64,000 nt of DNA from contig CM073321.1 in assembly GCA_037043015.1 (NCBI GenBank), positions 35,938,101-36,002,100 on the forward strand, given 5' to 3'. Made by a program: the position numbers and the translations under genes. Below the pieces are notes generated by a model. It searched no databases. It had not been told where the DNA came from and worked only from the letters and a program-made list of their open reading frames with translations. Below, piece by piece: positions 1 to 64,000 of this stretch (its first letter is position 1; every line of letters starts with the position of its first letter). This DNA comes from Bryum argenteum. Its lineage: Eukaryota; Streptophyta; Bryopsida; Bryales; Bryaceae.

Positions 1-50
1 GCCTCCCTTGGCCTCGGAACGGCTATTACTCCCGCACCGGGCCCTGGTGC

Positions 51-626
51 TCATGGTCCTCGTGCTCCTGGTCCCAGCCTCCGAGGTCCTTGTCCTCCAG
101 GTTCTGGCGGCCCTGGTAGTGGTGGTAGTGGCGGTACTCCTGCTCCGAGGACCGGTGCCCAGTGGAGAATCCTGGCAGCTGCAGGGACTCCATCCGTGGG
201 GATTACCTGGTGCTCTATGACTATGTGGAGACAAGTTATCTCCGCCGGGTTGAGACACTCATAGTGAGCGTACAAGTGATATAGAAAGGGCGCTAGGGGG
301 CAGCCCTTTGTGGTGGTGGTCTTCTTTGCTGCCCGGGTGATTACCTCCTCAAGGATGATTCCCCATCCTATCCTCTTCCTAGCCCGGTAGGACTCCATGA
401 TTGCCTTCAGGAGCCTGTTGGTGACAAACGCTGGCTTCTCCAACTTGAAGATCGGTGCCAGGAACCTCAGTAGGCGCCGTTCCCTGGCAGCCTTGCAATC
501 CTCCACCCAGTTCCCATCGTACAGTCCTACGCATTCCATCCTTTTGAGGTCCTGGACTTGCTGTGCCCAGACATCCTCCTACATCGGAATGCCGACTTGG
601 ATGACTCTACTTCTGGTACGCGCCAT
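51..626 (-). pseudogene. LTR-retroelement accessory ORF remnant (N-terminal part)
   Basis: A minus-strand frame starts at an ATG at 626, is interrupted by one TAG near 582 (CAG-to-TAG type), and runs to a TGA at 51-53. It ends in a Pro/Gly-rich tail. The segment RIGWGIILEEVI followed by APFLYHLYAHYECL matches in order the INWGMLVDQNLRLEL and GPFLSAFILRTLAYNREY region of the accessory ORF of the Ty3 element at 26508-28672. An N-terminal EDVWAQQVQDL also resembles its DSVWAAEAGIQRY. I infer a diverged retroelement into which E0 landed. No pol or LTR is visible in the window for this copy. Function unknown. Confidence 0.5.
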
Positions 627-1307
627 CCTGTCTCTAGGCGCTGCTCCGGGTACCCCACCTGCAAGCTATGGCTTTCCGGAAGAGCGCGTGGAGGGAGCTG
701 AATCGCGCGTGCAAAAAACCGGATGCAATGGAGTCGGCGAGCACGGAAAACAAGGAATATGAAAAGAGGGCGTTAACCTGACCGTTACCGCGCTAAAGTT
801 AAAACGGGGAGGGAGTGGTCTGGACCATTGGCGGCGTGTCATAACCTCGAGCGTGTCAGTCCTGGCGTGTCGGCATAGCCGCCAGCGTTTCCGTACCCGG
901 TCCGACCCAAGCTTCCATATCCAGGCAGGTGCATACCCGGCCGTACGGTCTCCGGCCTGGGTTTGCATCCGGGATTTCAGAGTTCCCGGATAAACCCTGT
1001 CCGAGTCTCGCATAGCCGGAATACGGCTGGCTTGGTTGAACCAGGGTTGCTAACAAAACAAAAAAAAACCTTTTAAAAATTCACCTAAATTTATCCTACC
1101 TCCTAAGCTTAAGGATGTACCTGGATAGGCAGGCCCCTAGCTAAACCATCTTTACCCTGTCTTTACCCGGATAGGCTGATGTATAAGCCTTTATTTTTAA
1201 CAAACTCCTACTCCTAACTACTACCCAGTTCTACTAAGTGAGGGAATGTAGAAAAAACAAGGTTAGACACGAGGCACCATCGAGGGATCTTATTGTCCTG
1301 CTGCTGT
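627..1307. other. Non-coding stretch; probable junction of retroelement and E0
   Basis: No convincing gene. GC-rich sequence to about 1040 would be the 5' side of the retroelement ORF. It then changes abruptly to A-rich sequence at about 1050, which may be the E0 left end. In E3 the distance from last codon to terminus is 360 bp, and here the last E0 codon is at 1308. No terminal repeat could be matched because the other E0 end lies outside the window. Confidence 0.3.
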
Positions 1308-2449
1308 TTATTTATTGACTTGGAACAGGTGATGTGATGTTTTGGACGTCCCACCTACATCAATGGTAGAAGGAGATGCAATTGAATCTCGCAAAGGAAC
1401 GTCCAAGGCACCAACACCGGAGCAGAGCTGCCTTTGAGGTGTTTTCGAATTGAGAGCATCTGGCGACATGGAGTGCCGTTGCGATGGTGATGTACAAAGC
1501 CGCTTCACGGGGGAGGGAGAGCAAACAGGAGTCCAAACAGGACTACAACTCGGCGGGCTGGCGACAACATTGTCATCAACACTATCTCTTGTAAAGTCCA
1601 TCGTTGCGGATGCTGCGTCTGTAGCCGTGAACATATCAAAATGCCTTGACGTGAGAGAGGCGGCGACACTTGCTGAGAGTGAAACGGAACATTTGGGACG
1701 GAGGTCCGGTTGGAGATAACATCCTCATCATCGGACTAGTCAAGGATGAAAGGCGCCTTAAGTTGTAGAACAGAAAATAACAAAACCAGAAAGCCGAAGT
1801 ATGGGTCAAGCGCGCACAAAAGAAAAGATGGACGTAGCAACATGCAACACTTAACCACGAAGCAAAGATAACTATAAAGTTGAATAAGAGGAAGGGAGTG
1901 CAAGGAAAGAAGAATTGACGTCAAGTTCACAAGCACAAATCATACAAGAACTTAAGAAGGAAACAACTAGTGAAATCAAATTGGACATAAAGAGAACAGA
2001 AGAATGAATGCATACAAGTGGATACTCTAGAAGATTGTCCCCGGATCGGACGAAAATGACGTCTTAACTAACAACAAAGAAGGAGTCATACAACAGAAAC
2101 AATTATCGACATCCTAAATGAACAAGCATCCACAAATGACGAATGAAAATTGAGCACATTGCTATGCGGTAAATAAAGGATGATACAAAAAGCGGCTTCT
2201 TTATAAAACCAACCTGATTCATAAAATAGCAACCAATTTACATATATATCTACTTTGTCCCGAGAAAGGAATAAAGAGAGTCCTAACCGTCATGGAGACG
2301 ATGACTTAGGAAAGGAAGGAGTGTCGTAAGTATGCCCTAAGTTCCTATGGAACTGCGCCATATTGTCTAAAATTAACCTCCTTAAATTGCTATACTTATT
2401 CAGAGGCGGAATACCAATCCTATGATTGTCGACATAGGACCTAGGATTT
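1308..2449 (-). pseudogene. E0 FCP1-like gene, 3' part (continues from 60553-61190 across E1)
   Basis: This is the 3' half of the gene whose 5' half lies at 60553-61190, split by E1. Reading minus from 2449, the frame gives SYVDNHRIGIPPLNKYSN and NMAQFHRNLGHTY. This matches SELYGIMSRNLPYVW in the E3 FCP1 exon. The last exon (about 1720-1308) has TDAASATMDFTRDSVDDN, matching DDASAVDYTKDVMDDDDD of the last E3 exon (35926-36400). It ends at a TAA at 1308. The middle (1735-2290) looks intronic. Upstream and downstream codons join in frame across the E1 target duplication, which is the main support for this being one gene. Confidence 0.5.
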
Positions 2450-2501
2450 GGGAAAAGCTATTTAGTGAGCGGTGAGCAGTGAGCAGTGAGCGGTGAGCGG
2501 T
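2450..2501. repeat. E1 left terminal inverted repeat with GTGAGCG heptamers
   Basis: About five tandem copies of a GTGAGCGG/GTGAGCAG heptamer-like unit follow the outer GGGAAAAGCTATTTA. The same unit is at the right E1 end and at both E2 ends. Heptamer arrays near termini are typical transposase binding sites, but that role is inferred here. Confidence 0.75.
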
Positions 2502-3198
2502 ATTTTTTCTGAAATTTCGGAATTTATTGTTGAGTGAAGCATATCCTATGACCATAGTTTAGGTAGTATATTTGAATATAAATAAACATCATAGGGACAA
2601 AATCATGCCTATGTCCGTAGTACATGCACTGGGGGGGGGGGGGAATTTTGAGAATTGAAGGGAGTCATCGTTATGATAAAAGTTAGTCAAGTGGGTACAC
2701 ATAACGAGTTTTTAAATCTCTGCAAATGACTGTGACTTCTTCGAGACTAGATTTCTATTACAAAATATGTAACATTCATTGCTGTAAAACATGTTGTGTA
2801 TTCCTAGGTTTGGTGTTGAATAATGATGAAATTAAAATCCACTTTTAGAATACATATTTATACCTTGAACTTTTACATCCGATAACATTTGTTGTTAATA
2901 AATAATGAGAAAACTGAGTAATAATAAAAATAGAGACAATCAATGTTAGGTAACAATTGAGTGAATATTCTGAAATATACATGCCTATTACTAAAGAATA
3001 GAAAATAAATGCTACATTTATGAACAAAATTTAAAATAAAAGAGACTATCTAAGAAAATTCATGAAGATCATCACACAAAAAGAACACAGAACAATCAAA
3101 TAAAAAGACAGAATATCATATAGGCAATAAGACATAAAAGTGCATGTAAATCATATAATGGAAATCACATAGCTTTATCAGATAATGCCGAAGAGACT
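2502..3198. other. E1 left subterminal non-coding region
   Basis: No gene. AT-rich sequence with a run of 13 G at 2631-2643 and several weak polyadenylation-like A/T motifs downstream (on the minus strand) of the ParB-MTase gene that ends at 3199. It probably contains that gene's 3' UTR. Confidence 0.4.
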
Positions 3199-5547
3199 TT
3201 AGGACAAACTCTCTGCCTCTAAGGAGTCTTCATTCTCAGACTCAACAGCTTCTAAATCAACATACTCAATACCTCTTAGCACCAACTTCTTAGGTGTAAA
3301 TGTACGATATGCACCTCTTGCTAATTCATTGGCAGCATCATTTGCGTACGAAGGGAGTTGCCAAGACTTTGGAGGGCTTGGATAGAACTTAGGGTCACAA
3401 TAAAAAGGACGGTATATAGCATATCTCAGATTACCGCTTCTGCAAATGCAAATAACAGCATGTTCATAAAATTGTTACATACATAAGCAAATTATAAAAT
3501 ATAACGCTAGTAGTAAGAAATATAACTATACTTACTTACTAAACCTTGACTTCTTCACGATCTTCTCAACAACAACAACTTCGCTATCGGGATCCTCTGA
3601 CATAACAACATCTTCTGATATCCCTTCAGTAGCAGGAGGAAGTCGAATTAGAGGAGCAATCAAGGCTTCAAAAATTGCCGCATCAGCCTCTAATGCCGCA
3701 ATGTGACGATTCACATTGCGGCACGCATGAATAGAAGCTCCTGCAATAAGTAAATAAAAATGAAGTTTAGTTTTCAAACACCAATAAAATATATTAATAT
3801 GAAATAGTGCACAATTAACTATATAAAAAAAAAGAGATTGTAAACATATCCGTAGCTGCAGAGCAGTCTAGAACAATATCTCCAGGTAAAGAAGTTGCAA
3901 CAATGAGCATTTGCATAAGTACAACGGATTTTTCACGAGGACCACGCCATGGCATGGATCCATCCGTGAGCTGATCCTCTCTTAACACCAAGTTCTGGAG
4001 AATGTCATCTCGTGCCACATCAACGTCGAGACGGTCTAGTGCAGAGATGTGTTGAAAGCAAAGTTTAGAGGCAGACACCCCTAGAATGCTTCTTACGATT
4101 AAGGTTATCTCAAACCTCATGGTCTGCACATTACAAAAAATATATTTTAGTTTACTTACAATAGAGTAATAAAATCTGTATGTACAATCCAAGAAGTGAA
4201 ATTGAAAGTTAATTTTACAAACTCAATCTTACCGTTAAGGCTTGATTAATTGGGGACGTCAGGTGAAGGCGGTTCATACCCCACCGCGAATGTACCCAGT
4301 CGTATGTGGCACTAGGCCCAGATGGGCTTTTATCTTCTGGCTCTTGAGGTGGGTTCATCTTCTTTTTCCCTCTCTTGTTAGTCTTCTCCAAAGACTTCCG
4401 GAGTTTCTCGTTTTCTTTCTTGGCCGCTTTCTCCTCTGCTTCCTTCAACTTCATAGCCTTCTTCCTATCTTCTTCTAGACGTCGTGAGAGTGCCCTTGCC
4501 CTCTCATGCTCATCTTCTATGCCCTGTAAATCAACCATCTCAACACTAGATTCTCCAACTGCCTCCCTTGACTTCCTAAGTTCAGTTTCAAAGGAAGGAG
4601 TGAAACTGGGAGCGCGGTCAAGGTACCATTCACCTCCCGTAAGGTGCGAGGTTGACCACGTGCGCTGTTGATTTGCTGAAAACATGCACGTTGAGTTCGA
4701 CCTATCAAGCCATGCGGAGAGAAATATGGGGAGATCTTCTTTGCTTATTGCTCCTTTCGGAAAAAGTTCGTACTTAAAATACTTGCGAGTACAAAGAAGG
4801 CCATGACTATATACCTTGCAATCAAAATATTTTGCACACAAAAAACCAAATCAATATGCAAAATATAAGAACTATAATACTTTGAAAGAAAAACTCACCG
4901 AAATAGCTCTCTTCACACAATCAAGTCAGGTCCATTAAACTCACAAATTTGTAAGTTTTGTTAAAAGTATCCTGCCCTCGGAAGAAAGTATGGAACGCAT
5001 TGTTCCATAACTTCATCCTACAGTCCTCGATGTATGCAACCAAGCTTAAAGGCTCGCCGGGTACTTCAAAATTGATAACCAGTCTATCTTGACGCACGGT
5101 TTCTTCAAAGATAATGGAAGCCTGCTCGGATATCTGTGGGAAAAGAGGGAATATTGTTACTTGAATCAGTAGCATGGAAGTCATCAAACGTAATCAATAT
5201 TTATTTGTAATCACAACATATCATTGTTGTACAAATCACATCACATTCCTTTACATTGACTCAGTACTTAAAGGAACTCAAGTCACGTTAGAGCGTAAAA
5301 AGAATACATTTAAGCTCATATAGTAGAAATCAACACACATGAAATCAACACAATTAGATTTAACAAACTCACTCCTGCCCTAAAACACGCTTTGGCAAGA
5401 AAGACACCCAATTTCTCCTCGTTGGTGGGCTTGAGGGGCAGTTTGTGGGCCTCGCGTATTGATGCAGAGGAATTGTAATATTCCAACCATTTGATTTTGG
5501 AAGCAGCAGATGCTTTTGCAGTAACAATTAAATGCAGCTTCTCTATG
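3199..5547 (-). pseudogene. E1 ParB/methyltransferase-like gene, 3' part (methyltransferase-like domain)
   Basis: This is the 3' half of the E1 cargo gene; the 5' half is at 17756-22316 and E2 separates them. Approximate exons (minus): 5547-5370, 5187-4885, 4829-4234, 4125-3846, 3745-3540, 3435-3199, all aligning with E2 exons. The third has a charged coiled coil (RRLEEDRKKAMKLKEAEEK). The fourth and fifth together read GDIVLDCSAATG then ASIHACRNVNRHIAALEAD. That is the shape of motif I and the following strand of N6/N4 amino-methyltransferases (D-x-F-x-G-x-G, then R-x-x-x-x-E-x-D), though degenerate. The exon region holding motif IV in E2 is missing here. A TGA lies at 4921-4923, and the splice donor after SAATG reads AT instead of GT. 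Ends at TAA 3199-3201. Not functional. Confidence 0.55.
5537..5547. repeat. E2 target site duplication, left copy
   Basis: GCTTCTCTATG (11 bp) recurs exactly at 17756-17766. Nine to eleven bp duplications are characteristic of Mutator-like elements. Removing E2 plus one copy joins the host frame as PELNIEK then LHLIVTAK. Confidence 0.9.
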
Positions 5548-5690
5548 GAGAAACCACCGGTATGAGCGTTGAGCGGTAAGCGGTGAGCGGTAAAGTTTGA
5601 GCGGTAAGAAAAAAAAAATTTAAAAGTTAATGGCCCTATTACCATGGAATGTGTGGTTCTGAAATTTTGAAATGGTTATTTTTAGGCATA
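5548..5690. repeat. E2 left terminal inverted repeat
   Basis: Outer about 45 bp pair with 17711-17755. Farther in, CTATTACCATGGAATGTGTG at about 5636 pairs with CTATTACCGTGGATTTAGTG on the reverse strand near 17600. The inverted repeat is therefore long (150-200 bp) but eroded, as in many MULEs. Confidence 0.65.
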
Positions 5691-6554
5691 AAAGTACCCA
5701 AAACCGTGGATATAGGTCCTTTATCCATTTATTTTCATGGTATTGAGGTCATACAATATTTCATAAATAATCCACATTTGCAAGTTTAAATAAAATTTAA
5801 TTAAATTATGGGCTGGCATCATCATGTGTAACCAATACAATTAAAATCATAAACAAAATCTAACCAAAATTTGGGATGGCCCTTTAGGTAATCAATAAGT
5901 TCATTTTACCGATTTTCATATTTAGAGACTAATTAGGGCTGACGTCATCATTTTCCTATTACACTTGTCAGAATTATATGTTAATGTTTTGGTTTATATA
6001 ATCTGAAATTTAACACTACAGGTCGTCTTTCCGTGTCTCCTTGTAAGGTGTACAGAAAGACATTCACGTCGCATTATAGTGGTCCGAGTTCGATCCTCCT
6101 CGGCCTTGTTTGAGCGTTGCATTGCGTCTTAAAGCCACTATCTTGAGCTATACAAATACTGGACTATAGCCCCTACCAACATTGGCAAGATTCAATTACT
6201 CCAATGGAAAATATAAAAAACCTTCTGAAAATTTTAGTCTGCATTGAGTTTTAAACTTAAACATTTAGATACACCAATGCTTAGAAATTGGAGTTGAAGA
6301 AGTTACATCAAAATTAGGGCTGACGTCACCATTAAAGGCAAGCATGGCTTGTGATTACATTGAATCGAGATACTTAGAGTAATACTTGAAGCACTTAGTG
6401 TAGGTTAAGCTATAAACAATAAACACAATAAATAAAAATTTAAAACCGTTTATATTCAAAAGCACATACAGATAGAATATAAGAAATAGATCATGGTATA
6501 CTACGAATGTATAGCGCTACCATATCCAGTACCTATCAGAAAACAAATCACAAA
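5691..6554. other. E2 left subterminal non-coding region
   Basis: AT-rich, no gene. The phrase (A/T)AGGGCTGACGTCA occurs at about 5934 and 6316, a possible CRE/bZIP-like TGACGTCA site. A tRNA B-box-like GAGTTCGATCC is at about 6087 but no tRNA cloverleaf is visible. It should include the 3' UTR of the minus-strand gene ending at 6555. Confidence 0.35.
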
Positions 6555-9500
6555 CTAGGCTGAAGGTGTAGTACCATTAAAGTGCTCATTACACTCATCA
6601 GCCTCAAAGTCTATAAACTTAAGCACACTATTGCTATATCTTCGACGTGGAGTGTCAGACAAAATGGGAGATGGAGCTTGAACAAACTCTTGAGCAAGAC
6701 GCTCAGCGTACGATGGTAGGGTGAATTTTGATGGAGGGCTCTTGTAGAGATGAGCGTTGCGAGTCAATCGCTCTTTCAAACCTGCGATCCTAAAAGTACA
6801 AAGAAAGTCAATACTATCGATTTGTAAGTGCGTAATTTAAAATCTAAAAATAAACTACAAAATGGTATTACGCACCAATGAACTTGCGTGGCCTCTTCAC
6901 GACCGAATCGTCAGAGTCATAATCTGCGAGAGGGGCTGATTCTCCACTTTCTTCATCACCAGGAGGACCATTCTTGTAATCCGCTAGTACACCATCAAAG
7001 ATTTCTTCGTCAGGCTCTATAGCGATGAGGTGACGGTTGGAGCGCGCGCAAGCAATCACAGATGTACCTCAAAAATCAGATGCCCACGTTAGAAATGCAA
7101 AATGTATAAATGAATTCTAATGTACAGTCTACCGAAACATTACCTGTACTTGCGCTCCAGTCGAAGACTATACCCCCATCGTCCGTGAGACAATCGACGA
7201 AACATTGAATGAAGGAGGGGTCCTTCTCTCGTAAGCCTCGCCATGACGTACCATCCGGACAATAACGCAATGTCTCTTTCTCTGCAAAGTTATAGAGGTG
7301 GTCTTCCTCATCAGGTACGATTGCCACACCCGCGTATGCGTGTGCCACTTGCCAAGTTTGGAACTTCGAAACATACTCTTTACGAACATACACTTTGTTA
7401 TGAAAGCAGTGAGTCTGCAAAACACAAGTATATACATGTTAATATAGAGGCATAGATGACAATAATCATGAATTGAGTAATTGGAAACTAAATTCTGGTC
7501 CGTACCTCTTTCGGTTTAGGCACGGTAGAGGCCATAGGGAGGGGATTATATCCCCACCAGTCTTGAACAAGACGAAAACTATATGTATGCGATTCAGAAT
7601 TAAGAGTACGCTCGATTCTACGACATTTTGGATGCATCAGAAGAATGGCTCCAACGTCTGCCAAATGATACGCGACAAACACGAAGAGGCTCTCAAAGTA
7701 GGTTTTGTCACGTCGGTTCCAGGATGGAATTTCTGTTGGAGACACACCGGGTACAGGCAAGTTCTCGGGAGCATCTGCAAAAATGAGATCAATCCCTGGA
7801 TGCTTGAGATCATACTCCATCGCCGAACACGGGTACTTACGATCTTTGCCAATCTGAGATACAAGTAAAAAATTAGATAGTGGCTAATAGATTTACAAGC
7901 ACAAAACGTAATAAGGGAGATTAGAAATGACAAATGTATGAAATAATACCTTCTTGATGTGGTCGACGATATCGAGGATTTGCTAATCCCACTTGCCAGT
8001 CTTCGACGACTGATGAACCAAATCTCCAATGTTCCCCTCCTCGAGATACATAGGTAGAGTCCCCGATATTTTTGATGACAAGTTGCTACCAATGTGATTG
8101 GGTTTCGGAAGAGGGCGTTTGGCAAATATCGGCTGGCTCAGGCGACGTGGGGACTGCTAGGAGTTGTGGTCAACGGTAAATGATTGAGGAGGGGACCCAA
8201 CATTTGTAAGTCCACCGATAGAAAGTTGAGTCAGTCTTGCACCGAGTCGAACTGCATTGTTTGTCACTCCCTCTGACGCCTGATTCAGATCAGCATCCGG
8301 TGCTGCAATGTCTTCTGGGGTAGGAGCAATATTTTCGGAATCTTTGTCAAGTTCAACAACAGGCCCCGTAGCAACGTTGCGTCGCTTCCTGTTTGCACGG
8401 GACTTGAGCACTGCAATTGGTGAAGAAGGGGAAGATATTGGATCAGATGCGACTGGTAAAATGGATAGGCCGTCATCGTCATCGTCGTCAATCTCCATTG
8501 GTGTAGAGTCAGCTGGGTTTGAAGCGAGATTCCGAAGAAGATGCTTCTCCTCCTTGTGCACGTATTTGTTGTCGCACTCAAGGAACCATCTACCGGTTGT
8601 CAATTGAGAGTTTGTAAACCGCTCTTGTTGAGCTGAGGAAAAAAAGCTGCGGGGATCATTCGTGATTGAAACGTCCTCGAACTCCAGTAGAATGGAGAAC
8701 GAAGCTAATGCTCCCTTAGCAACAAGCTCTTGTTTTAAGTACCTACAAAAAAGTAAACAAATTAGATTGTAAAAATTTAACAAATTGTACTGATATTATT
8801 AATATTGAATATAAGACTAGAAACTTACCGGAATAAAAGCCGCTTAATTGTGACTTTGCTTCCGGTAATCTTTTGAATATCTGAGCCTTTGCTGAACTTT
8901 GGGCTTGCATTAGGACCAAGATAGTTGTTGAATGCCTTGTCCCATAAGAGCAACCTCCACTTCTCCACATACTCAGATGACTTTAGGACAACTCTAGACC
9001 ATTCAATGTTGAGGTTTTCGTTGTCGATCAGGTTTTGCAATTCACTTTGAAGTGATTGCTCAAGCTGTGAAAAAAGAAAACATGTTAAATATCAAATTAC
9101 CATATGAACTCTAACTTTGAAAACACGTAACGAAACATTATGTTACCTGTGCCCAAAGAGAAGCGCGGTGTAAGAATGCAATCAAAGTTCTATCTTTCAT
9201 TGGACGTTCTTCGGGGAAGCGAAAAGAACGTCAAACTTCGTGTGATGAGCTCCACCATTGGAGCCACTTTCCCTTGAAATTGAAGTGAACATTGGTAGTG
9301 GCTACCATTTGTAGGTGATCGATTGTCATATCAGGTTTCAAGTTCTTGCAGTAATGAGAATAAATCTGCAAATGAAAATTATAAGTAACAATCAGGTTAT
9401 AAAACATGATTATGAGTCATATAAAACATGAAAGGGGTGCTTTCTTTACCTCCTTAGCAAATACTTTACCGAGTTTGTTGTTGGCCACAACGACCATCTT

Positions 9501-12500
9501 GTCAAAGTTTTTGCCACGTATGGCCTTAATTTCTGCTTTGATCGCATTATCCATGGCACTCCATACTCCAGGTCCTGTTTGTTTCTCCTTCGGGACGGTG
9601 GCGTAGTAATTCGTTTCAGCGTCATCAGATGCCTTCGCTAATCTCCTTTGTGTAAGATATAAAAAGAATTAGTAAGTTGTAAAGAACCAAATACAAAGAT
9701 TCACAAATGAAACACATTCCACCCAACTTACCGCATATAAGAACTTTACAAAAACGTCAATTGTTACAGGATACCAAGTATCTTTTTTTGCCTTAGCGTT
9801 CTTGCATATTCTGTAATCCTCTGGGGATATCAGATCCTTGAAATCCTCCAGTTTCAATTTTCCGAAGTGCCTCATTTGCTGCAATTTAGCACACAAACCG
9901 TCTTCGACATGGTCATGTTCAGTAGACTTGCAGAGCGGGATCAGACATGAGAAACATTGAACTTAATCAAAATAGAAATAGAACAAATCAAAAAATTCGG
10001 ACAGATGCTCACCAATTTATGTCGTTCATAGCGTCGAGCAGGAGGTTGCTCTCCCCTCGTGCATCAAGAACGATACAATCCACGGAGATGTACTACAAAG
10101 GCTCCATCTTATGGTACCTCTCTATGTGATGGTTGCCTTCGTAAACATAAAAATACTTGTGACTGAGGGATTGTAGATCCGGATCAGACTGCAGCGTCTT
10201 CTCAAATTCTTCGTTAGCTGATTTCCAGAGAGGATTTGTCCACACAGCATCTTCGGCATCAACCAATTTCTCTCGGCCTTTCTTATCAAAGGGAGACATG
10301 TACATCACCCGATCGCCTTCTCGGTATCCTTTGTTGAACTGATTCTCTAGTTTCCTGACGTCTTGTTCTGATATCGGGCGAACCTTCGGAGAACAAACGA
10401 GACGGTAGAGTGGAAATAACATACGAGACTTCTTAACAGGTTTGTAGCGTAACATGTTGATGATTGCAATCGAATCACTCTTGTGGAGCATTCGCATCTC
10501 ATTCGTACTCCAGTCGGGGTCCTTGTTTTGAAGATGAGTTGGCATATGGACGATTCCAACATGGACACTCCGTGGCAAAGGAGTGTCTTCATCCTCTGAA
10601 AGAGCGTCGAGTCGATCATGATCGTGCACGGACTCATGATCACGATGAGTTTCAGAAGGACTTTCTTCCGGAACTCCGTTGCAGATATTTTCAACATTTG
10701 CGACACTATCATGTAATTGTTCATCTCCATCGGCCGAACGAGTTGGTGGAGAGGCAAGAAGTTGTCGGGTGGTTTCGTCATCCTCATCAGTACGGACTTG
10801 AGCTAAGTTCATCTGGCATTCCAGAAACCAAATTCAACACACCACAAAATAAATAAGAATATGTCAAATTAACAATGTCATAAAATTAATAAAGAACAAC
10901 TATGATGATTGCAACTTTCTGGCAAGTCGTGGAGAACGTCTGGGTGCAAGTCTAGCTAATGCTTTCTCTTCGATACGTCTAGATTTGGCCTCATTCTGTT
11001 TGATTCGTATGTTAACCGCTCGTGCAACCCGATCAACGTCATCACGCGAAGTGTGACGGACAGGTGAGAGAGGAGGTGGAGTTTCCGGAACTGAAGACAA
11101 TGGTATGATTAATCGAGAGCACTCCACTACAGCCAACACATGGTCTCTAAGTGTGAACAGGTCGCTATCACCATCAGATTCCTCTTCTTGGTCAATTGTT
11201 TTTTGCTTTAAAGGATCCTGCAAAATCACACGAAACCAATGGTAGGTCAATTATCAACAAGCATGCACACCTATACAGAAATTAGAAACTATCTATAAAA
11301 AAAAAGCCCCTAAGCTACCCGTTTAGCAAAATAATAGGATCAGCCATGATCGTTATAAAACTAATATTTTACAAATTCATTCACACTTGCTTCAATTTCC
11401 ACGCAAAATACATTAAAATACAAGGAAGCAAATTTTAACCAATACAACATCACCCTTTCTATCAAAAGCGACCCAAGTAGCCCGACACAGCAGCTAATTT
11501 TCGAATCACCGGCATGGAGACCAAGGTTCCTCACAAGCCAGCAGGAGCTTCTTTCCCAGCATTCTATCTTGTGACCAGCATAAAATTAAAGGCGACATCA
11601 TCAAACCAGCAAAAGCAAAAAAAATTAAGAAAGCGTCGACCCCTCCCAGTCTGATCCAACAAGATTCGAGAGTGCGGGGGCTTCCTGAGCTCGTAAGTCC
11701 TGCCTGAGGCCCGCCTCGAAAGTCACGAGCGCAGCCTTCATCGGCATGGAGACCAAGTACCTTGCAAGCCAGCAAGAGCTTCTCCCCGACATTGCATCCT
11801 GTTTCCAGCACGAAGTTTAAAGCAGACATGATCAAACCTGCAAAAATTTTTAAAAAAAAGAATGAACCGTCGACACCCTCCCAGACTTGCATTGACGCAA
11901 GTCTGGGGTGCTCAGGAGCAATCTCAAAAAAAACTTCTTCCGCATTAAATTTATTAGTACATTACTTCGTCCACATTAAATTTATCAATACAATGTACCG
12001 TATTTTCGATCACCGCATTTAGGCAGTGCAATCTATATAAATATGAATTATACGTATGACAACAATTCATATAGAGATTATGAGACTCTCGTTTCTATTT
12101 TTCTAAAAAACCCTTATATTCGCATCCTTCTCTCATACATTTGAATACGTATGTTAAGTATAATTCAAACCACTATCAAAATCATGTTTGCACTCAATGA
12201 AATATATTACTCAGTCATGTGTCCTTATATATCATGTATCTATATCATATCAAAACTCAGAACTACCTCATATAGAAGAATGAACTTTCGTTAACTGTAT
12301 ACTTAACTAGTCCTGGGTCTTCCCAGTAAACCAGGAAGTAGGGATTCTCTTGTACCTCCTCTAATTCTTTGGCGCTTGTCTCAAATCCATCTGCTACCTC
12401 ATTCTGTGTCCCCTGCTCAGACGAGGCTTTTGCACTCTCGCCAATATTAGTGACCCTTTTCTCTTCAAAAGTTGATGCTTCATCTCCTGACCCATCGTCT

Positions 12501-12994
12501 TCCTCTTCCAATCCTATTCGATCCTGAAGATAACCCATTTTGTTATTAATCCATATACGCATTCCGGAATGTATTGACCTTTACAAATATCCACATAATT
12601 GTATCATAGACTACTTTAATACCTCATGTGTAGAGTCCACACCTCCATCGTCATGCCCATCCACGCAAAGAGTCTTGGTAGACGTCCTGATCTGTCTGCT
12701 ACACCCTTCCTCCTCTTCTTTACCTTAGTCCGTCCCCAAACTCTCTGGGACACTGTCAAGGTTGAGTGAGCGCATCTTGATAGTCCGCCTAAATGGCGGT
12801 AGCACATCATCGTCGATCAGTAAATCATACCCATCTGGCTCCCGATCATCGCCGCTTGAGCTTCTCCCATCCCGCTTCCGCAAAGCACTACGTCTCTGTA
12901 CTTTAGAATTGGTGAACTTCGTACCACCCCTCCGCTTCTTCTTTCTCTGACCTATTTTCTTCCCTCTCTCGCTACCGCTAGCGGTTTTGTCCAT
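6555..12994 (-). pseudogene. E2 ParB-like / N6-N4 methyltransferase-like cargo gene
   Basis: About 13 exons, approximate (minus): 12994-12623, 12523-12267, 11217-10900, 10812-10013, 9927-9733, 9648-9451, 9366-9148, 9069-8830, 8741-7950, 7857-7507, 7412-7144, 7068-6884, 6789-6555. The start is the ATG at 12994, before a Lys/Arg-rich, nuclear-signal-like stretch. An acidic N-terminus leads to YFYVYEGNHHIERYH (about 10,130), a ParB/sulfiredoxin-fold signature (D/E-G-x-H-R/H). C-terminally IDLIFADAPENLP stands where DPPY/W (motif IV) is expected. GIVFDWSASTG then SNRHLIAIEPD resembles motif I. The order IV before I is that of beta-class amino-methyltransferases. Both motifs are degenerate, so catalysis is doubtful. 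In-frame stops: 12725 TAA, 10093 TAG, 9231 TGA, 8157 TAG and one near 7988. Some intron phases stay unresolved. Confidence 0.6.
11509..11895. repeat. Two ~150-bp direct repeats in an E2 intron
   Basis: Copies at about 11509-11665 and 11742-11895, each starting near GGCATGGAGACCAAG and ending near CCTCCCAG, differ by scattered substitutions. They lie in the large intron between exons 2 and 3 of the E2 ParB-MTase gene. The open frame across them on the minus strand is a consequence of the duplication. Confidence 0.7.
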
Positions 12995-13492
12995 GCTACT
13001 TGCAATGAGATAAGTTCTCTCACGTTCCACCTAACGAGTCCAAGACTTCTCGCTGCAAATGAAGAGGTCAAACCATGTGATTCAACTCCATTATATAAGT
13101 TCCTCTTTGCGGCTACGAAACCCTAAACAACCAACGCGTATTCCCTAACCCCTGCTATCACGGTGACTGACAATCTAAAATAAGCTAACTTAGGAACGCA
13201 TCTATTAACCAACTAAATTTCTGACAATGACTGTCGCCGTCATTTTACCTTCTACACCTACTTAATTTATCGACAAATCTAATATTTTTTATCGAAAGTA
13301 GTAAATGCAATTTTGTCAGTTCAGATTATTTAAGTATTATAGGTAATGTGCTTTCAAATCATCATGCTCACGATTAAGAGTATTTGGTATCTGTACGTTA
13401 TATTATAATACGTATGCAAACACCGTACACCAACTTCTCGTATTTGAACACTGCAAACGCACCTCAGACTCTCTTTCACCGCGCACTTGCTG
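12995..13492. promoter_or_regulatory. Bidirectional promoter region of E2
   Basis: A 0.5-kb intergenic region lies between the two divergent starts (ATG at 12994, minus; ATG at 13493, plus). It contains AT-rich TATA-like stretches (for example TATATT near 13402). The same divergent layout recurs in E1 (22317-23075). Regulatory role inferred from layout only. Confidence 0.45.
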
Positions 13493-16400
13493 ATGTTGTC
13501 TTCTTCGCTTACGTCTATGATGGCATCCTCCACTCCCTTACCTCCCGCTGCAGACGTCATTGCCATTAGGTCTGGAGACTTAAGTCCCCCCATCTGCATT
13601 CCTCCGGCGGTGGATGGTGTGGCAGAAGTCACTCCGTCTTGGCTAGCAATTCGTTTCGGATTTGATGAGTCCTCTCTCTGGTTAGAGAAACATGTCTTGG
13701 ATCCAAACACTAATCTTGTCCAGTATTCCGTCCTTGTTGAACCAGTCGACCTAGAGAGTAAGTGTAGAATGTATAAGCTACAGCCCAGACTGTATCGACT
13801 GTTCGGCTTGACAGAGTCTGTCATGAACGCCTCCACCGTCCTCCTCACTCCTCGTAGTTCTTCTACCCTCTCCACAGTTGTTCCAGTTCTTGCTCGTGTC
13901 AAGGTCAAACCCGGACTCGAAGTCCGAATCGATATTTCTGATTCATCCGACGATGAAAGAAAAGCGTCCATCCAGTCCCGTCGTCTATCATCGAATCTCC
14001 CTCCCTCCTCGTCCGGTTCTGAACACGGTCTCAGAACCACCCCCTACTCTCTTTCCGCGTCCAAAGTCGTAAAACCCAAATACATTATTTCTTCGCTCCG
14101 TAGACTAGGTAGTATGTCTCGCAACAAAACTATACTAAAAAAAATAGAGTTCCATTCCATTCGTACTGACAGCGTCTCTTTCCTGCCCCCCACTTTCAAC
14201 GGTGATGTGCTGTACATTCTCCCTCCCGTTCTACCAACTACTGCTGTTAAGGTAGCCAAATCTATAGAAGGGATGGACAAAAGATACGACGGTCATGTGT
14301 GGACCAGGACAATGACTACTTACATTAGTAACAACCTCGGTTTGTCTTTCCGCTACTCTAACTGTGTAAATCATCTTCAATGCCACAATGAGAACTGCGG
14401 CTTCTTGCTACAACTTGACCGCAGAGCACAAGTAAATGAGATGGAGTTCAAGGGTTTTACCAAGGACCCCTTCTCGGTCGGCCTCGCGCCTCCTCCTTCC
14501 TCAACACTGGTCCGTAAGATCTGCAAAGAACCTCCCGTTTGTGTTGCTTTATGTCCTGCTAAAATATTCTACGTATTTGGAGAGGAGAGTCAAGAGCGGG
14601 CGTGTGTGCATATCGGTACGCACGAACATCCTGTCAAGGTCGGAGACTATAGATGTGCACGTAAAATAATTGATGAGTTAATAGAGGAGCACGTAGAACG
14701 TAACCCGCAAGCTACCACGTCCAAAATAGTCATGGAGGCAAGCAAGGACTTACTCGGAAACTTGCTTCTCCGTGAAGAAGGTGACCCTGTTACCTCCAAG
14801 CTCACCCTCCTGGAGCTAGAACCTATCTTCGATCAGTGTAAGGAGTTGAACTCTCCGAGCGTCAGGAATCGTATTACCACTTTTAAGCATTTGCGCAGAT
14901 ACGGTGTTCTCGATGGGATCACCAAGCTTTGCGGCTTCAGCAACTGGGCTTACATCCAACGTAACCAATTCCCGGGCCAAGGAGATGAAAGTGACAAAGT
15001 GTTCATTTTCAAGATGTCTGAGGTCGGCCCCGGAAGCGGTGGTGACCTTGTTCGTCGTATGCAGCCCCGAGGCGACCTGTCCCACGCGTGGGTGATGTTC
15101 GACCACGTCAAGCATGTCAAGAACTGGACCACCATGGCGTGCCACGTTTATGACTCAAAAATCTGCCGCATTCTAACTATTGCATGCTGTGATTTCCAGT
15201 CTGAAGACGGAGAAGCTCAGATCGTCTTCTGGAAAAATCTAAACCACGTCATGGGCAGGAACGGAGTGGAAGCGCCGCAATTTCAAGGGTTCATGGCCGA
15301 CAGTGCGCAAGCCAACTAGAACGCTGTGCGGATCAATTACGGCCCCAGTGACCCTAAAGTCCCTATGGAAGGCCGCGAGCGGACTTGCTACTACCATAGA
15401 GAAACACACCAAACAATACATCGTGCACGAGCTGCCGGATCAACATCGACATCTTTGTAAGCAATACAAAGATGCACGCACCATTGCTGAGGCGGAGACA
15501 AGATACTGGAGGATCCGAGCGTGGTGGGCGTCGGCGCCGGCCACCTCCGAAGTTGGATTAGGTCACATCGAACACTGGCTTGCATTCTGGCGCTTCCGAT
15601 ACAGGCAATGGGGTGGCTTCATGGAATTGGTGAGTCCACAGCCACTGCAGCAATTATGTACCGTGCTTTTATATCCAGTAAATCTGTAAATATTATTTAC
15701 TTTTTTATCATAGAATATTCTTTTTTTTAAAGATTACTATAACAACATTTTAAAATCTTTGAAATTTTAAAAATCTATTTTTAGATCAGACTTTTGGTGA
15801 CGATTGTCTAACCTGCTCTGGATATGTGATCAACTTTTTTGTTATTAAGTCAAATGAATTTGAACCTTGCAGGAAAATAAATATTCTACGGAGGAGCTGG
15901 CGGAGATGCCTTCATGTTACCTTGTAGAATCTATCCATAACAAATGGTTACAAGCGTTCGGCAACAAGGGTGGGGACTTGAACGTTGCAGTTGTTGATGA
16001 TTATGTTCGTGCTTTCCTCCAAGTTGTGGGTTACCACGACTTCAACGGAGGTGGTAAGGGTGGTAATGGACCAACATCCGAAGAACTACTATTTCGTGTT
16101 GCCCATAAAGCTCAACAAACCGACGATCCATCAGGCCTCACAAAGGCAGTTGCTGACTATCCAGGAGCTGAAAATATTTGTACCCAAGACGCCCACCTTG
16201 AGGGGGCCGAGGTGTTCGGTTCCAAGAAACGTAAGGCTGATGTTCCAATCGGAGCTGATGATAAAACGCACAGACTTGACACCGTGAGCTACTCACATCC
16301 CCGAATTGGGAGAAGGGTTACCCGAGCCTGTGCAGAAAATCTGAGTACTATCCATGAAGAGGATGAACTTGAGGAGCCACCGACATTACCATCCACTTTT

Positions 16401-17313
16401 GCTAGACTTAGTATTGAACGTGTGACCGCTGTTGAGGAGACTAAAGTAGACGAGAGGCTGTGGCACATTCCTCGTTTGAGGGAGAAATCTGCCAAGGCTT
16501 GTTTGGGTATCATGCGAAAGAGTAAAAAAAGATGTGACTCACGAATTATTCAGAAGGGGAAGGCGACCGCAGCTCCAACTTACACCGGAGTATGGCAACG
16601 CCCTCAAGAGGGGCCAAGAAAAATTGATCAGTTTTTTTTTTTGTGCGGATGATATTGACAGGTGTGTGAAGGGTCATTGTCGCAAGTGGATTGAGCCATT
16701 CTCTCTAAGCCATGATAGACCCCCTATTCCTTCAATATGGCCTGTAAAGATAGGGACTAACCTTACACGTGATGAAATGGAGGCGTTAGAGAATGCGGGC
16801 TTTCGACTACCACAAATAGAACAGCTTCCTACGAACTGCACTTTCAATAATGCTGCCCCACCAAGAGACTTGTCCCATATTCTAGTCCCGGAGAAGCCGG
16901 ACGTGTTCCCTAGGTCAAAAAGATCGAAGAACATGAAACGCATTCCAGCTATGACTTCAAAGCACATGAAGAATATTGAGTCTGCTACCTCAATGCAGGC
17001 CAAAATTCTGAAGGTGACCATGATCCCGCAGCCTAGTTTTGGATGTATCGTAGACTTGGAGTCGGATTCGGATGCAGTTTATAGACTTTTAATTAGTAGA
17101 TTCCCGGATTGCTCATGCCCAGCATTCAAGAAAACAATTTCTTCGTTAGGACGGAGAGATCCATACCGACCGTGCAAGCACCTATACTTCATCACGGTAT
17201 TGGTTTGCAAATTTGATCCGTATGCTGACCTCTTCATCTACGCGGCCACTCTTAGTTTCAATGAGGTGGAGAAGATTCTGGACGGAGAAATCCTAGACCA
17301 TGCTACAGATTAG
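13493..17313 (+). pseudogene. E2 MULE-type transposase with SWIM zinc finger
   Basis: Exon 1 is 13493-15629, the intron 15630-15872 (GTGAGT...GCAG), exon 2 15873-17313; about 1,190 aa. N-terminal half: Cys/His cluster CVNHLQCHNENCGFLL (about 14370-14410), DNA-binding-like. The MULE DDE region has WVMFDHVKHVKNW (first Asp, about 15095), ILTIACCDFQSEDGEA, and QGFMADSAQAN (second Asp, about 15297). C-terminal SWIM finger: DCSCPAFKK then PCKHLYFI (CxCxnCxH, about 17107-17190). Lesions: TAG at 15317, a one-base frame shift near 15400, and a second at a run of 11 T (about 16631) where the E1 copy reads QFFFCNDD. The start is the first ATG; 13517 or 13520 are alternatives. It would cut and paste E1-family elements. 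Confidence 0.75.
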
Positions 17314-17755
17314 AATGCCTTAAATCCCCTCATTTACATACGCCATATGTAAGTCCTATGATTGGGTGTATGTAATATATTTTCACAACTTATTGAATAT
17401 AATTATACCAGTACCTACATGTAAAGCAAACCTTGCCAATTTGTCTAACTTGGAGTACTAATCACTTAGAAATATAACCTTAGAAACCTCTTGACATTAA
17501 CAAATTGTCATTTACTGTCAAGTTCGTAGCTCAAGTCCAACCAAATTCAAGGAATTTAAACCCTATTTTCACGGGTTTGGGTCACTAAATCCACGGTAAT
17601 AGGTCTGGAATATTTGAATATTCTCGAGAATATTCGAGAATAATTCTAGAATAAAAAATATTATACTATTTTAGAAACTTTTTTACTAAAGATACAAAGT
17701 CAGCCCTAAAAAGTCAAAAATCTTACCGCTCACCGCTCACACGGTAGCAACGTCC
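17314..17755. repeat. E2 right subterminal region and terminal inverted repeat
   Basis: No gene. It ends ACCGCTCACCGCTCAC followed by ACGGTAGCAACGTCC, the reverse complement of the left heptamer region. It includes the transposase 3' UTR and several ATATTC/GAATATT inverted motifs near 17610-17645. Confidence 0.65.
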
Positions 17756-19692
17756 GCTTCTCTATGTTTAGCTCCGGTGTAATCGAGTTGAGGCTATAGT
17801 GACGCTCGTTCTGTAAAGAAAAGAGCGATTTATTAGAATAAAGGGAGTCATAGTATTACTTGAATAATGAAAAATGGATTTTAGAAGTAGAGTTCATACC
17901 TCTCGAAGCCATCTCTCTGTCAACTCCGGGTTTGCCACAGCAACTAATTTTGACATTTTCTTATGAAGTGCCTCGACTCTCTGTTTGGTAGCAACTTTCA
18001 TTGCGGTTGCTTTTTCAGCAGCGGACACATTTCCGTCTGATTGCTCCACGAGTTGTTGAACACCCTCATCTGCTGGGAGTCCAAGTTCGTGCTGCAAAAA
18101 AATAGACTCTGTCACTGAAAATGCTATTATTTACCTTTGTTTGTCATTTTAATTAAGTAAATTTCAATGTATCTTGTGCTAAACAAATTGCATACATCGA
18201 TGTACAAAGTATTAATATTAAACGTCACCAGTACTTTTAGTGAAAACATATAAATACCCAAATCAGCAAAGGAGACATCCTCATCCCTAATATAAGCAAG
18301 TGAGCCAATTCACATATAGATCATAACTGGAAGATGAAGTTCGTGAATACATGCAGATTCAATGTATACCACGTCTTTGCATTCTGAGATTTCTTGCACC
18401 TCTTAATCTCCGATGGAGTCAATATATCTTGATACTGTTCAAGTGGCATGAGCCCGTACTTCTGAACTCTAAAGAGGGTGTGAACAAGGTTGGTCTTAAC
18501 GTGAGAGTCTTCAGTATGTCTACAATTATGAATCAAAGAGAGGGCATGAGCATATCATAATAGTAGTGCAATCAAAGTATTTAACATGGAAAAGAATTCA
18601 GATCAAGATATAAAACTTACTTGTTGATGTTATGCATCACTTGCATAACAACACCAATTTTTCCTTTCGTGTCAAGGAGGATGCTGTCCACTGAGTAATG
18701 CCAAGCTTCTTCTTTCTTGTGAAGCCTTTGAATATGATTTAACCAAGCCTGACGTCTATGGTTACCATCACATACGAAGAACATCAAATTCTTGAAACTA
18801 GCCAACTCCGGAACAGACTGAAGAAAGGAATTAAATTCTTCATTTTTGGCACTCCAAATGGGACATCAAGATGCTTCATCAGCTTGAATAACCTCACGTG
18901 TTTTGCCTTCGTCATCTGTTATTGTCACATAGAAAACAGAGGAGCCTTCTCTATAGCCATGGACAAATTCTTGCTCTAAGTTAGCAAGATCAGTTGAGAG
19001 TGTGGGCCTCACCATAGGCATGGCCGACATCCTACATAGGGGAATATTGAACCTTGATGAACTAAAAGGTTGGACTCTCAGTTGATAGATCGTGGTCACG
19101 GAATTCAATTTCTGACGGGATCTGATGTCATCTTCATCTCCGTCAAATGCATCTTTTCGTCAAGCCCCTCTTGACCTCATCTTGACCTTCATCGAATCTA
19201 AATCAATTGCATTCTCTCATGAAGCTTGAATCGATGGTGAAGAATCGTGGTACATCATGGGCGGCGGGGCTCTCTACCTACAAAACAGAGTTCAATATTT
19301 AAATGATGAAGAACAAATCTAGTAGGTATAACTGAGTTGCACAATAATTAACTAAATCAAACTTTTTACGAAATTAATCTCACTAGAATTTACATGACAT
19401 CTACAAACAGAAATGAAAATCATTAGCCAAAACAAAAATCCACTACCAACATTAGAATCTGCCATTGAGATATTGAACTTCACACACTCACCAGGTTATC
19501 GTTCAAAGAGGCCGCGTCTCCACCATCATAGTCTTTCTCACTGTCCATGTGAAGTACCTGAGAAAAATCAATCAATGACTGGTCAATGATTATCTAACTA
19601 ATTCTAACTGGTTACATGTACTTCTAGAAAGTTGAATGAGGCTCTAGATAGGTGAAGGCAATCGATTAATTTTTGTACGTGCCGAGCATGCA

Positions 19693-21073
19693 TCTCGGTA
19701 CCGAGACACATATTTCCAAAACCAGAAAGGGCTGAAATCCTCTACATGAGATACGATGGCCAATGGGACATACCTCCCCATTCTGCTGTTCCAGGCCCAT
19801 CAAAGATGAATTTCTCACGAGGAAGTTACACCCATGGCAATTAGAAGACTAGCGCGACACCCATTTTCAGCTCATTCAGTGGAAAACGAGATATAGCATC
19901 CTCGCTAAGACTGCCGCATTGTCCGCCGAGTACTATCTCGGTACCGAGACACCCACTTAAAGATTGCCGAGCCAACTCTCAAAAACTGCTCACTACTGTC
20001 TCGGTACCGAGACGGGCAATTCGACACATACAACTGATCGATATCTGTGAGAAAGCTCAATTTTCAGTTATCAAGTGCTTTCAGGTTCTATCTACATCGA
20101 CTACTAAGAGTGTCCAATCTAATGTGGATGTCAACCACCTCACGAAACGTAATGCCTCATGATTCATCTAAAGCTAGAACAATTTGCGGTAGTTGGACAC
20201 ATGAATGAAGTAAGACTCCCATCAGGATCACAGGAACCGTCAAGGTACCGTCAGGATCCGGCATTCTTTAAAGGTATTGGCATGAGACACTAATCCTGCT
20301 ATATCTTCTTTTTTGATTGGATGCACTAAAAACTACTTGTGCAGATCTACTATTATTGTGTCGTACTATATATTTGCATGTCTTTCCAGATGACAAACAA
20401 GTGCTACACAGTGGGCTGCGCAAGACAAACAACAAACAGAACAACTCCCCCACATACAAAGATCCTTTTCCTTCCCAAACCATCTACATGGTAGTTTCTA
20501 TTGTAACTCATCGACCCATCGAATAGCTGAATACAAACAACAGCAGGGTCTGTTGAATTGACAGAATATCCACAGAAGAATCAACCCTCACACGCACGCG
20601 GACAGAATATTTTCACACCGAGTAGTATATGCATTCCCACAACCGGTACATTCTTGAATATTCTAACTTCTGACAGGAATATTATCATGTATTGATTTTC
20701 ACTTCGAACGGTCCTTACATTTTCTATTCCATTCTTTTCTATCATTTCCGGATTCTGTATCATTTCCAAAGCTTGTGAAGCAACCAGAAGATCACATATA
20801 TTTCATGTGTACTCTGTCCAAAAAGACCTCTCAAACAGCAGCAGGGAGTGTCTATCCGTGCAGAAGGAGTGACCAGCCGTCCAAAAATTTACTATTGACT
20901 ACTCACGGCTGTCTCGGTACCGAGACAAGAAAAACGGTTGCCACAACGAGTGTGGGGGTGACGACCAGCAAAGAGGGCGCCATCGCTAGTGCCATCGCCA
21001 ACACTGGCGGATTCCGACACATACAACGGCTTTCCAACTCTCAGACAGTGCCATGTGAGTCTCAGTACCGAGA
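19693..21073. repeat. Five dispersed GTCTCGGTACCGAGAC palindromes
   Basis: Core TCTCGGTACCGAGA at 19693-19706, 19936-19949, 19999-20012 and 20912-20925 (full 16-bp GTCTCGGTACCGAGAC for the last two), and TCTCAGTACCGAGA with one mismatch at 21060-21073. All lie in one intron of the E1 ParB-MTase gene. Five 14-16 bp perfect or near-perfect palindromes in 1.4 kb is far above chance. Confidence 0.9.
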
Positions 21074-21299
21074 CAAACATTACGAGATTTACATCTTAAA
21101 ACCCTAAAATTGAACTACAAAAATTTGTGATGATATCGCACCCCACGCATTGCAGAAAGTGTGATGTGCTTGAGCTCTAGCTGCATCTCGTTTATCTGCA
21201 GCAACGGAACGATTAGATGAGTCGGCACTGTCGATCAGAGACCCTGCGCATGTCCTCACATTTTCCACTTCAAAATGCCTGCATCATTACCGAGGCAAT

Positions 21300-21462
21300 A
21301 ACAGCTCACAGCAGTTCACGACAATTCATTCATTGACAGTTCATTCACGGCCTTTCATTCATCGACTATTCATTCACGGCATTTCATTCATCGACAGTTA
21401 TTCACGGCAGTTCATTCCTGGCACTTCATTCATGGGCAGTTCATTCATAGGCGTATTTGGCA
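21300..21462. repeat. TTCATTC minisatellite
   Basis: Degenerate tandem array of roughly 14-15 bp units of the form CAGTTCATTCACGG or CATTTCATTCATCG, about ten units. Same intron as the GTCTCGGTACCGAGAC palindromes. Confidence 0.75.
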
Positions 21463-22316
21463 TTCAAATCTATATCTCAACATGGCTTTAAAAGGGAGAA
21501 ACCTTTTTCACTTTTTGGCTCCATAGCATGAAGCACATGAATATGCTCACCCATTATATAGCCCGGAATTTGGATCAATTTTTGAAATATGAGCAAGAGG
21601 CCCAGTGGGATGTTGTAGTACAATCTGTACATGAGTGAATTGCTGGGCCTGCGATCTAGGGGTGTATGTTTATAGAACTGGCCCAAATCTAGTCGGCTGT
21701 AAGTATTTACCTCTTGCCCATAATTATGTAGATCATTATCCATGTCGTCTTCACAATCGTCTAAAACTTCATCGACACGATCGAATTCTCCCTTCCTACG
21801 CTGAGTCCGCAACAATAATGGATAAGTAATCATGAGCTAAGAACTTGACCTATAAATATGATTTGAATGCAAACAAAAGCTTCACCTATCATGAATGGCA
21901 AAGTACTCAGATCGAATAGATGTCATTACAAAGAATGATTATGGGCCTAAACAGTGTTAATTATCCTACATAAAACATAACATTACAGTTGCAAATAAAA
22001 GAATATCACTAGGATTGAAAATATTCAACACCTCACGACCCCCTTCGTAAATAGGAGTTTCTTCCTCTGTTACTGGAAATAGAACAATGGGAGCAACCGA
22101 TGAGACATCAAATGCCTTCTTCCCTTTGGAACCTCTAATTGTACCTCTAGAAGAATTTCCCCCTTGTCTACCCATCGATTGCCGCAAATTATACGGAGTC
22201 TCGACGTTCTCTCCTGATTCTAACATTTGCATCCTCTCTTTGTGCCTTTGTTTTGCAATAGTCTTCCTCACTTCCCTATCTGCTCTTGCTTTCGCTCTAG
22301 TGATCATCTCTACCAA

Positions 22317-23075
22317 AAACTGAAGTGTACAGACCCTTTATATCTTAGTCAAGTCTAAGAGAGTGTATATTCTGGAGCTGGCCTAATCTTCATAATTCCA
22401 TAGATATATCAAATCAATCTACACTTTTTTAAATCACGAGATATGTATTGTAAGAGTTGACCCAATCTAATGATACACTGAATTTGTCGGCGCTAAGATA
22501 TAATCAAGAATATCTTATTCTACCATGACTTATATTTGGTAACGTGAAAATTGTGACTATTTCCCACTATTGAACAACTTGTCAAGTAATAAATTTATGA
22601 CGGCAGTCACTTAATAATTCATCACAGAGCTATTAAAGACCTTCCTTCTAATCTATAACTGCAGAGCTACTATTTTGCTCTCTGCAGTATTTGTGGCGAC
22701 CGTCATCTTTATCACTTGATTTGCTAATCTATATTGTATCTTCCTTAATTTAAAATGTATGCCAGCAATTGGAGTCTACTAATTTAAAAACACTTAAACA
22801 TCACAAATTTTGCATGTGTATGATACGACCACCTACCAAGCATAGGTTATAGCTTTTCTAGCCGTCTTTTAGCTTAATTACTCTACAAAATCCACTATTA
22901 CCTTCTTAAACTTTGCTTACTATCACATAAATTACAAGTTTACAACGTAATTTCTTCCTTGTTATATATATCTCCTATTCCAATGCTCAGAGTACTTGTT
23001 ATATCAAACGACACTTCAAGTCTTTGAGTAGATGTGTATTGAATTTAGTGATTGAGCGTTACACTGTGGAATACT
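22317..23075. promoter_or_regulatory. Bidirectional promoter region of E1
   Basis: AT-rich intergenic region between the divergent ParB-MTase gene (minus) and transposase (plus, ATG 23076). It corresponds in position to 12995-13492 of E2. TATA-like TATATATATC at about 22964. Role inferred from layout. Confidence 0.4.
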
Positions 23076-24191
23076 ATGGCCTTTCTTTGTGCTAATCATC
23101 ATTCTGTTTTGGTCCTCTTTCCATTAGGCGAAGACCGTCATGCTAAAGTCACTTGTACAACATTAAGTTTGAGATTTAAGTTTAAGTTTAAGTTTCGTGA
23201 GGACACTGTCTTTGTCGAGGAAGAAGTTTTTCACGATGAAACCGGTCTTCTTTCACATGCACAGAGTCAGACCAGAGGAGAAAATCATGTCGGTTCGTTT
23301 TGGGTGCTGAAGCCCGGAAAATACTGTGTTTATGGAGTCTCAGAGTCTGTGTTTGATGGTTCCAGTGAACACCTAGGGAGTCGTCTACTTTTAGCATGGA
23401 GAGACCAAGGTACTGTCTAGACTCAAAATTGAGCCTCGTCTAGAAACAATTTATGAGTTGAGTGATGACTCTGATAGTGAGATTGAAGTTATTCGATTAG
23501 AGAGTGAAGTACAAGGTACCCTACGTCCAAACGTACATTTTAAGGAATCAGCTCCTCTTAATAGTCTTTCTCGTACTCTTGGTCAGTCCTAGGTTGGGAC
23601 AAGTCCTGTTCAAAGTATCATTGATTCATTGATGCGTCTTGGAGCTCTTAAATGATCCAAGAATGTCTTATCTCGAATTAACTTTGATGTAATTAAACTC
23701 CAGCAGGTTGATTACCTCCCCCCTCGTTACAATGGAGATGTTATCTTTGAACTTCCTTCATTAGGTGACTACGGTCAGAACACAAAGGCCAAGCAGCTTC
23801 GTGAAATGGATAGACGGTACGATGGCCATGCTTGGTCTCGTACAATTTCATCAAATATTGTAAATGATCTGAATCTTTTGTCTCGTACGTCTTCTTGTTT
23901 CGGCCACCTCCATTGCGACAACCGTGATTGTGAGTATCTTCGGCGAGACCACAGAACTTCTGATTTGAATGAAACTGAGTGGGATGGATTATCTAAGAAG
24001 GTGTTTGAGGTGGGGTCTATGCCACCCACTCGTTCAACCGTTGTTTGCAAGTCTTGTAATGTCTCCCCGACTTGTGTAGCTATCTACGCTGCCAAGATCT
24101 ACTATTTCACTGCGACACCTCAGATGACAAGAGCTTGTGTGCATTGGGGATGTCACGACCATCCCGTCAAGTGAGGTGATCATTGGGACTT
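23076..24191 (+). pseudogene. E1 MULE-type transposase, N-terminal part
   Basis: From ATG 23076 this aligns with the N-terminal half of the E2 transposase. REMDRRYDGHAWSRT matches EGMDKRYDGHVWTRT. CFGHLHCDNRDCEYL matches the Cys/His cluster, and RACVHWGCHDHPVK matches RACVHIGTHEHPVK. Stops at about 23418, 23590, 23653 and TGA 24172 break it. It is interrupted at 24191 by LTR-a and, 39 bp into the resumed frame (35527-35565), by E3. It continues at 55827. Removing the insertions gives a frame running through GDHWDF, IELTDTLIREQ and VEHTPSATRS, matching E2. Confidence 0.7.
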
Positions 24192-25646
24192 TGTGAGGTT
24201 AAATTCCGGTAGGCCGGGTTCCAACTCACAAGTTGGGCCGTGGGAGGAATACAAACGATGTAACCTTCCATGCAATGAACACCCTAGAAAACACCCTACT
24301 AATCATTCCAACATGAACCCTGAAGTTCGGGAGCAAATTGGGCAGCGCTTCTGCGCTTGATCCCAAATTTCCGGTTTTTTGACCTAAATTTATAAATTCT
24401 TCCTAAATTTGAGCAGCACTTCCGCACTACTCTTACACGTGGTGCTTACTAGCATCTAATCATCCAACACAGCAATTGCAAACAAGGCACAAACATCCCA
24501 ACCAAGGCAATCATCAAAAACACAAGCATGCAACACGGATTAAATTAACACAACCATTTTTTGGGCAAAGAAATTGCCATTTTTTCAGATGAGGTTTACA
24601 ACTCTATCGTATTCAATCCACAAAACCAACAAAAAGAACAATGTATAAAAGAGGGAAAAAATGAAGAGGGAGCTCCCTCTATAATATCACCCTGTCCACC
24701 CTCCGGAATATCACGGAGAGAGGACAGGGCTTTGATGCTGCCGGGTGGCTGGTTCAGGCTGCGAGCTTCCGCGCCTGGGCTCCCGATTCCTGCCGAGGTC
24801 CCCTGCTGCCGGCGTCGCTGTTGGCCGGCTCGGGCTGCGAGCTTCCGCGCCTGGGTTCCCGATTACTGCTGAGGTCCCCTGCTGCCGGCGTCGGTCCTGG
24901 CCGACTCGGGCTGCGAGCTTCCGCGCCTAGTTGCGCCGACAGGGCCGCGAGTGCCCGACGTCGGTGCTGGCCGGCGTCAAGGCTGAGTCGCCGTTCTCCT
25001 CTGGAGTGCCAACTTTCTCCTTCGAGCTTCCAGATAACGTCGCTCCTCGTTCGGCGTTGTTGCCGATCTGATTCGTCACTGCTCGCTCTGCTGATCGCTG
25101 TCGAATCGTCGTCGTGATCTTCCTTTTGGCGCTGCTACGAGTCCTCCGAGGCTGCTACGTCCCCCTTGGTCGACACGCTGTCTGGCGTCGACTACCGGTC
25201 GATGCGCCTTCCGCCTGCCCTGATGCCGGTTCCACTACCCTCCAATTGCCGTGTCTGCGGCGGTATCAGCTCCTGGCCGATACCTGCCCTTGTCAGATTC
25301 CGTCAAAGCAGCTTCCGACCCCGCTCTTACACTTTTCCACCAAAAAACTCTCCTCCTAACAAAACACCCGCCTGCACACTTCCCTTACAATGACACACAA
25401 TTCCACCAAAAACACCATACACAACGTGACCAAACTTAATTCTCCATCTCCCCTACTCACACACACTACTTTCCCAAAACCATAGAACCCTGACCTCCAC
25501 TTTCTCTCCCTAGTTGGATACTTGGATGGGGTAGAGCTTCATCCGTTTCAAACGGATGAAACTTTGTTCATCCAACAATTCATCTGCAGAGTTGAACTAA
25601 TTACTTTGATTATGATTATTAATTAGGATGAATCTAGGTAATTATG

Positions 25647-26466
25647 TGTTAGCCGGGTATGAATGGAGATGTTTTACGAGACTACCTAAGTCGACCACAG
25701 TTCAGAGTAATCCAGAGACAACATTGTATTTATTTTGGGAGGAGTCGGGGAAGTGTGTGGGCAGCTGGTGTTAAGGACACCCGGAGGGTCTAACCGAACC
25801 TCCTAAGGCAGCGTTGACCATATGTTGGACTACTGTGGCCTCCAATGTTAACGCGACGTCGGCTTGTGTCAACTGATGGGGTTTTTGAGAGAGGGAATTA
25901 GCAGTGCCCTGAGATGCCTACGAGGTCACCGGAGAGTATGAGTAAGACTGACTCAGTCTTGACAGTAAGGGCTCCAGTGCTTCAACTGTGAGTGCTCGAG
26001 GAGCTAAGGCCCGCAAGGGGGAGAAAGGGAGAGAGTGAAGCAGAGTGTCGATGTTGCCAACGTCGACTCACGATGGCCGTTACCTGCGCAACACGGAGAG
26101 GAGAGAAGGAGACCTTTTAGCTTTGATTACGGCCTACGTGGGAGTCGAAGGCAGCGGAAGTGTACGTTGGGCAAGGAGCAGCATGCAAGAGAGGTAGCCA
26201 GAAACAGTTAGACTTCTTGATCATGCACAACAGGATACGGGGAGGTAGAGAGAAGATCGGCTATGGCCTTTGTATTGATAATGGAATAAGAGTACATTGC
26301 ATTTTCTCCTAATCCCTATCTCACTGCCTCAAAAACAACCGATGACTATGCTGTTGACTACGCTCTTAAGTAGCCGATGCGCCCAAAGTCCCTGCTGCCG
26401 TTCGGTGCCCCCTATCCTCCCGACTTGGCCGCAACCACCCTATTGGCAACGTTGGCTACGGTAACA
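25647..26466 (-). repeat. Ty3 element 3' LTR (left in the window)
   Basis: 820 bp, begins TGTTAGCCGGGTATGAATGG, ends GGCTACGGTAACA. Because the element is on the minus strand, this is its downstream LTR. The sequence just inside (26467 onward) gives on the minus strand a weak purine tract, AAGGACGGCAAAA, as possible polypurine tract. Confidence 0.92.
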
Positions 26467-26507
26467 TTTTGCCGTCCTTGTGAGAGCGCAATCCGTCCCC
26501 GGATTGG

Positions 26508-28672
26508 TCAACCTCGAGAAGTTCGCTCTGCAGGACGTCGGTTAGGTCGAGTGACCTCGCGAGGTACCTGGTTTCCTCGTCGAGGGGGCACTTGGCCGTC
26601 ATAGATGACTTTGATGGCCTTAGCTATGCCTCGATGCTGCAAATGTTTGTCCCGTACATTGGTGGCGTGGGTGTAGATGTCGTGGACGGTTTTGCCCAAC
26701 ATCTTGTTACACCCTGGACAGTTGACATCGTTGGCTTCAGGATCGGAAAATTTACAGGCTAAGTCCGGGTTTTCGAGAAAGTACTTGCAGACCTCCTCTT
26801 GGGCGTTGCTGATCTCTTCTTCGTCTTCACTGGTATCCCTAGTTGTTACACCCCACGATGCATCGTCTGACAATCCAATCAAATGCTTTCCATGATCAGC
26901 AAATGATTTAGGAGGTGTGCTTACCAATGTGCGTTGAAAGTTTGGCGACGTGGGTTTTGGCGAGGAAGAATGGCTGGGCGCACTCTCAGTTTGGGCTGGC
27001 TGCATCAAGGAGGGCAGTGGCGTATCATTGGCATCAGTGAAGTGATCCGGTATGTGCACCTGCTCTGCATTTTGATCGACTTGTACCACCTGAAACCTTT
27101 CTTCGTGGACTACGGTATCGACAGGGGTAGCTTGGTCTCCCACCGTGGGTACCTCAATGTCTTGAGCAGAGGTCGGATTCTGGCTCACCTCTTCCGCCAT
27201 GCCGTCAGTGTTGGCTGTGTCGACGGCTTCGAGGCTGGGGGTGTTGTCATAGGAACCATCGTAATTAGGTTCATCCAACCCTAAATCCCGTAGCACTTGG
27301 TCGACACACTGCGTAACAAAATCTTCTGGCAACTGTTGGCTAGCCGGGTATTTGCACATATTGTCAAACATGTTTGCCGCAATAGCATTGGCAGTATTAT
27401 TAACCCATAGCCTCTTGTTGGCCTCAAAATTCTCGATGTTATTTTGCAGCTCTTTCTGCTGCATAACATCCGTAGGGGCTCCATGTTGACAACGTTGGTG
27501 AGTATCACATAGGAGCTGATACTGTGCTCGGAGAGCTGCCTGATCGTCCTCCAGTGCCTTGACGTGGTTGTGAGCGTGATCTCGCTCCTGTTCGATGGTG
27601 CGCATGCGATTGTTGGCAGCCTGCACATCACGCTCCAAAATGCTTACCCTGTTGGCCGACAACTGTGCATCTTCTGTGGCTTGCTGTAGGTCACGCTGAG
27701 TCTGAGACAGCTTGTCATCCCTTTTGCGTATCTCCGCGTTGGCTGCTCTCAGCTTGCGCGCATTTTCGACTTCTAACTCCCTTACCCGAGTATCCAAGGC
27801 TCCTTTGTCAGCTTTGGCGGCATCGAATTGTGCAAGCAATGTTTGCACACTCAAGCTGAGGGCGTCCGCTTGCGCTTGGACTTGGTCCCTGGTCGACATT
27901 TGCGTTGTCTCCCCTGTTGCCTGCACCTGAAACTGAATTTGAGGGCGCTTGTTGGAGTGGACTACGACGGTGGCAGGAGCAGTCACTGATGGGGCTGCCG
28001 GAGTATTCTGTTGAATGTCTCCGGAAGTCATCAGCGGTGGCATCGCATGATACTCCCTGTTGTAAGCTAGTGTGCGTAGGATAAAGGCCGACAAGAAGGG
28101 CCCGATGGGACTTACGTACCCCTGCTTCTTCTGGTGTTGCTTCAGCTCCAATCGCAGGTTCTGATCGACAAGCATTCCCCAGTTGATTTTGGCACCGGCT
28201 TTAGTCAATAGCAGGAGTTCCAGTGTCTGTGGCAGCACATTGTTGCAATTAAGTCGAAAAAAGACTTGACTGAGTATTCCGCGGAGCCTCACGTACCAAG
28301 GTTCGGGAAGAATGGAGCCCAGCATACGCACATCGTATCCCTTAATCGGGTCAATGTATACATTCGGGAACCTGGCCTGTAAATCAGGCTTCGGGTACCC
28401 GCAGTCTTCGGTCCACCTTGTGAGCCGCGTTCCGTTCCACCCATACTGTTGGAACAGGTAGTAAGGCGAGAATCGTATTTCAACGCCGTCTACGATGCCT
28501 GTAGGTAAAAAGCATTGTTGTCGGTGTGTTTGCCCATGGTTTTGATAAACTGACGGCAGCGACCGATGTCGAGGTGCCAGTGATGCATATCGTCTCGGTA
28601 ACGCTGGATGCCCGCCTCTGCTGCCCATACGCTGTCGATTCGTGAGATCCAATCTGTGAGGTTCTTGGGCAT
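26508..28672 (-). CDS. Ty3 accessory ORF: coiled coil plus SGS3-like (zf-XS) zinc finger
   Basis: This is an extra gene 3' of pol, about 720 aa. The ATG at 28672 (MPKNLTDWIS) lies in the pol frame, and a one-base break at a T5 run (about 28507) shifts to the main frame, open to 26508. Domains: a globular N-terminal part with INWGMLVDQ, also seen at 51-626 and typical of plant retroelement 3' ORFs. Then a long coiled coil (residues ~255-390 of the main frame, rich in E, R, Q and A), an acidic Ser-rich linker, and near residue 645 CPGCNKMLGKTVHDIYTHA followed by HLQHRGIAKAI. The C-x2-C ... HA ... H-x-x-(I/L)AK layout is that of the zf-XS finger of SGS3/IDN2-type RNA-silencing proteins. Function unknown; an effect on silencing is a hypothesis. 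Confidence 0.7.
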
Positions 28673-31600
28673 GTGAAACGGAGGCAACTGCTGTGGGTTG
28701 CCCTGGCGCTGCGCTATTGTCACCGTAGGTCGACTAAAATGTCGGAGTGGCAACGCTGAAAAGCAAGAGAGGAGTGTTGAGCGAGTGCTAAGGCAGAATG
28801 AGGGGAGAGAGTAAAGTTTCAAGCGAGCACGGAGGTGGATTGAGAGAGTGGGTGAAGGCAGAAAGCAACGAGGGTGAGCGTAAGTCAACTTGGCGCAAAA
28901 AGTGAGGCACTGACTGCCAGTGCCTCCCCTTAAGTAGCCACCGGTGCCTGAAATGATGGCTGTCGTTGGCGACGGAGAGGTGGCCAATGGAAATGATTTT
29001 GTGAGGGCGTGTTTGGCGGCTGAAAAAGGCCTTTGAAAGCCTAATACCGTTGGCGGCGGGTTGTCCATGATGGGGTCATCATAGTGGTTAATGATGGCCC
29101 AATCCATGGGGACTCGATGTTGACTTTGATGGCTGTACCCGTCATTATGTGAGGCATCATGGACAACATGGATGTGGTGGATGTATGCCACGATGGGTGC
29201 ATCCCCCCCTTCTCCGTTGCCTTCACTTGGTGTCTCTGGCTGTCTGTCTTCGGTGGCTAACTGCTGAGCTTCGGTGACTAAGTTGTCATGGAGTTGCCCT
29301 AGACTCAATGCCGGCTTTGCTCGATTGTTGTCACTGTGATAGTGTTTTATTTTGGCAGCGTTGACAATGATGGCTTGTGTATCAAAGTTGTCCTCGTTGA
29401 CGAGTAACACTGTGTTATTTGGCAGTGCTAATTGGACTCTGTATGGCCCGTGCCACACTGATTCGAACTTGGACTTTCGCAGCTTTGGATCTTGTGGACA
29501 CCAGAGAACTTGGTCACCTTTGTGGAACATGCGAGGAGGCTGTGACCCTTGGAAGTATCTTGCACTAAGTGTATGTTTGTGCAGGATGTTTTTGTGAGCA
29601 TTATCTCGGAGTTCTTCCAATTTATGCAAATCCTCCATCCTGGCTGCCAAGACACGATGCGGCGCAAAGTCCTTTGGTTGGAGCGATCTGAAGGTTGGCA
29701 CCAGGTATTCTGTTGGCAACAGTGGTTGTGTGCCATATACAAGCTCAAATGGACTTGCCTGAGTAGCCGACTTTGTGGCGACACGATATGCCCACAGTGC
29801 TGCAGGTAAGCAGTCGTCCCAGTCGCCGAAGTTGGCCTTTGTAAACTTACGCAACATGTTGATGATTGTTTTGTTCGTGGATTCGGCCTGACCATTGCCT
29901 TGTGGGTAGTAAATTGTGCTGGTTCTCTGCTTAATGAGATGCTTGTTCATGAGTTCTTCGATGACAGCGTTGACGAAATGCGTTCGTTGGTCGGAAACAA
30001 TTTCCAGAGGGCATCCAAATCTCATAATGATGTTTTCATAGATAAAGTTTGTTGTCACTACGGCAGTGTTGTTTCTCAATGGTTTTGCTTCTACCCATTT
30101 TGTTGTGTAGTCAGTGGCAACCAGGATATACTTGTAGCCTTGTTTAGTCGCCAATCGAATGGGGCCAACGGAGTCCAGCCCCCATCTCTAGAAGGGTCCT
30201 AACGGAGGTATAGACTTCAATGGTACTTTTCCTTGATACTGGAAGTTAGTAGTCGCCGTTTGACAAACGTGACAAGTTTTGACGTAGGCAGAGGTGTCTT
30301 TATGCAACGTAGGCCACCAATATTTTGCTGCCAATATTTTCTTGATCGTTGTCTCGATTCCTTGGTGTCCTCCTGCTGGTCCATCATGCAAGTGCGAGAG
30401 GATAGTCTGTTGCTGACAAGATGGTACGCACAGGCGGATTTCATAGTCCGGTCCTTTGCGGTATAGTTGTCCATGAACGGCTGTATATGGCAACGTGGTA
30501 CGGACAAATTTAATTCTCTGTGTCCCTGTTGTGTCGGCGGGTAGTGTTCCGTGGATCAGGTATTCCATGATGGAATACCTCCAGTCATAGGCATCTGATG
30601 ACTGCGCTGACTGTGTCGGTGCTGCCTGTATGTCTTCTGATGGCTCCGTTGGCTGTAGTAGTGCCGTTTGTATGTATGGTTCTTTGAAGGAGTCATCGAT
30701 GACTTCTTCAGTTGTGTTGGTGTCTCGTGATAAGTAGTTGGCTACAATGTGTCTTTTTCCTGGAATATAAACCACTTCGAAATCATACTCCATAAGTATC
30801 ATAATCCACCTAGCCACCCTTCCAGTAATCAGTGGTTGATTCACGAGATAGGAAAGACTATGATGATCTACCATGAACCTAAATTTGTTTCCAAGTAAAT
30901 AGTGTCTAAACTTTTTCACAACATATATCATGACAAGCGCTTCTCTTTCTGTGGTCGAATAATTTCTTTTTGCCTGGTTGAGTAATCTGCTAGCGTAGGC
31001 AACAGGTTGATCATGTTTGCCATCCATGTTTTAGGCTAACATGACCCCCACGGCAATCTGGGAGGCATCTGTGTGGACGTGGAATTGTTTCGTCCAATCT
31101 GGTGCCAACAGTATAGGTGCCTTTGAGTAAGCTTGTTTGATTTTTTCTAAGGCAGCTTGGGCTTCTCGTGTCCAGTCACGTGGGTAAGTATAGCCGGCGT
31201 GATTCAGCTTTGTTATTGGAGCTGTAATGTGAGCCAACTTTTCGATGTACATTCTATTGAACTGTGACAAGCCCAATAATCTTTGGACGCCTTTCTGATC
31301 GGTAGGTGGCGTCTTATCCATGATGTCTTGAATCTTCGCTGGGTTCGGGAGCTTGCTGTATTTGCACACTATATACCCCAAGATGACTCCGGCAAAGAAT
31401 AAAAACATACATTTGTCGGCATTGAGACTTACCCCATTTCTTCGACAAGCCTGGAATATTTGCCGTAAGTGGTCAACATGGTCTTTCATATGTCCGTAGA
31501 TTGTTCCATCATCCAGGTAAATACGAAAAAACCTTTTCAAGTATGGACAAAATATCAATTCCATGACTCTCTGAAATTTCATCGGTGCATTTTTGGCTCC

Positions 31601-33196
31601 GAATAGCATCCTTTTGAACTGATAGGGTCTCCACTCGGTAGAAAATGCTGTTTAATTTTTGTCTTGTTCGGCCATGGCGACTTGGTAATATCCTGAGAAG
31701 CAGTCCAGGAATGAATACATCTCGTGTCCGGCGACCTCATCGATGATCTCTTCCATATGTGGTAATGCATAGTGATCTTTTCTCGTGGCAGCGTTAAGTT
31801 TTGGAAAGTCTACATAGATACGTAGGGCACCATTCTTTTTTGGTATGATGACCATAGGCGACAACCAGGGGGCGGCGTCAGCTGGAGATATGAATTTGGC
31901 GCTGAGAAACTTCTCCAGTTCTGTTTTTACTTTGGCAGCGTAGTTTGGATTCATACGGTACCGTCGCTGTTGCACTGGCTGTGCGTTAGGTTTTAAGTCG
32001 ATGGTGAGCTCAGCTATGTTTCAAGGTATGCCCTTGAGGTCTTCATGTGTCGAGGCGAATATGTCCCGAAATTCCTTGAATAATGCCACCATTGCCTATT
32101 TGATGGCATCAGGGGCGTCAGCGTTGATCTTTACATACTTGGGTTCTTCATCGGTGGCCGGGTTGACTAACTCGATCTTTTCTTTGGCACCGTTAGTCCA
32201 ACCAGTGACGACTTGTTCCCCCAGTGCCTTTGTGGCTGGAGTAGCATTTACAGTGATGTTTTCCTGGAGTTCCCTTGTAAAGCGTGATGGTATGTCTAAT
32301 ATTTCCTCCTGAGGCACGATGCTGGCCAAGTGTATTTCGGCAACAGGGATCAGCGAGGGGTCTGCGTGGAAGAATAACGCTTCCTGGTCATGTGTGAGGC
32401 CTTTCACCCAATCGGTTCCGGCTCTATTGTGAATTTGGTCAACTTTAGCTTTGGTAATGCATCTATCCACAGGGATTACTATCGTCCTACCATGATGGTA
32501 TAGCCTAATTTGATTCCAGGCCCAATCATGCACTCCATTCATATCTCGTAGCCATGGTCTTCCGAGTATGGTTGGAAAATTAGTTGTATCTGGCATGTTG
32601 ATAATGACAAAAGTCGCCGGTGTTGACACGCCATGCGTGCTAATGGCTACAGTAGCAAGAATCCCTAAGGGTGTAACCAGGGCATCGTTGGCCATCCTTA
32701 GGATAAACTGGGCCATCTTGGGTGAGGGCAATCCAAGCTGTCGACGGAGGCCGTCACTCATCACGTTGACACTGGAGCCTCCGTCTACCAGAACATTGGA
32801 TAGTTTGTGTGAGCCTAACCTTAGATGGATTACGGCGGCGTCGGGATCAATGGTGGTGACGTTGTTGTCTACAGTCATCAGTGCTGTCGACGTATCGGGC
32901 AAGGCTGTCTGTTGCAAATACTTTTGTAACTCGGGACTTATTTTCAACAGGCTGGTTAGTGTGATACTTACAGTTGTATTGTCCAGTACTTGTTGTAAAT
33001 TGGCACCTGACGGCGACTCCAGATCTTGTTGAATATGTTGTCGAATGTTGTGTAGGCGCTCCCAGTGTTGTTCCGGGAATGGTTTGTGATGTTCTACCAG
33101 GTGTTCAGGCGCAACGGCTTTAGATCTCGTGGTGACAGCGGCGGTTGAGATTGTAGAAACATTGGTTTCGGTTCCATGTACCTCTGTCAACGTCAC
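28673..33196 (-). pseudogene. Ty3 pol (protease, RT, RNase H, integrase)
   Basis: One continuous minus-strand frame with five in-frame stops: TAG 32096, TGA 32021, TAA 31652, TAA 31031, TAG 30188. Protease: NVLVDGGSSVNVMS (DGG for the usual D-S/T-G) and TILGRPWL. Reverse transcriptase: the YLDD box in FFRIYLDDGTIYG. RNase H: HTDASQIAVGV, TEREALVMIY, MVDHHSLSYL. Integrase: HLHDGPAGGHQG with CHVCQ (HHCC zinc site), then catalytic VATDYTT, IVSDQRTHF and GNGQAESTNK. Pol runs without a stop into the accessory ORF start at 28672. A run of 12 C at 33198-33209 separates it from the gag frame; one base change there would fuse gag and pol. Confidence 0.9.
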
Positions 33197-33312
33197 TCCC
33201 CCCCCCCCCGCCGATTCGGGCTGGGTCTTTGATTGTCCAAAGGCGTCGTAGTGTTATTGTTTGTTTCCGTCATTGGGCGACTTTGAGACCACCGTTGTTT
33301 CAGAACAAGGCA

Positions 33313-34380
33313 CTAGCCTCGTCGATGGTGTAGGGACCCACACTCCCAACAGCCATCACTTCTGCCAGGTTGGAATGCGTTGACATGGACTTCTTCTGGG
33401 TACATGGCGGCAGCGGTGGGCCGAGGACGCCTTGTGTCGTCACTGCGATTGTTGCCGGGGGCAAACCAACAACGCCCAATGTGAGCTTTTCCACAGGTTG
33501 TGCATAACGTCAGGGTTATGCGGGCATCGTTTCGTTGGCCTTGACCAGGTAGAGGCAACAGTGGAGCTTGTGTCTTATTAAGTAGCCCAAGTTCTCTACT
33601 GATGTCCTTCGCGGCGGTTAAGATATCGGGTAGGGTTTTCACCCCTCTAATGACGATACCTTGCTGGATCCAGGGTAACAGCCCCATTTTGAACCATTCG
33701 CATAAGTAGTCGTCTGTTGGCCTCTGGTTCAACTTATTAGCCAACTGTTTGAATCTGTCGTAGAAGGTATCCACAGTTTCTCCCTTTTCTTGGGTAATGT
33801 TTTCCAAGGCACGGAGGATTTTGGAAGACGTCTTTAGTTTACGAAATTTTTGAAGAAAGCTTTTTTCCATGTCGTCCCAGGTAGGGTGAGCATGTTTGGC
33901 TTCAAAGTCAATATACCAGTTGATATGGTTCCCCTGCAATGTGGTACCAAAGATGTTTTGTAAGTCAGCAGTGGTGGAGACACCATTTGTTCTGGCTATC
34001 ACCTTGAAGCGTCTGATATGCCAGTTAGGGTCGGCATTGTCGTCAAACACCGAATATGGTATTTTCGGTAGCTTAATGAGCCTATCTCTTTCCCCTGCAT
34101 CCATTGATGTAGCCACCGTTGGGTTTATAGGAGGCATGGATGTTGACGATGAAGGCATTGCTGCGATCCCAGGACTGGGTATGGCAGCAGAAGTGGCCAT
34201 GCCTTGCAAATGCTGGTATTGGTGACTAAGTATTTCCAATTTGGCATTGGTGGCATCATTTTTGGCAACAAGGTTAGTCATTTGTTGCTACATCCATTGC
34301 AAGAATTCCCTAGTCACATCAGGGTCGTCAGTAGGTGAAACTACTTCTGGTTCTTTGTCTTTCTACTGTCGAGGCAGCAT
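33313..34380 (-). pseudogene. Ty3 gag
   Basis: The frame starts at ATG 34380 with TAGs at 34363-34365 and 34288-34290; the largest open part is 34281-33313. It contains the retrotransposon Gag core (WHIRRFKVIARTNGV, then WDDMEKSFLQKFRKL and ETVDTFYDRFKQLANKL). The C-terminal CCHC zinc knuckle CWECGSLHHRRG is cut by TAG 33313-33315 exactly one residue before its last Cys. The frame continues beyond this stop to the C12 run at 33198. Gag would form the virus-like particle in the cytoplasm. Confidence 0.85.
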
Positions 34381-34429
34381 TTTGTTTACGTAGGGCTTCT
34401 ACTCGACTTCTGAGTATCTCAACACTCCA

Positions 34430-34447
34430 TCCCCAGCATGGTCGCCA
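34430..34447 (-). promoter_or_regulatory. Ty3 primer binding site
   Basis: Three bases inside the upstream LTR, the minus strand reads TGGCGACCATGCTGGGGA. TGG complements the CCA end of a tRNA, the normal position and form of a plant Ty3 primer site. It is not the initiator-Met type; the tRNA is not assigned. Confidence 0.75.
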
Positions 34448-34450
34448 AAA

Positions 34451-35270
34451 TGTTAGCCGGGTATGAATGGAGATGTTTTACGAGACTACCTAAGTCGACC
34501 ACAGTTCAGAGTAATCCAGAGACAACATTGTATTTATTTTGGGAGGAGTCGGGGAAGTGTGTGGGCAGCTGGTGTTAAGGACACCCGGAGGGTCTAACCG
34601 AACCTCCTAAGGCAGCGTTGACCATATGTTGGACTACTGTGGCCTCCAATGTTAACGCGACGTCGGCTTGTGTCAACTGATGGGGTTTTTGAGAGAGGGA
34701 ATTAGCAGTGCCCTGAGATGCCTACGAGGTCACCGGAGAGTATGAGTAAGACTGACTCAGTCTTGACAGTAAGGGCTCCAGTGCTTCAACTGTGAGTGCT
34801 CGAGGAGCTAAGGCCCGCAAGGGGGAGAAAGGGAGAGAGTGAAGCAGAGTGTCGATGTTGCCAACGTCGACTCACGATGGCCGTTACCTGCGCAACACGG
34901 AGAGGAGAGAAGGAGACCTTTTAGCTTTGATTACGGCCTACGTGGGAGTCGAAGGCAGCGGAGGTGTACGTTGGGCAAGGAGCAGCATGCAAGAGAGGTA
35001 GCCAGAAACAGTTAGACTTCTTGATCATGCACAACAGGATACGGGGAGGTAGAGAGAAGATCGGCTATGGCCTTTGTATTGATAATGGAACAAGAGTACA
35101 TTGCATTTTCTCCTAATCCCTATCTCACTGCCTCAAAAACAACCGATGACTATGCTGTTGACTACGCTCTTAAGTAGCCGATGCGCCCGAAGTCCCTGCT
35201 GTCGTTCGGTGCCCCCTATCCTCCCGACTTGGCCGCGACCACCCTGTTGGCAACGTTGGCTACGGTAACA
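34451..35270 (-). repeat. Ty3 element 5' LTR (right in the window)
   Basis: 820 bp, same ends as 25647-26466, six transitions apart. It should carry the element promoter, reading toward lower coordinates. Confidence 0.92.
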
Positions 35271-35565
35271 TTATGAATAATGATAGAGTCATAAAACATA
35301 ACCAAAAACATGTCATGCTACTTTTACACAATTTATTATTACTAATTTAGAATAAACCAAATAAACGCCGGACCATTTAGGCAAGACCCTTCCAATTATC
35401 GTGGGTTTTCCGGAAAGCGGAAGAATTAGCCTAAATTTCCCCATTGGGGATTTTGAACATGAAAATATTAGACTAACGCTTATAGATTGTAATTTGTACC
35501 ATCGTGAACCATTTCGGAGGTTCGCAGATTTCATCGAACTAACTGACACCTTGATTAGAGAGCAA

Positions 35566-35593
35566 AATTCGTAATTCATTATAATGGGAATAT
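35566..35593. repeat. E3 left terminal inverted repeat
   Basis: 28 bp with core CGTAATTCATTATAATGG; pairs with 55795-55822. A third copy of this end sequence lies internally at 48067-48098. Confidence 0.85.
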
Positions 35594-35925
35594 ATACACA
35601 AAATGGTAAATACAACTTACGGTAATACAATCGCACTTAGATTGGACCAAGCCAAATACATTACCAAATAATGTAAGTTTATCAATATAGAGAGAAGTAT
35701 TCTCAAAATATAGAGCACGTTTGATCAATATAGCAGAATATTCTCAAAATAAAAAGACGAAGTAATGAATATACAAACTATACTTAATTAAAAAGAAGAT
35801 TACATTCAAAATACAAACAATGATTAACACAAATTTACTAAAAGAGGAAGGTTTATTGATTGAAAAATCCAGAAAACAAATTATTGGTGTAATTGTAGAC
35901 CTCCTAAAGTAAAGCCCAGAAAAAT

Positions 35926-37427
35926 CTAAATAGTACTACGTGGACGTGCATCACCAAAAGCCTCATTTCTGTCACGCTTCCCAACAACTCGGGGATAGTC
36001 TCCTTCAAAGGATAGTCCCACACGGGTGATTGTAGTTCGCAAAGGATCATTTAGGTTGACGGGAGCTAAATCGCAGGGTACACCTAGGGCCGTAGAATGA
36101 CTTGAGATATCGGTAATCCGTGCCACAGTGCCTGTCGCTGTATCCGGGATGTTATCACGTGAAGCCGCCACCATTCGACTCGGTACATTGACGTAACTAT
36201 CAAAAACATCATCATCATCATCCATGACGTCTTTGGTGTAGTCCACAGCAGATGCGTCATCTCGAGCAAGATAAATGTACCGCCCTCGCTCCAACTCCGA
36301 GAGCGTCCTCGACCCCTCACTATTGTAAGAGGGACCTGACATCGTAGAGGGACCCATTGGGGGAATATCATCCAGGGAGGCACTTTGTTGTCCATCGCTG
36401 AAAACCTGAATATAATAAAAACAAACACTAAATCTTTAAAAGGCATTCTAATGGTAGACTCACAAGAACAATCGAAAGTGGCAATTCGCAAATCCATGAC
36501 TACAAAATGGTGATGATCTGACCAGACATTAGAACACTGAGTCAAGGAAAAAGAAAAAAAACAAATTTTAACCAATACCGTAAATGAAAGTAATCACGAC
36601 ATGGTTCTTCCATTTAGTAGGAGCTGGTTCCACACATAGGGCAAATTCCGAGACATGATGCCGTACAACTCCGAGTCCTTGGACAAGTCATTGTGAGAGG
36701 GTCTACTAGTCATAACTTGACGGAAGTTCTGCGGACCTCTCAAATGTACGGCAAAACAAAACTCGTGGATTAATTTCAGTAGATAAGAGTCTGAGGGTGC
36801 ACCCAGATGTGAATGGACCCAAGGATCAAGAAAGAGAGTGTTCAGTGGAGGAACAGCCATACAAGCCGCAGGATTGCTATCGACCATAATAAAGTTCTGG
36901 GCGTTGAAATTAGCATCCCTTCTAGTGAAGAGACGTCGACGTGGATATTTAAGTAAGATAGGATTAGTCGTGCAAGGGTACATGGCCGTTGTGTAATTCT
37001 TCAGCAAGAGACCATCGCAGGAGTTTGAGGCCAGTATGATTTGCGGAACGACAACAGTTCTGGAGAAAAGGAAGGTGCAAAGACCGTCGACTACTTCAGG
37101 TTGAAGGGTACTCCAAACGTGGATGTGGCAGAAACGGTTTAACACATTGAGGAATGGTGTAAGTCCAGGACGACAGTATACTACCGTGTCAGCAACTACG
37201 GTGGGGATAGTTGACGAAAGAACAGGAGGGTATTTGGGATCGGAAAAAATAAGGTACTGGGATGGGGCTTGAGACATAGGGGTAGTGGAACAAAGGACGC
37301 CGTTCAACTCCAACACCACATTCAACCACTTGGGCATGGACCGGTATCCATTGAATGATGGCACAGGCGGTAGGGGTTGACCGAGGGTTGTAGGGAAAGT
37401 CTTGCTTGAAGATTTGGACAATCTAGC
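35926..37427 (-). pseudogene. FCP1/NIF-like phosphatase domain, C-terminal part of the E3 cargo gene
   Basis: Exons (minus): 37427-36579 (acceptor TGCTGCAG, no ATG, so spliced from upstream), about 36538-36470, about 36405-35926. The first has the FCP1/NIF haloacid-dehalogenase layout: KWLNVVLELNGVLCS (nucleophile strand, with Glu where Asp is expected), VVYCRPGLTPFLNVL, HIHVWSTL, and FIMVDSNPAACMAV (the distal D-x-x-P). FCP1 enzymes dephosphorylate the RNA polymerase II tail. The nucleophile change, plus TGA 36594 in this exon, argues against activity here. The E0 copy keeps Asp (WLNVVIDIKGIL). The last exon is acidic and disordered (DVMDDDDDVFDSY). Probably the same gene as 37970-43523. Confidence 0.6.
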
Positions 37428-37969
37428 CTGCAGCACAACAAATGACAATAGTGGATGATATTAAAACAAGAGTGTTACCTTGTGAAATGCTGAAGCATGC
37501 AAATGACTGCTCGGAGTGATTGACGACCGGACCGCCACACCGACGCACAGGTCAAGGTGGTCGGTGGGGGTTCTGGTGGCAAGCGGACGGAATAAAGTAC
37601 TCAGAGGCGCGACCCGATAAAAGAATGACGATATTTAGCGCCAAGAATGAGGGAGAATGACGCGGACGCAGTGCAGACGCAAGTGATAAAATAAAAAGTC
37701 TTCATTTTATTGAATGGGGGGTCACTACATGGTACTATCTACAATCGTGGCACACCATCCAATAATTCGAAGACTAACTCGCAAGACCTACTCGCCGTCT
37801 TCAATGCCGGACTCCTGTAAAACAAGGAGCGCCGGCTTTAAGAATTATTACAAAATCAAAAATCATTCAAGCAGAGCAATAATATGAGCAGATGCTCATC
37901 AACCAGATAAACAAAAATTTAGGTCGACCCAACCTAAACAAGATTTGCAACAATTGATAAGAAGCTCAC
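37428..37969. other. Intron of the E3 cargo gene
   Basis: GT donor at 37969 (GTGAGCTTC), acceptor TGCTGCAG at 37428. It contains one element-wide palindrome (TTTAGGTCG...CCTAAA at 37917-37939) and a GC-rich patch at 37510-37690. No gene. Confidence 0.55.
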
Positions 37970-40293
37970 CGTGGAATTAGTCGCAGGTACTGAGTCCAGT
38001 TCGTTGATCGCAGAGACAAGGGAGATTGGGGCACCCTGAACCGCTCTTTGTGCATCTTCCTGCAAGTCTTGACTACCCTCGGGAACCTCATGCACGGAGG
38101 TTGCATCAACCGAAACGGAGGTCACCAAGTGTGAGGTAGCACCATCAAGAAGATCTTCATCTGCTCGTCCGTGGTCGCTTGCTTCGTAATCAACGTTGTC
38201 GTTTCGGTGGCCTGGCGTCTCGAGCGGATGAACGCCATCGTTCTCCTTGTGCTTGGCGATATCAGCTTCCGAACGAGATGCGTCACTGATGACCTGCTCA
38301 ATAACAACGTCGGGTACTGGCGTAGCCGGAGTAGGAAGAATGCAGGCTGGAACTGCAGGATTTGGTTTAGCTGCGAGTTCGGGTGGAGTTTGGCTGGTGA
38401 AAGTCTAAGCCCCACAGATAGCCAAAGTAGGCTGATTGACGGGGTTGTAGGAGGCAAAGGGAAGAGCCACCTGTGCTGTTTGCGTCAACAAGACCCTCAA
38501 ATCGCTCAAATTGCCAGGGAATCTGGAATTTGAGTTCTCCAAATTCGCAAAGTTCGACTCGACTTTGAGTTGATCCTCTCGCTGTTGCTCGTCCAACCTC
38601 GCAAGATCTGCAAGTCTTTACGCCTCCCGTCTTGCATTTGCGGCTTCTTCTTCAGCTCGTTTTGCAGCCCTTATCTCTTCCTTTTCCTTATCACTCTGGG
38701 CACGCTTGGCATCCTTCAAGAGTGGAACGGGAATGTTCGACTCAATCTTGACTCGCGGCTGTGAAGGTTCACCCTTCTCTTGCAGACCGAGACCAAGATT
38801 GATAAGCGGATCGTCGGCCTCGTTTGCTGGCGTGGGGGAATTCGGCTCACCCGAGAAATCAAAAAATGACGTCTCCACCTTCTCAGCAGGGTCGTCAGCA
38901 TGAGTATTCCAAACACCCTTCTTCAACAAAGGGAGGTACCGTCGGCGTTCAGGGGCAGGAGCAGGTAATGCGAGCATAAGAGACGGCGGACGCGGGGATG
39001 ATTCTCTTGTAAGTGGCGCAGGCGGGGATGGCTCTCTTGCAAGTGGCGGAGGCGGCGTTGATCCCCTTTGTACTGCTGGATCCGACGATGGGGCTTGCAT
39101 AGGAGCCGGGGGGGATACGTCATCATCTCCCAAATTCATAGGAGAGGGATCGATATTGTTATCCTTGTCAGACCCTGCAGTTCCCTCCTCGGCACTCTCT
39201 TTGGCGTTCTCTTCGTGAGAACTATCGGAAGTGTGCGCATCTCTGGGCAACCTCTCTTGCCCGAGAACGAGGTCCTCCTCTGAATTAGACCCGAAAACAT
39301 CATTTGCAGCCTTGGTGGGGGTCTCTCGACAATGATCAGAGTTGTCTTCTTCATTATCATCGTGGCTACGAGTTTCGGGGAGGCCCGTGGAGGCGAGTGT
39401 CTCCTCAAGGAGTGTAGGGGGATTTAGGTCGATGCGACCTAAACCCCCACCGCGGGCCAAGGAGCCGCGACGCTCGACCAATGGAAGAACTTCATCAACG
39501 TCGTCATTGGAGCTAAGATTTATCAGCAGGTTCCTGTAAACAGGATCGATGCTCTGGATGGGCTCAATGCTTAGAGCCGGCACGCCAGAAGGCCCACTAG
39601 GTGCGTGTGACGACCACGACCACGCCCATGCCCACCACGACCACCGGATGAACGAGCGCCACCAGACGACGGATTACTACCACAAGCACGGCCACCAGAC
39701 GATGGACGACCACCACGAGCAACACCAGCAGACGACGGATCGCCACCACCAGCAGGCGACGGATCCCCACCACCAACAGACGATGGTTTGCCATCAGGAG
39801 CCACAGCAGGAGAGGATGCCTCACCACGACGAGCACGACCACCAGATGACGATGCCTCCCCACGACCACGACGAGCAGATCCGGTAACCCCAGCCTGAGG
39901 CGGTCACCCAGGCTTCGGACCACGAACCCAAACTGAATTCACATAGGCGTCCACACAGAAGTCGTTCGGATCGAGATTAAAACTACTTTCTCGGACGGCT
40001 ATGTACTTATCCAACTCATCTTTGTCCTCGTAGACAATATGAGTCTGAAGATTAAGCATCTGCGAAATGAAAATACAAAGTTAGTCTACTAAGAAGAACA
40101 GAAGAGCGGATGTGAACTTGACAAAAACAGACATTTAGGTGGCATTGACCTAAATGCCCAAATCAGTGTCAAGTCTGAAGAATGCCAAGTAAATCTAGTG
40201 TACTTTAGACTGAGCCGAAATAAATTGACAAGTAAAACGGAAGAGCAGATGCGAACTTGACAAAAACAGACATTTAGGTGGCATCGACCTAAA
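37917..40293. repeat. E3 family palindromes in introns and linker
   Basis: Arms TTTAGGTCG and CGACCTAAA, or close variants, occur at 37917-37939 (intron), 39423-39443 (perfect arms, 3-base spacer, inside coding linker), 40134-40155 and 40273-40293 (both in one 258-bp intron). Degenerate tandem versions fill 41706-41820 (intron). The same half-sites form the minisatellites at 43.2-44.3 and 50.8-51.9 kb. Confidence 0.85.
37970..39583 (-). pseudogene. Disordered linker of the E3 cargo gene (acidic, Pro-rich, coiled coil)
   Basis: Main open frame 39583-38618: acidic and Ser-rich (NDDVDEVLPL, HDDNEEDNSD), then Pro-rich (STPPPPLAREPSPPAPL), then a charged helix (KEKEEIRAAKRAEEEAANAR). A shifted frame continues through 38.6-37.97 kb to a GT donor at 37969. 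E0 has the same order (62.8-61.76 kb). It connects the methyltransferase-like and FCP1-like domains, in the manner of a flexible tether. No domain recognised. A palindrome (39423-39443) sits within the coding sequence. Confidence 0.5.
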
Positions 40294-43200
40294 CGCCCAA
40301 AGGAATGAGAAACTTACAATTCCTGCAAGCATGGGCTTTGTTCCACCCATGATCGACAATAAATCTGTTTCCTGGAACAATAAACATTCGCAGTACGCGA
40401 ATGTAAAACTCCAAGCGCAACTCGTTGTCGTTGATGCAGAAATCGAACTCCCTGTAAGCTCCTGGTTCTGATACAGGGGCAACTCCGGGGCATAGAATAC
40501 CTCCGGAATTTCATCGAATACCTCCGATACCTAGTGGGTTCTTTTCAGAAGAAACAAGAGTGGAATGCGGTGTTTGTCCACGACCTTCCCCTCCAAGATA
40601 CCGTTGAGACGCTCATTGTTCGCGGGAGCGTAGTGAACTGCCTTTGACTTGTACAAATCCTTGAAAGCGTTGAAATATACGACGGACTGGCAATGACGAT
40701 CGATAGTCTCCGTAATAATAAGCCAGACGTCAGGATTCTTGATGGAGGGGTCATACACAGAATCCTTCCAAGCATTCAGGAAGTCCTTGAATTAGACATT
40801 CGAAATATCGTCCACTCTGCTACTATGGCCCGGGACGCATCTGAGGTCGATAATGCCCAACGCGCATCTTCCATCGTCCCAAGTATACCCATCATCCCAG
40901 CCAGCGAATTGAAACGTCTCAGCATCAAACATTCTTGTGTGAAGTTCCGGGATTGGCAGCGAAAAATCCCCTTTCACTTCCAAAAACTTCTTGAAGAACT
41001 CTGCAGCGTACTCGGAGATCTCTTCAGAATTCTTGTTCTTCGTCCTCTTCTGGCGGTAGTCGCTGAAGAACACGTCCTCGGGCACGGAAAGGAGCATCGA
41101 CATGGTTTGCCGATTGACGTTGTATTCGAACTTGAAAAGCTTCCACTTTTCAACCACAAACTTGTCAGCACTGTCGAATAACCCCAGTGCTGGCCTGATG
41201 TTGTGGAACTCTCTTGCAACTCATTTCTTCCTCTTGCGCTTCTCCAGCCACACCTTTATCGAAATGCACTCCCAGTAGTTCATTTTCGGTTTCTTCAAGG
41301 ACACCTTGGGATACGGTAGGTCCCGGTCCGGAGTCCTATTCAGAAGATGAAGCGCTAGTGTTTTGAAGTCGTGCTCCTCAAATCCAGACATTTGTCTGAA
41401 GGTATCGCGAGTCAAGACGATGTCCTTATGTTTTGACTCCCAATCAAGAGCCCGGTTGAAAGGGTCGCAAGTGTCGGGGTCGATCAACTCTCCCATCCCA
41501 ACTGCAATGATAACTCCGGACCACAGCTGGTACACCTCCTCAGAAGCGGTGATGATTTCTAATTCGTTGAGGAGGTCCGCTGGCTTCAAGAGCTTGTCGA
41601 GGGATTTCGTGTTGATACTCATGAAGCGTTTCACCATGGCCTCTTCAAAATCGTAAATAAGAAAGAGCGACATCAATTCAAGAACATGACGGGATGATCA
41701 TATAGCTCGAGTCCAGCTAAACGCACGGAATTTAGGTCGAGTCTAGCTAAACGCACAGAATTTAGCTTGCATCGGCATAAACACCTGAAATTAAGGTTGC
41801 GTCAAGCTAAATGCCACAAATCAAGAAGATAAAATTATAAGAAAATGCAGGACTTACCTCATAGTTCTTTCGAGCGATAGCTTGCTCGATTGTTTCCCGA
41901 CCAGACTTCGGCTTTGCACCACACTTTGCGGGCGACCCGTATTCTATCCAAACGCTTCTCGCGGCCAATATGTTTGTGGCCCACGATGGTGTAAATGTTC
42001 CCGCGTTGTTGGTCTTGTTCGCCATGATAGACACGTCCATGATCATCTTCGCGTTTGAATGCCAAACAATATGAGCCCGCCAAGTCTTCAAGGCGGTAAT
42101 CTTATCGGCTGAGATTCTAGCCTCCTTGATAAGCTCCTTCGCAGCTTTGACGTGATGCTGCCCATCGATCACACGGAAGTTGCACTTTGACTCGAGCAGT
42201 GCATCCCAGTTCCAAGTCGCAGGAGCCACAGTGATGATGGGCATGATGATGATGGTCTGCATTGAATTCAAATCGATCGAATTCGTTAGGATATTCTTGT
42301 AATGGACAACTCCAGCGGGCTCAAGCTTTCGGACGATGAAGCGCGCATCAGCTTTCTCGAGGAGTTCGATGTCCACATTGACAGGTGCCGAGTCCTTGCC
42401 AAAAAACGTAACAAGGCTCGCACTTTTCCCAAAAGTCCTTCAGAGTCTTACTTGCAGCTTCGTAGTCGATGTCCTTCTCGGTTGTGGCATGCTTGATTGA
42501 AGGATTCATGTACGTAATTGTACTGCCTGCCAAATTACTCTTGATTCTCTTAGGCTGCTTAACTGGCGAGGGGTTCGAGTTGCGGCGTTTCCGCGAAGGC
42601 GTAGGAGTTACCTCAATGGAGGCCATACCAGACCGCACTGTTCCTGACCCGGTACCCTCCTCAAAAGCAGGCATGAGTGCCTTCCTTGCGGGTGCTTTGC
42701 CTTTCGCCTTGCTTCTCTCGTAGTCGTTCAGAGCACTCCAGATATGCATGCAATGCTGCTGGTACGTCTGCACAAATTTCATCGAAGAGCTCACATTCAG
42801 TATTCCACCCATGATGTGGTCTACGAGCCCCGCCTCCGTCTTCCCAACCATGTAACCCTTGATAGTGTCGTGCGAGTATCGCACTTCATTTGAAGGAAAG
42901 ACGATGGTGAAGACGAATCCACGAACGTAGGTCACCTTGAGCGTGATTAAAAGGTGTGACTCCTCATAGTTCACCGCGTATATGAAAGTGTCGTTGCAGA
43001 ATGGGAGATGGGTAGGATTAGTTCGAGACTGTTGAAACAGGTGGAAAATTCCTTTCTCCTTCGGGTACAAGGACCACGACACAATAGAATTTGGCCTAGG
43101 AGTCCACAACATGCCGTATTGCTCGACGTCTGCGACAGCAGAGGCAAGTACATCTGTAGGCTTCACAACAAGGGGCTCCAAGTATCCTTCAATAGTACTA

Positions 43201-43523
43201 AGGTCAAACGGTACCTGATTTTAAAGAAGCAACAAGATGTGCGTTTAGCAAGCATCTACTTAAAAGATGTGCGTTTAGCAGGCATGTACCTAAAAGTGGT
43301 GTCTTTAGCAGGCACCTACCTAAAAGATGTGCGCTATGAAGTCCTCTACCTAACATCTACTGGATATGAATTTAAAAACAAACGATCAGAATTTAAAAAC
43401 AAACCATTAAAGTACAAGAAAAATTCATACCTGATTGTCAAGAGGTTCATCCTGACTTCCAGAACGGATGTCCCTCTCTGCGGGAGCGGGAACGATTGTA
43501 GCAGTCTGCTTGGTGTGAGCCAT
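39571..43523 (-). pseudogene. E3 ParB-like and methyltransferase-like domains (5' part of cargo gene)
   Basis: Exons (minus): 43523-43431 (ATG, MAHTKQTATIVPAP), 43214-41858, 41640-40318, 40059-39571. Exon 2 has a basic nuclear-signal-like stretch (SRKRRNSNPSPVKQPKR). A one-base break at a T6 run near 42410 follows, then the ParB/sulfiredoxin signature NFRVIDGQHHVKAAKELI (about 42130-42180). Exon 3 shows GIIDLRCVPG where motif IV would be. Its end and exon 4 give MGGTKPMLAG then LQTHIVYEDKDELDK, the shape of methyltransferase motif I with a following acidic residue. Exon 4 ends in a Gly/Ser/Arg-rich tail. Stops TGA 41221, TAA 40792, TAG 40531 and TGA 39904 are all C-to-T type; two compensating frame shifts lie near 40350-40450. 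Same domain order as the E1/E2 cargo, suggesting a common ancestor. Confidence 0.58.
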
Positions 43524-44295
43524 GTCTGCAATTTAGCGCAATAACTGTGTGTTTAGCAGGCAGCTACCTAAAAGCTGTCCAATATGAGGCATCTACCTAA
43601 CAGATGTGCGTTTTGGAGGCAGCTACCTAAAAGATCTGCGTTAAGCAGGCAGCTACTTAGAGATGTGTGTTTAGCAAGCATCTACCTAAAAAAGGTGTGT
43701 TTAGCAGGTACCTACCTAAAAGATGTGCGCTATGAAGTCATTTACCTAACATCTGTGCATTTGGAAGGCAGCTACCTAACAGAAGTGTTTTAAGGAGGCA
43801 GCTAAGTAAGAGGTGTGCGATAAGGGGGCAGCTCCCTATAAGGTGCATTTAGCAGGGAGCTACCTAAAAGCTGTGGGTTTAGCATGGTGCTACGTAAAAC
43901 ATGTGCGTTTATCAGGGAGCTAGCTAAAAGATATGCGTTAAGAAGGCATGTACGTAACATCTGTACGTTAAGGAGGCAGCCACGTACGAGCTATGCTTTA
44001 ATGAGGCAGCTACGTAAAAAATGTGCATTTAGCAGGGTGCTACCTAAAAGCAGTTCGTTTAGAAAGCAGCTACATCAATGGTGTGCGTTTAGAAAGCAGC
44101 TACCTAAAAGCTGTGCGTTTGAAAAACAGCTACCTAAAAGCAGTGGGTTAAGCAGGCAGCTACGCGAGAGCTCTGCGTTTAGGAGGCAGCTACCTAAAAA
44201 GTGTGCGTTTAGCAGGCAGCTACCTAAAAGCTGTGCGTTTAGCTCGTGAAATTGGAGATACCAGTTTTTGCGACCTAAAAGATGTGCGTTTAGCT
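43245..44295 (-). repeat. E3 left minisatellite (degenerate ~28-30 bp units)
   Basis: About 35 degenerate units, typified by GTGCGTTTAGCAGGCAGC then TACCTAAAAGCT. It is the inverted counterpart of 50831-51935. It occupies the first intron and leader of the minus-strand cargo gene, whose first exon (43431-43523) lies within it. Confidence 0.85.
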
Positions 44296-44530
44296 CGTAA
44301 AATAGGAAATACCTGATTTTGCGACCTTAATGCACACCCATCGATCTAAATGCACACCCATCGACCTAAATGCACAATGTAAAATGTAGAGCGCGGAGAG
44401 TCGAAAAATGCAAGATCAGATTGGAATTGAAATGCAAATGCGTAAGAAATCGGGATCGCGTATGCAAATTGCGTACTTGCTAAGAGTGGAGAGAGGAAAA
44501 GCAAGCGCGCTTGAAATGTTGAGACCCTAG
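44296..44530 (-). promoter_or_regulatory. E3 promoter-like arm, left (inverted copy of 50612-50830)
   Basis: The reverse complement contains AAGCGCGCTTGC, CTCTCTCCACTCTTAGCA, TTACGCATTTGCATTTCAAT, TCGACTCTCCGCGC and TGTGCATTTAGGTCGATGGG, nearly identical to 50612-50800. It lies directly upstream of the minus-strand gene. A shared sequence upstream of two genes, each reading away from the core, suggests a duplicated promoter. Confidence 0.65.
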
Positions 44531-44639
44531 CCGCAAATCAGAAATCAAAACAAGAACGACCTAATCGCAGCCAAAACCCCAGCTCAAACGCAGCTCAATC
44601 GCAGCAGTAAAATCCCCAGCTCAATCGCAGTAGAAATCC

Positions 44640-45070
44640 CAGCATAATCGCGCTAAGAGGGCGACGTAGAACACCAGCAAGAAGACCGCGACGATCGGCG
44701 CAAATGCGCGAAGGTGGGAGGACCTGCGACGACAAGAAGAACGAATGGCGCGGAGCTGAGTAGGAGGAGCGGCAAACGGCAATGCGAGCGAAAAACAGCG
44801 AGAGTGTTGGCGGGACGCTCGCGCGGGAGATGTCGGCGACCCCGCCGACTGCCCAGGGTATGGGCCACGTGGCGGCTGCTCGGGCTGCCCTACGAACATT
44901 AGGCGGCGCTGGGCCGGTGCCCCGGCTGCCCCTAGGTGCCCGCTGCCCGTCCGTGATGGGGCAGCGCTGCCCCGGGTGCCCTGGCTGCCCCGTGCTGCCC
45001 GTTGCCCTTACGGGATGGGGCCCCGCTGCCCGGTGTGCCCCGACTGCCCCGTGGTGCCCGCTGCCGTAGT
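44640..45070. other. GC-rich block on the left edge of the AT-rich core
   Basis: Very GC-rich; 44911-45066 is a short tandem pattern of GGTGCCC, GGCTGCCC and CGCTGCCC words with many CpG. Open frames on both strands reflect composition. No gene recognised. Confidence 0.6.
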
Positions 45071-48000
45071 ATTGTAATTTTTTTGTTTTTTTTATTACTA
45101 CAGTTTGTTAAATTCATACACTGTAATTCACAATATTTATTTTTGTATGTTTTTTTTTTGCACTTCCATTACTTACAAAATGTCCAAATTTATTAATTTT
45201 CTAATTCTTAGAATATTCTCTAGACGACTTTACTGCACTTTTTGAGATTTATTTAACCCCAAAGAGTCCAAACAAGCGGATTATGATCGAACCTCATTTT
45301 TGAAGAGCAATAAGCAAATTATATAAGTTACTTTTTTATTTATTTTGTAACCTATTTGAAGTTTGTTAAGTTATAAACGCCATTCAATTCTCAAGACTCT
45401 AATTGATTTGTTAGAATGATTGTTCCGAATTAGCCTTCAATCACAAACACGACAAAGTTTCCTTATTCTAAGATTATTCGGCGTAATTATTATGGATTCT
45501 TATTATTTACTTCTACTTTATTATGATTTTATCATATAATATTTGTAATGTGTAGTTTTTTGTTTCAAATGATTTTGATATTGGATTTGCAATGATGTTT
45601 TGCCAACAGTAAAAATGAAGAATGTATGATACTTGAAAAACTATATCTCTCTCATCCACCGTTAGAATTCAACTTAATTTTTTGAAATGGCCTCCAATGT
45701 TTTGAAATGTTCAGTAGTTTCTACGATTGCATGACTTTAATTTCAGCCAAGAAATTTTTTTGATGTATTTTTGTTAAATAAAAAACTCGTAAAGATAAAT
45801 GCGAACAACTTAATCTCATTGGTTATAATTTCATTGCAATACGTATATTAGTAGCAATTTTACAACATAGTCTAAATAATAAAATTTTGCAATTATTTTG
45901 CAATTATTTTGCAATTTTGCAATTTATTTTTGATATTAATAAGTTATGTTCTTCCAATTTATAAGACCTCAAATATTGGTCCACAATTAACGATTATAAT
46001 ACAGTTATTAAGACGATGCTTCATCATAATTATGTTGTTCATATTGTATAAAACATCTAAGTTTTTCTTCTAACTTCTCGAGTTTTAAGCATTTAAAATC
46101 TTGTCATTTCATATAAATTATTACATATAATTGCTTTATTCGTTTGTTTTTGTCAAAATTGTATCATTTTTATATAGTCATTATTAGCTGGAATTCAACT
46201 CTCTTTGCTGTTATTAATATATTTGTAACTACACATCTACTGTAGTTGTATGCTTAATTTTTTAATTGTTTGCTATAAAATGAGTTACATAAATTAAACT
46301 CAAAAAAAAATAAAAAATAATAACACTTTTATTTCAAATTTTTTTATACATTTTGAATGTTTAAACTGTTATTAAATTTACATTCTACTTTTGTATATCT
46401 TACTTATTTATTAATGTTAGTTATATAAATTTCATAACATTACATATAGATGCGATTATGTCAATAATATTTCTTTGCATTTCTACAATTCTTTTTTTTT
46501 TTTTAATAATAATCATAACATGATACTTACCTAGCCAAATAATGGAATTTTTCTATTCGTTTCATTAATCTATTTTTTCATTATTTTTAGATATTTTGTT
46601 CATTTTGAACAGTATTAATCAGAATGAACCGTATAGATGTAATACTGATATAATTTTAGATATTAGATTTTATAATCTATACACGCTAATTTTTAGTTTA
46701 ATCAAAATTTATAATTTTTCTTAGTTTTTAATTTGCTACTTTACTTCTTTTTTTGAAATTTGTATCAATTTATATTTTTATCAATAGAGTAAAATAGTTT
46801 ATTTTTTTCATAAAAGTATGGATATTTCAATCTTACATTTCTCTAAGATACTAGTTATTCAATTTTAATTGCAAAATTGATCAACATTCAATCTATATTG
46901 AATATATTCGCAAGCATTTACAATTAAAATAAGTTTTAAATGAAAAACATCCTAATAAATTACATTTCTTCTTTTTCTGAACATGATTTCTTGGTTTTTT
47001 TTCGTTTTTATATGCGACGGTGTATATCAAACAAGTAACGGAGTATATCAAACAAGCAACGGTATATATCAAGTGAGCAACAGTGTATATCAAACAAAAA
47101 CATTGTTTATGTAATGACAGGTCACAATTTAAAATCAAAGAAAGAAACATAATTCTTTATCTTCTTATGTATCAAAACTGAAATTTGCCTATGCGCATTA
47201 GTTATGTCAGAAACACAATCGCAAACTCGGTAGGAAAGAACTTTGTATTTGCCGATTCTACAACCTTTTATCATAGCTGTAGCAATGTTTCAACACTCCT
47301 AAACATAGAAGAATGCAAAATATATAAGACTTATTGCAATCTTTTCACACAAAATTGAAACTCAACACAAGTCAAGTGTCGTCTCTCACTTCTTCAAAGA
47401 AATGTAAGGAAGTATTAAAGTGCACGCCAGAAGATAAAATTATCCATATTGATGAAAAATTAAGAAAATCATTTATGATCGAATAGTTTCATTCGTTTCG
47501 ATTTTAATAATCAATCTAGATTCTCTGGATATATGTACATTGTTGCTGCTTGGGGGTTTATTGGGTGATTTTCTGAAGAGTTCGTCACTTCGTCCGGACA
47601 ACATGGTGAAAGATCCTGGCTTGGATAGCTGATGAGATAGATAGCGCGTGGATGGGTGCAGGTCCGAACTTGAGTGGATTGTTCGGAAGAACGTCAGGAA
47701 CGACCGCTGGATACACCTTCTCCAAAGCCAACAAGGAATAGTGTTGTAATTCAATATAATGGTATCATTCACTGATTTTGAGAAATATTACATATATGAC
47801 TAAATATGAACAACGCGCGTTCTACAATTAAGACAATAGTTGCAAATTGATTTCTAAAATTTAGGTTCCATGAAGATATTCTTTTAATATGTAGATTTTA
47901 AGATCATAGATGGAGGGATCTCCCCATGTTTTAAAGTCCATAAATAAGCCGAAAGTCCATATTTAGTTAAATGATGCATAAATGTGGGTTTAACTTGAGT

Positions 48001-50355
48001 CGAACTAGATGTACCCACACAATACATTTGGCTCAACTGAAGCTCAATTTTCATCAATTTCATAATCTGAATATTCCCATTATAACAAATTACGTGTTTT
48101 AAGCTTACGTTTAAGCTTAAGAAGGTTTAGTACTAAAAACTTTCATTTCTTTAGTTACTTTTCATAAATCTTAATCTTATGATTACACAAGGTCAAATAA
48201 TCAAAGACATAAGCATAGAATAGTTTCAATTTCTCACACATAGTGTTTCTTAATATTCAAGTGTTTATTTAGTTATTTAATCCTCAGGAATGAAAGTTAA
48301 AATCTAATATAATGTTGTAAAATAAGTAATACTAAAGATAAGATTAAAATGGTTATCTAATTAAAAATTGTCACAGTAGATTAATTTTTGTCTCTTGTAT
48401 AATTATGAATTTGTATTCAGTTTGTGTTAATGTACCTTTACTTTTAGTTACAATACAACTTAGAGATCTTCGATAATATTTTTACTTTTCAAAAATGTAT
48501 GTTATCATTTGTAAGCATGAAACTGCTTTATTCTACTTATTCAAACGTTGTGGATGAAAGACTGATGCATTGCAAAATGAGGTTTGCATATGTCGCGCTT
48601 TTACAATAGCTAACATTTGAAATAACGAGAGTATAAGTCGAACGGAATTATACTAATTTTATATAGAAGTTGTTTAGCGGAAATTTCATTCAAACAACAG
48701 ATCCGAGTTTCAATATAACTTAGAAAAATCAGGTGTTTGTTTGATTTTGTGACAAATTTTAATCAAGATGTATTTGTATGGATATTAAAGTTGCCGTAAA
48801 AAAGTTACCGTTACTGCTACGGTAGAACCGACGCAGGTAGATAAGTATATATTAACATAATATTAGCCCGTAAAATAACTCGATCGTATAATACGAATGA
48901 CATGTATATCTAACTTAATATAAAATAAATATTTATGTTGAAAATTGTGTTTACGTATTTTGTTTATTAATTATTTATGGAAATCTGATTTATCATTTAT
49001 ATTTATCATATATATTATAAAATTATATAAAATTTAAGAATAATTTTATTCTGTTAAAATAAATTATAATTTGTTCTTAAATTTATTTAAATAAAAATAC
49101 CTTGATTGTTTTATTTTATTACTTTTGTTTTTTCGTTTGGTTTTAATGATTTTATAGAAAAATTTATGCTCAGTTTGATGATTTATAACTGGTTTATGTA
49201 TTTGAAATATACATTGAATTATAAGTATTATCTTCGTGAATAAATAAGTTTTTGATAAATATAACATGTAAAATGTTACATCTATAAAAAATTTATATCA
49301 ATTGATACGTAATAAGCTAAAGACTATATTAAAGTTAACAATATTAGATGAATTTATTTTTTGAAAATATTAATTTTTCTCAAAAGTTATATGTATGATT
49401 TAGTTTTCAAAAAGTTACAAAAATAAATTGTTATACTTTATTTAAAGCCTTAATAATCGTTATATCCTAATAACTTTATATATAATATTTGTTACATCAT
49501 TTTTGGTATGAAAATAATATTTAATTATTTGCTTTTCGAGTATAGATAATAGTTTGATTAAATTTAGAGTAAAGTATACTAAAATAAGTATTTAGTAAAT
49601 AAGTATGAACTTATATTAACATAATTCTTACTAAATTTGGTGATGTAATATAAGAATAATTAGGATTCAAACATTTTATAAGTAGTATTCTAAATTTTGT
49701 GTTTATTTATTTTAAGCGTTGAAATATTCTAATCTAAGTATTTGGAAAATAACGTTCAGTAACCTACATATATTAGTACTAATAATTTCTAATAGAGGTA
49801 TTCTAGGATTAAAATTGTTGTAAGTGCAATATTCAAAGTTTATTACCTACGTACAATATGTTGTGTCTTGTTAATTTATTTATTTACTAGATTTGATGTG
49901 GTATACTAAAGTAAATATTACGTAAATGAAGTTTGATATGATAGCTATAATATATTAGAATTTCATTGAAATTTGGTTTATTAAGATTTGAATCTAGATA
50001 TTGTAAGGGAAATATTCTAAGATTTTAATTGAGTTATTTGATGATCAATACTCGAAGTTTAGTAACTCGTAAAGTATATGTACTATTCTAGGTCTGGAAT
50101 AATTTAGTTATTTTGAATGTGTTATTGTATGATTCGATTTGAATTATTTTTATTCATTTATTTTGAGATTGATCTAAAGTGAATAATTTAGCACAACGTT
50201 AGAAAGTGTGATAGAAAGAGTAAGAGATTACTTATTAGCCTATGTAAAATTAAAATCCTAATCAATGATTTTGAAACAAATAAGTTAGTTGCATTACGGA
50301 ATTATGTCTTAATTTTTTAATAAAAATTTATTTCAGACTTAATTTATTTTGATCA
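45071..50355. other. AT-rich core of E3 (5.3 kb)
   Basis: No gene recognised. Extremely AT-rich with many A/T runs; longest open frames are short and low complexity. Two items stand out: a GATATACAC/TATATCAAAC tandem at 47018-47100 (about 18-20 bp units around CAAACAAGTAACGGAGTATAT) and a copy of the E3 terminus at 48067-48098. It lies between the two divergent E3 genes and their inverted promoter arms. Confidence 0.6.
48067..48098. repeat. Internal copy of the E3 terminal repeat
   Basis: Reversed, it reads AACACGTAATTTGTTATAAT then GGGAATATTCAG, matching the E3 right end over about 40 bp including bases inside the terminal repeat. Orientation is that of the right end. Confidence 0.7.
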
Positions 50356-50611
50356 TTGATTTAGTGGGGCGTGCAGCCCCCGGGCACCTCCAGTAAAGGC
50401 CCCACCCGCACGCCCACGTCGTCGCGCGGGCGGGTAAAGGCGTGGCGCCATCAGCATAGGCGACCCGCCGCCCGTTGGCGCGAGCTTCCCGCCCAATTTC
50501 GAATGGGCTTCCCGCCTCGCATTACCCGCCCCGGGGGGCCCCACGGATCGCTCGCCCGGCCCCGCCCCGACCGATGCTTCCTCCGCCCTTCCTTCACGCG
50601 CTCAAGCAGAT
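50356..50611. other. GC-rich block on the right edge of the AT-rich core
   Basis: Abrupt change from AT-rich to CpG- and C-rich DNA (for example GCGCGGGCGGGTAAAGGCG). It does not align with the left GC block, so the inverted arms start just outside it (at 50612). Confidence 0.55.
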
Positions 50612-50830
50612 GGTCTCAGCATTTCAAGCGCGCTTGCTTTTCCTCTCTCCACTCTTAGCAGGTACGCAACTTGCATACGCGGTTCCGATTTCTTACGCAT
50701 TTGCATTTCAATTCCAATCTGATCTTGCATTTTTCGACTCTTCGCGCTCTACATTTTACATTGTGCATTTAGGTTGATGGGTGTGCATAGGTCGATGGGT
50801 GTGCATCAGGTATTTCCTATTTTACGAGCT
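50612..50830 (+). promoter_or_regulatory. E3 promoter-like arm, right
   Basis: Inverted copy of 44296-44530, from GGTCTCAGCATTTCAAGCGC to the first minisatellite unit. It lies upstream of the transposase gene. The transcription start is unknown; the leader would run through the minisatellite. Confidence 0.65.
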
Positions 50831-51935
50831 AAACGCACAGCTTTTAGGTCGCAGCCTTCTAAACGCACAGCTTTTAGGTCGCAGCCTGCTAAACGCACAC
50901 CTTTTAGGTCGCAGCCTGCTAAACGTACACCTTTTAGGTCGCAGCCTGCTAAACGCACACCTTTTAGGTCGCAGCCTGCTAAACGTACACCTTTTAGGTC
51001 GCAGCCTGCTAAACGCACACCTTTTAGGTCGCAGCCTGCTAAACGTACACCTTTTAGGTCGCAGCCTGCTAAACGTACACCTTTTAGGTCGCAGCCTGCT
51101 AAACGCACACCTTTTAGGTCGCAGCCTGCTAAACGCACACCTTTTAGGTTGCAGCCTGATAAACGCCCAGCTTTAGGTAGCTGCCTGCTAATCGCACAGA
51201 TTTTAGGTCGCTACCCGCTAAACGCACGGTGTGTAGGTCGATGCCTGTTGAACGCAGTGTTTAAGTCGCTACTTGATAAGCGCACAGTGGTTAGTACTCT
51301 CCCAACTGAACGCAGTGTTTGAACGCTGCCTGCTAAACGCACAGTGTTGAGTACTCTCCCATCTAAACGCAGTGTTAGGTCACTGTCTACTAAATGCACA
51401 TTGTATAGGTCAATGTTTGCTAAACGCACAGTGTTTAGGTCGCAACCTGCTAAACGCACAGATATAAGGTCGTTGCCTGGTAAGCACACGGTGTGTAGGT
51501 CGATGCTTGTTTAACTTAGAGTATTTAGGTCGCTGCCTACTAAACACACTATTCAGGTCGCCTCCAACCGAATGCAATGTTCAGGTCGCTCCCTTAAAAC
51601 GATCAGTGTATAGGTCACAGCCTGCTATACATTCAGTGATTAGGTCCCTGCCTGCTAAGCGCTCGGTGTGTAGGTCTCTGCCTGTGTAACGCAGTGTTTA
51701 GGTCGCTGCCTTCTAAAAGCACAGTGGTAAGAACTCTCGCAACTGATCGCAGTGTTAGGTCGTTGCCTGCTAAACATGCAGTTTTCAGGTCGATCCCAAC
51801 TAGAGGCAGTGGTTAGGTCGCTGTCTGCTAAACGCAGTGTTTAGGTCGATTCCATATAGATGCAGAGTGTTTAGATCGCTGCCTGGTAAACCCGATCTGT
51901 TTAGGTCGATGCATTCTAAACGCACGGTATTTGTT
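50831..51935 (+). repeat. E3 right minisatellite (30-bp units)
   Basis: Eleven near-perfect 30-bp units from 50831 to 51160, each AAACGCACACC then TTTTAGGTCGCAGCCTGCT, followed by about 25 degenerate units. AAACGC and AAACGT versions partly alternate, giving a 60-bp higher-order period. It contains the TTTAGGTCG half-palindrome of E3 in every unit. Length divisible by three leaves all six frames largely open, so the long repetitive ORFs here are not evidence of protein. Confidence 0.93.
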
Positions 51936-52188
51936 TAAGTTATTGTTTCAGCTATGTCAACAGTCTAATGGTTTAGATCGTTCGTATTGGATGTCAAATG
52001 ATTATTTATGAACTAGTATATTAGGTAGGAAATTAAGTCCAGTCGAGCTAAATACTACTTCCTTAGGTTTTTCTCAGCATGTTCTGAGATTTCATGTTTG
52101 CGTGTTCATTTCTCTAATGGTTATTTGAATCTTTTGTGATGTTGTATAGCATATTCACGGAGCTATAATCAGAGTGTGACCGCTCTAC

Positions 52189-55117
52189 ATGGCGAGTAGT
52201 GCGTCCGATGACGACTGGGACAATCGAGGTCTTTCTTCAGAGGTATTAAAATCTCCAGGGCTTTGTTTCCATCGACGTCTATGGTGGTTTCTTGTTTAAC
52301 ATAATTTTTTTTTGGTTATTAGGATTTGGAAGATGTTGAGCTCGTTCTGCCGGATCATTTGAAGAATTGTCCTGAACTCCCGAGATGCAAATGGATAACC
52401 AAATTTGTGACACTATTGAATCCTGGAGGGGCCATTGTTGCAGAGGGTATTTGTCAAAGTGAGGGGTCTGATTGTGTATTGGGCTCCAATGACGAGCCTT
52501 TGCGAGATGATCAAGTAGTTGTTCAGATTGTAAAGTGCTTGGATTTAGAGTTTTGCCTTCTGATACAATATTTCAGTCATTAAAATGGGATCTCAGCCAC
52601 GCCATTCATGACGGTTGGTCTTTACTTAATCATTTGCATCGGGAGCAATACAATATTGCGGTTTATGCTCGTGATTAACCGGAGAGGAAAGGAGTTCGTC
52701 CGTATACTTTGGGAGAAAGACATCCAACGATCCACAGAACTCGGAGGGAGGAGCAACTATTGACCGTAGAGTCTGTCAATTTGGTTGCAAGTATGAAGTG
52801 TTGCAGTAAAAATTGCTGTCAGCCATTCCCTCGCCAAAAGATTCTGACCTTGAGAAAGCAGATGTACAAGTCTTCAGATTTTAAGTTCAAGGCGCACTTT
52901 AAGATTGATGTACATCATCGATTTCATAAAACTGCTGACGGGAGTATGATGGTTACAACGGAAGGTATTGATAATTGTGCTCGAGCTTGGCAGAATATTA
53001 CTAGAGTTCCTCCTGCAACGTTTTACAGGAAGAAAGCAGAGGCGGCTGCTGGTTTACGGGCTCGACATCACGGGAATGTTGGCTCGAAGAAACCTCGACT
53101 TCATGTGAAGCAAGCTGCTGCAACGCTTAAAGTGTTAATCGACAATGCAGCTGATCATATGCCGCACAAAGCGAAGATGCTCAGTAATGGACTCAAAGTA
53201 GTATCACGGTCATTGCCTTCCTCCTTCAAATGGAAAGATACGATCCCAGATATCAATCTCATCAACGAGAGGTTGGGGCTGAAATTCATCGCGCAAAGTA
53301 CTCTCAGCAAGATTAGGCGAACAATATTCTCTGAGTATTCGAAGAAAGCACCCGGAGACTATTTTGCTCGATGTGCAACGTGTGATAAACTTGAGACCAT
53401 GATCAAGTCCATGGTGCCAGATTCAAGTGAAGAGAACATGTGGATCAAAAAGCTTAAACCGCACTTGGACCATCATCAAACACATCGTGAGTATTATTAT
53501 ACAAACCGCTCTTTATCTATTCAAAAGCCCAAAGATGTTCTTTGCATTATCCACGACAAAATGGATCATGCGAAAATGGCTTGTCCTTTGTTCTCTCACA
53601 AAACAAAAACAAATGATGCACTTATGAAACTTCCTATTGCTGTGACGGGAATGATTGCTCACGGGCATTGCCATGTTCGTTATGCTCACTATGGACTTGA
53701 CATTTATCCGAGTGATTGCAATCACACTGTTGGATCTATTTTGAAGCTTCTGCGGGATTTAGAAGGACTTCCAATATCACATTCCAAGTCATTGTTTACT
53801 GGATCTGGAACGCATCCTTTGTTTGAGGCATTGCTTGTCGGAAAAGATGCTTGTTTGAACTCTCTTTTGCCTGAGAGTGAGTCATCAGGAGTTACGGAAT
53901 CCTTTCCTCCAGTTTTACATGTGCAACTTGACAACGCCGCCTCCGATAACAAAAATCGGTTCATGTTTTGCTTTTGGTCCCTTCTGGTACATATGGGCGT
54001 TTTCCGTGAAATTTACGTCAATTTTCTTTTAGTTGGACATACTCATGAAGATATTGACGCTGTGTTTGGACGTTGGAGTATGATTTTAAAGGAGAATGAA
54101 TATTTGACGATTCCTCTTCTGATGAAATCGTTCATGGATGCTGAGGCACTCTCAGTTATTCCACATTTGATTGAGGAGATTCCCGATTTTAAAGGATATA
54201 TCAAGGATTTCATCGCTTCTAAAGACGAAGTTCTTATTGGTCATTCGGAAGGGCAACAATTTAAATTTTTCAAACATGACAACGGGTGGCCCATGATGAA
54301 GTACAAGATGTTATGTTCTGACAATGAGTGGCTTCCATTGACAAGTAAAGGAATAAAATTGTGGAAAGAGAATTCTATTACTGGTATGCCTCTATTGCCT
54401 ACGGGAGAAATGAAGCCTCTAGCATCAATTCCTATGAAGAATCTCGATGAAATTGTGAAAGGTATATCAGGTTTCATTAAGTTGTGGGAAACTTCATGTG
54501 CCCAAGACTTGTCAGGAGAGTTTCGTCGACGACATGATTCTGTTTTACGATATTGGCGTGCAGTCAATGATTTTTTGTTGGCGCCCATGGAGGTTTCTTC
54601 TACTTTGGAGAATGGATGTTGGCCTTTGTCTCGAGTACCGTTGATTCAAGAATATCTGAACACTGGCGAATTACGCGAGGAATATGGGCAAGACCCCCAT
54701 TTTATTGGCCGATTGTGTGATAAACCAAGAGAGTCATTTCGCGTTGGTCGAGATGTATTTGTCGGCTACTTTTTGGCTTTACGTCCTGCAGATGGAGATG
54801 CTCGACCCTTTTGGATTGCGCGGACTGATTTCGATGTAGATCGCAACAATCCGGGATGTATTCAAATTCAATTTTTTAAACCTTTTAGCAAGCGCACTCT
54901 TGTTCAAGATACCTATGTCGGCTGGGACACACAAAAGAATTTTAAATGGGTTTTTGATGACAGCCATGACCCGGTCTGGCTTTATGCTGGTGCTATTTTT
55001 ACAACATGGAAATCGAGTGCCAAAGCTGGTTCTCAACGTCCAACAATCTCAATATCTGAGCAACAGGTAACCATCATCAAACAAAGTATTTTGCGTTTTG
55101 AGGTCGAGGATGAATAA
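52189..55117 (+). CDS. E3 DUF7869-type DDE transposase-like protein
   Basis: Exons 52189-52242, 52323-52529 and 52577-55117 (~930 aa). The last intron would be only 47 bp (GTAAAG...TTTCAG), so a frame shift is the alternative. ATG 52189 is chosen because MASSASDDDWDNRG splices in phase. One TAA (52676, CAA type) lies in exon 3; the frame is then open for 813 codons. Features: Cys-rich KCCSKNCCQPFPRQK; IIHDKMDHAKM (Asp, 53555); LHVQLDNAASDNKNR (Asp, 53930); and NFLLVGHTHEDIDAVFGRW (about 54030), the hallmark of the DUF7869 family. The D...DN...GHT-x-x-D pattern is that of RNase H-fold transposases. It is the only candidate mobiliser inside E3. Catalytic residues look intact. Confidence 0.75.
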
Positions 55118-55338
55118 AATTTTTGATCACTCAAGACATTGGTATTTAGGTCACGTCGACCTAAATAGTCAATCGCGGCTTTAGCTATTATGGAGGATAA
55201 AGTGGATAAGAGCAACAAAGTATTCTGGATTTTGAGGCGGAGGAGGAATAAACATTTTGATCACTGAAGACATTGGTATTTAGCTCACGTCGACCTAAAT
55301 AGTCAATCGCGGCTTTAGCTATTATGGAGGACAAAGTG
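55089..55338 (+). repeat. Tandem duplication (~125 bp) at the transposase 3' end
   Basis: 55089-55212 and 55213-55338 are about 90% alike. Each contains the end of the coding sequence (TTTTGAGG...GAATAAA), ACATTGGTATTTAG and the palindrome ...GTCGACCTAAAT. Only the first is in frame with the gene. Confidence 0.85.
55144..55300. repeat. E3 family palindromes in the transposase 3' UTR
   Basis: ATTTAGGTCACG then TCGACCTAAAT at 55144-55166, and a variant (ATTTAGCTCACG...) at 55278-55300. More half-sites at about 55699 and 55730. Confidence 0.8.
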
Positions 55339-55794
55339 GGCAAGGGCTCGTCCATAATTTTTTCTCGAATTGGATTTAAGCTCAATAACGTTGAAGTTGT
55401 TTAGAGCTTTCTCGTTCTAGGCAGAATCAGATAAGTAGATTGGTGTAATTTTTTTGTAGTAGCACTGTATTGTAACTGATATTTAAAATAGAATCGTATC
55501 TTTAGAACTATATATAATATTTGACATTGTGATGATTACTCATTTTAAGGTGTTTTCCGTTCTGATTTGCTATTCTTTCTAAATTAGATATGGAATGTGT
55601 TTTGACCATTCCAAATATATGTTCTCAATATAGTTGACTTTCTTGTTTTAATGGGATGTTTTGCTTATATTAGAGAGTTTTGAGTTTCTTATTTTGCACT
55701 TTAGGTTGAGCTGAAGTCCTTTTTGTGGGATTTAGGTCGATGATAATAGAAATATTCTCACTTTAACGAAATATGTTATTTGATGATAATTTGA
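55339..55794. other. E3 right subterminal non-coding region
   Basis: AT-rich, no gene; likely 3' UTR of the transposase plus subterminal sequence with TTTAGGTCGATG half-sites close to the end. Confidence 0.45.
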
Positions 55795-55822
55795 ATATTT
55801 CCATTATAATGAATTACGTGTT
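55795..55822. repeat. E3 right terminal inverted repeat
   Basis: Reverse complement of 35566-35593 with three mismatches. Followed by GCAA (55823-55826), matching the left flank GCAA at 35562-35565. Confidence 0.85.
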
Positions 55823-55826
55823 GCAA

Positions 55827-56874
55827 GTTGAACACACTCCATCAGCCACTCGCTCCGCAATTGTGCTTGAAACTGCAAAAGAAGTACTAGGCCCACTCCT
55901 CCTTGCTAAAGAAAGAGAACCACAGAAGATCTTAGAACTGGACGAGTTGCAAGTCATTTTTGATCGGTGTAAACACCTCACCTAGTCACCTCTCCCAACA
56001 TTTGTAACACTGTCACCACATACAAGGCTATCCGTCGCTTTGGAGTCATGGACAGTATTACCCAGTAACGTGCTGCTAGCAATTGGAAGTTCGTCCAAAA
56101 GAACATGTTTCCAAGGCAAGGAGAGGATATAGATAAGGTCTTTGTCTTTAAAATGTCTTAAGTCGGGCCGGGTTGCGGAGTGGATCTCGTGAAGCGAATG
56201 CAGTGTGGGGGTGACTTGGAGAATGCGTGGATAATGTTTGACCACGTCAAACGTGTTAGATTGTGGACGGCGATGTTTCAAGCTATTCGAGCATGGTGGA
56301 TGTCATCTGGCGCGGCGAGTAAGCAAGGATTACCCCGACTCGAACTATGGCTAGCCTTCTGACACTTTCGGTATCGCCAATGGGGAGGCTTCATGGAGCT
56401 GGTAAACTCTTTCTATTACATTCAAGTTGTGTAGCATTCAAACTTGGCCAACATTGCCTTATCCAATATTGAGCTAACTGATCTACTTCCAATGTTTCTA
56501 GAATCTTAGCGAAGACGAACTTGCAGAGATGCCATCATGCAACCTTGCGGAACCAATTCACAACAAGTCGAAGCAATAGTCTGGAGATCGGGGTAGCGAC
56601 TTGTATGTGGCAGCCGTGGACGACTTCGTGCGAGCGTTCATGCAATGTATTGCGTACTCCCAGTTCTTGGAAGGAGAGCGTCCTGGAAACGGTCCTTCAA
56701 AAGAGGAGCTCACGCTCAGACGCGCACATAGATCTGCAGCCAAATCACTTACCGAAGCGATTCTCAAGATGCCCGATGCTGATGAGAGGTGGACCAGAGA
56801 CCCGCATCTTAAAGGAGAAGAGGTATTTTTTTGTCTAAAACGCAATTCTAATAATGCTTTCGAAGATGAGCGTG
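55827..56874 (+). pseudogene. E1 MULE-type transposase, middle part
   Basis: It resumes the transposase after E3: VEHTPSATRSAIVLETAKEV, ELDELQVIFDRCKHL. Stops and shifts follow. At WIMFDHVKRVRLWTAM (first catalytic Asp) the sequence jumps to IRAWWMSSGAASKQG, about 180 residues farther in E2. This deletes the region holding the second catalytic Asp. A 100-bp intron (56402-56501) sits exactly where E2 has its intron. Exon 2 then reads DELAEMPSCNLAEPIHNK, matching EELAEMPSCYLVESIHNK. It is interrupted by LTR-b after FEDER. Confidence 0.7.
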
Positions 56875-58787
56875 TGTGAGGCTAAGTTCCGGTTCTAGCT
56901 CACAAGTTGGGCCGTGAAGGAAGTGCAAGCAAAACAACCTTCCAAGCAATGGACAACCAAGCAACACTCTAGCAATTATTCTCAATATAAATTCTGAAGT
57001 TCAAAAATAAATTGGGCAGCGCTTCCGCGCTTGGTCCCAAATTCCCCAATTTGTTAACCTAACCTTGTAAATTCAGCACAAAATTTGGGCAGCGCTTCCG
57101 CACTACCCTTATCCGTAGTGCACACTAGCATCTAATCATTCAAATCAGCAAGGTACGCAAGGTACAACATTCCACCCAAGGCAAACTTCAAAAACAAAGG
57201 TAAACATCAACAACAAAAGCATGCAACACCATCTAAATTATCACAACCAATTTCTGGGCAAGCATTATTGCCATTTTTAATATAAGGTTCACCAATCCAA
57301 ACAAACCATCTAATAAACAAATGTGAATAAGTTTGAAGCAAGGCCCAGGGAAGATAAGAGGACTCCCTCTCTAATGTCACCGTGTGCGCCCTCCGTATTA
57401 TCCGTTATGGGACAAGGCTTAGTAAAGATGGTCGCTCGATGCTGGCTCCCCGATCGCATCAACGCTGGTCACCGTTACGACTGTTTCCCTGTTGTTCGTA
57501 ACCACCTCGTACTGGTGTCGAGCGCTGCCGACCTCGTCGCGGTTCAGCTGTTGCCGGGGATGCCTCCGCAGCTGGGCTGCTGGAGCGCCGATGTCGGTGG
57601 CGATTGCCTGCCTTCCGCCGCGAGCCCCCCGATTTCTCCCCCTCGTGCCGTCGAGGCCTGTTCCGCCTGCCCCGTTCGCGTGCTGCGGCGCTGATAGCCC
57701 CGGGCAACCACCGTCGTGATGTTGCCGAAGTCGGTTTTGATGCGGTGCCGCTTCTGTCGGTGCGGTGCTGGCCGCGCCTAAACCGGCGCTGGGCGCCTCG
57801 CCGATTCGTCGTCTCTTGTTGTCCGTTGTGATGCTGCCGAAGTCGGCTTGATGCGGCGCCGCTTCTGTCGGTGCAGTGCTGGCCGCGCCTACGCCGGCGC
57901 TGGTCGCCTCGCCGATTCGTCGTCTCTTCTTGTCCGGCGTCGGGCCACCGGTACAGGATCTCCGACCTCTGTGTCGTGGCGCAATCCCACTCCAGCGCTT
58001 TGCCGGTGTGACGTTCGCCCCGGCTTCTCCTCCGCAGGTGCTCTTGCCGTGCCGTCGATGCTGGCCAAACTGCCACCTTCCCCGAACTGGATCGGCTCCG
58101 TGCTGGTCGGTGTTGAGCGCCGTCTACGTCCACCACTCATCTCCGTTCCTCAACTCCTGAACTGCCTTGGTGTTGGGTTTCACCTTCGCCAACGTAGCTT
58201 CCTGTCCCATGCAGCTCCTCCCCCTTCTCTCCAAAATCCACACTTATCAACAAAAACAACATAAACCTTACTTCTTACACACGCTCACTTCCACCCAAAA
58301 AGACACGGCACACCAACGTAACCCAAAACCAATCTAGATCTCACGGCACACACTCCCTCCACACACACACCCCCAAAACTAGAACCCTAACTCTCCTTCT
58401 TCTCCCTAATTGGGCACTTGGATGTGGTAGAGTTTCATCCGGTTCAAACGGATGAAACTTTGTTCATCCAGCATTTCATTCGCAGGGTTTTACTAATTCC
58501 CTAGTTTGTTAACTAGGAGGATTCTTGAGCAATTATGAATAATGATAAAGTAATAAAATATAACCAAAAACATGTCATGAAACTTTGACGCAATTTAATA
58601 TTACTAATTTAGAATAGAATAAACAACCACCGGGCCATCTAGGCAGATTCCTCCAATTATCATAGAAATTCCGGAAACCGAAGGAATTAGCTTAAATGCC
58701 CCGATTGGGGATTTTGAACGTAAAAATATTAGACCAACGCTTGTAGATAGTATTTCGTACAAGCGTGAACCGTTTCGGCGGTTCACA
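56875..58787. mobile_element. LTR-b: solo LTR (1.9 kb)
   Basis: Begins TGTGAGGCTAAGTTCCGG, ends GGCGGTTCACA, with perfect 5-bp duplication GCGTG (56870-56874, 58788-58792). It matches LTR-a. GC-rich middle (57350-58130); hairpin GTTTCATCCG/CGGATGAAAC at 58432-58458. Removing it rejoins the transposase as EDER then ESHRPDKISVSR. Long open frames in the GC-rich part are compositional. Confidence 0.82.
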
Positions 58788-58792
58788 GCGTG

Positions 58793-59846
58793 AGTCTCAC
58801 AGGCCAGATAAAATCAGTGTGTCAAGACCTCGTGTCCAGACTAGATCTGCACGCAAAGAGAGCGAGTATCCTACAACTCTGGTGATAGTCGACTCTCCCA
58901 CAACCAGCGAACAAGAGAAAGCTGACCTCTGCCGTCAGCAATCTCTGCCGCAAGTAGACTGCTACCACGTCACTGCTGTAGAGGAGACCATCTGCGATCC
59001 TTCTCAATGGCACATTGCACGTCTCCCCAAGACATCCGCCAAAGCTTGTTTGGCTCAACAAGCTATTACAAATAAGAAGTGTGTTGCACGGATTGTGCAA
59101 GACTGGAAGAGCACCCCAACTCCAACCTAGACAGGTCTAATGAAGAACTACCGGAAGAATAGACAAGACACTATGCAATTCTTCTTCTGCAACGATGACA
59201 TTGAGAGGTGCGTGAAGGGCACAAAACGGCAGTGGTAATCACAGTGCCGCAGGTTCCAGAGGTTAAGCTAGGGACTAACTTGACTTCTAAAGAGATCCTC
59301 TCCTTAGAAAATGCAGGCTTTAGGCTTCCACATCGGAAGGAGATGTCACCGAGAAGACTCTTTCAGGACGAGCCATTGGAACTGGACTTATCGGCTTACC
59401 CAACGCCGGCATATCCGGATGAGTTTTCCACTCGCCGTTCAGGAAAGAATATCCGACGCTATAAGAAGGCCCCGTCAACTAAGCATTCCAATAATTGTGC
59501 ATCTGCACTTTCGTTAAACGCCAAATTGCGCAAGTTGTGCATGCTTCCAAGCCCAGCGCTGGAATGCATTGTCTTACTGGATTCAGGAAAGCCTCCAAAG
59601 GTCCAGCAGTACTACTTGACAATTTCGCAGATACCATCATGCACTTGTCCTAATTTCAAGGCGATGGCAACAAAGGGACTTGGGAAGCCAGGTCAATGGG
59701 CCAATTGTAAGCACTTATACTATTTGTTTACAGTCGTTTGTGGCTTGGACTCAGATTCGGATACGTTCATACATGCAGCTAGTTTGACCTTCAATGAAGT
59801 GAAGCGAGTCCTAGAGAGTGGCTTATTGAAGCACCTTGACTCTTAG
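58793..59846 (+). pseudogene. E1 MULE-type transposase, C-terminal part with SWIM finger
   Basis: After LTR-b: CYHVTAVEETICDPSQWHIA matches ERVTAVEETKVDERLWHIP of E2. MQFFFCNDDIERCVKG shows the correct frame at the T-run where E2 is shifted. Two or three small lesions (TAG near 59128, stops near 59236) precede the final open part 59208-59846. That part carries the SWIM finger: SCTCPNFKAM (59638-59667), then WANCKHLYYL (about 59698-59727). Ends TAG 59844. Confidence 0.75.
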
Positions 59847-60494
59847 AGATTTTTGTTTCTTCATGGAAACATATGTATTCATTACTTGGATTAATCATGA
59901 AGTAGTGAGACTAAAAGGGCCACTACAAGATATTTGACGTTCCACCTTTATTTCTATGTTCAAATGCTGCATAACCATTTTATTAAACTAGTAAATATCT
60001 AAGTTTTGTCAAAATTGTAAGCCTAAATTTACGAAAGAGTAAGACTATATTTACTGAGACAATAAGTCTTATTTGCATAATTTCAAAATTGTCATTTTAC
60101 TGCAACAATAAGTGTGATTATATTGAATCCGTAAGTTTTCACAACTTTGAAATAGTATTGTGTTCAAGATTCTAGAATTTTGTGAGATGGTATGTTTCTT
60201 CCCAGTCACATCTGAGATGGTATGTGTCTTTCCGATTACAACTGTATAGCTACATTTAAGGCCGTGCAAGGAGATTCATTTTTCTTACTTATTATAAATT
60301 ACAGTACACATCAATCCCCAATTACCGTTGACAAAGTATCCATAGGACCAATCTCCACAAATATCCACAAAAACATTCCACAGTCATAGGTCCCAATTTA
60401 ATCTTTATTTAGAAAAAAATATCCAATACTCTAATTAGTTTGAAAGAAACTATAAACTTACTGCTCAGAATCCATTGTTTATCAAAATAATCCA
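59847..60494. other. E1 right subterminal non-coding region
   Basis: AT-rich, no gene. It includes the transposase 3' UTR and a short repeat of GAGATGGTATGT (60183, 60212). Similar in position and composition to 17314-17710 of E2. Confidence 0.4.
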
Positions 60495-60552
60495 AAACTT
60501 ACGGCTCACCGCTCTTCGCTCACCGCTCACCGCTCGCAAAATAGCCTCGTCC
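60495..60552. repeat. E1 right terminal inverted repeat
   Basis: ACGGCTCACCGCTCTTCGC then TCACCGCTCACCGCTCGC, ending AAAATAGCCTCGTCC. The reverse complement pairs with 2450-2501 and shares the GGACG terminus of E2. Confidence 0.78.
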
Positions 60553-61190
60553 CCTACGATTCTCAAGCGTGCAATTGGCGAGGAGAGCGAGTAGCCATGG
60601 AGTAAGTACCGCGGATAGAGTATTGACGTCTTGGGTAGATTTTGCCCAAGGCTCGAGGAAAATGGCGTATCTGGTGTGGTTGCAAATACTCTTCACAGGA
60701 CTGATGTCAATGAAGAGAGTGTTATCCAACTCAAACACAACAGCTCCGTCACTATGCAGAAACACCGCAGAGGACAATGTTTTCAAAAAAAATCCTCTTT
60801 TGCGCTTTGGTAGGGTACAACAAATAGACAAAGCTGCTAACTTTAACCAAATCACAAGACTCTTGTCCGAGGATCTCGAAAGGCTTATGAAGTCCATTGA
60901 AGGGGTAGTCAGTGACGGCCTCTACAGTGGACTACTTCATCGAGCTCCATATCACAACCCTCGCAACATGGGCGGACATGGTCTCCAAGAAGTCTCTTAC
61001 TCTCGGGCGGCAGAAGACTGCTTTTGGAGGCACCTTCGCTAGAATGTCCGGCACGTAGAACCGGTCTCCAAAAGAGCACATGGGAGAATTCTTTCCCAGC
61101 GATGGCAGATGCACACACTGTTAAAGGATCCCTTTGATGTCGATGACAACATTCAACCATCAAGGCAGCGCTGTTTGCCGGAGTGCAGAC
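60553..61190 (-). pseudogene. E0 FCP1-like phosphatase gene, 5' part of domain
   Basis: The minus frame reads WLNVVIDIKGIL (nucleophile strand with Asp kept), KAVFCRPRVRDFLETM, VARVVIWSSMK, and after a shift TLFIDISPVKSI and AIFLEPWAKSTQ. Each block matches the E3 FCP1 exon (LNVVLELNGVL, VVYCRPGLTPFLNVL, IHVWSTL, IMVDSNPAACM, LFLDPWVHS) in the same order. Several stops (for example near 61150, 61110 and 60930). E1 is inserted after LANCTLENRR; the rest is at 1308-2449. Confidence 0.6.
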
Positions 61191-64000
61191 CTCGGCCGCG
61201 AGATACACTCAAATTGAGAAATCAATTCTACCTAGCAATAAAAGGAATCAAACAATAATGTTGAGGATACCTGATAAAGCGGAGACACTGCGATCTGAGC
61301 AAATCCACAATGACGGCATGCATTGCATCCATGGCATTGGGGTCGGATCGATCGGATTTTGATGCAATCTCAGGGCTCGTGGCCGCAAAATGAATCCCAC
61401 ACAGGTGAACTGAGAAAGACATTGAGGAAAATCAAATGACACTCAAATCTGAGAGGAAAGATATTGATATCAAAAATAAATTTATTTACATCAATCATGT
61501 ACAAGGGGTGTGTTTGTCAACTTCGACCAAAACACTATGCTGAAAAATAATACTACCAAAAATCTATAATACATGACGCGCCACAACAAACGTTGACAAC
61601 TCCAGAAATATCATAACGAGTAAGGGTTGTCCAACTTCTCCAGGAGAAAATAGACAATTAAGGGAAGTTTAAGCAAGGAAATCGGGAGCGTTCACTGCGA
61701 GAGAAGCAATATCATGAGAGTTGAAATGACGACAAGTTATACAGTCGTGGGGAGGGTGAAAGTACTTACCTTATCGTGCAGCTCGTGCGGTTGATTTGCG
61801 TTGGTCGGGCTTGATGAATATTCGAACAACTCCTGGTCATCACCATCGACCTGAGTCCTCGCCGAAGTGCTTGCGAACTCTTGCTTGTTGGACGCCGGAG
61901 TTGCAGCGGTATCAGGAATGACCTCCGCGCTCGCCACTTCAGCACCTTGAGCTCCCACGGTGTCCTCTTCTTTGATTCTTGGCTCTGCATTATCCCCGGG
62001 TTGGGGATAATTCGCCAACTAGACGTACTGAGAGAGTTCTAGACCGGTATTAGGAGGATGAGCAGACTCAACCAGTGGAGGAGCTTGTGTCACGATCGAT
62101 GTATTAGGATCCATGGCGAGTTGGTCGGAAGCAAGGGACACCTCAAAGGGAGTGTCTGGATTATCCCGAGGCCGGGGATTATCTCCAGCCGTATTAGGAT
62201 TATTGCCAATTGCCTGAGAATCAGCCCCGCATGGATCTGACGCCTCTCCGGATCCATCATTACCACCGAGGACATCGTGGTTTGCTCAGGTTCCCTCTCG
62301 GCCGTATTTGGCTGCTCGTGCAAGTCGGAGCCAATAGCTGCAAAAATATCCCCGGCCGGAGAGAATCACGGGCGGCCGTGCCCAACAATAGCAACATAGG
62401 CTCCACCTCGCAGCCAGGTGGAGCCCCGGTGGACATCGCAGTATTATCCCCGGGGATAATCTACAAGAGGTCCGGTACTTGGGGCGTCTGAAGTTGAAGG
62501 CAGCGGTCTCACCTCCTCACCTACAACAATTGCAGCAATGTGGGCTAGCATCGGTTGGTATTTCCCGGTCCTCATCTATTCAATCAATGCATCACGTTTT
62601 GCGAGCTTCCTTGCGTCCTTCGCTTCCTATCTGGCTTTTTCTTTTGCCAGTCTGGCCTCCTAGGCCTTCTTCTTCATGTGCGCCCAGAAGTGTTCTTCAA
62701 ACTTCACACCCAGAGCACCTAGAAGAGGCACAACTCCTGCTGCATTATCCATCGGGTCACTAGAGGGGTTGCAAACAACAACAACCTTCTATCACTTCAC
62801 CGCCTTGTCGGCATACGGAGCTGGCACGTCGACCTTGGGCGCTGGACGGTCGACGACATAATATTCTGGCGTGGGATCCCTGCCGTCGTTGTCACTTAGA
62901 TCAATGTATACGTGGTCGGCCGCCACAAATGCATTCATCGGTTTTTCCCGTCTGTTTAAGCCTTTGCTTTGAGGGGTTGTGTCCATTGCAGCTGCAACTG
63001 CAGATGTGGACATGGCGCAAGATGCCCCATCCACCGGTTGACTAGAAGTTGTGATCCCAGCCGCGAGATCGAGCCGACGCTTCAATGGCCTCCGCGAATC
63101 AACAAGCGCCTAGGGGTTGCCCGATGATCCAACAACAACATCTGTAGATGATTGAACTGGCATTGTCGTCGTCGTGACAAGCGTTGCCGGAATCACAAGC
63201 ATAGGCTCCTTACTAGGGCGTTGAGCTTCTATATTAGGCTCCTGCGCGTGGCAATTGTCACTCATCGAAGTGGAGCTAAGAGGAGATGTCTCCATTGCCT
63301 CCTCATGGTGCTGTGGGCGATAGAGGCGGAGATTGCATGATCGGGGATTCTCATGTAGCCTAATCAACCGAACAATCTTCCGAGTCGTCAGAATCGTCAG
63401 AATAGGAGTCGCTAAAAGAATCACCGCTATGGTTCTCCTCCGGGGAATCTAGATGAGTATCTAGAGCCTGAGTGTGAGAAACCGTGCACTCTTAGCTTCC
63501 AAGTCCGACAGGGGCTCAGGTGCAGAAGTTGATGGTTGGCTCCCCTCGAATGAAGCCCTCGTTACGAGGCTGAGGTCAGCCTTTACATCAGACAATGAGT
63601 TCTTCTTGGGGTCGTAGGGACACTTGTGGTGTATGAAGTCCCTATAGTCAAGACGGGTCCTTTAACCCGGAGAAAGCAAGTAACCCCTATAGTAGTGCTT
63701 GTCAACCAAGCCGTAAAAATCATGTTTCAGGATTTGCATGAGCAACGATGTAACAATCAGTGGCGTTGGACTGGGTATAGTTAATTCCGGTCGGGGGATA
63801 AATGATAGACCTCGACAGTGGGTGAAAAGCAAGATATTCAACAACATGAATAGATAAAAATGAGAAAATCTAACTAGATGATATAGCCAAATATCTACAC
63901 TAGAATACAGTTAAAGTTACTAAAGCCCGAGAACTAATTATCCCCGGGCGGAGATAATGGCACTCTTTCGAGTCATGAGAGGAGTGTGGATGTTGTACTT
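61191..64000 (-). pseudogene. E0 cargo gene: methyltransferase-like end and disordered linker (runs off the window)
   Basis: Same order as in E3. The segment 63770-63400 gives FYGLVDKHYYRGYLLSPG and RDFIHHKCPYDPKK, like VYEDKDELDKYIAVRESSF after motif I of E3. Then acidic and Ser/Pro-rich sequence (63085-62792, VYIDLSDNDGRDPTPEYY), a charged helix (about 62690-62590, KAR.EAKDARKLAKRDAL), an acidic part (62018-61762, ending HELHDK before a GT donor), and the FCP1 exon at 61190. Frame shifts and stops are frequent. Domain identity rests on alignment with E3. Confidence 0.45.
61989..63958. repeat. E0 family palindromes ATTATCCCCGGGGATAAT
   Basis: Perfect 18-bp copy at 62443-62460; arms ATTATCCCC and GGGGATAAT with spacer at 61989-62011; variants at 62160-62181, 62344-62366, 63784-63803 and 63937-63958. 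At least two lie in the coding linker and encode GDN/DN-containing peptides. Confidence 0.85.

Follow-up and report, generated by a model that had tools for sequence, protein, structure and literature searches.

Why does a large cargo gene (gene X) occur in each of three transposons of two unlike types lying within a single 64-kb stretch of moss genome, and what might that gene do for them? The stretch (64,000 nt of Bryum argenteum, hereafter the window) sits on C1 (44.1 Mb; whole genome 259 Mb). The initial annotation proposed that its elements E1, E2 and E3 share one gene joining a ParB-like motif to a methyltransferase-like region with a degenerate motif IV, possibly an anti-silencing or DNA-marking module. 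Its account of the carriers holds: each element has a large gene X, the reported motif strings stand at the positions given, and the transposon types differ, with a 4-bp duplication and DUF7869 transposase in E3 and an 11-bp duplication in E2.

Element E3 and its cargo

E3 (35566..55822) is a 20.26-kb DNA transposon whose ends were placed by comparing genomic copies. Its TIR is AACACGTAATTCATTATAATGGGAATAT, from which the left end of the window copy departs, and its target duplications read GCAA in the window (35562-35565, 55823-55826) and, in a further pair of copies, ATGT and TTTG. The element encodes the DUF7869 transposase (52679..55117, plus strand; PF25273, 143.2 bits), gene X and a NIF/FCP1-phosphatase-like gene Y (36594..37460, minus strand; PF03031, 42.1 bits). 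The E3 cargo locus is a genomic repeat (33/385 candidates scored; 30/33 rows on C1), and a database search using E3 itself matched 0/6749 candidates. A divergent family, E3b, for which one neighbourhood was fetched, has the same three genes, its NIF-like gene scoring 58.9 bits against PF03031. The position of DxDx, the active-site motif of NIF/FCP1 phosphatases, reads ELNG in the five E3 copies in which the pattern was found (seven sequences scanned) and DLNG in E3b; hence, the NIF-like protein of E3/E3b may be inactive.

The minus-strand gene first described at 39571..43523 is real, though longer: from a start codon at 43523, gene X of E3 extends past 39571 to about 37.9 kb. The window copy carries frameshifts and stops absent from other copies, in which long open frames are kept, revealing the exon structure. 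Exon 1 (43431..43523, minus strand, as are all four) begins at 43523 and reads MAHTKQTA in the window copy; exon 2 (41858..43214) holds the ParB/DGQHR-like segment FRVIDGQHHVEAAKEL, with the motif at 42166; exon 3 (40318..41652) encodes a helical region and the methyltransferase-like core, ending in GNRFLSIMGGSKPMLAGI in intact copies; and exon 4 (37937..40059), open over 714 aa in copy c5, encodes MLNLQTHIVYEDKDELDKYI followed by a Gly/Ser/Arg-rich and coiled-coil-like tail. An apparent exon break near 42400 was rejected, as copy comparison revealed a frameshift and not an intron. Synonymous change is relatively higher in the predicted coding frames than in other frames.

The ParB label is not statistically secure in any family. 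The E3 segment returned weak matches to the ParB-like phage family phrog_1033 (E 0.017) and to DndB (E 0.05), profile scans of E3b, E3c, E1 and E2 gene X returned no ParB/Srx match, and no ParB-type structure came up in PDB searches with two ParB-like profiles (A8 and A7). AlphaFold2 pLDDT values were 34.9 for the ParB-like exon of E3 and 31.5 for its methyltransferase-like exon, too low for a usable fold.

For the methyltransferase-like part of E3, visual alignment sets the segment ELRLEFYIRVLRMFTVPGNRFLSIMGGSKPMLAGI-MLNLQTHIVYED against methyltransferase motif I and its surroundings. With a two-family E3-type profile, PRMT7 methyltransferases came up at E 0.037 in the expected register, both hits at E <=10 being PRMT7, and a six-sequence profile gave them at E 0.0084, again in the expected register (2/8 hits). 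The top row of the latter, the designed repeat protein 7ue2, was taken as chance, no stretch passing alone, as were five other unrelated rows (E 0.15-4.6). The PRMT7 matches are suggestive of a putative methyltransferase fold, short of proof; a PF01555 scan of E3 gene X gave no match, and a whole-protein profile of E3-type relatives (A11) found no methyltransferase in the PDB at E <=1. The motif IV position of E3-type proteins reads ID[FLV]R instead of D/S/N-PP-Y/F/W, and that of motif I reads IMGGSKP, VFGGGK or LYAGTK instead of DPFxGxG.

E3b and E3 gene X are 26-33% identical across the exon with the ParB-like segment. A search with this E3b exon, in which 150 of 825 candidates were scored, yielded 151 matches falling mainly into two groups, near 80-100% and near 60-65% (the latter E3c); by manual count the E3b/E3c exon is stop-free in about 85/150 among the matches listed. 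GQH and N-x-x-N...F-x-P-x-W-A-x-N-I-L-A-A-R are common to E3, E3b and E3c. Outside the B. argenteum genome, 43/6690 candidates matched E3-type gene X, among them 12 named proteins of Ceratodon purpureus, 8/12 placed by name on the U or V sex chromosome, and five of Physcomitrium patens. PF03031 lies within the same predicted protein in 6/16 E3-type members scanned.

The E1 and E2 genes compared with E3

E2 (5548..17755, ends approximate) is inserted in E1, as indicated by an empty site in four E1 copies, with the 11-bp target duplication CATAGAGAAGC at 5537-5547 and 17756-17766. The SWIM/MULE label given to E1/E2 rests on this duplication and a weak SWIM match (E 0.34). Gene X of E2 (6558..10812, minus strand, ten exons predicted) has ParB-like EGNHH at 10140, motif IV FADAPEN at 7781 and motif I FDWSASTG at 7165. 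Gene X of E1 is found as a 5′ half (17734..19277, minus strand), with ParB-like DGNHRR at 18769, and a 3′ half (3202..5534, minus strand), with motif I GDIVLDCSAATG-ASIHAC; the motif IV exon is apparently missing from the window copy.

The proposed methyltransferase-like region is supported in E1/E2, in contrast to E3, where matches are weak (E 0.008-0.04). Against the PF01555 cut-off of 26.7 bits, the C-terminal part of E1 gene X scored above it (27.0-27.9 bits), as did a third family, L039, read at C4 (27.6 bits), and E2 below it (21.7 bits). Best matches to phage DNA methyltransferase families reached E 1.6e-7 (E1) and 3.4e-5 (E2), and NCBIfam returned CcrM-type matches for E1, its other hits being weak and chance-like. 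A profile of E1, E2 and L039 retrieved four distinct PDB sequences at E <=0.01, all methyltransferases, the best being DpnA-type 5hfj (E 9e-10) and the CcrM adenine methyltransferase (E 5.5e-4). Methyltransferase structures surfaced from the PDB with short C-terminal profiles only; a whole-protein profile of E2 and its Ceratodon relatives (A10) found none at E <=1. Genome-wide, PF01555 gave 32 matches at E <=10, of which two reached the cut-off and 29 fell on the motif I segment.

Motif I takes the forms DCSAATG, DWSASTG and DLTASTG, against the canonical DPFxGxG; FxGxG is lost in E1/E2, and the acidic residue after motif I is retained in E1, E2 and L039. A search with E2 gene X found three Ceratodon proteins of 48-51% identity (3 of 8000 scored candidates), which retain [IF]ADAPE, SWN-R-K-Y, DWWGYNPLPMAST and IVFDWSA-TG, score 14.5-18.3 bits against PF01555, under the cut-off, and as protein models lack the ParB-like N-terminal part. 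The E2 motif-IV exon is stop-free in 126/150 among the matches listed (manual count). Because the three Ceratodon proteins keep ADAPE and FDWSA-TG, the non-DPPY, non-DPFxGxG motifs of E2 are conserved features and not decay. Motif IV is thus non-canonical, as initially described, but its changes are not random decay.

Comparisons of E1/E2 with E3 protein profiles returned no significant match (hhalign probability <1%), and because no profile comparison links the two sides, their gene X proteins, as judged from sequence, have a layout in common, common descent not being demonstrated.

Palindromes and a histone H3-like start

The palindrome TTTAGSTCGANTCGASCTAAA, allowing <=3 mismatches, occurs ten times in the window, always within E3, and 0 times in 100 shuffles. 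Two sites (40134..40154 and 40273-40293; plus strand, as for all palindromes given here) lie in the intron at the methyltransferase-like motif I, two (41701-41721 and 41731-41751, together 41701..41751) in the exon 2-exon 3 intron, one (37918..37938) at the 3′ end of gene X, and one (39423..39443) in coding sequence inside exon 4. Variants with three mismatches lie in an open frame in the gene Y region (36050..36070) and upstream of the transposase (52032..52052), and two further sites (55145-55165 and 55279-55299, together 55145..55299) are near the right end of the element. Open coding frames hold 2/10 of these sites (36050 and 39423). Direct 30-bp repeats with TTTAGGT/GTTTAGC half-sites (43234..44243, as 43234-43333 and 43546-44243) occupy the first intron of gene X and its upstream region, and a 30-bp repeat array inverted relative to this left array lies upstream of the transposase (50828..51932).

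The E3b stretch holds 27 palindromes, 21 of them mismatch-free, with 0 in 10 shuffles; they adjoin or separate exons of the transposase, X and NIF-like genes. Taking the E3b introns as predicted, palindrome places match in E3 and E3b at the motif I intron, the exon 2-3 intron, the spacer that separates X from the NIF-like gene, and on the 5′ side of the transposase, and in the first intron the half-site arrays of E3 stand where E3b has palindromes. Exact TTTAGCTCGANTCGAGCTAAA has 5878 genomic sites, against 0 for the reversed pattern. Among the first 100 genomic E3b-type palindromes listed, 65 have a scored ParB-like exon no more than 10 kb away. All five such exons in that interval have a palindrome <=1.4 kb away, and the area up to 1.5 kb around palindromes takes up 5.6% of the interval. 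E1 has a different 16-bp palindrome, GTCTCGGTACCGAGAC, with 48 exact genomic sites, 47 of which are upstream of an E1 gene X at a distance of <=4 kb, in windows that make up 0.036% of the genome. At least one is present in 18/23 E1 stretches (two rows merged, five weakest left out), and five (19692..21074; two perfect, three with one mismatch) lie in the window. The palindromes are family-specific for E1 and for E3/E3b; the E2 search returned nothing comparable, only a 17-bp stretch present twice.

In E3, gene X also begins unusually. MARTKQTA, i.e. after Met the residues ARTKQTA (1-7) that open histone H3, is encoded in 37/50 exon-1 copies, a sample restricted to <=3 mismatches, and in 4/6 E3 copies of a smaller set, the others reading MARTKQTT or having a stop at codon 6. 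Exact coding matches to this start number 55 genome-wide, sorted by codons into 42 for E3 and 13 for H3-like genes, the latter known here from DNA matches only; six of the 42 were fetched and 6/6 are E3. In the window, the start codon is closely preceded by an in-frame stop. Distinct codon changes after the start comprise eight synonymous and seven non-synonymous ones (the latter including one stop and one two-base change), against 17 and 46 possible single changes, a weak indication of selection on exon 1. We would consider a seven-residue identity at the very start very unlikely to arise by chance, and the simplest origin would be that the element captured the beginning of an H3 gene from its host. 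The H3-like start was looked for and not seen in E3b and in six Ceratodon/Physcomitrium relatives, which include incomplete models; it would therefore lie outside the core function of gene X.

A candidate self-recognition factor and its parallels

Our preferred reading, to which we assign a probability of roughly 0.4, is that gene X encodes a sequence-specific self-recognition and anti-silencing factor of the transposon, acting on the element's own palindromes. We favour it because the layout of E1 and E3/E3b resembles that of the VANDAL/VANC system, with other proteins and with palindromic motifs. The protein would bind the repeats of its own family, mostly intronic or beside the element's genes, and keep these regions open to transcription, functioning like VANC of Arabidopsis VANDAL elements with different domains (ParB/DGQHR-like and methyltransferase-like). 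A palindromic motif would suit a dimer, and the methyltransferase-like domain would more likely serve in binding, of DNA or of a cofactor, than in methylation. In the E3 branch, the H3-tail copy might bring H3K4 readers to the element or act there as a decoy for H3-tail enzymes. The reading is supported by family-specific palindromes at matching places in E3 and E3b despite 26-33% identity of their X proteins, and by the apparent maintenance of gene X, with stop-free exons, relatives in Ceratodon and Physcomitrium and altered motifs conserved between mosses. The evidence for the anti-silencing role first suggested is circumstantial (intronic and gene-side palindromes, a histone-tail-like N terminus and the VANDAL/VANC parallel). 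Several points weigh against this reading. Transposases may be the proteins that recognise the palindromes, and the region preceding E1 gene X is also turned towards the E1 transposase. E2 is without a comparable palindrome, 2/10 of the window sites fall in open coding frames, the ParB assignment is below significance, and 65 of the first 100 E3b-type palindromes, not all, are near a ParB-like exon. In a more elaborate version, which seems to us unlikely, a palindrome-specific, ParB-like pseudo-methyltransferase with an exposed H3-tail copy would paint the element with decoy H3 tails to escape silencing, and another, unrelated type of transposon would have arrived at this layout either on its own or through exchange.

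The main rival to an anti-silencing factor is a transposition accessory, i.e. a second transpososome subunit, with the palindromes serving as transposase or accessory sites like subterminal repeats. Gene X does accompany a transposase in E3 and E3b and has transposase-like frames beside it in E1/E2, and some palindromes stand ahead of the transposase or close to the right terminus. Many, however, are intronic or intergenic and not terminal, those of E1 lie upstream of gene X (a region that also faces the transposase side), and the NIF-like partner and H3-like start would point to chromatin or transcription; we hold an accessory role to be rather doubtful. A passenger, i.e. host genes that the element picked up and that do nothing for it, their motifs being relics, would explain the broken window copies, but sits poorly with a gene X common to moss genera, an identical gene set in E3 and E3b, and the stop-free frames counted above for E2 and E3b/E3c, and is given very little credence.

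The two domain labels each suggest a further role. An active DNA amino-methyltransferase that places 6mA or 4mC at the palindromes to mark the DNA of its own element would agree with the DpnA-like and CcrM adenine methyltransferase matches of the E1/E2/L039 domain and its retained acidic residue after motif I, and bdelloid N4CMT provides a precedent for such an enzyme on eukaryotic transposons (PMC8885841). Motif IV, on the other hand, is ADAPE in E2 and Ceratodon and ID[FLV]R in the E3 type, and E1/E2 have lost FxGxG. Given these altered motifs, the DNA marking proposed by the initial annotation becomes less likely, and we judge an active enzyme improbable. A ParB-parS-like system for segregating or clustering element DNA would draw on the GQH box, the multi-copy palindromes and the weak phrog_1033 match; yet partition is unneeded by chromosomal transposons, the ParB match is not significant, and no ParA-like match was found among the E3 frames scanned. 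We hold such a system to be highly improbable.

To our knowledge, sequence-specific anti-silencing by transposons is known chiefly from Arabidopsis VANDALs. If the self-recognition reading is true, the moss elements would represent a second such system, with different proteins and defined palindromic targets, and a transposon protein that begins with a histone H3 tail; it would yield testable protein-DNA pairs and a clue to hypothetical-protein families of Ceratodon and Physcomitrium. In the open literature listed for DUF7869 transposons, ParB cargo and transposon histone mimicry, no title or abstract describes such cargo. H3 tail mimics include influenza NS1 and SNAG-domain factors. Like them, the E3 gene X protein would copy at its end the H3 residues around K4; unlike them, the copy lies at the exact N terminus after Met, spans seven residues and belongs to a transposon protein.

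VANC proteins of VANDALs remove DNA methylation family-specifically (PMC5735166, PMC10398659), and VANC21 binds a short motif that is repeated within the introns of VANC and VANB and also ahead of VANA (PMC5735166). E1, E3 and E3b likewise are multi-gene DNA transposons with a cargo protein kept with the element (PMC5735166, PMC10398659, PMC13317346), and share with VANDALs family-specific short motifs in accessory-gene introns and upstream of the transposase (not so E2). Pfam scans of gene X, a comparison by Pfam family only, found no VANC-type family. The moss system differs in its dyad-symmetric palindromic motif and its methyltransferase-like and ParB-like parts, and E3 also in its 4-bp duplications and DUF7869 transposase.

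Prokaryotic ParB-adenine methylase fusions (Bce_0392, polyvalent proteins) likewise have both parts in one protein and serve mobile elements in conflicts (PMC5512222). Gene X, by contrast, is eukaryotic, transposon-borne and intron-split, with motifs I and IV altered and a ParB part that is not significant. Bdelloid N4CMT likewise has a bacterial-type N6_N4_Mtase domain in a eukaryote, tied to transposons and chromatin; it is encoded by the host, its SPPY motif works, and it places 4mC on transposons (PMC8885841). Gene X, in contrast, is itself transposon-borne and has ADAPE in place of SPPY.

Cargo and centre of E3

The DNA transposon E3, which encodes a DUF7869 transposase, also carries a NIF/FCP1-phosphatase-like cargo gene with an altered active site (window 36594-37460). 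A gene of this type is likewise found in the divergent family E3b, and in some Ceratodon gene models the NIF/FCP1-phosphatase-like part is fused with gene X, the large cargo gene. The 6-kb centre of E3 contains few long frames and is bordered by a 177-bp pair (window 44350-44526 and 50612-50788; 96% complementary) together with inversely oriented 30-bp arrays, an arrangement (window 44350-50788) retained in several further E3 copies.

Flanking frames and the E1-like family

Adjoining E3 are frames similar to the polyprotein of a Ty3-type retrotransposon (window 28490-34287), accompanied by 300-bp repeats at window 25647 and 34451. The E1 region, belonging to the other transposon type, includes a short tandem repeat, TTCATTCATCGGCAG (window 21315-21452). 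An additional E1-like family is represented by L039 (C4:20498150-20498800), in which the motif reads DLTASTGAS and motif I is free of an intron.

Chromosomal distribution of E3

The genome search placed 30 of 33 scored E3 matches on C1, the chromosome bearing the window copy (35566-55822); C1 comprises 17% of the assembly. E3-type MARTKQTA sites, marking the histone H3-like N terminus of gene X, show a similar distribution (34/42 on C1). Possibly C1 represents a sex chromosome or some other kind of refuge for transposons. Among the 12 named Ceratodon relatives of E3-type gene X, eight lie on the U or V sex chromosomes.
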